64,000 nt of DNA from Lunularia cruciata (taxonomy: Eukaryota > Streptophyta > Marchantiopsida > Lunulariales > Lunulariaceae): contig OX419755.1 in the NCBI GenBank assembly GCA_948567375.1, positions 76,964,931 to 77,028,930 of the forward strand, read 5' to 3'. Below the pieces are notes generated by a model that saw only the letters and a program-made list of their open reading frames with translations, searched no databases and was not told the origin of the DNA. Within the stretch, counting starts at the first letter, position 1. Each line of letters begins with the position of its first letter. Made by a program: the position numbers and the translations under genes. This document shows positions 1 through 64,000 of the stretch, piece by piece.

Positions 1-2299
1 ATCAAAGTATTGAGGAATAAAACCTTGTGTTTCTCTTGGGAGTTCTTCTATCCTTGGAGAATGACAACAATCTACAGGACAGATTATATATTTTTAGGTA
101 ATAGAAATATGTGCTTATATGCACTTTTGTGATTATATGCTGATATTTCTTAATAGTGTATGCTGGGGTGTGCTAGGTGAGCCAATTATACTAGAGAATT
201 GCTTTGGGTACTTACCAAGACCATTTGGAGTATGTTGGTGTGCTTTGGGGTCATCTTGGATGTGTTAGTCAAGGTGGAGTTCAATGGGTACCCAAGGTTG
301 TCAAGGGTGCTCAAAAGTCTGATGGGGTACATTTAAGATTGCTCCAAGAGCCTATGATTAATTCTCTCTAAGAAATTAAAATGTCATTTCAATGGGTAGA
401 GAAGCTTAAGAGTAACACCTTCAAAGGATGCAATCACTCATCTATAACCCATATAATCCCTACCATTGTGGGTTCATTTCATCATCAAGAGTATAGAGGA
501 GAGAAGAGATAACTTCATTGTTAAGAGAAAGGAGAACCAAGAGGAGAGAAGAGAAGAGAAGAGAAGAGAAGAGAGAGAGGAAGTAAATGACACCCAAGAA
601 TTGGGAGAGAAAGAAGAAAAAGGAGAGAAAAGTAAGAAGAGAATAGAGAAAGAGAGGAAAAAGAAGCAAAGAGAAAGGGGTTTGTGAGAGAGAGTATGGA
701 GTAGATTTCTAGAGTGCATGAATTTTACTTCATGTCTCAAGAATTGAAATTTTAGAGCTACAAATTCCATTTCAGATTTTAGAGATTAATTTCACTTCAG
801 ATTTCACGGATTGAGATCAAAAAAATTAAGGATCATGAGAGAGATTGATATGTAAACTATGGAAGACACAAAGGAAAGAGCTTTTTATTTGTTTTTCATA
901 CCATTCTTGATCACATGACTTACATCACGTGGAGATGGATGGAAAAAACTCATATAAGAGATTTTGTGGAGTCCGTTTGAGAGGCAGATCTTGATTTGAT
1001 GGGATTGAAGGTTATTATTAGCATGGAGGAAAACCATCCAAATGTGAGTAACTCTCTCAATTTTGATCAATCATATGTTTACATTGGTGGCTCAAAATAG
1101 TACAAATACAAGCAAATACATGTGCATATAATTGTAGATTTTTGAGTACCTAGTGCATACTTGCTTCAATTTTAGGGATTTAATTTTTTCATGCAATGCA
1201 TCATAATGCATAAAAGCTCAAATTTTTTTTAAACCTGCACCAAAACTATGCACACTCATAACTTTAGGCACTTAGTGCATACATTCATAAAGTTTGGCAC
1301 TTAATGCACATCTATCAAGTGCTAATGAACACTTCTTTAATGAAAATTGGCACAACTTTACATTTTGGTAGTGATTGAGCACCAACTAGCACCAACTAGT
1401 GTAGCCTAACATAGCCTAATGTTGCATGTGCATCCATCAAGTGCTAGCCAATGCACCCCAATACCCTAATGACATCTAGGTAACATGCTCTAGTGCAACC
1501 CAATACGTTTGGAATGCACACAAGTGCATAATCCTTATTTTTTTTGGGTGCAATCTTTCTTTCTTGTATTATTCAAGGCGCTTGATGGATTTTATGTTTG
1601 TTACATGCTGGTTTGTGCATAGAGTTTGTGAGTACTTAGGATTGGGATACAAACACCAAGATAGTACATGAGGGGCCTTGATATTGATCTTGAATCTCAT
1701 CCAAGAGACCTTGGCACTTCCTAAAGAGAGGAGTAGGAGAATGCATGGATAGAAATTTAGTGAAGGATTGGTTCCTTGTGTTGGACTTTACAATATAGAG
1801 GTGTGTTACTAGGCAATGTATATATCTTGCTTGGGAGCCATTTTTCCAATTGATGAGTTTTCTCTTCATTTCAAATAGGAGGCCCAAGGTGGTACATGTA
1901 AAATAGATGTAAAAGTCTAGTGTAGAAGATTATGGTTGGGGAAAGATGATGCTTCTTGCTACTTTAGTAGATTTGGTAATGCCACAATGGTAGCTACACC
2001 ATCCAGATGGTTGACATTTCAAGGGGAAATTTGTAGCACAATTTTCACACGTATATCTTTTCAAGAAAGGATTTATGGGTGAAGATGAGGTAATATACTA
2101 GAGCCGTTTAAAGGGAGAAGAGGAGAAATTTTTTCCATGATGTAGAGGAGGATAAGGAGAATGATTGAGTGGAGAGTAGGAAATATCTTTGAAAATGATA
2201 GGTTTTCACTTTTATAAGAACCTTTTACTCCCCTTAATAAATGACCTTCATAAATTCTTGTTGGATTTCCTTTGATATTGAAACTAGTTTATTGTATCA
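1..2299. other. Unassigned AT-rich, repeat-like DNA with no recognisable gene
   Basis: I see no coding domain here. The stretch is AT-rich, with a GA-rich tract near 521-695 and many short 'gtgca' and 'gcacttagtgca' style words at 1100-1520, which gives it a repeat-derived look. Around 1078-1093 a '...tttaca' is followed by 'ttggtggctc', which could be an LTR end followed by a primer-binding site for the plus-strand gypsy element that starts downstream. I could not find a matching LTR on the far side, so this remains a guess. Short open frames on both strands are low-complexity shadows of the GA tract. Confidence 0.4.
521..695. repeat. GA-rich low-complexity tract
   Basis: The plus strand is nearly all purine, built of imperfect 'gagaa' and 'gaaga' units. 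It opens frames on both strands (Glu/Arg/Lys-rich on plus, Ser/Leu/Phe-rich on minus) that are composition artefacts and not genes. Confidence 0.8.
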
Positions 2300-5200
2300 A
2301 AATGCATGTATTTATGCACATATCACCACCACCATGTTATTCTCTTTGAGTACCTTGTTTTAGAGTTCTTCCTTTTGGACTTCTTGGAATTAGATTCCCT
2401 TCATACTTTTCTTCTTGTTTTTGCACTATGTTTGTGTGAGGTGCCTTGTTATTTGGAGCCTTGGTGTGCTCTTGGTAGTGAGGTTGGAGTGATTATCAAC
2501 TAGAATACCTATATTTTTCTTTGATGGAATAATAAATGATGACTTGTAAATAGTGAGAATGCATTTTGTGATGGTAAGTTATAGATTGCCATTTTCTCTA
2601 GTATAGTTGTCATGGTTAGAAGTACTTATGCAAAATTAATGGGTGGTGTTTGGTCATTGGTAGTATTTGGTGTTTCAATTGCATTTTGGATACCTTGTCA
2701 TGATAAAGTTCTCCAAGAATTCCAAAGAGGATTTTTTTACAATATGCAATGGTTTTACATGAAATGGCACTCATATCAACCCAAATCTCAAATCCTAATG
2801 AGAGAGGAGATTGATTCTAGTAGCATTGGTGTATCTAATAAAGATGCATTAGTTGGAGATAATGCTACTAAGAGTGGGATTATTGTTTCAAGAGATAGTG
2901 TAATACATAGATTTAACTCCATGGTGGAGTTCTTCCAATGCTTGAGGTAAAACTACAAGCAAGTGCAAACTAATAAGTTGAAAATCTTGCAAGAGTTGTA
3001 ACAAAAGGCACGAGAGAGCTTATGTGAGACATACGTATGTTTGGCCTATGAGATGGCTGATCAATTTCACTCAAGGAGGTATTGAGGCACAAGCTATCCA
3101 ATTTTGGTATTGGAATTAAATGAGGAGCTAAAACATAGAATACATGATGCTATGATATTCTAGGCTTCCTCACCAACTTTGGTATTGGTCTTTGGTTTGG
3201 TAGAGCGCATTGAACTCAACTTAGTGGATGAGAGAATGGTGATACCTAGATTTGGCAGTGAAACCTCATCAAAAACTATAATTCTTCTAGAGTATATTAG
3301 AGTGCAATAAATAGTGTTGGCTTTCAAAGTGGACAAAGCTAATCTTATGGAGCGAGTGGAGTGCACTTAAACCTTTACTCTTATTTTTTGGTCAAAAATA
3401 GCCAATGAGTGGTGGTATTGCTTGTCGGACTTGTGGTGGATCTCACCAAAAGAGAGAGTATACATGGGGCAGTGGGCATGATACCTTAGGAGCACCTCAG
3501 CTAGCCTAAATGCAGTATGAACAGTGCCATAGATCTGGTCACACTCATGACCAATGCTTTGATTTACACTCAAAGCTACAGTAGAAAAGTAGAGGTAAAA
3601 GAGCTATTGTTCAAAGAGGACAAGGTGGTAGAGCACCCACACATGGTAGGATTACTATAATTGCTCTTAGTTTTGATATAGCTAAAGCTTCTTGAATTGA
3701 GTAGTTGGAGTAGAGATTAGCTAACGTGGCTCAAAGGATATCAAATTCAAGTGTTGAGCCTTCCACCTTGTATGATGGTGAAGAGATATCTTTGACTTCA
3801 TGTGCAAATCATCATAAGTAAATGCATCCACTATAGTGACTAGGAGTGAAAAACATGCTCTTGAGCCTAAAGGAGAATTAGTGGAGTTGGGTCTATAAAG
3901 AGGGGAGGTTGGTAGAGAAGTTAAATTTCCCTTGTCTTTCACACTTTTTGAGGCCCTACAAACAACATCCATCGTTCCTAGATGTCATAGTTTAGGTGTG
4001 GTAGGTGGTAAAGGAGTGTAAGATAGACTAGATACTAGTCAACTACTTAATTCTATAGAGACTTTGTCTAGGATGATGTTGGAGGCCGGCTCAAATGATT
4101 ATGCACTCCCCTTTGTTCTCAATAAATGTTTATATTGGGAGTTGATCTAACTCCAATATATTTTGGTTGGCTGCCACCTTTATTGAGACTAGGAAGAAAG
4201 TGGTTCCTACTTCTAGTGTGGAGGTGGTTGATGGTGGAGCCAACTTGGTTGAGGAGCATTGGATCCATTTGGCTACTAGCATCTTATGGTAAGCAAAAAA
4301 TGCTATGTTGGAAGAGTTACATGTTAGACTTGCATTTGAGCAAACAAGGTTTACACTTAGAGTTGTCTTATTAGACAAATAGAGAGGAATTTTTAGTTTG
4401 GTTGGACCTTCAAGGAAGGTGTATACACCATAGAAGGTCTTATTAGACATAAGTGTGCAATCCCTTATATTAGGGATGACTAGAATTCTTGGTCTTGGGC
4501 TATTGAAGAACCAATGTTGGGAGGTGTTCATTTCAAATCTAAATATCTTTAGGAGGTAGTTCCACACAATTTATCACATAATGGGGAATTGATTCTCCAA
4601 CTTCAACTTGGTGATTTGATTGATAGTTTGTGATAAGAGCTCATGCCATTGCAATAGTAGCAAAGTCATGTGAGTGTTAATGGTGGAGCAATGTTATATT
4701 CCATGGGTTTCAATATTGACTATTGGGAGGAGACAATTTCCTATGAGCCAAGTTGGCAGCTAGGTGAGGGATGTGTATATCACATACTAGTGCACTTTGG
4801 TAGTGATAGCTTTGGCTCACTATAATCAAAGACTATTGCATCAATCTCAACTTTCAATGGTTCTATTACTTGGCCTTGTGAATTACTAGAAAGGAATATG
4901 TATATGAAAGATACTCCAATACCAAAAGAGATTACTTAAATTTGGAGTATGAATGAAGTTGTTACATCCACCTTGGATGTACCATTGTGGAGTTTTGATG
5001 AGGAATTACATCATCATGTGGATAGGTTGGTGTAGTAGGCTTGGAGTGGAGCCTTATGCTACCAATGGACCATTTTGATGATGATCCTCTGGATTCTATT
5101 ACCTTTTCACCCTTGGAGACCACAATTATTGCTTGGTAATATCTAATAAATAGAGTATTCCCTTTGGATTTGTTTGGTGGGATTAGCCTTGGACTAGCTA

Positions 5201-5971
5201 TGATATTCTAAGTAAGCATACAAGTTCAAAGGTACTTGTATGTAGAGAGGGATGAGATGGCTAGACGAGTCTCTATACACCATGTTACACATTTGGCATA
5301 TTGGTATCTTGAGTTATCACCAATATAAGCAATTAGGGGGTTACTAAAAGACCCTCCAATTAGACCCTCTTATTGGGGATGTAGGATTTAGAGAGACATG
5401 ATACTATTCATTTTGTAATTTTTGAATGGCCATATTACAGATATACTAATGTTTGGAAGGATGGGGTTTGTAGGATCCTTGTTTTGATAGGTTACAAATA
5501 TTGTGACATCTTCAAGTTCATCAAGCAATTTCTCCAAAATGCATTTTGAAGAACATCTCTTTGGTGGGTAATTCTCACACACAAGTGATGGTGAGTACAT
5601 ATCAGTTTGGTCTTTGATTGGCTCTATAGTGTTGTTAAATGTGGCTAGAGTCTGATCTTGAGCATGTTTTCTTCATCTTTGGTAGACAAACCTCTTACCT
5701 AGAGAGGTTTTACAATGTCATATGATGAGATTCCATGACTAGCACACCTTATTGTCAATGATATTTTGGACATTGGGTGCTAATCTCAAATGGTAGGAGT
5801 GGTTGATAGGCCATATATGGCAGTGGTGAACATTGTAGTGCAACCCAAAGTTGCTTTATCCACATATGAATTTCCAAACCTTTCATGCTTATCAAGAGGG
5901 AAGGTCATAGACTTGTTTGGAACTCATAATTATAGTAGTTGGTAGAGCCTAATGCCAATGAGAGAGAATGG
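2300..5971 (+). mobile_element. Ty3/gypsy element A, left part (gag and protease region), decayed fossil
   Basis: This is the 5' half of an old plus-strand Ty3/gypsy retrotransposon. Gag-like coding is readable from about 2960 and a retroviral-type zinc knuckle at about 3520-3580. Further weakly coding sequence runs to where G1 begins. The matching RT, RNase H and integrase lie at 12.4-14.6 kb in the same orientation, so I infer that G1 inserted into this element and split it. It is broken in many places and looks old. No LTR was identified with confidence. The clade is not assigned: the RT/RNase H wording on the far side is not chromovirus-like, and no chromodomain was seen. Confidence 0.6.
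2960..3600 (+). pseudogene. Gag fragment of gypsy element A
   Basis: Gag would package the element's RNA. Readable words include a segment near 3010-3250 resembling the plant gypsy Gag core (alternating Leu/Glu-rich helices, 'ELNEELKHRIHDA'). A zinc knuckle at about 3520-3580 reads C-x2-hydrophilic-GH-x4-C ('CHRSGHTHDQC'). It is a decayed fossil with several breaks. The order Gag core then knuckle, on the plus strand, matches the pol part of element A at 12-14.6 kb. Confidence 0.55.
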
Positions 5972-5976
5972 GAAAT

Positions 5977-6577
5977 TGTAATACTCTAATGACAAGAGAA
6001 CTCTCCAAGAGAGATACAAGAGAGAAAACAAAAGTTTCACACTCAATCCTTTGATGTCCCAAAGGAGTACATTCTCTTTATTATATAGCAAAGATGATCC
6101 TCTCAAAGGAAGCTCCATCCTTGGATCAAATACATGGATTGGTTACCTATCAGTGATCTCCATCCTTGGATTACTTGTTTGGATGGGTGGCATATCAGTC
6201 CTTGTACTATCTAGTTGGTCAAATGGGTTTTGACCAAAGGGAATCTTTAGGGAATCTTCTTATAGGGAGCTCAAAATCACATGGGTGAGGTACAATTGGA
6301 AAGATATTGACAAGAAAAATCATAGTGGGGAGAAGGCAAGCCTTTTACTACTTAGGGGGGACTGAATCTTTCATTTTGGAAGCCCAATTCATCCATTTAG
6401 GCCTCCAAAATTGGCTCTAAAGTTTTCAAGCTATTTTTGACTTTTGCCCTATTAGTAGAAGTACTCTTTTGGTGACACCTTTGTCTGATCTACCTAGCCT
6501 ATTGTACACAATATCCTTCTAGATATTACCAAGCCAATTTTCACCTCTAGATAATATGTCTAGCTGCTTGTATTATA
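5977..6577 (-). repeat. 3' LTR of chromovirus G1 (about 601 bp)
   Basis: The copy starts 'tgtaatactct' and ends 'cttgtattata', compared with 'cttgtattaca' in sister copies, giving TG...CA-type ends. It aligns with the G2 LTR at 51134-51739 and the solo LTR at 52472-53206. A polypurine tract (read on the minus strand) abuts it at 6580-6595, which shows that this is the 3' LTR of a minus-strand element. Confidence 0.85.
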
Positions 6578-6579
6578 GA

Positions 6580-6595
6580 CCTCCCCCCTTTTAAG
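6580..6595 (-). other. Polypurine tract of G1
   Basis: On the minus strand this is A4-G6-A-G2-type purine sequence immediately inside the 3' LTR. That is the usual site for priming plus-strand DNA synthesis in LTR elements. The equivalent tract of G2 follows its LTR at about 51742-51755. Confidence 0.7.
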
Positions 6596-6599
6596 ATAC

Positions 6600-7870
6600 A
6601 ACGTCCTTGTTGCGAAGTTGTTGCTCAAAAGATTGAGCAAACACTAGTACGTTGGTCAAGTTGGCTATTGGCTCCCATGTTGCCTCATATAGTGGGTACC
6701 CTTTCCAATGGACCAGATATTCCACATGCAGGTGGTGAGTACCATGGATGCATTTTTGGAGAAGGTGTTTGACCTCATACTCCTCTGCCCCATCAACCAG
6801 GATTGGACAAGGTCAAATTTCTTGGATTGAAGAGAAGTGGAGTGACTAGGGAGCATATTGGTGTAATAAGAAAAAATGAAACACTAGGTGGATCTTCATA
6901 TGTGACGGTAGCTCAAGGTGATAGGCTACAATGTTGATGCAACGAAGGATGGAGAAAGGTTCCATAAAACGAGGTTTGAGTGTATGAGGACCAACTAACT
7001 TGAGGTTGGTGGTTGATAGCCAGACTTGATCTCCCACATTGAACTCCATGCGTTGGTAGTGTGCATCTACATACTGCTTTTGCCAATTTTGGGCAATCTG
7101 CAACCTATGCTTGGGATGCTCCACCCCTTGTTAGATTCTAGAAACAAAAGTGTTGACAACATCAACCTTGGTAGCCATTGTAAGGACTTCATCAAGCTTG
7201 AAGGTGTGAAAGGATACTTTCCATACATGAGGAAGAACATTATGACTTGTGTGAAGGCATTCACTAAATTGTTGTAAGCAAATTCCACCAATGGGAGTAA
7301 GGCATCCCAACTCTCTTGCTCATCCAAAGTAAAGCCCCAAAGCATGTCCTTAATAGTGCAATTTTCCTTCTTTGTTTGTCCATCAGTTTGTGGATGGTAA
7401 GCTGTGGACAAATTTGGTTTTGAAGAACCCAAAGAGTGTTCTCTAAAACAAACTAGTGAATTGAGTGCCTCTATTTGTGATGAGCACTTGAGACAAGCCA
7501 TGATGGGAAAAGACTGCATCTAAGTACAATTGAGCTGGTTGCGGGGCAATCACATCTTTGGTGGTAGGACATACATGAATCATTTTGCTGAGTCTGTTGA
7601 CAAAGACTACAATGGAATCAAATGTAGAGGTAGACTCGGGCAATTCACAAACCAGACCCATGCTTACCTATTCCCAATGTTGTGTAGGAGTGGGGAGAGG
7701 TTGGAGAAGTCCTATAGGAGCTTGATAAGAAGCCTTATTTTGTTGGCAAATTAGGTAGTTTTGAACATATTCCATCACATCATTGCTCATCTTGGGCCAA
7801 TAATAATGGTGTTTGATTGAATCCAAGGTCTTGTCCATTTTAACGTGACATGCAATGGAAAAATCATGAC
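6600..7870 (-). pseudogene. Integrase and degraded chromodomain-tail region of G1
   Basis: Reading the minus strand from high to low coordinates, a His/His-Cys/Cys zinc-binding segment is seen at about 7735-7870. The catalytic core follows at 7443-7661 (words such as 'FVNRLSKMIHV' and 'DRGTQFTS'-like sequence) and continues through 7067-7519 ('AYHPQTDGQT'). The C-terminal DNA-binding region is at 6846-7124 ('GDQVWLST'). The place of the chromodomain at 6600-6856 is still alignable to the better-kept one in G2. It is a decayed fossil with several breaks; the known role is insertion of the cDNA copy into chromatin. Confidence 0.8.
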
Positions 7871-8254
7871 ATTCTGCTAGGATGGTGGTTCTTAGATCTA
7901 TATAATTTGGGATCCAAAACCTTCCATCATAGAAGGTGAGACCTTGGGTGCTGGTGATGCCTTTGGATGATTGAGCACATACAATCTATAGATCAGTTTT
8001 TGTAGCAACAAGAATCCTAGGTCAGAATTCAAGGTTTGTCTTGATTTCCACCACCAAATTGTTTGCCATTGATATTTGGGTGAATGCATCTATAAGTTGC
8101 TTCTTTCCTTCCACATATCTGATTGTCATGTTGAATTTTTGTCTCCACTTTGCCATCAAATTTGTCAAGGAGAAAGATCTTTTTGTGTCTCAAGGTAGAC
8201 TAGAGGTTTGTGGTCTATCTTTACCACAAATGATTTCTCATTTAGACAATGCTT

Positions 8255-9577
8255 CTAATGCTTGGTTGCAAGCACAATGTCCATCTCTTCTTGTTTGATG
8301 GTGTGATAGTTGCATTCTACTGGTAGCAACTTATGAGAAAAATATGCAATTTGGTGCCATCCATCTAGCCATTCTTGTTGTAGGATTGCTCTTATTGCTA
8401 CACCTGATGTATTTGTAGTCATCTTGATTGGACGTTTTGGGTCATACCATTTCAAGATTGGTGCATGCATTAATATATCTTTCAACTCCTGGAAGGCCAA
8501 TTCTTGTGCAATTCCCCATATCCACCTCTTCCCCTTGCCCAATAGTGCTATTAGAGGTTGTGCAATCTTGGAGAAGTCCTTAAAAAATTGACAATAAAAC
8601 CCCATCAATCCCAAGAAACTCTTGAGTTGAGTCTGATCTTCTAGAGCACTCCATTTTGAAATGACCTCTATTTTATATATTAATTCTTGGATACCCTCTG
8701 CACTTATTGCATGCCATAAGTAGTCTACTTTAGATTTTCCAAACTCACACTTTGAGATTTTGGCATACAATTGATTCTATTGCAAAATTTGGAGAACTTC
8801 TTGCAGATGTTGCTTGTGCTCTATCAACGTCCTATTGTAGATTAAGATTTCATCAAGAAAAATGATAACAAATTTATCCAAGTATAGACAAAATATGTCA
8901 TTCATCAAACTGATGAAAGTGGTTGGAGCATTGGTGAGGCCAAATAGCATCACCAAGTACTCAAAGTGACTATACCTTGTTTGAAAGGCTATTTTGTGTA
9001 TGTCTTCTACCGCAATCCTAATTTGGTTGTAAACGCTCTGCAAATCAAGTTTGGTGAAGTGCCTTGCCCCATTGAGTTGATCAAACAAGTCATCCATGTG
9101 AGGTTATGGATATTTATTCTTCAACGTTTATTGATTCAGTCCCTAGTAGTCAATGCACATGCACATGCACATTTTTCTGTCCTTCTTCTTCAAAAACAAT
9201 ATAGGAGCACTATATGGTCATATATTTGGTTAGATAAACCCCTTCTACAACATATCCTTGGTTTGAGCCTTACATTCCTCCAACTCATGAGGTGATAGTC
9301 AATATGGGGCCTCACAAGGAGGTGTCTTCCTAGGATGTATCTCAATTTTATGATCTACTCTCCTTTTTGGTGGTAAAAGTGTGGGTAATTCATTCAAAAA
9401 GACATCTTGGATGTCATTGACCACATCTTTCAATTTCTCAAGAATTTGTCCATTATGTTGGGCACTTTGGATGTTTCTTGTGGTCCTTATGAGATATAGA
9501 GGCAACTCTTGCCTTTGTGATCTTCCTTTAATCCCAAAGGTCTTCCATTGACTATGTTTACTACTTTCTTTCTCCAA
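8255..9577 (-). pseudogene. Reverse transcriptase and RNase H region of G1
   Basis: The RT start ('PPKRRVDHKIEIHP') is at 9299-9577. The palm segment with '[15 protein letters not shown]' and the motif-C region is at 8777-9097. The thumb, connection and RNase H segment follows at 8255-8770, with 'YAKISKCEFGKS' and 'FLGLMGFY.QFFKDFS' typical of Ty3/gypsy. Lengths and order match the family. The sequence is decayed and would not give an active enzyme. G2 carries the parallel block at 53893-55418. Confidence 0.85.
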
Positions 9578-9639
9578 TCAATCCACAGTGAGGTTGTAGT
9601 GCTCCATCCACGACATGCCTAAGATCACATCATAATGAA

Positions 9640-11100
9640 CACGTTATATCACTTGCCACTTGATTGCTTCTTGATACCCTCCTAGAGAGAGTACTACCTT
9701 TCTAGGTAACAATTTAATCCTCTATGTCTGACCATTAGGTAACTCTACTTTATCCTTCTCATCCTTCTCTAATTCCATCTCCAACCTTACTGCAATAGAG
9801 CAAGACAAGAAATTCTCTATCTCCCTAGGATCTATCAACACTCTCACCTGATTACCTTCTAGCACTCCATCTACAACAATTAATTGTGCGTTTATCTTCC
9901 TCCTTTACATACTTGTCCTCTTCCTCCTCCCGCTTTTACTCTTTTCACCATGCCAATAAGGCCATGAGGTACATGAGGTATTGGCAATCTTCATTTTTTG
10001 ATGCGGTTTCCATATCTTCCTCTTCAATTTGCCTCTCCATGTTGTTCATAGGTTGCTTGTATGGAGGCCAAGGGCATCTAAGATGACAAGCACGGCAATT
10101 GATGGCTATATGCCTAATTTGGCCATGATTGTAACATCATCATTGTTCTATTGGATCCCCTTCTTCCCGTGCAACTCCTTCTCTCCTTTCTTTGATCCAT
10201 CCTTGTTCTCCTTGGAGAGGTCTTGCTCCTCTATCTCAAAACCAAATGGTGTACAATTCCATAAGAACTAGTCTACCAAAATGGTGTGTCTTGGCCCAAT
10301 AATTTTGCATTGGTATTATCACTTCACCTCCGCTAAGCGCCCCTACTATTATTTGAGCATAAGCAATGGCTTCAAAAATAGTACAAGGATTTTGCACCAT
10401 TACCTCTTGGCAAATACGCTCTTTTAATCCTCTCTTGAAATTTTTAAGAGCTTTAGGTAGACTCATATTGGTTATTGCAACTTGTAGATCTAGAATGCCT
10501 CTACAAACTCTTATATGCTATTCTTTTGCTTCAACTCTTAGAGTCTGGTTCGAGCCATTTGCACGGAATCCACAGATTGGAAATTCTTGAGAATCTCTTC
10601 TTGCATGGGTGTCCAAGTGACCTCTCTTCCTTCTACCAGCAATGATCATTCCCAAGCGTCATACCATGTGAGAGCTTTATTAGTCAAATACCTACACACA
10701 AACACACCAACAAAATGATAAATGATCTTCGTTGTGAACAATCAAAGGTATTGATTCATTCTTGAAATCCAATTTTCCATTGCTCTTATGGAACGTTATC
10801 CCTTGTAAGGCTTGATGTTGCACGTCTTTTTCATTTGTAGTAACAATGGGGCTTGGTTGTTGATTGGAATCGGTGTCATCGGCATGCATAACTCTCCAAG
10901 TACCACAATTATTGGTGCTGGTTGTTGAGACAACTCTCCTTCTTACATTACTTGATCATTCTTGATAGTTTGTATTTGATTTTGCAATTCTTCCATGGTT
11001 ATCTTGATTTCTCAAAACTCGTTCAACATCCCCTACATTCCTTGCATCAACTCCTATAACTACGGATCCATGATTCTTACACATGATTGATGTTCAATTG
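9640..11100 (-). pseudogene. Gag and protease region of G1
   Basis: On the minus strand, a protease-like stretch lies at about 9690-9880 and is alignable to the clearer 'LIDLGATKNF' protease of G2. A zinc knuckle lies at about 10080-10145 ('CYN..G.I.HIAINC'). Gag core sequence lies at 10236-11100, including 'SLPKALKNFKRGLKERI' at 10410-10466. It is a decayed fossil. G2 carries the same series at 55540-57440, interrupted there by a solo LTR. Confidence 0.75.
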
Positions 11101-11509
11101 CTAATTCCTACTTCAATAAAGGGTTAGAATGATTACTTGGAAGGGTGCACAAACTATGAGGACTACCATTGAAACCTCAAAGGCTATCACTTGTTGATGA
11201 TATTCCTCACCAAAATTACAGACTACAAATCCCTAAACATCACTTTTGGTCTAATTATATAATGGATTTCTACTTGCATGTTGAAAGAATGAGGATTTGG
11301 TACATTCATATCCACAACATCATTATAGAATGTAGATTGTCAAATCCTACTCTTTGTCATATACCACCACATGTAGAATCATTGGGTTTGGTGAATTCAT
11401 CACTCTATCCATGAATTTTGCTCCAAAGTAATAAACTAAAGATACCCTCATTTTCTCACGTTGGATATACATAATGTTGATGTGGAATGGATTCAAGAAT
11501 GGGAAACTA

Positions 11510-11715
11510 TGCTTTAATTTTTGAGGCCTAGTTCATCCGTTCAAGCTTCCAAAATTGGCTCTAAATTTTTTGGGCTATTTTTGTCTTCTACTAGTAGAAG
11601 TACTCTTTTGGTGACACCTCTGTCTGATTTACCTAGCCCATTATACACAACATCTTCTAGAAGTTATCAAGTCAATTTTCATCTCTAGATAATATTTCTA
11701 GCCGCTTGTATTACA
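11510..11715 (-). repeat. Remnant of the 5' LTR of G1
   Basis: Only the part of the LTR ending 'cttgtattaca' survives. It aligns with about 6370-6577 and with 57700-57914. The outer portion of the LTR (compared with the 601-bp copy) is not present, and internal gag-side sequence lies directly left of it. Confidence 0.75.
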
Positions 11716-12479
11716 TAGAGGCATCCAAACATCAAGTATGAGGTCAATCTATAGACATAAACTATTTGACCTAAATTGTGAGCCTTGAAATGGATGATCA
11801 ATGTAGGATGCGCTTAATGTGCATCACCACTCAAGCATTTATGAGCTATGTATATAGCTATTGAGACAATTCAAGCACATGATGGACTAAGTGGGCATGG
11901 TATTCTTAATACACAACCATTGATTACTATTGAGAGTGTTCTAATTGGGATATATCTAGGTAAGCAAGTTGACTTGGGATACATACTTGGTCACTTGGGA
12001 TGAAACTAGAAGACATGTAGAGCTTGTGGCTAGAGCAAAGAGTGAGTTTTTTACTTTGATTTTGGACTCTAACGATTGGGAGCATGATAATACTACTTCC
12101 AAGACCTTGGTGTAGCAAAAAGTTAGTGCACTTTCTACCTCTACAACAAGCACAGAAGATACTTGGAATCCAAATATGGGACCTAAGCCCATAAGAGGAG
12201 GAAGATGGAGAGTTTGGAGGCCTTGAGAAGCTACAAAATTATTTTTGCTTTCAATATGAAGAATTTGGGTGCTTTAAATGGACATGATATTGGATTCAAT
12301 TGATTAATGATACACCCAATTTTTCAACATGCTTATAAATGTAGTAACATGGGGCCTTGCTTTAAAGCTAAAGTAGATACCATTTTTATGTTGTTTTGGT
12401 GGAGATTTCACATGGAGAGTATGCTTTAGCTATAGTGATGCTAACCAAGAAATATATGCATGGAAACTACATGGATATA

Positions 12480-13620
12480 GAGATGTGTAGAGATTACCGT
12501 CTTATCAATTGATAGACTCTTGGTTGACTAGTATGCTATGCCTATAGCGGAGGAGATCTTTGATACAATTAGGCATGCAAAGGTCTTTAGTACTCAGGAT
12601 CTTTGAGGAGGATATCATTAATTGCTAATCAAGGAGGAGGACAAGTCCAAGACAACATTTTAGGGTATTAATCCTCACAACAAGGATGTAATATATCAAT
12701 GGCAGTTCTCACTATTTAGGTTAAAGAACACTCTTGCCAAGTTTCAAAGAGTCATGGATAAGATTTTAATGGGATTTGATTTTACTTAGTACTATATTTA
12801 TGACATGTTGGTCTATAATGCTATTGTGGAGGAGCATGAGAGACATTTATTGGAAGTTTTTGAGATGTTGAGATCTCATAGATTCAAATTACATCTAAGA
12901 AAGTGCAGATTCCAAGTGTAGGTTGAGTATTTGAGTCACCCTATCTACCCTATGACTTGGGATTTAATACACCAAGGTAGAGGCTATTGAACGTATTCCT
13001 TGGCATAGAAATATGAGTAGTGTGAGCATTCCTTGGGTTGATGAACTTCTATTTTCAATATGTTAGAGGATTTAGTGCCATTGTCAAGTCCTTGACAAAG
13101 CTAACCAAGCTTACATAAGAATGGTGTTGGGGAGATGAGCATGAAAAAGCTCATAGAGAGCTCAAGGAGGGATTGGCATCTACTTCTATTCTTAGGAGAC
13201 CAATTAGAGGATGTTCATTCCATATTCATATTGATTGGAGTACACTAGGGCTTGGAGCAATGCCCACCCAACAAGATGATGAGGAGAAGGAGTTTGTGGT
13301 AGCCTATGCTAGTCGCTCCAACAATTCAATGGAGGCAAAGTATAGTTCATATGAGAGAGAGTGCTTAGCAAGAATGTGGGAAGTAGCACATTTTTGATGT
13401 TACCTCTTTGGTAATCCTTTCACTCTCATCATTGATCATCAACCATTAAATTGATTAATGGAGTCTGACAAAGTTTTAGGGAAGCTTCAACAATGAACTT
13501 TGATTTTACAAGAGTATGATTTCATGGTTATTCATAAACTTGGGGTGGTGAACCATGATGTAGATGGGTTGATTAGAAACCCATGTACCAATCATCATGA
13601 TGAGACCAAAACATTTTAGC
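12480..13620 (+). pseudogene. RT and RNase H region of gypsy element A
   Basis: RT pieces include 'CRDYRLIN' near 12490, a palm segment near 12560-12600, 'WQFSLFRLKN' near 12700 and 'EEHERHLLEVFEMLRSH' near 12830-12880. The RNase H block at 13173-13397 is the best-kept piece: it reads 'ILRRPIRGCSFHIHIDWS', then 'EFVVAYASRSNN' and 'YSSYERECLA'. It continues with 'HQPLN'-like sequence near 13440. It is a fossil with many breaks. The wording differs from the chromoviruses G1 and G2, so this is a separate gypsy lineage. Confidence 0.75.
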
Positions 13621-14199
13621 ATGGTGAGAGATGGTATTGGGTTGGAATGCATTTGCCTTTTTGTGTATCTACCTTGTTGATGGAGGCTCTAATGGTATCT
13701 ATTTCAGTACAAAAAAGAGGAGTTGTTGAAGTTTCATATCTTGAGAGTGGAGATATTGGTACAAGTTAGTGAGATATTCATGATGATGTCTTAGTGATGG
13801 ATTATCTTTATATTGGTGTTGTGGATGGCACAATTGGTGCTAAGGAGAGAGACCATGTCTTTCAACAAGCTAGACGGTATAGATTTAAGGGTAGATATTT
13901 TCTTTGGGCATGGTAGGATGGTATAATGTGAGTAATATACCTTCCATCTCAAAGACCACAATTGGTATGCATGCTCATGTGGAGCTAGGACCTTTTAGAG
14001 TAAGTGGATGTATAACTTACTTCATATTCATTATTGGTTTTGTGATATGCAGATTGATGTACATTAGTTTGTTGCCAAATGTGTGGTTTGTGACCAGTTA
14101 GAGCATCATTTAATGCTCCTACTTCATAGTTACACCCATTACCTGTCAAGAGTTTGGGTTATAGCTAGAGTTTTGACTTTGTTGGACCTTATTGTTGAA

Positions 14200-14580
14200 T
14201 GCAAGACATTATCTAGATGTTTTGGTTATGGTAGAGCATTTCTCCAAGTGGATTGAGTTGGTGATACTTCCTAACAAGTCCAATGAAGGAACAACTTACT
14301 CATTCTTGGATCAAATTCTTAGTCATTTGGTATATTAGCTGAGCTCTTGTCTATCAAGAACAAAGGTTTTAGAAGACTTTCAAGTCTTGTGCAACAAAGT
14401 CTTGATTGATAATTGTACTACCTCTTGAGATCACCTTGAGGTAAATGGTTTAGTAAAGAGAATGGTTCAGATGGCAAAGCAAAGATTGTGTAAGTATGGT
14501 TTGCAAAGAGGCCATTTGGGTGATTTGGATCTTTAATTACCTTGGTTGCTCATGGGCTATTAGTTCATCTTCCTTAGCAT
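14200..14580 (+). pseudogene. Integrase core fragment of gypsy element A
   Basis: The clearest words are 'VMVEHFSKWIELV' at about 14222-14262, followed by lower-quality sequence with a late 'VNGLVKRMVQMAKQRL' at about 14440-14490. This is the retroviral-type integrase core seen between RNase H and the 3' LTR of gypsy elements. It is decayed. Confidence 0.6.
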
Positions 14581-15000
14581 CCTTGTCTCTCTACTTCTTA
14601 ATCTAAGGATAAGATTCAAATTTACCTACAATAATTCATTATGATTTGGTTATAGTTTTGGACTTGGATGATCTAGATATATGGATGAGTGTATGTTCTC
14701 AACTGATAGTGATCTTTTGAAGAGTGATGCCAATTTACTTTTAAGAACTTAGTTATTGCTTAGCATAGGGATACCTTATGTTATGCCAATATTTGAAAAG
14801 GAGGTTATAAATCCTTGATCCATAGCTTCCATGCAAGTGTTTATGTATATATACAACATATTGCATCAACAACTCTTGATTTGACTACATGTTGCACTAT
14901 CTTGAGAATGCACAAGGTTTTTCCTTCCTGAGTCCTTATGTTGGAAGGGTATGATGATATTATTGGAAAGATCATGTGTGGAATTGTGTGCCATGCCACC

Positions 15001-16056
15001 TCCCAAACATTGATGGTACAATGGAACCAAACTTGATAGTTGTATGTGCAACCTTATTGTGTATTTTACATGGCTCTTTGGGTAGAGGTGCTATTATGTT
15101 GGTGTGTGATAGCTATTCAAGAAGATGACATATGACATGTTTGACCATCTCCTTGCATAGCAATGGCTATGTCCTTGATATACTTGACACTTAGCTACTT
15201 CACTCCTTATGTGATATAGATTATAGACATACAATTAACAATGGGGCTTGATACTACCGTACTTCTTGATTATTGCTCACCACATTATTTTGATTATGAC
15301 ATATTACATACTTGGTATAGATAGCTATTTGGAGTTAGAGGGACCTTACCTATAGCTAGGGAGGATGATTGTGGGTCTTTGGAGTTCTTGTGTGATTTTT
15401 CTATATGAGTTGAGCTTCTATAATGTATGATGTTGAAAAAATGTATGTTGTGTAGCAATGCATATATGCATGATAGTTGTCATGACATTTGTAACACAAA
15501 AGCTAGTTTGCTAGGATGTTGGAGTGTGAGTTTTAGTGGTCACCATACTATCAGTAGTTGCTTAAGGACTACTTAGTGACATTTGAATATGGTATTAGGT
15601 CAAATGAAGCTACCATTACCACCATCAGATGGGCCATTAGGGTTGAATTTCTAACTACTCCAAAGGAGGTATACCTTGAAGTGTAGCTCTATTGAGCTTA
15701 ATTCTTCTATTTTGAGCTTTTTAGCTCCTGGCTATGGTGGATAGAGGTTGGCAAGTGTCACCTTGATTCTCTTTGCTAGAGTGGGTGTGGCTTGACAATG
15801 TGATCAAGGTCTAATCGCAATGTATATTGAATATTGAGTGTTTATATTTGAGACCTGATTTGAGTTATGATTGATTGATTAATTGTGAATCTTTGAACTT
15901 CATGTGTGACTTTCTGTATGAGTTGTGCTTCTATAGTTTATGATGTTACTAATGATGTCTATTGTGTAGCAATGTATATATACCCAAAAAATGAAGGGGA
16001 AATTATATTACTCATCATGAGTTTAGGATATCATGAGGAACTACCAACATCACTTG

Positions 16057-16059
<3 letters not shown>
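15001..16059. other. Repeat debris with an approximately 95-base direct repeat
   Basis: No gene is seen. Two related segments, about 15385-15475 and 15895-15990, share words such as 'tatgagttg.gcttctata' and 'tgtgtagcaatg.atatat' about 510 bases apart. This fits a local duplication or LTR debris from element A. The rest of the stretch gives no readable domain. Confidence 0.45.
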
Positions 16060-16138
<79 letters not shown>

Positions 16139-16158
16139 AAGAAGAAGAAGAAGAAGAG
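16060..16158. repeat. Compound microsatellite (GA)n then (AAG)n
   Basis: About 37 uninterrupted GA units at 16060-16133 are followed by an AAG-type run to about 16158. The Arg-Glu repeat frame that spans it is an artefact. Confidence 0.97.
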
Positions 16159-16159
16159 A

Positions 16160-17530
16160 GGTATGAGGAAAGGAGGCAAACTTAGTGGAGAGAGAGAGTC
16201 TTCTTATTGAGACAAAGAGTTTACCAATAGATAAGGAGGAACTCTTTAGGACTTTATAAAAGATTATAGCAAAGAGATTGGTTGAGTTTGATATTATTAT
16301 CTTAGAAAGAGAGGTTGTATGAGGATCTGAGGAGCATCAAGGAGATCTATAATAGAGACTTGAGTATTACTACATTTTTGTTTGAGGATTCCTCAAATGC
16401 TCTACACAAGTCTAAGGCATGAATTTCCTACACTACATAGAATATTAAGATCTAGACTTATGGGACATAAACTATAAGTACAAAGATGTAGACTCATGAG
16501 ACACAAACTATTGGTACAAAGATGCAAAATCATGAAACATAGACTATTTTCAAAGGGCCTAGGGGTAATCATAGTGCTATGAGTTTCATGAGTGACATAG
16601 AAGTTTACTTGGTCTCTCACCCCAACTCCTTTACAGATATAGTCATAGAGATAAAGTGGCTTGAAGAAAGGAGGATAATTTAGAGAGATGAGGTTTCTAT
16701 GCTTGTGGATTTGAGGCTAAGGATAGATTTAATTAGATTTTCTGTCAATTTAATCCTCATATCCTTTACAAATACAAGATATGGACGCAGATCTTAGATT
16801 TTGACATCCAATGTTTATTGGATATTATGTCAAATAGTAGTCCTCTCTTCTCGTGTGAGTTGACACATTGATTTGGATGAACTTCTTACAAAAGCATGAG
16901 AACTTTCAATATATACCTCAACCTAGAGCTAAGGAGTTCATTTCAAAATTTGTGTCCTGATTTGAGGTTACTATTTGGAGAATAGTTCCAGGACATAGTT
17001 GGTACACCTCCTACAATCCATGTGGGATGATGTGTCCTTTCCCAAGGGAGTATATATTGAAGGAAGTACATATTATGGTGTGGTTGATGGGTTTGTATAA
17101 CAAGAGGGACATGGAAATTCTATATAATCAGACCTTATTCTACTTTTCATGAGATATCTTTACCAATTTGAGATTGTTGATACCAATTGTTGATATCGCA
17201 ATATATACACATTGTAAGAACCATCTCCATAGTGCTATCTAATCTCTTAGATTTACTCATTCTCAGACCAAAGTAAGTACATCACACACATCATCATGGG
17301 ACGACTTGCTAGCTCCCTTAGACAGATTTAGAGTGAACACACACATTTTACTATTGACTTTTGCACTTAAGAGTGGACTTTTGGTCATCTTCAAGATTAT
17401 AATACAGATCTACATGATGATCAGGATACTTTTTTTAGGATCCACCTTTGCATCCATTGGAGGGGAATTATATATTGACTATAGTCCATTGTCAAACATT
17501 AATGCAATCCAATGGATACACTAACTTCTT
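16160..17530. other. Unassigned repeat-like DNA
   Basis: I see no recognisable domain or gene. The sequence is AT-rich with many short interrupted frames, like its neighbours, and is probably more mobile-element debris. Confidence 0.35.
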
Positions 17531-17840
17531 TTGAAATTTTGTTCTACATTTTGTGTTCTTTTTTTTTTATTCCTATTCCACATTTTGTATTTCTTTTCTT
17601 CTCAAGTGTATTTATTGATTGAAAAAATAAGTCAAGAATAGTAAAGTGTGTGTCGGTATAACAAGGATCTAACGTATATCAACAATAACAAATCTTTACA
17701 ATTCTTGACTCATTTTGTCAATCAATCAAAACACAGGAGAAGAAAAGGAACAAAAAATGTGGAATAGGAATAAAAAAAGAAACAAAAAATGTAGAAAAAG
17801 ATGTGGAATAGGAATAAACAAAAAGAAACACAAAATTTAG
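17531..17840. repeat. Fold-back (inverted-repeat) element
   Basis: The left arm, about 17531-17640, is T-rich ('ttctacattttgtg', 'attcctattccacatt', 'ttcttttcttctc', 'cttgac' complement at the end). The right arm, about 17701-17840, reads as its imperfect reverse complement. A loop of about 60 bases separates them. The right arm also contains a tandem duplication of the 'ggaataggaataaa' segment. This is the shape of a decayed MITE or fold-back element; no terminal target duplication was established. Confidence 0.7.
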
Positions 17841-17859
17841 AAAAAAATTATCAAAATTT

Positions 17860-19165
17860 ATTTAGTCACGGATATTGTTGTAACTCATGTCCACTAGGAG
17901 AATAATTCTCACTATCATTTGCACTTGATATGTAAGAAGTGTAATGTGGTACCAAAAATTTGATATAAGTACTGTAACTATCATATCTATTTGAGAGGGG
18001 AATGTGATTATGCTCTTTATCTTCTAAAAAGATTTTCTTACCTTTGCTAATTCTAGAATTATAGAATGGAAGCGCTTTGATTGTGCCTTCCGTGTTTTGG
18101 TCTAAGTCTCTCTGATTTAAATCTCATTTTCTTTAAATGCAACATCTTCTTGGCTTCTTCCTTCATTGGTAGCTTCTCCATATTTTACAATTTATGAGTT
18201 TCAATTTGGGTAATTAACATCTCTTTAGCTTCCTTAGACTCACTCCTTCAATTTGGAACGGCTGGCAAGGTCTTATGAGAAAGCTAGAGTCATGGGTGCC
18301 ATGTTGGAATACCTTTCACAAACCTTCTTCCTCTTTTGTGATTCTCCATCTGCTTCTCTTTCTTGGATATTTTGATTTCCATAATTCATTATCCACATCT
18401 CCTTCTCTGTCAACTTGTGATTTTCCATTTATTTGATTCTCCATTTGCTTCTCCTCCTTTGTTTCCTTGTGAATCTTTACCTTCTTTGTCTCTTTTTGAA
18501 TATTTCCCACAAAAAATAAACTCATCCATTCAAGTGGCTTTCATACTTGGATAAGTATTATCCGATAATATAGAGAAGGCAATCTAGTATGTTTTTCTAT
18601 CCTTTGCATACTAGGGACACTTGTAAAAGGAAATGTCTTGGAGGTTTGCAGACAAAGGGGTGTACTCTCCAAATTTATTCTCCTCTCTATTTGGAACTCT
18701 TGTTCTTGAACCAATCCTTTCACTTTGGCCTATGGATTCACTGATAATTACCTTATTTCTAAGACCCATACTTAAAAGATTTATCGATGTTTACCTCATT
18801 TCCAAGTCCCATACTTACCGGTGCGGATAGAGATATGTTAGCTCTACATCCAAATATGTAATGTATTTTTTTTTTTTTTTTCAAATTGAAGACATAGATA
18901 ATTTGATTTGTCATCTCAGTTTCAACTCTTTCTCCATGAGATCTTCCCCTCTGCATTTGTCCTTTGACTCTCTAGCATATTTGTAAAACTTAATATATCT
19001 TGCACAATCTCTCTTCTGACATTGACTCCAAAAATCCCTTCCTAAACTTCACAAGAAATATGCCATATAACTAAATGTTGTGCTTGTCTTTTGCAAGTAC
19101 CCCTTAATTTGGTTCAAAAATTTGGGACAATCTAAATAGTCTAAAATTTATGCATAATGATGAAA
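17860..19165. repeat. Dispersed repeat family R, copy 1
   Basis: This stretch shares ordered blocks with 60470-61660. For example 'tttgctaattctagaattatagaatg' at about 18050 pairs with a near match at about 60577, and 'tctaaaatttatg' at about 19141 pairs with 'tctaaaatttgacag' at about 61611. Two copies in the same order and orientation mark a dispersed repeat. It contains a T-run at 18863-18880. No protein domain was recognised; short frames on either strand are not credible genes. The right edge at about 19165 is where sequence character changes to the PAL island. Confidence 0.55.
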
Positions 19166-22100
19166 GATCGTATAGAACGAATGCATGATTGGAGCATTTG
19201 CTGCTGAAAATGAGAAGCTCCCTTGTGACGAGGGAATGGTTCCATCGTGTACTTTTGCGTTGAGCAAGGGACGGGTTTAGTTAGCAACAGAGTTGTGCTG
19301 CAGGTATACGTGTAACTTGTCTTAGGATCCTTAGGGTGGGTCCAGGATAGGAGTAAAGGAAAGGAGTATGCATTTCATTAACGAACCGCTTGGTGAGAAT
19401 GACACTACTGTAGCAATGTTTTCACAGTGTTAGCTGTTTATGATTAGTTTACGATATGTTTCGTGAAGTTCAATCGTACGAGGGCTGCCATTTACTCTAC
19501 ACTTCAGTCACACGCAAACGAATGCATGGAGATGAGAAATTTTGGATAAGATTATTGCTGTGTAGAACAGGGTAGGTGAATCGTTTCTCCAGCCCTACTC
19601 TTACCCTGAATTTCACGGTGGAATTCGCTTTACGCTTAGTGTTTCTCTGCTCTCTAGTTACGATGACTACATGTAAAGTATCCATGCCAATGCCAGTGAA
19701 AGCGCACACACCCAGCACCACCTATCACACGGTTGAAACACTCCTAAGTGTGGTCCAACCGCTTTTACATTGGTACAAATAGTGCCGTAGCTGGAGCAGA
19801 ATTGATTGACACAGATGTTGGACCTTCTCAAACTCTAGGACCCCGTTAACCGTACTTGTGAATCTTCACTTTCCAACAGAACAGCACTCGAGAAGAAAGT
19901 AGCATAGGTATAGAGGAACATAGATGTGCCCGTAGAATACTTTTCTATCAGAATGAATAAACGTGGTCGGCAATAAGAAGATTAAGGCTACTGTTACTGG
20001 CTACTATTAAGATTAGTACTGATTTCTCATACAGATACTATTAGTGCTCAGTGCTTAGCCCCATTTTACCTCGTGCTTTATCCTTGTAGGGCTTGATGGG
20101 TCTTCTTATCCTGAGCGGTCTCCTTTCTGATTAATATATCCAGTCAACATACAAGGCTGGAGAGGAGCCACCAACATTGTGTACGGCAGGGGGATCTCCC
20201 GTCTCCAAGACAACCGACGCTGGATTTTCTCTAGAACTTTATACACTCGCTCTGAGACACTATTCTTGTCCACTTTTCAAGTGAATATTTATCCCAAATC
20301 GTGTCGAATCTTAGGGAGATGATATATTAAATCGCGTTGTTGCAGTTGCGATTATAAGTAATGCAGGTCAATATATTACTCAGGATCTGCCATAGTATTT
20401 CATACAGAAATAATATCATGATGTGACGGGAGGGATCAGACACTTGGATCTAAAAAGAACTTGGACATGTACGGGAGACTCGACTTGGGAAGAGTCTATC
20501 AGTATAGGTTTAACCGAAGAACAGAAATGTCCGTTAACCTATAGTCAGCTGTGGCAATCAATATAGGTACCTCATGAGAGACAGTAATTGAGAAATGATC
20601 TCGCTCGAACAGAGCTAGCCAGAGAGTATGCAAACCACAGAAGTGAGGTCAAATCTGCGTAAACTGAATGAATTCAGGTGCAGATCTCTATTGGATGTCT
20701 GTCTCTCTAGACCTCTAGCTACTGGAGTTGTGGTTGCACGTTTACGTGTGAACGGAGCCTGAACATTTCGGAAGGCTATTATCGTCCAACCATTGAGAAG
20801 AGATGCCAATGCACTAAAGTATTATAGCAAATTGACTTTGTCACCACCGCTCGAGTGCAACGGCCTATGACTACGGACCCTATAAGCTAAGATCACTTGT
20901 AGATCGATGCTCTGGGATCACCAACTTCCCATCCAGTAGGTTAGCCGCATGGATTCTTGGATCACATGTTTGTCTGTTCAAGAATGAACCTGGGAACTTG
21001 ATAATCCATTTTGCATCCGTTGTTCTCGAATATCTCTGTTCTTTGGTCAGAAGCTACTCTGACAGTCTCTCTTCAGCTGTTGAATCAACGTCATCGCAGA
21101 GCACCTTTTCCAACTTCGGGGACATAGGTCTTCACGTCTAGGGGACTGGTCGGTGACAAATCCCGGATATTGTCACCTGCAAAAGCTTCAGAAAGAGTTT
21201 TCATGATAGATTCATGGGTTAAAGGTCGAGCAATTTCGGTCATTGTACCGTCATTGGCAAACTCATCCTCCCAACGCTTGATGTTCACGAGCATAGTCAA
21301 CAGATGAACTACGGAAACAGATGTGGAAGAACGTCACTTCGAATACGCAGAGTCCAACATGACCTATTTGTATTTGGACAGGCAAGGAAGTCAACCTGGA
21401 TATCCGTGGTAGGAAATGATCCAATTCAGGTCAAAACGCAAACCGAAATGAAGGGATTCCAAGCCACACGCAACGAATGCTCCACAACCGTTCCGAAAGG
21501 AGAAATAAGATCCTACAATCCGCGGTGGATTCGGGTAGGTGTGCGCCATCTGGGGTGATAAGAAAGTGGTAATGCTCGGGAGTCGATAAGTCAAAGCCAA
21601 AATTAGGATAAGTAAAGTCTCCCGATCGATTTCAGGTGTACTAAATGAGAAGCATGCGCCTTCTTTTCAGTCAGTATACTCTTTCTTTGAATCCCTGATT
21701 TAATCCTGGAAGGTTCATCTACCTGTCAACGTTCCACAATAGATTAGATAGTTTAATAATGATTATCGCGATACAACTCACACACATCAATTTATCTTCA
21801 GCTCTAAATTTCAATTCAGTTCAAAAGAGAATGTATACCGAGACACTTCTGTCCCATCAATCTGTTTTCTCCTGTGGATGTTATGACGCTAATGCAGACC
21901 ATGACAACAACAGTTTGCCTAAACTTTTATCTCACACGACGGGACCATGTTTTGGTAAAAGCAAATGCAAAGCGACACGCTTAGGACAACAAGACGAAGG
22001 AAGGGAAGACCCCATCAATCCATACAAGGATAAAACCATAGAGATAAAATGGGGCTAAGCCTCAATCATACTTTGGTGAAAAGTATGAGGACAATTCCAC

Positions 22101-25100
22101 CCCCTTGCTCACTTACAAGAATCGTCTAGTCGACTTCCTCTCCTACAGGCCCACTCGACTTCACTTGGTGTAGTCATTACGAGTCTCGCATCTCTGCCTC
22201 GTCCGAACAACTAGCCGTGACAATAGGATTGAATATGCCCTCTTTGCATCCATGCCTCGTATGTTCGATGTAAGAAACTCGCCGCTGCAATTAATGAGAC
22301 ATACCTCTTTGTTTCTTGAAGGCACACAGGAACTGAGTTCATTTGGTGCACGTCACTGCATTTACGATTTCATTTTAATTACTTGCCTGTAATTTTGAAC
22401 AAACGAAAGTTCTATACGTTGGTTGCGGATCCTATTACGCACGGGAATAAAGAGTCTTGACTGTACCACTTGGCGTACCAAAAGCAAATATTGGCGTGCG
22501 TGCCTTTCCCCGGAAGCAATTGGTACTTTGTGCTCATCGAGCACAAAGTACCAAGGCCCATTATTTCCATGGTTAACAAGGCCTCCACTGGCCAGGAAAG
22601 GGGGTGGTAGATGAGAAAAAGAGAGCCCCTGGGGTTAAGAGAGTGATAGAATCCAACCTAGACATGTCGAACCAGCGATGTTAGGTACTTGTCTATATTG
22701 TTCCGATGAAGATCTGGAACAGGGACTATGTTACAACTGCTTACCATATTCTTCAATTCTATGTAGGTTGGCCGCAGCCGAAGATCAGACTATTGTTTAA
22801 AGCGCTCGAAATTATTCGAATAGTGATTTCAGTAAGGAGAGAGGAGGGATATGATAAGTACATCCCGAAAGATTGTGACAGTTACCTACAGAGAGCTCTA
22901 ATTCACGGAAGTGTCAGCAGCAGCGGCGAGACTCTAAACTCAGTTTCTTTTCCACTATTTGTGATCATGCAGGTCTGAAGATCACTTTATACATTCAATC
23001 GAATACACTGAGGGACATCGATCTGTCTCAATCTGGAAGAATGGACGTATTCCGGTCAACCATAAGAGATCGACGATGGACACAAAACATCCCAGAATAT
23101 CCGAGATTAAGAGAGTTGAAGCGGCAGAGAAATGGGGTTTATTCTCATAACCTGAGTCATTGTGCATGGTTAAAGCCTGAAAGAGCGGTCTTGAGCAGTA
23201 CTTCCCTGCCCACCACGTGCTGTGCCACCCATCGAGGCACAACGACCGGCTGTTTACCTCGAGCATTATTCTCCATGATGATAGAAACGTCATCCACTAG
23301 TGTGGCGACAAAGCTGGTGCCGGAGCCATGGTTAACGTTAAATCGACTATTCTAACTGAACTGAAAAAATGATTGCTTGGGCCATGGGAATCACCGGCCT
23401 CTTGTTGTGCTTTAGTCCGACTCTCACTTTGCCAGAGCACTGTTTGATTCCTGTGTTTTCCGTCTATTTGATATCTCTCTTCCTGTGTGCTTGGAGATTT
23501 GGAACACCAACTCAACCTCACATACCTGCTAATTGTAACGCTTGTCGGAGAAGCTGCAGCCTTGATTGGAGGAGGGCTAGAGCTGCTACTATGAAGACCG
23601 GTCGTGATGAGGTGGGTGGGAGCAAATCACAGTCCGCTTAGTCCTGTATTTGGGTCCCGAAGCTTCAATCAATCAATTAAGCCAGGAAAGTCATGCAGCT
23701 CCAGTAGACACAAATAGAGTTCTATGTGAGACACAAATGCACAATAAACCGCACGAATTAGAGGCTCACCTTTCACCGAGCCTCGATCCAGGCCCCACGG
23801 AATCAAGCGTGTACCTTCATAGCAGCTACCTAAGAACCCATTGACCTAACAACTCTTTCTAAGAGGGTAGGGTACTACTACCTTCTCCACTCGTTCGTCA
23901 TTACAGCAGTTCTAAAGGTGCTGTTCTGACGTCTGCCAGCGTTCAAGGTCTAATACTTTTTCATACTGTGGGACATTGTCTTACTGCCAGTTCTCCTTCG
24001 ATGAGCAAGCAGGTTTGCGAATTAGGTCAGCCTTGATGCTGGACTTCATGATACGATAAAAATAATCCACAGCTTTGAGAAATTCATGATCAAGCAGCTT
24101 CTTCGTTGAGTTCCATGTTCAATTCTTCTCCGCAAGTCATCACCGACAATTTAGTGTACATGATTGAACTCGACTTTTTGTAACACAGTTTTCCAAACTC
24201 ACTCCTAGAGCTCCCACCGGCACGTTGAATCTGTCCGACAATTTGTACCTTAAAGAAGTCGATATCTTGACGAAGGGAGTTGGCTTAAGCTTCTACTAAG
24301 CTCAGTGCCTCTGAGTAAATTTTCTGTAATGTGGAAATTTGATGTACTGAATTGATATCCAGATCTAACTGGCAAATATTTTAATTGCATGATGAAGAAC
24401 TACTTTATGTGGAACAACGTGTACATAAATGTTGCTCCAAATCAGTGGTATCTGCCACGATGAAAGAACGTAACAGGAGCCGAGGAATTCAGCGACAAGT
24501 AAACTGGAGTTGAGTCAGATTACGTTTCTTAGCAGATTTTAGTGCAGTCAAGTAGGACTGGAGTTAATCTCAGATTCAGTTGACTCAACTTGAACTAACA
24601 CCGTCAGTTGGCCACAAGTAAATCCAGATTGCTTCTGGTGTCAGCTTGATGTTCTCAAACCTGTGAATTTCCTCCACCATAGTTAGTGCAGGAAGCTGAT
24701 TTCCGTAGAAGACCAAGGATCAGTGCTGCTCAGAATCTCCAACTCCAGTTGCAAGAGTGAGACAATGCGGTACGAGTCCTAAAGCTGGGATGGCCAGATG
24801 GCGTTGTCCAAACGAGCGCTCCTTCAGATATTGCTCTATAATCGAAGATCTATGTGATTGTCGACATTGAGTCGTGGAAACATTTCCGACAGATTTCATC
24901 CTTTACTGAACAGTGTTTGGGTCAGTCCATGGGCCGCCTGGACAAAGACTGTACAACACGACAGAAAAGGAAAACGAAATTTTGCTGGTTACATTCGTGT
25001 TCAAGGTATACTTATCCTAGGTATATTACACAAGCTATTTTGGCAGATCATAACACAACGGTCCTCGACCGGTGCTGACTATCTAATGGTCTAAAAGTAC

Positions 25101-26030
25101 GTAGTCTTTGAGGGTCAAGTCGCTCAAAAGATATACTGACACAAATTTTGCACGGATGTTATTTTTCTATATGCTCCAAGTTCAATCAAGGGTGGAATGA
25201 GTAGTCGAAACGCTTTGAATTGTCCTTATTGTCAACGTGACTTCTCTTTCCCCGTTCTCGGGACTTTTGATATGAATCCAAGAGATTGGATCCAGAGAAT
25301 CTCCACAACTCATTCTCCTAAATCTAGATTGATTGCTGGTGCCGATGTGGGCCAACTAAGTAGGACTTAGTCATTCAAGTGAAGGAAATATTCTCAGAGA
25401 GTGGCTATTGCTTTGGATAGAACAGTAGAGATTGAGAAGAATCTGATGAGTTCAGTCACCACGATGTCAGAAAATGTATTTCATGATGGCTCTTCTTAGA
25501 GCTCCAGTTGCTCGCTCCCCAGGTTCTAGAACCCCGGAATCTGGGACTCGAGTTAACTTCAGAGGTCATGCAAGAGATGTGATCCTGTACTCCCCTCCCA
25601 AATCTGGCTTGGTTGTAGTGGTAAATAAGGGATAGATCAGCACATCATCAACTTACGAAACTGTTCCAAAGTTCATCTGATAAACGCAGACAGTGCTTAA
25701 AAAGCTTTCCAAGTAGGCGCCACTAATTCGACTAGACTAGAAACCGTCCCAAATCTGAGTAGGTGATATATCCCTAGAGCTGTGGATCCCTGTCCTTTTG
25801 ACACTTCCAAGAGCTGACTCCAAACGACCAAGTCTGTGTGGGAGGGACTGGGAAATTGACCAGAAATAATCTGGTGCTGCAGTATGCTGCATAGAGACTG
25901 GATCCACATCAACATGAGCGCGACAGCTCCATAATAGTACAATCTGCCTAAGATGGACAAAAGGCTCTTAGTGGGGAATACGGTGGACCTGTTGCGGTGA
26001 TCAACGGGAGAGTTAGCAAGAGCTCCCAAA
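19166..26030. other. Higher-complexity non-repetitive stretch upstream of PAL, no gene recognised
   Basis: Composition and word use change sharply here: it is less AT-rich, richer in CpG, and lacks the retroelement motifs found outside. I translated the longer open frames in mind (for example 21304-21558 plus, 21091-21300 minus, 22706-22978 plus, 25697-26029 minus, 26131-26421 plus) and recognised no domain. They are of the length expected by chance. It most likely represents old intergenic and distal promoter DNA of the PAL gene. It holds a perfect hairpin at 22520-22554. Confidence 0.5.
22520..22554. repeat. Perfect 16-bp inverted repeat with a 3-base loop
   Basis: The left arm 'ttggtactttgtgctc' (22520-22535) and right arm 'gagcacaaagtaccaa' (22539-22554) are exact reverse complements around 'atc'. 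It lies 4.3 kb upstream of PAL with no nearby gene. Function unknown. Confidence 0.9.
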
Positions 26031-26037
26031 TATAAAG
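26031..26037 (+). promoter_or_regulatory. Possible TATA box upstream of PAL
   Basis: 'tataaag' preceded by 'ccaaa' is the clearest TATA-like word in the kilobase before the PAL start, but it lies 825 bases upstream and would imply a long leader. A box-P/AC-like 'accaact' occurs at 26573-26579, within what may be leader. I see no full ACCTACC or ACCAACC element close to the gene. The call is weak; a nearer TATA-less start is equally possible. Confidence 0.2.
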
Positions 26038-26469
26038 CTGCGACTGCTACTGCTGTTCACTCCATGGGATTCACGGGAATGAGTAATATGTGATCACCGT
26101 AAACGTGCCCGAGTCATATGTCAAGCTATTATGTTTTGGCGCTTGGCAAAGGTCCAAACGAAGGAGGGTGTAATACACTATACCCGCGAGGTGGGGGTTG
26201 GGGGAAAATGTTTGACTCAAGATTCAGGCATTATCGACTGTAGGGACTTAGATCTGCCAATTGCAGAGGAGCACCGGGTCAACACCAAGTGTAGCGCTCG
26301 GAAAAGATCGTGGGAGCAGCAGATTCTGCTCCGTATGAACTGGGCTGCTGGTGCTGGTGCTGATGATGCTCGAACTTTCGATGGCTGGAGCCCCGGGCAA
26401 GGAGAAATAAAAAAAATGTAGGAGCTCCGATCCAGCTTCGGTACTTACTTAAAGGAAAGTGAATTCCAC

Positions 26470-26861
26470 TGAATCAATCATCACTCCGTTCTCAAAATAG
26501 AGAACGGCCCGTGTGTTTGTTTCTCTCTCCCTTTCCCCTCGAGTAGTGATCGTTGAACTGTTGAAGAAAAGAACCAACTGGAGTTGTAGTTTGGATTGAT
26601 TGATTGATTGATAGATCGAGCTTGGGATAAGTCAAGATAGAGGGACTGATTGCAATTGTATGAATCTACGAGGGAAGAGAGAGCTAGTGTTTCGTTGAAA
26701 AGAGAAGGCTGGCACACCAATTCTCAAATTCGCAACGCAGTGAAGGAGTGGGAGATCGACTTTGGAGAAACACAAGATCAGCACTCATTGATCGACATCC
26801 AGTGTGTTAGACTTGAAAAGAAAACACGAAATAGAGTTCTTCTGAATTGGAGTTTGCCAGA
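26470..26861 (+). promoter_or_regulatory. Probable 5' leader and proximal promoter of PAL
   Basis: A pyrimidine-rich run at about 26517-26540 ('tttctctctccctttcccctc') is typical of plant leaders. A perfect 8-bp hairpin (26486-26493 with 26500-26507) and a (GATT)n run at about 26594-26612 lie in the same stretch. The transcription start cannot be fixed from sequence. Confidence 0.4.
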
Positions 26862-29033
26862 ATGGCCGAGGTGATGGCGGCCCATCCCGAAGTACAGAGC
26901 GCTGGAAAATGGACAGTGCAATTGTGCCTGAGTCCAATGGCGAAGGGGACACCGGCAGCTGCAGCTTTTATCGACAATGGGGGTGACCCCCTGTACTGGG
27001 CCAAGGCTGCCAGGCTCATGGAGGGCAGTCACTACGAGGAAGTAAAGAACATGGTCCGTGAATTTAATGAATCCAAGGAAGTCCTGATTCAGGGGGTCAC
27101 TCTCTCTATCGGCCAAGTTACAGCGGTTGCTCGAAACCCGAGTGTCACCGTTGTACTCGACGATGCCAGTGCCAAGGATAGAGTGGACGAGAGTGCCGAC
27201 TGGGTGACCAACAACATGATGAAGGGGACTGACACTTATGGTGTCACCACAGGCTTCGGTGCAACTTCTCATCGTAGAACCAACCAAGGTGTGGAACTGC
27301 AACGAGAACTCATCCGGTTTCTAAATGCAGGTGTACTAGGAAAAGATGAGATGGTATTACCCGTATCCACCACCAGAGCTGCAATGTTGGTGCGAACCAA
27401 CACACTGATGCAAGGATTCTCCGGAATTAGGTGGGAAATTCTGCAGACCATGCAGAAGCTTTTGAACAAGCACCTCACCCCCAGGCTTCCGCTCAGGGGA
27501 ACGATCACAGCCTCTGGAGATCTCGTTCCACTTTCTTACATTGCTGGTTTGCTGACGGGCCGTCCGAATTCCAGAGCTGTGAATGACTGCGGTGACGTGA
27601 TAACCGCTCATGAAGCTTTGAAACAAGTCGGTTTGTTGAAACCATTTGAATTGAAGCCCAAAGAAGGGCTGGCCCTCGTCAACGGAACTGCTGTGGGCGC
27701 AGCACAGGCTTCCATAGCTTGCTACGACGCCAACATTCTGGCCTTGTTTGCTGAAATTTCATCAGCATTGTTCTGCGAGACCATGCAGGGAAAGCCGGAA
27801 TTCACCGATCATCTCACTCATAAGCTGAAACACCATCCAGGGCAGATCGAAGCTGCTGCTGTCATGGAGTGGGTGCTGATGGGAAGCTCATACATGGATG
27901 CTGCAGCCAAGCTACACGAGACTGATCCCCTGCAGAAGCCCAAACAGGACAGGTATGCATTGCGAACATCTCCCCAATGGCTGGGCCCTCAGATTGAAGT
28001 GATCCGAGCAGCTACTCACTCTATCGAGAGGGAGATCAACTCCGTCAACGACAATCCGCTCATTGATGTGTCCAGAGACAAGGCTGTGCACGGGGGTAAC
28101 TTCCAGGGGACCCCCATCGGAGTTTCCATGGACAACATGAGGTTAGCCCTTGCAGCAATCGGCAAGCTCATGTTCGCTCAGATGTCCGAGCTGGTTAACG
28201 ATTTCTATAACAGTGGATTGCCGTCCAACTTGACAGGGGGTCCCAATCCTAGTTTGGATTATGGTTTCAAAGGAGCAGAGATCGCAATGGCATCGTACTG
28301 TTCGGAACTACAGTACCTTGCTAACCCAGTTACTTCTCACGTCCAAAGCGCGGAGCAGCACAACCAGGATGTTAATTCCTTAGGGCTGATTTCTGCCCGG
28401 AAGACGGCTGAAGCCATCGATATCCTCAAGCTCATGTCATCTACATTTCTGGTTGCTCTTTGCCAGGCAGTGGATCTGCGTCATTTGGAGGAAAACATGC
28501 TGGAAAGCGTGAAGGAAATTGTCCAAAAAGCGGCCAAGAAAACTCTCTTTACTGACCCAAACTCCAATCCCCATGCGAATCTTCTTGCGAGGGTTGTGAA
28601 TGATACCCCTCCATTCACATATGTTGATGACGCTGCCAGTGCTTCGTACCCCCTGATGCAGAAATTGAGGCAGGCGCTCGTCAGTCACGCGATGGAAAGC
28701 GAGAAGGATGATGAGGGGTGCACATTGTTCCGGAAAATTGCAACCTTCGAGAGCGAGGTGAAAACACAGCTAGAAGTCAATGTACCTATCACGAGACAAC
28801 GATTCGACAGTGGGGTCACTATTGTGAAGAATAAGATCACCGATTGTCGCAGCTATCCCCTGTACAACTTCGTTCGTGGACTTGGCACGAAGCTCCTGGT
28901 GGGAACTGAAACCAGGTCTCCGGGTGAGGATATTCAGCTTGTGTACGAGGCCATCACTGAAGGCCAATTGGCTGGCCCACTTCTCCAGTGTTTGGAAGGA
29001 TGGACGGGAGCTCCATTCCCCGTCGGCCATTAG
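26862..29033 (+). CDS. PAL: Phenylalanine ammonia-lyase, intact and intronless
   Basis: The enzyme deaminates L-phenylalanine to trans-cinnamate and ammonia, the first step of the phenylpropanoid pathway (lignin, flavonoids, stilbenes). It acts as a cytosolic homotetramer. The frame encodes 723 residues from ATG 26862, which has A at -3 and G at +4; an in-frame TTG 15 bases upstream is not a plausible start. Visible features are catalytic Tyr126 in 'YGVTTGFGA', Ala217-Ser218-Gly219 that cyclise to the MIO group, and Phe153-Leu154 in 'IRFLNAG' (Phe, not His, favours phenylalanine over tyrosine). Asn274 in 'VNGT', '[12 protein letters not shown]' from about 361, 'NDNP' from about 395, 'GNFQGTPIG' from about 411 and 'AEQHNQD' from about 496 are also present. 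The C-terminal shielding domain is present at about 545-665. Length is normal for the family. No intron interrupts it, as is usual for conifer PAL and unlike most angiosperm PAL genes. The N-terminus and the last residues ('[11 protein letters not shown]') are unlike the common angiosperm forms. Confidence 0.97.
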
Positions 29034-29598
29034 AGTAAATTTATCCATTCATTCATGAAATCATTCAACTGCCTATTACTCCTTGATTGATTGTAAAAAC
29101 TTTCCAGGATCTTACAGAAACATGAAATCGAAGGCCGCACGAGAAAAGACTGGAGTCTTGCTAGTCTAGGACAGGAATACTAAGCCGCAGTGGTTAGGAA
29201 ACAGACTAGTTCTGACGTCTGCAACCACCAGATGTCGTAAGATTTAGCAAAACTGCAGACCGACATTTAGGAGTGTAATTTTAACGGGTCTGATATGCAC
29301 TCAAATTTATAAACTAGGTATACATTGATTTCTCCCAACTTTTAGCTCCGTGGAGAAGCAGAAATGCATTCAACAACAATTTACGCTTTTTGTCGTCACA
29401 TTTTTATCTGGAATTTCAATATTCCAGCGGTATCCGTATGCCGATGACAATTCTGGAGAGTAAACTGTGGACTCAGACGTTGTACATACTCAGAAATAAA
29501 CAGAATTCGGAAACAGTCAGTTTGAACTATTCTGCAGTTTCCGGGCTCGGGAGAGCTCCGACGAGCTCGGTGATGTCTCTTAACAAACTCGAATGAGT
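29034..29598 (+). other. PAL 3' flank
   Basis: AT-rich sequence follows the TAG stop. The first convincing poly(A)-signal word, 'aataaa', is at 29495-29500. No other feature is seen. Confidence 0.4.
29495..29500 (+). terminator. Candidate PAL polyadenylation signal
   Basis: 'aataaa' lies 462 bases after the stop codon. That would give a 3' UTR on the long side for a plant gene. Plant signals are loose, so an earlier site is possible. Confidence 0.3.
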
Positions 29599-29626
29599 GC
29601 AAGAAATCTGTATACAGATTTCTTGC
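29599..29626. repeat. Perfect 28-bp palindrome downstream of PAL
   Basis: 'gcaagaaatctgta' (29599-29612) is followed directly by its exact reverse complement (29613-29626) with no spacer. It lies 566 bases after the PAL stop. Role unknown. Confidence 0.9.
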
Positions 29627-31080
29627 CCCCGTCATGGGAACAGAGCACAAATATTTCACTGTGTCTGTGCTCTATCTAGTCTAACCATGATGTGACATTG
29701 TAAAAGAGTTGTTAGGGTACTCGGGATGATTGTTGGGCAGAAGAGTAATTTGGTTAGAAGATCTGGAGGAGAAGAATTGGGCCCGCTAGGAACGGTTGCG
29801 CGAATTTGGCATCTAAATAGCAACCCATTTGCTCTTCGATCTTTTTGATATATAGCCTGAATTGTTATTCTGAAGGCACTCCTGAGCAAATGAATTTCTG
29901 TCTTCGTATGGATTGACGTAGTTCGACGTATGGATTCGGTGCTAATCTGGGTCGAATTCGGTGTAGTTCAAAAGATTAGTTGGAAATATGCAAGTGGAAG
30001 TTGGTATAGTAATGTTTGGTCATTCCAGGCCAAATCATTTCAGGGAGAGTGTAGTGCATTATTGAGTAAGAAAAGAGTTAGACGAAATAGGATATGCTTT
30101 AGGGGTTAATTTTGTATAAAATGATTACCGGGACGAAGAGAACGAGTAGAACTTTGAGTTCTGTTGTAAAGAATACCATAACGAAAATATACTAGAATTG
30201 AAAAATACTGGAATGTAGCGAAGATTGGTTCAGGGATCTTCAGGTGACAATGAATGCATGATGTGGTATGATGCATACAAATTTATGTTTGCGTTTTATG
30301 TTTATGTTTGGTATAATTTGCGTTCTTCACACGCAAATGCGATTGGGAGAGTTAAGGTTCAATTGAATGCAATCACGATTGCATGTGTCTGAAATTCTTA
30401 CCGCTAAAACCGCTAACAGGAGTGTCGGTTATTTGATGGTCGGTCAATCGCTCGATTCTCGTGGTTTATCCTGTCAGTTTTGACCTGAAAATCGACTGCA
30501 GCATGACAATGATCTAATACCTGTTTACTGTCTAAGGTCTATTTGGTCGCCCTCTTTGTGAAACAAACAGGGACACCTCAAATACCTTCTGAATATCAGT
30601 TCATGTGCGGTATGATGGTGAGGAATATGCACCAAAGGACTCATCTTCGGAGTACCTGTCTCTGCAATGAAGAGTAACGAACCTAAGAATGAGTGTTACA
30701 ATTTCATAAAAGGCGTTCTCGCGAAGGCTCTCTTAAGAACACAGTAAACTTTAAACATTTTCCGAACTACAGAGTGCTCAGGAACTACAAAACTCGTGTT
30801 TGGGTATTAGGATTTGACATCTTTGTTCCTAGCCAAGTTCACAACTGAGGAGATATAGTTCCGAAATCTAACATGAAGAGGAAATTGCAGAAATTGGACA
30901 CTCTTGGTGCAAACACAGGGCACGACCCAGAAACATAGGAGCTCAAACAAGATAAAATAAACTCCTTGAAGAAAGGCGGAGGATAGCGACCGCGTAGGAT
31001 AACAAGAAGAATGGGAAAGACTTCCCCACGGGGATAAAACACAATAAGTACATTGAGGCTAAGTCCCAATAGTATTGGTA
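29627..31080. other. Non-repetitive DNA, no gene recognised
   Basis: Same character as the upstream PAL island. No domain could be recognised; the open frame at 30839-31069 (minus) is of chance length. Confidence 0.45.
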
Positions 31081-32294
31081 CTAGAAATCTGCTCTACAGC
31101 ACCTAAGATATATGGGCTATGCAAAGGTGTATAGAATTCTATGTACAATGAAACCTAAAGTTCAAACAGAACAAGAAAAAGAAAAGCAAGGGTTTCATAT
31201 GAATTCTTCAAATATAAAATTTGGTGTTTTAGATCAAGTATATTTAGGTTGGGAAAATTAAAAAATTATTGCAACTTGTGAATTGATCCATATCTAGGGA
31301 GTAGGGTTGTATTAAGCAATCAAAATTTATAGAGATTTAGGTAGTATTACAACCAACTATAATGTAAAATTTAGTTGGCTAAGAGTATATAGATAGTGAG
31401 ATCTAGTGCACAAATTCTATAGTAAATACTATTGTAAGCTCGATGGAGCAATTCAATGTCTAACTATAATTGAATGTCAAATTTCCAACTAAAATTAGTA
31501 GTGAAAGTATTACAACTTTCTAAAATGTTCACTTTCATTTAACATGAATATTTGGGCCAAAATTTAACTTAAATCTGGTGCAAGAATCAAGACTTAAGCC
31601 TCACTTAAGATTTCAAAATTAGGGTTTGGAACTACAAAAATTTGAAACCTGATCAAGAGAGATGTAGTAGTAAGATTTAGACTTGCTTAATATAATTGGA
31701 AAGTGGATATCATAGGTTTTCTATTGAGTCTTAGAACATCTAAATAAGAGCTATAGAGAAAAATTTATCCCCATATGGATTTTGTAAAATTTTTCTCATC
31801 AAAAGCTATAGAATTTATCTACTTGGAGTATAGATTGGATGCAAACTTGGAATATACATTGAGAGTAGCTCTTGGATAGAGTGAGGAGGCTTTGAAGCAC
31901 ATTTCTACCAAAAGTGTGGAGAGTTTTTGCTAAGTTCTTGTGTTTGGATCCTCTCCATGCATGCTTGATTGTATGCTTAGTTGTCTTGGATTGCTATATG
32001 AGGATTGTGCTTATATGCTTTTTTTAGGCTTGTTATGCATTTCTCCTTGGTAATGCTTGAAGTGATGACTAGTAGACCAAGAGTACATGTTGTGATGATA
32101 GGTTAGGTTGCCCATTAGTCTCCTCCCTAATAGAAGGAAGAACACTAGAAACAAGGGTAAAAGGTTCTGGTGGTTGGGCAAACAAGCAGACTCAAACTAT
32201 TAGTGATCGGTCTATACATGCCTCCTATCCATAAGCTCCAAGGATAGGTACACAACATGTTTTCAGATAAAGAAAAGCAAAGTAAAAAATATTT
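31081..32294. other. AT-rich DNA left of the copia gag, unassigned
   Basis: The island character ends near 31.08 kb. This stretch should hold the 5' LTR and leader of copia element C1 if they survive, but I find no match to the C1 3' LTR (39496 onward). The 5' LTR is therefore missing or unrecognisable. Confidence 0.4.
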
Positions 32295-32446
32295 CCTAAC
32301 ACATCAAGAGTGATAGAACATTATTCTTGTCATAGAATTTCAATGAGACTAAGAGACTAGAAGAAATGTTCCTAACACATCAAGAGTGATAGAATATTAT
32401 TCTTGTCATAGAATTTCAAGGACACTAAGAGACTAGAAGAGATCTT
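32295..32446. repeat. Two-copy tandem repeat, 76-base period
   Basis: 32295-32370 and 32371-32446 are near-identical (start 'cctaacacatcaagagtg', end 'aagagactagaag'). The duplication lies directly before the copia Gag coding segment, in its leader. Confidence 0.92.
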
Positions 32447-33300
32447 TCAGATATGAGAGTAGATTGGGATATAATGAGAACAAGGAGTGATGCAAGAGAT
32501 ATAGCATACATTAGTCCATTCAATGGAGAGAATTTCTTGATTTGGAAATTCCAAATGATGGTTGTCTTCAAGTCAAAGAGACTTATAGGGAATGTTATTA
32601 GGATAGAGATTATAGAACAAGCCATAATAGATGGAGGAGAGATTGATTGGCAAAGCAAGAACAATGCTATAGAAATATACATTTGTGCAACCATAGAAAA
32701 GAAGTATTTATAGAGACTAATCAATTGTACAACTGCAAACCAGATGTGTAGTAGGTTGATTATGTTACATGAGCAATGTGCTTCAAAGAACAAGCACGAC
32801 CTCCTCTTTCAATTATAGATGAAACCAAGAGAAGAGATAGTAGGTTTCATTAGCCAAGTAGAAACTCCTGCTAGTCATTTGAGTAACCTTGGTGTTAGAA
32901 TACACTATTCCTCAATCATCCCCAAGATTATTTTAGTTTGCCACAAGCTTATTGCCATGTAATAACTGCATGGAATAATGTACCAGAGGAGCAGCAAACT
33001 AGAGAGACTCATTGCAACATTGCTCAAGGAAGAAACTGTGAATAGGTGTGGAGAGGAGAAAGAAGAGAGTTGAGGGGAGAGAGCCTTTCTTGCTACCAAT
33101 AGAAGAACTCATAAGGTAGCTTCAAAGGTAGCAATAATGGGAAAACTCATAAGAAGACCAACATCTTGGAATGGAAGAAAAGCACAAGCTACAACAAATG
33201 TAAAAGGAAGTGGCACTGTGCAAGAGAATGCAAAGATGAGCAGAACGTACAAGAAGGAATCCACACAATGCAGCTAATCTTAGAAATCAAGCCAATGCTC
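32447..33300 (+). mobile_element. Ty1/copia element C1, gag part, decayed fossil
   Basis: The plus-strand Gag reads from about 32453: 'FNGENFLIWKFQMMVVF' is the start of the copia Gag (UBN2-type) domain. A zinc knuckle of the form C-x2-C-like 'YNKCKRKWHCARECK' is readable at about 33190-33235. The matching protease, integrase, RT and RNase H lie at 36.24-39.5 kb in the same orientation, so I infer that the intervening DNA was inserted later. The element has many breaks. Confidence 0.75.
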
Positions 33301-33643
33301 TAACAACACATTGTATTATGTTCATTGCTAGTTCTAGCATTTCCATAAGCATCAATCATCTAGACAATGATGTTTGGTATTATGAGAACCCAATGTCAAT
33401 GTACTAATTGTATAATCAGCAAGAAAAAGTTGTTCCTTGGAGGATACAAGTTGGACATGGGTAGAAATGAGAATAAAGTGTCATAATGTCTCAAATGGTC
33501 TATTCTCGCATGTTTAACCTCTTAGGCAAAATCCATTCCTAGAAGAGGTTAGAAACACCCATTATGCCACCCTACAAAAAGAGAAATTAACAATCACTCT
33601 CATAAAAGATCTAATCTAATAAGCTCTTGATAGTGCGGGTTGA

Positions 33644-33764
33644 TTTCATGCCAAACGCCTCTTCCTTGTGAAGAGCCTCTTTTCCTCCAGTGGCTAGTAC
33701 ATGGAGGGACTAGCCACTGGGGAGAAAAAAGGCTCTTCACAAGGAAGAGGCCTTTGGCATGAAA
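33644..33764. repeat. Near-perfect hairpin: 55-base arms, 10-base loop
   Basis: Left arm 33644-33698 and right arm 33709-33764 are reverse complements with only a few mismatches and one length difference. The loop is 'acatggaggg'. The arms start and end with 'tttcatgcca' and 'tggcatgaaa', and the inner arms read 'ccagtggctagt' and 'actagccactgg'. It could be a small MITE or a recent inverted duplication. If transcribed, it would form long double-stranded RNA. Confidence 0.95.
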
Positions 33765-34497
33765 CCTCCATGTAGGTTTATTTCACCCCAAAGGTCAGTT
33801 TTCAAGCCAAAGGTTCTTTCACCTTGATGCCGCCATTGATTGCACACATCATTTTCCAAAAAAATGTAATTCTAAAAAGATTCCAAAATAGATTGTCTAC
33901 TTGGCCCTTCTATTCAATGGTATTCTCAATGCTCCATCATTCCCAAAACCTTTCCTCACATTGACTCGCTTACTTAGAATGTCAAGGGTAACTTCCTTGA
34001 TGATGTGCAAATTTCTTGAGTAGATGCTCAAGCACTCAGTCATGCTGAATGTCAAGGGTTACTTCCTTGATTCAATGCATATTTCCTAAACAAATACTCA
34101 AACATACACTTCTATTGCAAGATTCCTCACCTCTACTCAACAAAGCATCCAATCAAAGATGTAAGTGAAAGCAATCCAACACAAAGAACTCAAAGATATC
34201 TTTATGTTGAATGCTTTAATTTATGAAAGAAGTGGACGTAACTTCTTTGGGTTGCAACCCATATATAAATTTTCTTAACTCATTGATGAAGATGATCAAT
34301 GGCTAAGAGTGTTGGAAATCTTCTAATTACACCTACTTTGCTTATCACTAATCTTATCTTATGTGCAATTAAGAAGTGATTGTGCAATTGCTGCCAATCA
34401 CAATTGCTAATTGTTTTTTACTCTGTGCATAATTACTATTTCAAAATCTTTGGTGATAAAATTCTCATGTAGTCATCAATTATGTTAGGCTCCCAGG

Positions 34498-35250
34498 TCA
34501 ATTGTACTTCTCCTCCTTGGGCTCAACGATATCCTTGTTAGAAGAAATCATGATCATGGTGAATGATTGTTTGCTGACCATAGGGATAGGATCTAGTTGT
34601 GGTCCAAATTTGCCTTCATGCTGAACTTCTTCTCCTTCTTCTCCCTCTTCTTCCATGAGGATCTTCCTTGTCCTTGTAGTAGCATTTACCTTTGGCCTCA
34701 AAGGAGTTGCAAGTAGTTTCTTGATTATTGGCTCTATGGTGATCTCCTATTGACTTTGCTTCTCAAAGACCAAATTATGGTAGGCTTCTTCCACCTCCAC
34801 ATATTTCAACGTGTAGGCAAATTCTATATCCACTTCAACATAATTTTTTACCATTAGTGCTCTTTCTTTGGGCTTGTAAAAATTTCCTATGGGGAAGAAG
34901 TGGTCAAGATACTTCTTCTTCTCCTTTGGGGTCAATAAATCCATCACCAAGTAGAAATGGATGACAAAGAGAGACACCAAAGTCACTCCTTCCTCATTCA
35001 ATGTTTTTGCAAGCTCTCTTGCCTTCATCCAAAACATTGCTGCCCAATTGATAGGTCTTCCTTGGTACAAATAATACTCAAAGAAGATTGCTTTACTATT
35101 GTTTAGGTAAGTTGGTTGTTTAGACTTGAACAATTTCATGATTGAATCAACCAAGATCCTCTTCATAGGATCTTTGATACCAAGAATTGACCAAGCATTG
35201 TTGGTCTTACTATCCTTAAATGTGGCCTTCAACTTGGCTTTGATAGTCAA
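34498..35250 (-). pseudogene. Transposon-associated protein of unknown function, probably a broken copy
   Basis: On the minus strand, a 167-residue open segment (34747-35250) is followed by an acidic segment (34498-34701, 'EEEGEEGEE'). It resembles the 'putative plant transposon protein' sequences common in large plant genomes: 'RPINWAAMFW', 'LFVIHFYLVMDLLTPKEK' and 'FYKPKERALMVKNYV'. A related block on the minus strand at 57897-58160 ('LIMHFYIRMNLLNKEE') confirms a repeat family. I know of no biochemical function for it. It shows no catalytic motif. Confidence 0.45.
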
Positions 35251-36259
35251 GTCAAGGTGAGTCCAATCAAAGATAGAGTAATGTTGTATGGGAAAGGGTT
35301 TTTAGGCCCCAACACTTTAACCAATGCTCTCTTTGGTCTAGAAAAAAGGATTCCTTCTTAGGTTCTCCATCCATGGATCACAATTATCTGTAATTTCTTG
35401 CTGCATCACATGATCACTCAATTCCCAACTCCACAACAAGAACTCCAACTTCTTGTTGTGGACTAATTTTGGACTAATTCCTACCTATAATACAATCCAC
35501 ACTTAACCAATCTTGGAGCCTTGATGATGAATTCAAGCACCCTTCTCATCCTCCTTGGCAATTTTAGCTACTTCTTTTTCTTATGATTTTCTCATCATTC
35601 TTACTTTGTCTCTCACTTCCAAATCCTCCTTGCACAATCACATATTCTTGCAACTTGAGTATCTAATTGATGAAATCTTCTAGCCAAGGGGTGAGGAAAG
35701 CCTAGCATGCATTTCTTTGGTTGACTCTATAAAAGGTGAAAAGGATCCAAGCCCCAGGTGGATATTTAAGGTGATGGCCCAACCATTACAAACTTTCAAT
35801 AAGTGTGCACTTTGGCAAGAAGTTGCTACTTGTACATGTAAGTGGTCGGTATAATTGAATGGTCATCAATTGTAGTTCTTGATCTATTGGTACCACGTTT
35901 ACTCATGAATTTCCAAGCGGAGGGACTTCTAGGCCAAATGGATTTTCTAACCAAAAGTCATACTAGGATGAAGGTCTCTTTTTAGGACTAAGATCTCCAA
36001 AGATGAAAGGATTCCTTATCAAAGGTTCTCTTGTCTAATAGCCTTCTTTATCAAAGAGCCATGCTTTGTCCTCTTTAGCTTGATCTATTACTGCTTGTTC
36101 TTCCATGGCACATTCTTTCCATCTCATCTGTCCCCTTGAAGTTGCAGTTCTCCTTGGGAGGAAGGTAATCAATCATAAACCTCCACTCTTTCCTACTAGC
36201 AAGCTATTTCTACACTCTTCTTGGTTAAGCTACGCAAGTTGAAAGAAAAAGGTGCATTT

Positions 36260-37460
36260 TTAGAAAGAGCTGATGCATTAGTATGCTGATGGAGGAGCTT
36301 TAGAGCACATGACCAATAGATGAGTGTGGTTCCAAGATTTCAAGAATATTGAATAAGGAACCTACCATATATATTGTTGATGATTGAAAGGTTTGGGTTG
36401 ATAGAGTGGGAGACATCCCAATTTCTTGTAAGCTTGGTGCAAGAAGACAAAAAGGAGTCATCAAAGGAGTTCTCTACGTTCCAAAGTTGAAGTGCAACAT
36501 ATTTAGCATTGGTTAAGCAACATACAAAGGCATCCAAACCACCTACACAAAAGAATTCTGCTACATGGAGAAAGATAAAGAAATAATGATGAAGAGTATC
36601 CATGATTCAAAGCTTTACATACTTCAGATCAGAGTTGAAAAGATAATGTAACATTTCCCTAACAAACTCTATTGTTGCAAAATAATAAGGAGAGTGAGAA
36701 GCTAGAAAAGCAAAAATAGTGTCAAAAGTTAGATATTGCACTTTGACACCAAAGACTTTGGTCATCTCAAGTTTTCTTACATTAGGAAGATGGAGAGAGA
36801 AGGACAAGTAGAGGCTATATGTTTGAAACCAAAATGGCCATGTAGTCAAAAATCTTTCTACTATAATAGGTGTGTTTTAGGAAAGCAACATGGATTACCT
36901 TTTGCAAAATCTAGCAATAGTAGAGGCAAGTACAAAGTTGGCGAGTTCTTTCATGTGATGTTTGTGGTCCTATGAGTGTGAGCTCAATAGAAGGATCAAT
37001 AAATTATCTCCTTTCTAAAGATGATACTAGTGATTTTAGATTTGTATTTTTTTTGAAAGAGAAGTTACAAACTCTCGTTGCTTCAAAAAACTTCACATAT
37101 ATGTAGAAATTGAATGTGGAATGAAGATCAAGAAACTATGATATGATAGAGGAGGTGAATAAAATAGAAAGGAATTTGTTAATTTTTTACAGAGCATTGG
37201 ATTAGTCCAAGAAATTATAATGTCTAACTCTCTTTAGCACAATGGTATATCAAAGAGAAATCATAAAACAATATTTGAAGCGATAAGAAGCAGGTTGCTT
37301 TTTAGCAAGATGCCTAGAGAGTTATGGGCAGAAGTAGTGGGAGTTGCTACACATGTTCTAAATTTAGTTTTTAGTAGAGTTTTAGTGAAAACTCCTCACA
37401 AGCTCTTGCATGGAATGTAACCAACAATTGCACATTTGAGAACTTTTCGTTGCTCAATCT
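36260..37460 (+). pseudogene. Protease and integrase region of copia C1
   Basis: A protease-side segment with a 'DGGALEHMTN' word lies near 36285-36315. The GAG-pre-integrase zinc region lies at 36740-36920 ('HFDTKDFGHLKF', later 'CVLGKQHGLPF'). The integrase core runs to about 37450. It is a decayed fossil. C2 matches it from the 'GKQH' word onward (about 50530-51124). Confidence 0.75.
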
Positions 37461-37999
37461 TCGTGCAAACACCAAAGGGCCAAGAATGAAGCTTGATCCA
37501 AAGGGACAAGAGATTTCTTTCATTGGATATATTTTAGAGCCCAAAGCCTCAGATTATATGATCAAAAGAAGAACTAGATAGTCATGAATTTACAAATGTC
37601 ATGTTCAAAGAGGAGGAACTTGATCATCTATGGCTATAGATGCTAATATGAAGAGATATGACAAGCAAGCCAATGTTAGAATGAGCATTGATGAGGTAGA
37701 AGCAAAATTTTGATAAAGAGTCTCCACAAGCTTCTAAGGAGTCTACAGAGCAATCTACATAAGAATCAGCAAGTGAGACTAGCATTTGTTCACTTCAAAA
37801 AGAAAGTGAGAGCAATCACAAACTTAATTCGCAAGTGAGCTCAACTTCAACCACTCAAGATAGAGAAAATTGTAGTGGTGGGAGAATTAGATGATAATCA
37901 CAAAGACTTGGTGAGTGGGATTATGGTCAGACATCTTATGGTTGCATTGTTGCAGCAAAGATTGAAGGAGGAGATGTAAATTCAGATCAAGTTCATTTC

Positions 38000-39470
38000 A
38001 TTGGTCATTGTTCATTTCTAAGATGCAATGCAATCACCTGTGTGGGTGAATGCCATGGATGATGAATTCAAGTTATTTAAGCAAATGAAGACTTGGAAAC
38101 CAATAGCATTGCCTCAAGGGAGAAAAGTAATCAAATGTAAGTAGGTTTATCAAACCAAGCTTGATGCTAAGTGCAACATCTCAAAGCACAAGGCTAGACT
38201 TGTAGCCAAGGGATATTCTCAACTTGTTGGAATTGAAGATGAGGAGAAATTTGCTCCAATTGTTAAGTTTGATCAATCAGATATGTTTTTTCACTAGCTG
38301 CAATGGAAGACATGGAGATAACACAATTTGACATCAACACAATTTTTTTAAATTGAGATTTGCATGAGGTAATTACATGAAGTAACTACAAGTATACATA
38401 GAAGGTTGAAAGGAGAAGAGCATTTGTAAATTGCTGAAGAGTCTTTATGGCTTTAAGCAGGCCTCAAGGAATTAGAGCCAAGATTTTGATGACTTTGTGA
38501 GGTATGAGTTGCAAACAAAATTTTTTGATCCTTGTGTGTATTATGGATGTGGTGTAATACTCACTATCTTTGTAGATGATGGACCAATTTGTGGGAAAGA
38601 TGTTTCCTATATTGCTACCATGTTAGGTCACCTTGGTAGAGAGTTTGAAGTTACATATGGAGAAGCAAAATGCTATGTAGGACTTCAGGCTTTTTGTGAT
38701 AGAGAAAAACTCAAAATCAGATTGACTCAAGAAAGATATGTAGAGTCAATCATAAATAAATTCAATCTTGGAGATACATATCTAGTTGCTACTCTTGTAA
38801 ATCCATATGCTAGATTACAAGTGGAAGAAAGTGAACCAATTAGAACATCCTACCAGGAAGTAATAGGATGTCTAATGACAAGTACAGGAATTGACATAGC
38901 TTATGCTCTTAGCACAATCAGTTCTAATCCTTCATCTCAACACGGGAAAGTAGTGAAGAGAATTTTCAAGTACCTCAAATGTACTTTGGATTATGGATTA
39001 AAAATTTAGTGGAGGTTTTGATGGTGCTAATACTCTAGCTGGATACTTTGATGTTGATTTTGCGGGTGACTTAGATAATAGAAAGTCATGTAGTGGTTTC
39101 ATATTCATGATAAAGGGTGGGTCAACAACAACAATGCATTGTCATTTCTACCCCAAAGGTACATAACAACATGTTTAGTTGCAAATGAAGCAATATGGCT
39201 CTGCAGGTTACTCAAGGAACTACAATTTGGACAAGATGGTCCAACTCATATGTATAACAACAACAACAAGAGTGCTATCAAGCTGGTGTATAATCCAGAG
39301 TTTCACAAGAGAACCAAGCACATTGAGATCAAATATCACTATGTGAGAGAGCAGCAAGAGAAACAGGAAATCTATTTCAAGTACATCAACACCACAATCA
39401 GATTGTAGATATATGTACAAAATCTTTACCAAAAGATAAGTTTGGTAAGTTTAGAAATTTGATTGGAGTA
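38000..39470 (+). pseudogene. RT and RNase H region of copia C1
   Basis: The RT begins with 'WVNAMDDEFKLFKQMKTW' at about 38041-38094 and has 'HKARLVAKGYSQ' at about 38188-38223. A well-kept segment at 38497-39009 contains 'LTIFVDDGPICG' (motif C), then 'LTQERYVESIINKFNL'. RNase H follows, with 'HKRTKHIEIKYHYVRE' at about 39304-39351 and the terminal 'LPKDKFGKFRNLIG'-type word. It is a decayed fossil; the wording is typical of plant copia. Confidence 0.85.
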
Positions 39471-39495
39471 CTACCAAGTCTTCAAGGAGTGGGAG

Positions 39496-40100
39496 CGTTG
39501 AAAGTACATTTCAAATGGTAGTACATATGACATTGATATAGCATGTACCTACACTATGGTTTATGGTTTGTACCTAGCATCTAGCACCCAAGGGCAGCAC
39601 ATTAGATATGGTTAGAGTATTTAGGTTTTACCTTTGAGAGAGTAGTGGTTCATTCCATCAAGATGCTGGTGGCATAGTTAAGAAGCTTGAGTAGTAGGAT
39701 ATGTGAACAGCAGCCTTGAGAAGCAAGGCCAGACATCATGGCCAAGTTTTTCATTAGATTAGAACATGTATATTAGCATGCAGGTATTTCATTCCTCACT
39801 TCATGCGACTAGATTTGCAACAAGGGGAAAATGGAAGAAATGATTTACATACCTTTCTTTGTTCCTTGTATGTTGGAAATGCTGTGCAGATTTGCATCAG
39901 TATTTAAGACAGTTTTCAACAAACTTTTGTGCAAGACTTGTACATCTTTTTACAATCTGTTACTTGCAGCTTTTTGCACACTAACTTGGAGTGGAATGTC
40001 TTTGGCTCCATCAGGATAGTAAACTGTCAAGCAAGGAGCGAGGCGGCTATATATGCAGTCTGACATATCTATATCATCAATCTCATTCTTCAATGTTAAG
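39496..40100 (+). repeat. 3' LTR of copia C1 (right end approximate)
   Basis: It starts at 'cgttgaaagtac' directly after the polypurine stretch. The corresponding start in C2 is 'tgttgaaagtac' at 50102, so the original start was probably TGTTGAAAG. The two align over about 400 bases. The right end cannot be fixed and is set at about 40100. 40101-40243 is unassigned before the PLE repeat begins. Confidence 0.7.
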
Positions 40101-40243
40101 ATAACATGGACACATATTGAAGGGATATGCCTAGATCTTCACTGGAAGAACGTCTGAATTGAATGATCAGGGATTTTGGCAATAACCAACATTCTAACTT
40201 CAATTGTCCTAGCAATCCAGTCAGTATGTAGATATATCCCTGC

Positions 40244-41690
40244 AGTTTTTCCCTTATAATTGTATACAATCTTGCCTCTTCAAGTGTATTTTATATATTG
40301 TATAGCACTCTTTGGATTTTTATGCCATGTGGATTTTCATCGTAGACTGATGGACATGTGTCCATTGCTTATGGACATGTGGCCCACCTGGTTCTTCACT
40401 TAACATGAGGTTGCATTTGCCTCTGTCATTTGCCCTATCGCAAGTTCCCCTCATTTCTTTTCAGTCCTCTTACTTGCTTCTCTGTTCATGAGGGTTTCTC
40501 TTGCTGGGTTTGCTGGGTTGGGGTTTTTTGAGGTTTCTCCCACAGTCCTTTCTTGTTGCATCATCAACATTTTTTGCTCCCCGCTCGTGGTTTGCTGGGG
40601 TCTCTCCCACTAGTCCTTGCTTGTGAAGGATAGCAAGTTCTTTTGGCTCCCCGCTTGTCCCTTCACTTGCAGCGCTGCGCTTTCTTGCGAGGAGGTTTAG
40701 TTTGCAGGTCCCTCCCCGAGTAGCGCTGAGTTTTCTTAAGAGGATGTTTATTTTGCTGATTTTGCTGCTGTTTATTTCGTTGATGCTTCTTGTATCTCAC
40801 TACTTCTGTTTATTTTGCTGGTCCCTTCTCGTGCAGTGCTGCATTTTTCTTACAATGATGTTTATTTTGCTGATGCTCATCGTATCTCACTATTTCTGAG
40901 CGGCACTGTAGGGGAGCAACCAAGTTTTCCTTGGCACTCATGAGTTTTCAAGCAGAAACTCGTGGTGAGGGGTACTGACTCTAGCTCAGCTACTTCGGCA
41001 CTACGTGCGGCACTACGTGAGGCACATGTGTTTTCATGGAGACGTACTCTGGCCGTCTTTTGCTTCCCTCAGCTGTTTGGCTTCTCTGGACTTAGGTGTC
41101 CATAGCGCTTGCTGTGATATATCGATATCCAAATCCTCGGATGCTTTGCTCGTCTTCCCTTGTTCTCTGAGCAATTTATACTTCTAGTGCTTTGTCTCAT
41201 CCACCTTCTCTGATTTTCATTTCCTGACTCAGCTCTTCCTTGACCCGTGGTATTTACAAACTATTACTTGTCTTCTATCACCAGTTCATCTCCATCCTTT
41301 TCAGCTGTCCGTTTTGTCCTATTGTATTTATTTTTCTACTCATGTGGGAGGACTATCTCCAGTTTCTTTGCAAGCTGCATCTCAAATATGCGAGTAAACC
41401 CTAAACAATTATTTCGGCTTTCATTTGATGATGTTTCTCATATAGATATGCTAGTGTTTTAATATGTTTATTTTGATTATGCCATTGCTGCAGGTTACCT
41501 TTGCTGCATTCTAACTTCGGGATTTCATACTACTCTAGCCTTACGTGTAGCTTACCTTCCGTGCATTCTACCCTCGAGGTTTAATATTCCTTGTGTTGCG
41601 TATCATGTACATATTGTTTATCGCTCATTTGCAGTTCATGAGTTCTGGATAACCTGTTCCAAGAATGGCTTCCATTCTCGTATACCTATA
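40244..41690 (+). repeat. Left long direct repeat (pseudo-LTR) of the Penelope-like element
   Basis: It aligns end to end with 46027-47466. In the first 250 aligned bases I counted about 12 differences (about 5%), many of them TG or CA here where the right copy keeps CG. It contains an internal partial duplication (about 40725-40905) of a 'gtttattttgctgat...gtatctcac' unit. It ends 'cgtatacctatatat'. The 14 bases before it, 'atatatccctgcag', also end the right copy. Confidence 0.9.
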
Positions 41691-42771
41691 TATATCTTGC
41701 TGGCACTTTGAGACCGCAATGGAGGGGTTCGTGTTCAGACGCCTCTGTGTTTTATCAAGAAACAGATTTTTTGTTTCTTTATACATAGGCCTCACTTCAA
41801 TAGACATATTAGGATAGGTAAGCTCTGGTTCATTCATCATAGATTCTTGTGGGTGGTTGATATACAGATTTTCTAGTAACATGATTGGATTTCACTTTTT
41901 CACTATGGCATTTGTCTTCAAAACTTTCATTCCCAATTTTGATTTCATTGTATGAAGTATGGATGCTTCCCAATTCAGCTGATTCCCGTGTGAGTGTGCT
42001 CACTCTTTTTGTGGTGTTTGGTTGCATTTCTCGTTCTTTCATTTACCTGATAATTTGTTGGTTGTCTCACATAGCATATGTCTTCTCTGATTTTGACTTG
42101 CCTTTGGCACTACTTCTCTTCCCTGACCTACTTCTACCTTTATTTGTGCACCTTTATTTGTGGCACTCTATCAGGCTCTCAAACCGTGCCCCATGCTTAT
42201 TATACACTGGCATCTTTGCCCCATGCTCAATGTACACTAGCACCTTTACCTCTGGCCATGTCAGCCCTTTATGGCCCTCAAGCCTTGCTCCATTGATAAG
42301 GCCACCTCTGCCCCTTACTCTTCATGCTCTGGAATTAAATCTTTCTCAAACCACGTTCTTCCTCTGGGTTCCCTCTCTGGCTCTTGAGCCTTGCACCATA
42401 GTTATGGCCACCTCTACCCGTTACTCTTCATGTTCTGGAGTGATATTCTTCTGGAACCTTGTTCGCCTTCTCGATTTGATCCTCACACTCATTTTGCATT
42501 TCTTGCCCTCGATCACTTCCACATTAGCCTTGACCAAGTCACCAGACCTTTCTAGCCCAATAGTCACCAGGATGTTCCAGCCCACGTCACCAGGACATTC
42601 CAGTCCACATCACCAAGACGTTCTAGTCCACATCACCAGGACGTTCTAGTCCACATCAGCCTTCTTGTTCCTTGCTAACTCACCTTTCCGTCCATGATTG
42701 AGATTCTAGGTTTCTTTAAAGTCTTTCTTGTCACTCTTTTGCCTTCACCTCACCTTGTGTTTACACCCTAG
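41691..42771 (+). other. Leader region of the Penelope-like element
   Basis: Between the left repeat and the first nuclease-side coding. It is pyrimidine-rich and opens long Ser/Leu/Pro-rich frames (for example 41885-42649) that match no domain I know. Near 42570-42660 a short unit 'ccagtccacatcaccaggacgttc' type is tandemly repeated about four times with variation. Confidence 0.5.
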
Positions 42772-42990
42772 ATGAGCACCTCTCTGCCAGGCAACATCTC
42801 TTTCAGATCCATCTCTACACTTAACCTTACTCAGACTTTCCCTTTCCCTCCGGGTAGGATTGATTGGCCCACAATCAGGACACATTTGCTCACCAACCAT
42901 TTTTCTACAGAACCGGATCCCATTCTACAGCAGTTAAGGGCTTTGAGATTTTGCCATATAGGATAGGTTTTGTTTCTTCACCCCTTATAT

Positions 42991-43056
42991 GACTTGGGCG
43001 TTATCTATATCATTTATTCCTTGCATAATGGCAAATGCTATGTGGGCCAAACTGCG
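42991..43056 (+). pseudogene. GIY-YIG endonuclease signature of the Penelope-like element
   Basis: The plus strand reads 'DLGVIYIIYSLHNGKCYVGQT'-type sequence: a G-x-I-Y half, about 10 residues, then Y-V-G-Q-T. These are the two halves of the GIY-YIG nuclease core. In PLEs this nuclease nicks the target for target-primed reverse transcription. Here it lies about 1.8 kb upstream of RT motif A. Sequence just before it (42772-42966) is weakly coding. It belongs to a broken copy. Confidence 0.75.
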
Positions 43057-43092
43057 GGTTTTGCTTTTTAAAGATTCCAACAACACTGCTGC

Positions 43093-43779
43093 TTGGGAAA
43101 GTCTCTCTCTGTTCTTTGGTCTTCTACCTTTGACTTTACTCCCTTGATGGCCACAATGGACAAATTTAGGTTTCATGACTTCCGTCTATTCCCTATAGTC
43201 CAAGTACCTCCAGGTACTAGTTTTAGAGATTTTGCTAACCCAGAGGAGCTCTTTTGGATCCATCTCCTCAACTGTTGGGCTCCTCGTGGGTACAATGTTT
43301 GTGGCAGAGCATCTCACATTGATTGCCGGAGTAATATGAGAGAAACCACACTTCTCCTCTCTTCTGTCACCCCTTCTGTTTCTTCTTTCGTGACTCTTTC
43401 TCCCCTTTCAACATCCCCTATGGCCAACTTTCCCATTTCTAGAAGATATGCCTATAGAGATTACCTCTGTCAAATTTCTCATCTATTCTTCTTGTTTGAC
43501 TCTGATACCCTCTCTGACTCCTCTCTTGCACATTTTTGCATTTGTAATTTGTTGAGGATTATTCACGTCCTTAAAACTACTTCTTTAGTGGTTTTACTTA
43601 GGACTGAGTTGGATATCACTACACTCCTCAAACACCTTTTGCTCTTCCTGTCTCCATACCTCTCGCATCGCAGATCCACTCCAGACATTTGTCCCACCCT
43701 TCGCATTTTCCCTTTCACCTCTAAGGAGATAGACAAGGTCCGCTTACAAGCTTTGTTGAGAGATCCAAAATTTTTATAG
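43093..43779 (+). pseudogene. Linker region between GIY-YIG and RT of the Penelope-like element
   Basis: A long open stretch contains 'EELFWIHLLNCWAPRGYNVC' near 43243-43302, with Leu/Ser-rich sequence after it. In permuted PLEs the region between nuclease and RT carries conserved but poorly characterised sequence. I cannot assign a domain. Confidence 0.5.
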
Positions 43780-44238
43780 CTTTACCTCTAGGTACTCCTT
43801 TTACTATCCCCATTGTTGCTTTTAAGTATGGTAAAACTCTAGGCCGTTTACTCTTTAACTTTACCTCCCTTTCATGGAAATTATCACATTTTTCTTCCTA
43901 TCCTTCTCCTTGCAGTTGTCTTCAACATCCAGGTTTCATTAACCCTTCACACAGGCATGTCATTACAGCATCGCTTCACATTTTACCTTCCACCAACATT
44001 TCACTTCTCTTCTCCAGAGGAACAAAGTTTTGGATTTTGCACACCTCTCCTCCCTCTACTTTCATTGCAATTCAAACTTGTATTCATAATTTTGTTCTTC
44101 ATTACGAAGCCATATTGTGCACCACATGCATTTTTGACCAATGGAAAGTCACCATCCTACAAAAGGTTAAACTTTTACTCAATCTCCCTCCCATGCATGA
44201 TGATTTCAATTCTGTCTATCTGATTTTCCTTTCTCCAC

Positions 44239-45760
44239 ATGATCAAAAACTTCTTGCTCATTTCAAGTCCCATTTCATTATTACTTTTATGGACAAGTGT
44301 CCCAACAATTTTGTATTTGTTTGCCAACACTTTTACATTCAAACTTTACTCAACAAGCTTCATTCTCCTTCAGCAACCTATAAACTCTCATTGCTTCCTC
44401 AAAACCAACTTTTACTTTCTCACCACCGTTTCAATACCTCTCAAGGATTTTGTGCTTCCAAGAATTCTGAGAGACTCCCTTACTTCTGCTACGCTTGGAA
44501 ATTCCATAAGTCTCCCATTGCTCCTCAGTTCATTGCAGCAGGCTACTCCACTTCCTTGTCTGAACTTTCTCGTTGGCTGAGCTCATCCTTCAAAGCATTG
44601 CTACCTTCTACAAACACCCTCTGTCGGCATGAATTCTTACAAGTGGGGCTGATGGTCAACTCTAGCTGGATCTTGGACGACTCTTTTGTCATTCTTGTTT
44701 TATTTGAGCGGGTGCAAAGACTGCGCAAGAGCAGATCCTCTTCTCCCACAGATTTTGGTTTGCAACAGACTCCTGCAACCTTGGAAAAGGTTCTTTTTCA
44801 AAGTTTTGATTTCACCACCCTTTATACTAAGATCCACCTCCATGATCTCAAGACAAGATTGTCTACTCTCATCAGATCTATTTTCCATTATAGGTTCACT
44901 CTGTATAGGGAAATTGTGTTACTAGTTGAGACCTCTACACTTGAATTTAAATATAGATGGCTTAAAAACCAAAACAAATATCTCTCAATCGGCAAAACAT
45001 CTCAAATTTATGGCGGTTGATGAGGACTGTCTTATCTGTTGGATGTTATTCCTTTTTGATAACCTCTACATCACTTTTGGAAATAAGCTCTTCCGTCAAG
45101 AGATCTGGACTCCCATGGGGACACCTTGTGCTGTCTTTGTGGCTAATCTATACCTCTTCACCTATGAACTTGATTTCATTTGCAGATTGCTAGATGCCAA
45201 TGATGTCGCTCTGTTGTACTACCTGTCCCATGTTCAAAGATATGTTGATGATCTTTTGGTGGTTGGCTCGGGACTCGATCATTTTATGGATTTTATGTAT
45301 ATGGATGATGCTGCTAGAGGTGGCGGGATCTATCTCAGACTCTTGTGTGAGCTAGTTTGAACTCATTTTGGCACTCACTATGATTATCTTGACTGTCGTA
45401 TTACTCAGGACAACTTCAATATCTTTGTCTCTATCTATAATAAGAAAGAGCTGCCTCACTTTGCTCACATCAAGACAATCTTGCTTCCTCATGTTCTGTC
45501 AAACATTTCCTCTAAATGTAAACTAGGGATTATAAAATCCAAGTGTGTTTGATATAGACGGATCTGTAATTCCAAAAAGTCATACCTTTTAGCTTGTAGA
45601 AAACTTATAAATAGCTTTATCTCCGAGAATTACCCACTTCACATGATCCAGAAAATTTTTTGCTCAGTCTTACGAATGGAAAAAGATATCCATGGTTATC
45701 ATGGGCTTAGTATCTATAGAGATTTAAGAACATCTATTCTTTCTGCCAGACAGGTAGCTC
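44239..45760 (+). pseudogene. Reverse transcriptase of the Penelope-like element, broken copy
   Basis: Blocks in order: 'DKCPNNFVFVC' (44292-44324); 'WKFHKSP..PQFIAA' (44496-44540), the PLE counterpart of RT motif 2; motif A 'DFTTLYT' (44808-44828); 'NLYITFGNKLFRQ' (about 45061-45099) and motif B 'TPMGTPCAVFVANLYLFTYE' (45109-45168); motif C 'RYVDDLLVV' (45238-45264); then a thumb-side region (45361-45760) with 'LPHVLSNISSKCKLGII' and 'YRRICNSKKSYLLACRKL'. Both catalytic Asp of motif C and the motif A Asp are present. No second GIY-YIG domain is seen after it. The wording matches the permuted (Naiad-like) branch better than canonical Penelope/Poseidon. It is broken in several places. Confidence 0.85.
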
Positions 45761-46026
45761 AAGTTTGAACCCACTAGTACTTTTTACTGCAGGCTTGGAT
45801 ACCATACCTTTGATCAGGAGTTGTACTTGACTTCTTTTTTCATATATACACTATCTATGATCATTTGCACTTCAAGAGTTCTGGATAACTTGTTCCTAGA
45901 ATGGCTACTGTTCTCGTATACCTATATATACTATCTATGGTCTATCATTGGGCTTAGTATATATAGAGATCTGACAACATCTGTTTCCTTCTGCGAGGTG
46001 GGGGGCTCATTTTTGAGCCCACCATT
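45700..46026 (+). repeat. Short duplication carrying an extra copy of the repeat end
   Basis: 'gggcttagtat.tatagagat' occurs at about 45707 and again at about 45952. Between the two lies 'agttctggataact...cgtatacctatatat' (about 45876-45929), a third copy of the terminal segment of the long repeats (compare about 41640-41692 and 47418-47472). This is a local rearrangement at the junction of coding tail and right repeat. Confidence 0.75.
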
Positions 46027-47480
46027 AGTTTTTCCCTTAGAATTGTATACAATCTTGCCTCTTCAAGTGTATTTTATATATCGTATAGCACTCTTTGGAT
46101 TTTTATGCCATGTGTATTTTCATCGTAGACTGATGGACACGTGTCCACTGCTTATGGACATGTGGCACACCTGGTTCTTCACTTAACACGAGGCTGCATT
46201 TGCCTCTGTCATTTGCCCTATTGCAAGTTCACCTCATTTCTTTTCAGTCCTCTTACTTGCTTCTCTGTTCCCGAGGGTTTCTCCTGCTGGGTTTGTTGGG
46301 GTTTCACCCGCAGTCCTTTCTTGTTGCAGCATTGACATTTTTTGCTCCCCGCTCATGGTTTGCTGGGGTCTCTCTCACTAGTCCTTGCTTGTGAAGGATA
46401 GCAAGTTCTTTTGGATCCCCGCTTGTCCCTTCCCTTGCAGCACTGCGCTTCTTGTGAGGAGGTTTATTTTGCAGGTCCCTCCCCGAGCAGCGCTGAGTTT
46501 TCTTAAGAGGATGTTTATTTCGCTGATTTTGCTGCTGTTTATTTTGTTGATGCTTCCTGTATCTCACTACTTCTGTTTATTTTGCTGGTCCCTTCCCGTG
46601 CAGCGCTTCGTTTTTCTTACAATGATGTTTATTTTGCTGATGCTCATCGTATCTCACTATTTCTGAGCGGCACTGTAGGGGAGCAACCGAGTTTTCCTTG
46701 GCACTCATGAGTTTTCGAGCAGAAACTCGGTATGAGGGGTACTGACTAGCTCAGCTAGCTTCGGCACTGCGTGAGGCACTGATGAAGTCTCATGTGTTTT
46801 CATGGAGACGTACTATGGCCGTCTTCTGCTTCCCTCAGCTGTTTGGCTTCTCTGGACTCAGGTGTCCATAGCGCTTGCTGTGATATATTGATATCCAAGT
46901 CCTCGGATGCTTTGCTCATCTTCCCTTGTTCTCTGAGCGATTTATACTTCCAGTGCTTTGTCTCATCCACCTTCTCCGATTTTCGTTTCCTGACTCAGCT
47001 CTTCCTTGACCCGTGATATTTACAGACTATTACTTGTCTCTTGCCACCAGTTCATCTCCATCCTTTTCAGCTGTCCGATTCTTCCTATTGTATTTATTTT
47101 CTACTTATGTGGGAGGACTGTCTCCAGTTTCTTTGCAGGCTGCATCTCAAACATGCGAGTTGCTATCTAATGGTTTCCACGTGACAGTTATTTTGCCATT
47201 CATTCGATGACGTTTCTCATATAGATATGCTAGTGTTTCAATATGTTGATTTCTATTATGCCATTGCTGCAGGTTACCTTCGCTGCATTGTAACTTCGGG
47301 ATTTCATACTACTCTAGCCTTGCGTGTAGCTTACCTTCCGTGCATTCTACCCTCGGGGTTTAATATTACTAGTGATGCGTATCATGTACATATTGTTTAT
47401 CGCTCATTTGCACTTCAAGAGTTCTGGATAACCCGTTCCCAGAACGGCTTCCGTTTTCGTATACCTATATATCCCTGCAG
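46027..47480 (+). repeat. Right long direct repeat (pseudo-LTR) of the Penelope-like element
   Basis: This is the partner of 40244-41690. It keeps more CpG than the left copy and has 12 extra bases near 46779-46790. It ends 'cgtatacctatatatccctgcag' at about 47480; the sequence after it has no mobile-element character. Confidence 0.9.
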
Positions 47481-50101
47481 GTATGTCGAGATATCTTTTG
47501 AATTCTGTAGTCCACACTCCCTTGTGGTTGAGACTCAATGGTCTCGTCCATATATCTCCAAGTTAGTCAGCAGTTTACTGTCGCCAATACACTCCCATTT
47601 CATCTTCTGTCTTCCTTCCAACTGTCTGCTCGGGGTGATTCGTGACTGTTTGCTAAGGGTGAATCATATACAGGGTGCGTCAAAACTTGATCCGTTATGT
47701 TTCATAAGTCTCATTTCTCAACTTCCACAAATCTCCACAACTAGAACGACACGTACTACTACTTCACAACTCACACAAATCTTCACAAGTAGAACTGCAG
47801 AACGGTTCATAAACTCGGAAAGTTGTACTAGCAGTGTTGTCATACAAGGAGGTGAGAGAGCACTATTAGTTGATGCCCACGTTCTGTACATGTGCAGGTG
47901 CGGGATCTGAAAGTCTTGGCTCACAGATTGATGAACATTCGGGGTTGCTAAGGAAGGTACTATACTTACGATACACGAAACCAGTCCAGCGACCTCGAGG
48001 AAGTGGGCAAACGTCGTGGGGATGTAGAACCGATGATGTTCACAAGCAGTTTACCCAATCTTAACTAGTGCATGCTGTACTGCTGATGTGGCCTGGTAAC
48101 GAGAGAGAGTTGGTGAGAAAACTACCTGATGCTGAAACTATGCTTGCAAATATACGGAATCGAGAAGCGGGAGTTGTAGACCTTCTCTAATTCGTCTGGC
48201 CATTCGCTCACCGTTATGGATCCTCAAAGCTTTTAACCGTGCATGTGTACAATAACTGAAAGCGCTGGCAAATGATCACAGATGAACTTAACAGTGCCCC
48301 ACTTTAGCACCAAGTTGGTACCCCAAGTTGGAAAATAGACTTCATCGTAAAGCAGTCACCATTCTACATTGTCTGACGTTTCACGCGGGTGCGTCGAAGC
48401 TGGCAGTGATAATTCTGTCTTGGCAAGTAATGTTCTTGTCAAGGGTTTAGGGTTTAGGGACCTACGATGTTCATGCCTTACGATACTTCCAGAGATAAGC
48501 CTTAGACCGACCCAAAATTTGGCATTTCGACTCAGTCGACTCCCAAGTTCGCAACAAGATCTAATCGACCACATAGAAGTTTACAGGGAGTGTCAGTCCT
48601 ATGTGACGATAGATTTCCCGAACACTTCGATAAGCAATACAACAATGGAATATTAGGTTTTATTAACTCGAACTCCCTCCATGCGAACTATTACTCATGA
48701 ATACCACGTCGTACCATGTGACAGTTCGGAGTCAGTTAAGTCCTTCTGCAAACTTGGGGGTAGTTAGTCCAAATGGCAAATATAAGAGTTACATCGTCTC
48801 CTTCGATACTTCATTCAGATTTGGTCCTACTATTAGAGGAGCAATTTTAAGAACAATGTCGAGCTGGTTATGAATTTGGGTTCCAACTACACTCACGCAC
48901 CATAGAAAGGGATATTATTATCTCTTTGCGTGACTTTGAGTACAATTAAGTCTAAGTGCGAGATTAGAAATATACTTAATCGTGTTTTAAAGTTTATACT
49001 TTTATTTTATTATGCCCTAGTTTCCTTTTTACTTGATTGTACTTTACTGCTTGACGCGAGTCACAAAATGGTAGCTAGTTTCGAAATTCACTGACGAATG
49101 AATTATATGTTTAGAAATATCTATTAATATATAGAAAAAATAAAAAGTAAGACATCCTGTGGGCTCTAAATTCTCTAAATACATACATTAGGATTCGGAA
49201 CAATGATTGAGAAATTGTCGCAATGCAGTCATCTCCACAAGCGATACCTATGGAAATTTCCTTCGTTCCTGCTTACATATTCACTATGGCTGCTTCAGCT
49301 CGATAGCTGGAGTACTAGTGAGTGTTTTGATAATGTCGACCCATCAGTGTTATTTATTATGCTGCATGCCTTTTCCTGACTCTGTGCAAGATGCTATGTT
49401 GAACCAGAAGAGATTGTGGTCAAACTGGACCTCGCATGATACCATCCACAGCTGTTGCACTTGCAGAAAAATTGACTTTTGGAGTTCGCTTGACTGGGTG
49501 ACTTACATTGTGTCTAACATGATCAAGATGCTAGGCGATCTGGTTATGGTGAACGTAGCTGAAGCAATATACAATAAGAATAGATTTCAAGTTTATTGCA
49601 AGTTGAAAACTAGAAAGTTTGCGCTGCACATGACGTTGTATAGACCAAACATTGTCAACTTCTGTTTCCCAAAACCTCAAAAAGGTCTAATTCTTTGAAG
49701 ATGCTCAAAACACCTCGGTAGGTGCTCAGAAAATATGCCTGTCCCAAAACCTCTAAAAGATTGAATTTTTTGAAAATGGTTGAAACACGTTGGTAAGTGC
49801 GAAGGAAAATAAACATGTCAGTATTTTCGACTGTGTCTTCTCTTGGTTTTCTAACTTGGGAACTTGTTTTTTCAAGATAAACCTGATCTGCTGGATGGAG
49901 AAGACGTTATGGAGCCCCGAAGCTGTAAACGCAATCCAGAGCGATTTGCAGCCGTGAAACTCTAAACGAACCTCGAAACTTCATGGCCTGTCCCCGGAAC
50001 TTTGGATTTAGCACCGAAATCAAATACATCTTTACAAGCAAGTAGTTCATTTCAAACATAAGAATATTGCAATTTATCCTTTAATATACCCATGTTAACT
50101 A
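47481..50101. other. Higher-complexity stretch with no recognised gene
   Basis: Similar in character to the PAL island. An open frame from ATG 49333 to 49698 (121 residues, Cys- and Met-rich) matches nothing I recognise and is near chance length. A 75-base tandem duplication lies at its end. Nothing else is supported. Confidence 0.4.
49667..49816. repeat. Two-copy tandem repeat, 75-base period
   Basis: 'tcccaaaacctc.aaaag..' begins at 49667 and again at 49742. The copies remain alignable throughout but differ at a fair number of sites, so the duplication is old. Confidence 0.8.
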
Positions 50102-51128
50102 TGTTGAAAGTACATTTCATTTGGTATTACATGTGGCATTGATATAGCACTGCCTATACTATACTATAGGTGTTAGGGTTTATACATAGTATCCAGCACC
50201 GAATGACAACATTAGCTAAAGTTAGAGTATTTAGTTCTTACCTATGAGAGAGTAGGTCATTCATTCCATCAAGATGTTAGCAGTATAGTCAATTTGCTTG
50301 AGCAGCATTGTGGAGAAGCAAGGCCAGGCAACACGACCGTTGGCTTAGAACCGGCATACTAGTCTGCAGGTATTCCATTCCTCACTTCATGTGACTACAT
50401 TTGCAATAAGAGGAAATTGGCAAGCATACTTTATATACCTTTTTATGTTCCTTGTATGCTATAAATGCTGTACAAATTTGCATCAGTTCCTATGACAACT
50501 CTCAATCTATTGTGATGGATATGCTATAGGAAAGCAACATAGATTACCTTTTGCAAAATCTAGTGATAGTAGAGGAAGTACAAAGTTAGAGAGTTCTTTC
50601 ACATTGATATTTTTGGTCCTACAAGCATGAGTTCAATAGGAGAATAAAATATTATCTCCTTTTTAAGTTTTAGGGTTGTTTACCATTATACTAAAAGTGG
50701 TTTCAGATTTTTATTTTTCTTGAAAGAAAAGTCAAAAACTTTGTATTGCTTCAAACAACTCCACACATATATAGAAACTCAACGTGGAATGAAGATCAAG
50801 AAAGTACAATATGATAGATGAGGTGAATATGCTAGAAAAGATGTGTTGTTTTTGTACAAAGTGTTGGATTAGTCCATGAACTTATAACACCTTGCACTCT
50901 TGAGAAAAATGATATTTAGAGAGAAAGATCAAAGAATAGTGTTTGAAGTAACAAGAAGCATGTTGTAATCTGCCTAGAGAGTTGTGAGAAGAAGCAATGG
51001 GAACTGCTACACATGTTCTAAATAGAGTTTTCAGTAGAGTTTCAGAGAAAACTCCTTATGAGCTCTAGCATGGAACAAAACCAATGGTTGCACATATGAT
51101 TCACTTTTGGTTGTTTAATCTTTGCTAG
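50102..51128 (+). mobile_element. Ty1/copia fragment C2 (LTR plus integrase piece), decayed fossil
   Basis: The LTR (about 50102-50500) matches the C1 LTR from its first base. It is joined directly to an internal segment (about 50520-51124) that matches the C1 integrase region from the 'GKQH' word to the 'ELWHGTKP'-type word. Leader, gag and protease are absent between them. The internal match ends near 51124, just before the G2 target site. A broken relic. Confidence 0.75.
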
Positions 51129-51133
51129 ATAAT

Positions 51134-51739
51134 TGTAATACTCTAAGGACAAGAGAACTCTCCAAGAGAGATACAAGAGAGAAAACATGGATTTCACACT
51201 CAATCCTCTGATGCGCCAAAGGAGCACCTTCTCTTTATTATATAGCAAAGAGGATCCCCTCAAAGGAAGCCCCACCCTTGGATCAGATACATGGATTGGT
51301 GACTTATCAGCAAGCTCCATCATTGGATTAGCTGTTTGGATGGGTGAAATGTCAGTCCTTGTCCTATCTAGTTGGTCAAACGGGTTTGACCAAAGGGAAT
51401 CTTTAGGGAATTCTCCTATAGAGAGCTCAGAATTGTATGGAGTGAGGTACTATTAGAAAGCTCTCAATGAGACAAATCAAAGGGAAGGGGGAGAAGGCAA
51501 GCCCTTTTTCTCTTGAATGCCGGGAGTTCTATATTTTTTTGAGGCCTAATTCATCCGTTCAGGCCTCAAAATTTGGCTTTAAAGTATTCAAGCTATTTTT
51601 GGCTTTTGCCTTCTTAGTAGAAGTACTCTTTTGGTGACACCTCTCTCTGATCTACCTAGCCCATTGTACACAACATCCTTGTAGATGTTACCAAGCCAAT
51701 TTTCACCTCTAGATAATATGTCTAGCTACTTGTATTACA
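51134..51739 (-). repeat. 3' LTR of chromovirus G2 (606 bp)
   Basis: It starts 'tgtaatactctaagg' and ends 'cttgtattaca'. The minus-strand polypurine tract follows at about 51742-51755. It aligns with 5977-6577. Confidence 0.9.
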
Positions 51740-51751
51740 AATGTCCCCCTT

Positions 51752-52006
51752 TTAAGATGTAACGTCCTCGTTGTGAAGTTGTTGCTCAAAAGATTGAGCT
51801 AACACTGGTGCATTGGTCAAGTTGGCTGCTGGCTCCCATGTTGCCTCATATAGTGGGTACACTTTCCAATGGACCAGATATTCCACACGCAGATGGTGAG
51901 TACCACGGATGTGTTTTTGATGAATGTGTTCAATCTCATACTCCTCTACCTCATCAACAAGGTTGACTTTCTTGGATGGAAGAGAAGTGAGGCGGTCGGG
52001 GAGCAT
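51752..52006 (-). pseudogene. Chromodomain tail of the G2 integrase
   Basis: The minus strand reads 'VEEYEIEHIHQKHIRG', then 'VEYLVHWKVYPLYEATWEP' and 'NLTNAPVLAQSFEQQ'. This is the chromodomain pattern with the aromatic Tyr/Trp positions, placed after the integrase as in chromoviruses. The known role is to steer insertion to marked chromatin. It is part of a dead element. Confidence 0.88.
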
Positions 52007-53870
52007 ATTGGTATAATAAGGAAATATGAAACACTAGGTGGATCTTCATATGTGGCGGTAGCTTGAGGTGATAGGCCACGGCACCGATGGGACAAAGGAT
52101 GGAGAAAGGTCCACTAAAATGATATCTAAGCTTATGAGGACCAACTAACTTGAGCTTGGTGGTTGACAACCAGACTTGATCTCCCACATTGAACTCCATG
52201 TGTTGGCGGTATGCTGCTACATACTACTTACATACTCCTACATACATACTTCATACTGCTACTACATGGCGGAACTACATACTACTTTTGCCAATTTTGG
52301 GCAATCTGCAACCTGTGCTTGGCATGCTCCACCCCATGTTGGATTCTAGAAACAAAAGTGTTGATAATGTCAACCTTAGTAGCCATCGGATGGATCTTCA
52401 TCAAGCTCGAAGGTGTGAAAGGATGCTTTCCATACATGAGGAAGAACGGTGTGACATGTGTGGAGGCATTCTGTAATACTCTAAGGACAAGAGAAAAGAG
52501 AAAACACATATTACACACTCAAACATTTGATGCCCCAAAGGAGCACCTTCTCTTTATTATATAGACAAAGAGGATCTCCTCCAAGAAAGCTCCACCATAG
52601 ATTAGGCACACAGATAGGTAACATATCAGCAAGCTCCACCCTTGGATTGCTAACTTGGATAGGTGACATGTTGGTCTAGGTCCTATCTAGTTGGTCAAAC
52701 AAGCTTTGACCGAAGGGAAGCTTTTAGGGAATCTTCCTGTAAGAATCTCAGAATCACGTGGGTAAGGTACCATTGGAAAGCTCTCAATGTGAAAAACCAG
52801 AGGGGAGGGAAGGCCAGCCTATCCTTTGTTGGGGTGGGGGGAATTTGCATATTTTTGAGGCCTAATTCATTCGTTTAGGCCTCCAAAATTGCCTTCAAAG
52901 ATTTCAAGCATATTTTGGTTCCTACTCTATTAGTAGAAGTCCACTTTTGTTGATACCTCTTTCTGATCTATTTAGTCCATCATGTGTAACATCCTTTCAG
53001 ACCAAACCAATTCTCACCTTTAAATCATATGTCTAGCTATTGGTTATAAGGTTCTCAAGTCTATTTTGGTTTTTGCTCTATTAGTAGAAGTACTCTTTTG
53101 ATGATACTTCTATCTGATCTATTTTGATCATCATGTATAACATCATTCTAGATGTTACCAAACCAAATTTCACATCTAGATCATATGGCTAGCTCTTGGT
53201 ATTATGCATTCACTGAATTGTTGTAAGCAAATTCTACCAATGGGAGTAAGGTGTCCCAACTCTCTTGCTCCTCCAAAGTAAAGCCCCAAAGCATGTCCTC
53301 AATAGTGTAATTTTCCCTCTTTGTTTGTCCATTTATGGATGGTAAGCTATGGACATAGCCAATTTGGTTTTGAAGAACCCAAAGAGTGTTCTCCAAAACA
53401 AACTAGTGAATTGAGTGTCTTATCTATGATGAGTACTCGAGACAAACCATGATAGGAAAAGACTGCATCTAAGTAAATTGAGCTAGTTACGGGGCAATCA
53501 CATCCTTGGTGATAGGACATACATAAATCATTTTTTCTGAGTTGGTCGAGGTGGTCTTGGGTAATTCACAAACCAAATCTATGCTTACCTATTCCAAACA
53601 TTGTGTAGGAGTAGGGAGAGGTTGGAAGAGTCCTATGGGAGCTTGATTAGAAGCCTTATTTTGTTGACAAAGTAGGCAGCTCTAAACATATTCCATCACA
53701 ACATTGCTCAACTTGGGCCAATATTAATTGGCATTTGACTGCATCCAAGGTCTTGTCCATTCTAACATGACCTGCAATGGCAGAATCATGACATTCCACC
53801 AAGATAGTAGTTCTTAGATCCATATCATCTAGGATCCACAACATGCCATCACGTAAGGTGAGTCCTTGGG
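51954..53870 (-). pseudogene. Integrase region of G2, interrupted by a solo LTR
   Basis: The C-terminal part is at 51954-52471 ('EFNVGDQVWLSTTKLKLVGP'). The catalytic side is at 53207-53640 and the zinc-binding segment at about 53690-53850 ('VECHDSAIAGHVRMDKTLDAVK'). The family LTR at 52472-53206 separates them. It is a decayed fossil. Confidence 0.8.
52472..53206 (-). repeat. Solo LTR of the G1/G2 family inserted in the G2 integrase
   Basis: The left end is 'tgtaatactctaagg' and the right end 'ggtattatg'. It is flanked by the same five bases 'cattc' (52467-52471 and 53207-53211). The insertion site reads through cleanly when compared with G1 at about 7255-7270. It is 735 bp, longer than the 606-bp LTR, because a segment near 52885-53020 is partly duplicated at 53041-53175. 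No internal element sequence is present. Confidence 0.93.
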
Positions 53871-53892
53871 TGTTGGTGATGCCTTTGGATGA

Positions 53893-55418
53893 TTAAGCAC
53901 CCACAATTTGTGGATCAGTTTTTGTAGCAGCAAGAATCTTGGGCCAAAATTTAGGGTTCATCTTGATTTCCACCACCAAATTGTTTACCATCGGCATTTG
54001 GGTGAATGCATCTATGAGTTGCTTCTTGCCTTCCATATATTTGATTGTCATGTTGAATTGTTGTCTCCATTTTTCCCGCTGAATTTGTCTATGAGAAAGA
54101 TTTTTTTTGTCTTGAGGTACACTAGAGGTTTGTGGTCCTTCTCCCCTAGATAGTGCTTCCAATGCTTGGTTACAAGGACAATGGCCAGCTCTTCTCATTC
54201 ACTGGTGTGATAGTTACATTCTACAAATAACAACTTACGAGAGAAATATGCAATTGTGTGCCATCCATCCTACCATTCTTGTTGTAGGACTGCTCCTATT
54301 GCTACACCTGATGCATCTATAGCCATCTTGATTGGAAATTATGGGTCATACTATTTCAAGATTAGTGCATGCATCTTTCAACTCTTGAAAGGCCAATTCT
54401 TGTGCGGTTCCCCATATCCACCTCTTCTTATTGCCCAAAATAGTGATATTAGAGGTTGTGTAATCTTGGAGAAGTCCTTGAAAAATTGATAATAAAACCC
54501 CATAAATCCCAAGAAACTCTTGAGTTGAGTCTGATATTGTAGAACACTCTATTTTTAATGACCTCTATTTTATCTGTTAACAATTGGATACCCTCTGCAC
54601 ATACTTTATGCCCTAAGTAGTCTACTTCAGATTTACCAAACTCACACTTTGAGATTTTGGCATACAATTGATTTTTTGTAAAATCTGGAGGACTTATCAT
54701 AGATGTTGCTTGTGCTCTATCAACATCCTATTGTAGACTAAGATGTCATTGAGAAAAATGATAACAAGTTTATCCAAGTACAAAAAAATATATCATTCAT
54801 CAAAATCATGAAAGTGACTGGAGCGTTGGTGAGGCCAAACTGCATCACCAAGTACTCAAAGTGACCATACCTTGTTTGAAAGTCCATTTTGTGAATGTCT
54901 TCTTCTGCAATCTTGGTTTGGTTGTAACCGCTCCACAAATCAAGTTTAGTGAAGTGGCTTGCCCCATTGAGTTGATCAAACAAGTTATCCATGCGAGGTA
55001 AATGGATATTTGTTCTTCATCATCCCCGATAGTCAATGCATATGCGCATTGTTCCATCCTTCTTCACAAACAATACAAGAGCCTCATATGGTGATATGTT
55101 TGGTTGGATAAATCCCTTCTACAACATATCCTTGATTCAAGCCTTACACTCTTCCAACTCATGAGGTGATAGTTGATATGGGGCCTTACAAGGAGGTGTC
55201 TTCCCAGGATGTATCTCGATTTTATGATCTACTCTCCTTTTTGGTGGTAAACCTATGAGTAATTCATCTAAAAAGACATCTTGGAACTCATTGACCACAT
55301 CTTTCAATTTCTCAAGAATTTGTCCATTGTGTTGGGCACTCTGGACTTCTCTTATTAAACCTATGAAAAATCTATTTGTCTTACCAATAGATGTGGTCCT
55401 TATGACATATAGAGGCAA
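53893..55418 (-). pseudogene. RT and RNase H region of G2
   Basis: The minus strand reads the RT start 'PPKRRVDHKIEIHPGKTPP' at 55137-55418 and the palm region '[16 protein letters not shown]' at 54738-54992. The thumb word 'YAKISKCEFGKSEVDYLGH' is at about 54590-54670. RNase H remains follow, to about 53893. It is decayed. It parallels G1 8255-9577. Confidence 0.85.
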
Positions 55419-55539
55419 CTCTTGCCTTTGTGATCTTCCTTTAATCCCATAGATCTTCTATTGACTAGTTTTCACTACTTTCTTTCTCCAATCTACCATT
55501 TAGTTGTAGTGCTCCATCCATAACATACCTAAGATCACA

Positions 55540-55812
55540 TCATAACAAGCTAGTTGTATCACTTGCTTCTTGATACCCTCTTACAAAGAGTATGACCTTT
55601 CTAGGTAACAATTCAATTGTCTCTGTCTGACTATTAGGTAACTCTACTTTGTCCTTCTCATCCTTCTCTAGTTCCATCCCCAACCTTATTGCAACAAAGC
55701 AAGACAAGAAATTTTTTGTTGCCCCAAGGTCTATCAACACTCTTACCAGATTGCCTTCTAGCACTCCATTTACAACAATTAATTGTATGTTTATCTTCCT
55801 CCTTCTTTGCAC
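55540..55812 (-). pseudogene. Protease segment of G2
   Basis: 'VLIDLGATKNFLS' on the minus strand is the retropepsin active-site region, in a form where the family has Asp-Ser-Gly-Ala. 'GMELEKDEKDKVELPN' follows. It is a single open segment of a dead element, better preserved than in G1. Confidence 0.8.
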
Positions 55813-56605
55813 ACTCCTCCTCTTCTCCCTCTCTCCCTTTACTCTTCTTCACCAAGCCAATAAGGTCACAAGGTACATTTATTAGCCATCTTCATTTTCC
55901 AATGCGGTTTCCATATCTTCCTCTTCAATTTGTCTTTCCATGTGGTTTAGAGGTCACTTAATGAAGGCCAAGGGCCTTTAAGAGGACAAGCATTATAATT
56001 GATGGCTATGTGCCCAATTAGGCCACAATTGTAACATCATAGTTGTTCTACTCAAGCTCCTTCTCCCCGTGGGACTCCTTCTCTCCTTTCTTTGACCCAT
56101 CTCTGTTCTCCTTGGAGAGGTCTTGCTCCTCTATCTTGGAACATAGTGTTGCCTAATTCTATAGGAACTAGTCCACAAAAATGGTGTGTCTTGGCTCGAT
56201 AGTTTTGCATCAATGTTATTGCTTCACCTCCTCCAAGCACCCTTGCTATTCTTTGGGAGCATGCAATGGCTTCAAAAACAATACAAGGATTTTGCACCAT
56301 TATCTCTTGGCAAATCCACTCTTTTAATCCTCTCTTGAAATCCTCTCAAGAACTTTGGCTGGACTCATATTGGTTATCATAACCTATAGATCCAAATATG
56401 CCTCCACATACTCTTGTATGCTCTTCTCTACTTTAACCCCCAGAGTTTGGTTCGGGCCATTTGCACAAAATCCACAGATTGGAAATTATTGAGCAGCCCT
56501 TCTTGCATGGTTGTCCAAGTGACCTCTCTTCCTTCTACCAACAATGATCATTCCCATGCATTGTACTTTGTGAGTGCCTTATTGGTCAAGTACCAACACA
56601 CAAAC

Positions 56606-57031
56606 TGTAAAAGACCGAACCCGAGGAGAGAAATAGGAGAATGGAAACTCACATTGGGACACTTGAATGAGAGAAAACTCTGAATGCCTAGCATGAGCTT
56701 TGGCTTTGGTATTTATAGGTGGCATACAAGGCCCTTGAGAAGCTTCTCAAGAAGCTTCTTCAAGCCTCTTTCTTAGAGTGCAAGCCAAGTTAACTAGGAA
56801 GCTTCTCAAGAAGCTTCCTTCTAGAAGCCGCCTACTTGGCATGCAAGCTAAGCTAGTTGGAAGCTTCTAGAAGCTTCCTTCTAGAAGCTACTTACTTGAG
56901 GTGCAAGCTAAGCTAGCAGGGAAGCTTCCCAAGAAGCTTCCTAGATACTTCAAGAATATTCTAGGCTAATTTGTTTTATGTGCTACTTTGTAAGCCTGAC
57001 TAACTTTGTTGCTAAACTCCATATTGTTATA
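56606..57031 (-). repeat. Solo LTR-like insertion with heat-shock-element-like repeats
   Basis: A 426-bp insertion absent from G1. The ends are 'tgtaaaag' and 'gttata' (TGTAA/TTACA-type), flanked by identical 'caaac' at 56601-56605 and 57032-57036. Read on the minus strand it has a consensus TATAAAT (56711-56717). Upstream of that lie many 'gaagcttc' and 'ttctagaagcttc' blocks (56739-56758, about 56803-56825, 56860-56890, 56920-56945), which are inverted GAA/TTC units of the heat-shock-factor type. They sit in roughly 60-base tandem units with 'gcaagctaagctag'. Confidence 0.82.
56711..56717 (-). promoter_or_regulatory. TATA box of the heat-element LTR
   Basis: The minus strand reads 'cctataaatacc', a near-ideal plant TATA box. 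The nearest GAA/TTC pair (56739-56746) lies about 22 bases upstream on that strand. No intact coding follows it. Confidence 0.6.
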
Positions 57032-57616
57032 CAAACACACTTGCAAAATGATCAATGATCTCCATTGAGAACAATCAAAGGTATCAATTAATTCTTGAAA
57101 TCCAAATTTCCACTACTCCCATAGAATGTTATCTTGTGTAAGGCTTGATGTTGCATGTGTTTTTCATTTGTAGTAACAATGTGGCTTGGTTGTTGATTGG
57201 AATTGGTGTTATTGACATGCATAACTCTCCAAGTACTTTGGTTGTTGTGCTGGTTTTTGAGATGGCTCCTATTCTTGCATTACTTGTTCATTCTTGATAG
57301 CATGTATTTGATTTTGCAATTCCTCCATGGTCATCATGATTTCTTGAAACTTGTTCAACATCCACTGCATTCCCTGCATCAACTCCTACAACAACAAATC
57401 CATGATTCCTACACACGACCAATGTTCACTTGCTACTTCCTACTTCAATAGAGAGTTAGAATGATCACTCAAGAGGGTGAAAATATGGGAACTACCATTG
57501 GGACCTCAGATTCTATCACTCATTGATAATATTCTTCACCAAATTGCGGATAACAAAATCCCTAAACATCACTTTTGGTCTAACTACATAACAGATTTCT
57601 ACTTGCATGTTGAAAG

Positions 57617-57914
57617 GGTGAGGTACCATTGGGAATCTCTTAATGAGACAAAATCATACGAAGGAGAAGGCAAACCATTTGTCCTTGAAAGGGGGGGAGG
57701 TATTTTTCCATTTTTGAGGCTTAACTCATCTATTTAGACCTCCAAAATTGTCTTTAAAGTTTTCAGACTATTTTTGACTTTTGCCATATTAGTAGAAGTA
57801 CTCTTTTAATTACACCTCTGTCTGATCTACCTAGCCCATTGTACATAGCATCCTTTTAGATATTACCAAGCCAATTTTCACCTCTAGATAATATGTCTAG
57901 CTGCTTGTATTACA
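57617..57914 (-). repeat. Shortened 5' LTR of chromovirus G2
   Basis: It aligns with about 51440-51739 and ends 'cttgtattaca' at the target duplication. The rest of the LTR is absent, and leader/gag-side sequence abuts it, as in G1. Both family members have lost the same side of this LTR, to different extents. Confidence 0.8.
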
Positions 57915-57919
57915 ATAAT

Positions 57920-58300
57920 AGGTGTGGCTATGATATTTCCCATTCTCCTCTTTGTTTAGGAGGTTCATCCTTATGTAGAAATGCATGATCAAAGGGGCTA
58001 AAATTTTGGATCTGGCTTCAAATATGTCATCCAATAGCTCAATGATGCGTTCTATGAACATCCTTGCATGGCTTACAAGTTGTTGTTTGTGCACAAGTTG
58101 GAAGAAGATTTCTTGGTCCAAGTTTGCATAGGCCATTCTTTTCAACCTCAGTAACTTCATAATTTTTTTGGTGACAACTGATCAAATAGGGCCCTTGAGA
58201 TCCTCTATCTTATACCCATTCATCAACTTCCCATTCACAAATGAGTCGTCAATCTTATCCTTTAAATCTTTACTCAACCGGGCATGGGAAGTTTCTATTT
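57920..58300 (-). pseudogene. Second copy of the transposon-associated protein family
   Basis: The minus strand reads 'FFQLVHKQQLVSHARMFIERI' then 'LIMHFYIRMNLLNKEENGKYH', parallel to 34860-35150 ('LFVIHFYLVMDLLTPKEKKKY'). It is a shorter and more decayed copy. Function unknown. Confidence 0.45.
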
Positions 58301-60076
58301 GTATTTTGCCAAAGGGAGAACACTCCTTTCTTAGCACTAGTGTCTAGTGGTCCTTTTTCTACATCATTGGACTTACATTATATATCTTGCCACACACATC
58401 AAGGTTATTACAAATTCCTCTAGTAGGGAGATGTCCAACATACTACAATCTCAAAGCAAAAACTCTAGATTTTGACTCTTGAGGCAATCAGACATGGAGT
58501 ACAAATCCCACTTGGAAATCTCTAAACGTTGGTTAATGGTTTCTACCAACTACCACATTTTCCCTTCTTCACAATTTGTTGCAGTATTGCTCAATTTTTT
58601 GGATTCAAGCATCTACTCTATCATAAACACCTACTTACATAGTCTCTTAAGTTTTGCACTTTGCTTGGTGAAAAAGTGATTCTTATTGGTAGCGGCAATG
58701 AATTCTTGCATACAGCAAAAATTCAATTGCAAAAAAGAATGAAAATTGAAAATAAAAAGTTTCTCCTCATGGTGTGGGATCCTCCTTTTATAGTCTGGTC
58801 AAAATTGATGTGTCCTTCATCAATTGTGGTGCTTGATGAAAGGTTGAAATCATGCTCCAAATGCATGTCACTTGGCATCAAATGGCCAGAAGTACATCTT
58901 TTGGTAGCATGTTCATCCGGGAGGCATGAATTTCTCTTGGCATGGACTTTGGCTACGCTTCATTTTACAACAGAATTTGGTATTGATGGAAATTTGTTTC
59001 CACTTATCTCTGTAAAAAATTTGCCTTGAGGCAATAGAACCTTGTAGCAACACAATTCTTAACAACAAAATTTCACAATGAAATTATTCTTTGTATCCTT
59101 AAGATTGATTCTTCATTAGAACAATAGGCCCTCAAGAAAAGCATTGTGATGATAGAAACATTGGACTCTGGGACATTGAACTAGGTTGTAATTGTTGTAT
59201 GAAGGTTTTATTCACTTTGTGAGATGCTTGGTTAACAACTATTGTCAATTTCTTTGCATTTTTTATAACCTTTTGCCTTGCTATGAACTGAAACTATTAA
59301 AATAATAAAAGAAATGAAATTTTTCTTAGGGAAGTCAAGATGAGTTACTATAGTGTGTTGCTTTGTGTTTTAATTTGATAGGCTAAGTGATATAGTTAAA
59401 GTCAAGCTAAATTGAAATTTTTGAAATGAGAATTGAAAGTAGTAATATCAACTCTAAATGTATTCATACTTACGTTCATCATAGTCCACTTTTATCATTT
59501 GAAACTATTAGAAATGGACCTTGGAAGTTTTTGTCTTGCCTTTAGAAATATTTTAAATAATAATAGGAAAAATTAACGTATTAATCTTGTTCATGGAAAA
59601 TAAATATATTATAATTAAACTACTCACCTCCTTCACAAGAAAACTATATTGCAGTCATTTTTTAAACATAAGTTCCATTATGAAAAAATGTATGTATGTG
59701 AAATCTCACTCCAATATTACATAATTTTTGTATTGAAAGGTGGTTGCTTCAAGGATTTTTTATCACTATATGAAAGGTTAGTCACAAAGGGTGAAGAGTC
59801 ACCCTTCAAATAGACTACTCTCCTTCCTTCTCTTATCTATAAGACCTCCAGAAGTTTTGGGAAAGAAGACTTCAAAATTTGAAAAAGTACCTCATCAAGA
59901 AAGAAGACTCCAAAATTTGAGAGAGGACCTCATCAAGGTCACATTTGGGAGAAATGATTTACAAAGTTCACATTCAAGAGAGAGTAGAGAGGTTTGGGTG
60001 AGAACTTCAATGAGATAAATATTTTGATTTTCAAGAAAGGAACCACTCACAAAACATGGCTGAAATTCCCAACTAA
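58301..60076. other. Unassigned AT-rich DNA
   Basis: No domain recognised. An open frame at 58661-59029 (plus) has no recognisable motif. Confidence 0.35.
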
Positions 60077-60116
60077 TACAAAAATACAAAAATACGAAAA
60101 TACGATAATACAAAAA
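60077..60116. repeat. Short minisatellite of 'atacaaaa'-type units
   Basis: About five imperfect 7-9-base units ('acaaaaat', 'acgaaaat', 'acgataat') in tandem. Confidence 0.8.
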
Positions 60117-60469
60117 TTTTGAGATGGGGATGGATTGAAAAAAAATCAAATTTGGGATTTTTTGCACATGATTTCTGAATCTGATCTAGAATCTCTTGGC
60201 TTGAAAGTGAATATAGGGATACAATATCCTTACAACATGGGATTATTACTCCAAATTCTTCATCAATTGCAAAATCATAGTATCTAATTGTAAGTTTGAA
60301 AGGAAATTTCACCTTTTGAATTCCAATTTCTATTTAGGATTGCAATTTCATGCACTCCACCCTCTCAAACCCTAAACCAAGTACATTGATACCTCTATAA
60401 ACCCTCCCAAACCATAAATCCCCAAGCAAAACCCGCCTTTCACAACTATAAGGAATATAATCATGCACC

Positions 60470-61660
60470 AAAAATTTTGGGATCACTACTATAGCTCTTG
60501 ATAGGTGAAGCATCTATACTAGCAAGTATACTAATTATATTCTTCATTTCCTTGGGTATTTTCCTTGATTTTGCTAATTCTAAAATCATAGAATGAAATC
60601 TTTGGATTTAGCATTCCTCTCTTTAATTCTCCATTTCTCTTAATTTGAAATCAATGTACTCTTCTCAACTTCATATTCACCTGCAATGTCTCCATCTTTG
60701 CAATCCTCTATGTGTTGATTTTGGCTAGCCTACATCTCTCTATGGCTCCAACGGATCCCTTCTCAATTTTGTAACACTTGATAAGTCCTATGCAAACATA
60801 GACATCAAAGAAGAAGTTCTAGCTTGAGAAACCTTTTCTTCTTTTTGTAGATTCACTCTCCCTTTCTCCTAAGTCCTTAACATCATCCTGATCTCCTTCT
60901 CTTGCTTGGGGTTCTTTTGCTTGTGTACTTGATTGAGGTAGAAACTCCTCACAATGTGATCTTGACAACTAAACTTGGTATATGATGGAGTTTGACTTTC
61001 CTCCTTTTGCTTTTCTCATTGCCTTGAGAAATTGGTACATAAGGAATTGACTCTTGTGTGTTAGGTTCAATAAATAATTGGGAATTTAAACCTTGAAGGT
61101 GGCTTGTTCTAGAGCCAAGTATGTACTTAGTACAATAATCCACTTGTGGCTCAAATATAACCCAAGATCCAATTTCTTCATCTAGGAGCATCTCTTAAAG
61201 TTTAGTTTCTACTCCTAAACTTACAAGAGTAGGTGGAGCAATATTTGCTCTTGCAATAAGGAATAAATCAATTTTGACATGGTGGGGATAAAGATGATTC
61301 AACTTATCATCAAGCATTCTCTATCCATTTTTGGGTTCTTTTTTAGTGAGTCCTTCTTTCATGCAATTGTCTTTCCAATTTCAAGCAAATTTGTAAGAAG
61401 CCTGTAGTAGACTATTCTTTTGTATAATCTTTCTTTGTTCATTGATTTCCAAAAACCTTTCCCAAATTGTATAATCTTTCCGAATTTTGTATAATCTTTC
61501 TTTGTTCATTGATTTCCGAAAAACCATGTAGCTGAATGTGGTGCTTTAGGCATAAGTTTCTTATGAGTGACCCCATGTATTTGCTTGAAATATTCAGGGT
61601 CCTTGAGATAATCTAAAATTTGACAGTAATGGTGGAAGATCATTCTAAATCTATCCTCTT
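60470..61660. repeat. Dispersed repeat family R, copy 2
   Basis: It shares ordered blocks with 17860-19165 (see that entry). It includes a local duplication of 'ttttgtataatctttctttg' (61418-61450 and 61485-61517). No protein domain was recognised. Confidence 0.55.
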
Positions 61661-64000
61661 CCCTAGCTTTTGGTTTTTACTCAATGGATAAAAGTCTTGA
61701 TGGTCCTAAAGACACCATGTTTGATATCCTTAATAGTCCTTATGGTGGTCTAGATGATGCCATTTTTAAGAGATCTTGGAATTTTCTAAGATGAGGAACA
61801 AGGGCAAGAGAATCTAGAAGGTGGTAAATCTGTAGATCATCACAATTAGGACTCAAATGTGTAGGAAGAACTCCCTACTCAGAGAGGGTGTGCACTCCAT
61901 ATTGGAATTGACTGAGACTCAAATACTCAAATTCTCAATTCTCTCTACAAAGCAAAGCCAATGCACTTATGTTCTCTTCATAGTCCTCAAAATGCTAGAG
62001 CACAAAAATTACATCATGGTCTTCTTGGTGCCCAAACACCATTTTGGGGTTCAACAAATCTACCTTACTATGAGCAGATTTCCAATTTCCCTTGGCAACC
62101 AACCACTCTAAATGAACCATGGTCTATTTTAGCAACAAGAGGAGAATCTTACAATTAATAAACAAGACATATATTAGAAGGAATTGTTAATTCTGAAAAT
62201 AGTACATGTAAATCTCATTTGAATTTCATGAGAAGAATTCATTTCTTGCCATGTTTCACATACTTTAGTACACTTAGTGACAAGTAATCAATTTTAGTCT
62301 ACCTTATTTTGGTCCATACAATCTAATCTCCTTGCACATCTATAGGGAAGGGAAATAGCCCGGAGGATGGTTGAATACCTATAAAAATATGTTCTGATAT
62401 TTATTTTCTTCAGGTGTTTATTTATGGAGTTGTGAAAACATTTTATGGATATCTTGCATTGCCAATAAATTCCATTATTGAAACTCCTTATTACATAGCG
62501 TTCCTTTTGCATTGGAGATCAAATGCATGAGCTTGGAGTCATAGATTTCATTTGGTTTTCATTGGGCTTTGTACTTTTTCTCTCTAGTATTCCATGGTGC
62601 ATTGCTTTCTATTTCAGTCCTTTATAATATATATATCTATATTATAATAGAATAATTTTCTTGCATGTCTTTTAGTGGCATCCTTTTTTGTTGATTTTTT
62701 ATTCATAGTAGCACCGTATTTTTTGTCCTTATTAAAAAATTGAGTGTTTCAGTCTACTTTCCTCAATGGATATTGTCATGCACACCACATTTTTGGATTT
62801 TGGTGCGCATTTTTGTTCAATTTCTATCTAATAAGATCATGTATGCCGATGAATAGGAGTTCCTTCCATTGAAATTGTCCTTGTCAACTATGGTAGGAAA
62901 CTTTCACCCAAAGCTGTTGCCCGCTCACACAAATGCAATTTTTGACATATGTTGGATCCACTCCATCTTCTGATCCATGTTCACATGATTTGTGTTGATC
63001 AAGGTTTCTGTCACATGTTCTAACTTCTTACATTTCTCCACATAGGATGATATCCACATCCTCATGGCATTGAAGATCAAACAATTAGTTCATTCTCTTC
63101 CATACCACATCAAAAGGCCTTGCAACATCAAAAAGCCTATAGCAAGGGTATGTCATCTTTGGCAGTTGCTCAAAAGAGCTGACCAAATTAAATTGATGGT
63201 TATGGGTTGTGCTCAACTTTCAATTTAAGGAAATGTAGTAGGAGATTTCAAAGTTAGCTTTTTTGAAGGCTCAATAGATGCCATAAAATTATTTACAAGT
63301 AGCCCAAAAAAATTTAATGGGCAGCAAGATTGAGAAGTGAAAATTCGTTTACAAGTGGAGTACCCAATGATTGTAGAAATGTTATGGGAAATCAAAACCA
63401 TGACCCGTAGATATTTACGGTGATCATGCACATTTTTCATACTGCCATAAATCTTAATGGCTAATTAAGAATGGTGACAAGGATCCCGCTAATAGCATTT
63501 TTGAAAGAAGATTCTTGCTAATATAATTTTAAATTTCTTATTAATCTTTCCTTCTCAAGGATTTTCTTCTCAAGTATCAGTTCCAACTTCTCCTTGAGGA
63601 TTTTCTTTTTAAGAACCAAACCTAGCTTCTCCGTCACCTCTGTTATCACTAAACCTCATGTTTTCTCTCCATCATCATTACTACAACAATTTTTTGTTCA
63701 CAAATTGCATATCACGGGACTCATGTCAAGATTACCTTGAGTATTCTATTGAGTTTTATTATTCACGTCTAAGATTGGTGGTTCATGAATAGTATTGGGA
63801 CTCCTATTATGTTGGCATTACTTCACTTATTACCTTGAACTCCACTTTTGCAATACTTTGGTGCTTGTGCTCTTACCTCTTGCTCTTGTCTCCTTCTTCT
63901 TGCTCCTATGTTCTCACTCCTTCATCATGTTCCCATCTTCTTTTCACTTTTTTATGTAACATTCATATTGCATTGTTCCAAGGATTTTGCTTGGCAAATA
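61661..64000. other. Unassigned AT-rich DNA to the window end
   Basis: Open segments at 61857-62158 (plus) are short and match nothing I recognise. A 'tataatatatatatctatattata' AT palindrome-like run lies near 62625-62648. Otherwise nothing is supported. Confidence 0.35.

Follow-up and report, generated by a model that had tools for sequence, protein, structure and literature searches.

A decayed Penelope-like element with its GIY-YIG nuclease ahead of the reverse transcriptase in the liverwort Lunularia cruciata

Structure of the insertion

The 64,000-nucleotide stretch of Lunularia cruciata DNA analysed here (the window) carries the remains of a GIY-YIG nuclease upstream of a reverse transcriptase (RT) of Penelope-like element (PLE) type, which raises the question of whether the two belong to one element, to which class of PLE it belongs and in what kind of plant it resides. 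The insertion is one copy, now decayed, of a multi-copy element whose nuclease domain lies ahead of the RT, and its features are as follows.

40232-40245: left copy of the target-site duplication, ATATATCCCTGCAG, adjoining the left outer end of the element
40246-47472, + strand: whole insertion, three head-to-tail units
40246-41694, + strand: unit A, first pseudo-LTR, 5'-truncated, head to tail (right end approximate)
41695-45930, + strand: unit B, a 5'UTR-like region, the coding region and a short tail (ends approximate, bounded by the tails of A and B)
42922-43332, + strand: GIY-YIG endonuclease domain with stops at 42964 and 43069, the Y, Y, R, H, E and N positions kept
42991-43056, + strand: G-x-I-Y ... 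Y-V-G-Q-T signature, GVIYIIYSLHNGKCYVGQT
43782-45020, + strand: linker and first part of the RT including motif A (44808), frame 2
43911-43919, + strand: CxC motif (CSC) of the linker, CSCLQHPGFINPSHRHVITA
44998-45765, + strand: motifs B (about 45109) and C (45238) of the RT and the region after them, with stops at 45358 and 45550
45932-47472, + strand: unit C, a repeat of the ORF end followed by the second pseudo-LTR
41625-41694, 45861-45930 and 47404-47473, + strand: tail of about 70 nt common to units A, B and C
47467-47480: right copy of the target-site duplication, its first 6 bases overlapping the element tail

The duplicate of the ORF end that opens unit C has 78% identity to its counterpart (45687-45785 and 45932-46033), and the two pseudo-LTRs (40246-41694; about 46029-47472) differ by 67 transitions and 37 transversions in 1430 ungapped columns, an identity of 92.7% (90.9% over 1465 nt by BLAST). 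The repeated ORF end, the pseudo-LTRs and the three tails thus resolve the insertion into a truncated unit, a coding unit and a second truncated unit, head to tail. Head-to-tail units giving pseudo-LTRs and a common tail, a mark of PLEs, are present here as three units with one tail. The + strand of the window contains the 14-mer ATATATCCCTGCAG at two places, the outer ends of the insertion (40232 and 47467), and the - strand lacks it; as the 14-mer shares six bases with the tail, the target duplication measures 8 to 14 bp. Visual inspection of the flanks read showed no clear microsatellite or rDNA target. No hammerhead ribozyme was detected: no Rfam family reached its gathering score in the whole window, and a permissive Rfam scan (E up to 5) of 40000-47700 returned two weak matches, neither of them a hammerhead. 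With four stops (42964, 43069, 45358, 45550) and two frame changes (near 44997, and near 43770 shortly ahead of a frame-0 stop at 43777), the window copy is dead and encodes no working protein.

Other repeats were also observed in the window. Related repeat copies at 7257-11294 and 53206-57623, 82.6-83.4% identical, lie either side of a phenylalanine ammonia-lyase gene and the PLE. Open frames labelled by eye as gypsy-like integrase and RT/RNase H-like lie on the - strand at about 7.1-8.8 kb, a Copia-type RT fragment was found at 38476-39009 on the + strand (RVT_2, 34.4 bits), and the segments 36857-37461 and 39497-39919 recur at 50103-51122 with 74-76% identity.

Nuclease and reverse transcriptase of the window copy

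A preliminary description had reported the nuclease signature at 42991-43056 and three RT motifs downstream, and all were found in place: the signature reads GVIYIIYSLHNGKCYVGQT, and the RT motifs are A (FDFTTLYT, 44808), B ((WTP)MGTPCA, about 45109) and C (YVDD, 45238). The GIY-YIG words might have been background, and on three measures they exceeded chance. Translated with Q for the in-frame TAA at 43069, the piece at 42967-43776 matched Pfam GIY-YIG (PF01541; E 6e-5) over profile positions 2-34 of 78, scoring 23.7 bits where the cut-off is 22.6. The same nuclease piece matched three full-length relatives by phmmer (E 4e-19 to 3e-12), and its BLASTP score against full-length relatives was 69.7 bits compared to 30.8 bits for the best of 500 shuffles. 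Weighing against the domain, a genome-wide PF01541 search at E 0.001 gave two places, one of them non-PLE; the window's own copy was absent from the result. The predicted model of the nuclease, again with TAA read as Q, had a mean pLDDT of 66.8 and a pTM of 0.41. No C-x2-C was present between the two halves of the signature in the window nuclease or in the sister copies displayed. Selenocysteine, reported from some Naiad PLEs, was not supported as a reading of the nuclease stops, the sister nucleases displayed having stops at differing places that are common to some copies only.

The earlier statement that no second nuclease follows the RT was borne out. Ten nuclease probes searched by tblastn against both strands of the window gave three matches below E 0.1, all inside 42922-43332, and Pfam detected no GIY-YIG on nine open pieces past motif C. 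A GIY-YIG domain before the RT and none after it is the arrangement that defines PLEs with an N-terminal nuclease.

The RT region was matched with an E-value of 7.7e-93 in a search of 5.8 billion proteins and is telomerase-like, as in other PLEs; a weaker point is its score against Pfam RVT_1, 13.8 bits and so under the cut-off of 29.6. Permuted PLEs carry a CxC motif in the linker and, in the fingers, an insertion that separates RT motif A from motif B. The relatives have CxC at the same linker position as the CSC of the window. The spacing between motifs A and B is 102 in the joined frame of the window, the frame join falling inside this stretch and the canonical spacing being taken from general background, and it ranges from 83 to 104 in the relatives, excepting P0035 and P0042, which were pattern mis-hits. 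A PDB sequence search returned nothing relevant (one weak coat-protein match, E 0.018), and no relatives were confirmed in the viral and prokaryotic collections.

The family in the Lunularia genome

The host assembly (565,766,749 bases, 74 contigs) was searched in six frames with the relative P0001 (E <= 1e-3), resulting in at least 83 RT matches on 10 contigs; this count comes from the 75 of 752 candidates that were scored, includes the window copy and in some cases takes two pieces of one copy as two matches. We examined 30 sister loci with about 1.5 kb of flank on each side of the RT match (downstream 951-1590 bases). In 20 of them a nuclease (E <= 1e-3) preceded the RT on the same strand, and none was found elsewhere in the 30 loci up to E 0.1, including the 951-1590 bases downstream (0 of 30). 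In the other 10, among them L007 and L014 with RT matches free of stops, no nuclease was found in the roughly 1.5 kb of upstream flank. Where a nuclease was found, the best match in each of the 20 loci had 55-86% identity to the window nuclease, and the matched stretches retained YVGQT in 13, GV(I/L)Y in 15 and both in 11. In a further copy, on contig C2, a nuclease (50% identity, E 3e-28) likewise precedes the RT (41%, E 2e-98), and about 1.9 kb of other DNA separates them.

Near-identical copies were present. The identity of L006 to L007 (97.9% over 3521 nt) and of the 12 most similar locus pairs (95.3-98.3%) points to apparently recent transposition in this genome. L006 retains an 825-aa open frame over the linker and RT, with stops in its nuclease. 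L007 has an open RT frame; about 4.9 kb of sequence upstream of it (the L037 stretch) contained no nuclease, and the copy may be 5'-truncated just before the linker. A long RT frame with one stop was observed in L008, with no nuclease found in the upstream flank examined. No single open frame across both nuclease and RT was seen in the six loci scanned; CxC was present in the linker of five (L006, L007, L008, L010, L017), the frame of L014 beginning later.

A GIY-YIG match at C73:166343 (31.1 bits), on a contig of 191 kb, was set aside as a non-copy because no PLE RT match at E 1e-3 among the best 30 rows and no nuclease probe match below E 0.1 occurred in the 9-kb stretch around it (L003, C73:161500-170500). 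This contig may be the mitochondrial genome, and its nuclease is possibly an intron homing nuclease.

Relatives and class of the element

The preliminary reading of a permuted PLE is upheld by the domain order, which the window shares with 20 of the 30 sister loci and with the full-length relatives, and the RT trees agree. In the RT tree the liverwort family joined a Ceratopteris richardii protein (KP509_09G028400; P0011) and seven others (P0001, P0012, P0014, P0015, P0019, P0033, P0043) with 100/100 support, these eight forming its sister group, and the liverwort group fell among permuted PLEs whose nucleases are without C-x2-C. The eight have 36-43% protein identity to the window. They share the motif A-B spacing of 102 in the six where both motifs were found, and no nuclease is seen in them, the known part of each sequence beginning no earlier than the linker region. 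P0011 carries no annotation beyond hypothetical protein. P0014, P0019, P0033 and P0043 make up a second group of relatives, some on contigs of up to 224 kb. P0033, which comes from the same combination of sources (ncbi, jgi, ena) as several PAL records scoring almost exactly like Sphagnum ones, may belong to a moss. Seven partial proteins of the 78 relatives (P0064, P0069, P0071, P0074, P0076, P0077, P0078) were dropped from the first tree; the tree for the AU test held 31 of the 78 (23 and 8), with P0007 and P0010 as Naiad-side rows; and the final tree held 29 of the 78, without P0007 and P0010, together with six of the 30 sister loci.

Craig et al. in 2021 reportedly described PLEs with the nuclease in front and split them into Naiad and Chlamys. 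Chlamys elements have a nuclease without the CCHH motif and no canonical hammerhead ribozyme, and live in green algae, spike mosses and slime moulds. Set against these criteria, the Lunularia element is Chlamys-like in having the nuclease first, a CxC linker, an apparently long A-B spacing and pseudo-LTRs, in lacking C-x2-C in the nuclease and in that no hammerhead was found; it differs in its liverwort host and in that no rDNA target was seen. It would therefore be classed as Chlamys type by its anatomy, these criteria and a tree of relatives that holds no named Chlamys, Dryad or Penelope references.

A Naiad element would show the same gross order and the same CxC linker, and the rows P0005, P0008, P0009, P0036, P0044, P0045 and P0050, which we take to be Naiad PLEs, do have the nuclease first, CxC in the linker and a related RT. 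Their nucleases, however, contain C-x2-C and that of the window does not, and their A-B spacing is 83-91 compared to 102 (though a spacing of 91 is also seen in P0037, on the Chlamys side). The RT of the window lies across a branch with support of 99-100 from the Naiad-type rows, and a tree in which it joined them was rejected (AU p 0.00095), which leaves a Naiad very improbable.

The element could otherwise be a canonical PLE of the Dryad/Penelope type, with a C-terminal nuclease and an unrelated GIY-YIG frame placed upstream by chance or rearrangement. Dryad is, like the window element, a PLE of land plants, and its nuclease is C-terminal. This reading was weighed without a named Dryad or Penelope reference in the comparison. 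The sister copies already largely refute it: the nuclease comes first in 20 of 30 other loci as well as in the full-length relatives, and none lies downstream in the window or in the 951-1590 bases covered per sister locus. The host, moreover, is not a conifer (see below), and we give this reading hardly any credence. Dryad, a member of the Penelope/Poseidon group, comprises the nuclease-bearing PLEs of conifers, for which horizontal transfer has been proposed, and the available part of a 2022 review of plant elements gives Dryad and nuclease-less PLEs as the PLEs of land plants (PMC9033089).

Host of the element

The preliminary description had taken the host for a probable gymnosperm. This was contradicted by a gene outside the element:

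26835-29033 (also given as 26856-29030), + strand: phenylalanine ammonia-lyase (PAL), a single open frame of 732 aa

The PAL falls inside the liverwort class Marchantiopsida, with seven gymnosperm PALs outside. It has 84% identity to PAL of Marchantia paleacea, 83% to Riccia fluitans and 81% to M. polymorpha, compared to about 67-70% for named mosses, lycophytes, hornworts, gymnosperms and ferns. Among the best 120 of 1880 matches at E <= 1e-200, the first 16 were all liverworts. Four other liverwort PALs at about 70% (P0096, P0097, P0161, P0182) are apparently paralogues. A quick tree of 40 rows (39 of the best 120 PALs and the window) placed 18 liverwort rows and the window on one side of a branch (SH-aLRT 97) and, within it, grouped the window with M. 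paleacea, M. polymorpha and R. fluitans as a set of four rows (99). Riccia belongs to the Marchantiopsida and Calypogeia to the Jungermanniopsida, and the window sat in a ten-row set of Marchantia and Riccia that excluded the three Calypogeia rows.

PLEs of this kind have relatives in algae and protists, and the element might be contaminant DNA or an assembly join, brought in by an alga, a protist or an animal that lives on the plant. In 2025 the brown alga Ectocarpus was reported as a host of the Chlamys group, according to the available part of that source (PMC12477816). Such an origin is scarcely believable given at least 83 matches on 10 contigs of a 74-contig assembly, eight of the 10 having matches beyond 50 Mb or a length over 60 Mb, and one repeat family flanking both the PAL and the element (7257-10703 and 53206-56605, 82.6%).

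Proposed mechanism and significance

The locus is thus very probably an old, inactivated insertion of a multi-copy PLE with an N-terminal GIY-YIG nuclease, a CxC linker and a telomerase-like RT, of Chlamys type, in a marchantiopsid liverwort. Behind this reading stand the domain order, the kept catalytic residues, the fold matches, the unit structure, the target duplication, the dispersal and the near-identical sister copies. By analogy with other PLEs, the element RNA and a single protein product would form a complex, the nuclease would nick AT-rich DNA, and the RT would prime on the nicked target and copy the element RNA; truncated copies joined head to tail may then have given the pseudo-LTRs and the short target duplication. 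In work on a purified PLE from a lizard, whose nuclease is C-terminal, the element cut both strands with a preference for AT-rich DNA, and reverse transcription began inside its RNA, matching the genomic tail, as set out in the available part of that report (PMC11167929). The tandem units here and their common tail would fit this scheme, as would a target duplication with an AT-rich end.

Naiad and Chlamys have been described already, and no PLE with a front nuclease in a liverwort or fern was found among the listed literature titles and abstracts on gymnosperm, conifer, liverwort, bryophyte, fern and green-alga PLEs, most subscription papers lying beyond reach; the kind of element is therefore known and the liverwort host lineage appears new. 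The order in the tree, liverwort and then the fern and others, suggests vertical descent, one named fern being too few to decide. It is conceivable, although we hold it only tentatively and consider it rather doubtful, that the copies in the liverwort, the fern and the others are one land-plant lineage of front-nuclease PLEs, inherited vertically since the land-plant ancestor, recently mobile here and lost from most vascular-plant lines.

The finding extends a known but little-sampled type of element to an early branch of land plants. PLEs with a front nuclease join a telomerase-like RT to a homing-type nuclease and so bear on the relationship between telomerase and retroelements. A recently active, many-copy liverwort family in a contiguous assembly, with a fern relative, offers a bryophyte point for testing vertical against horizontal descent, and the PLEs of plants need not be a conifer-only story of transfer from arthropods.
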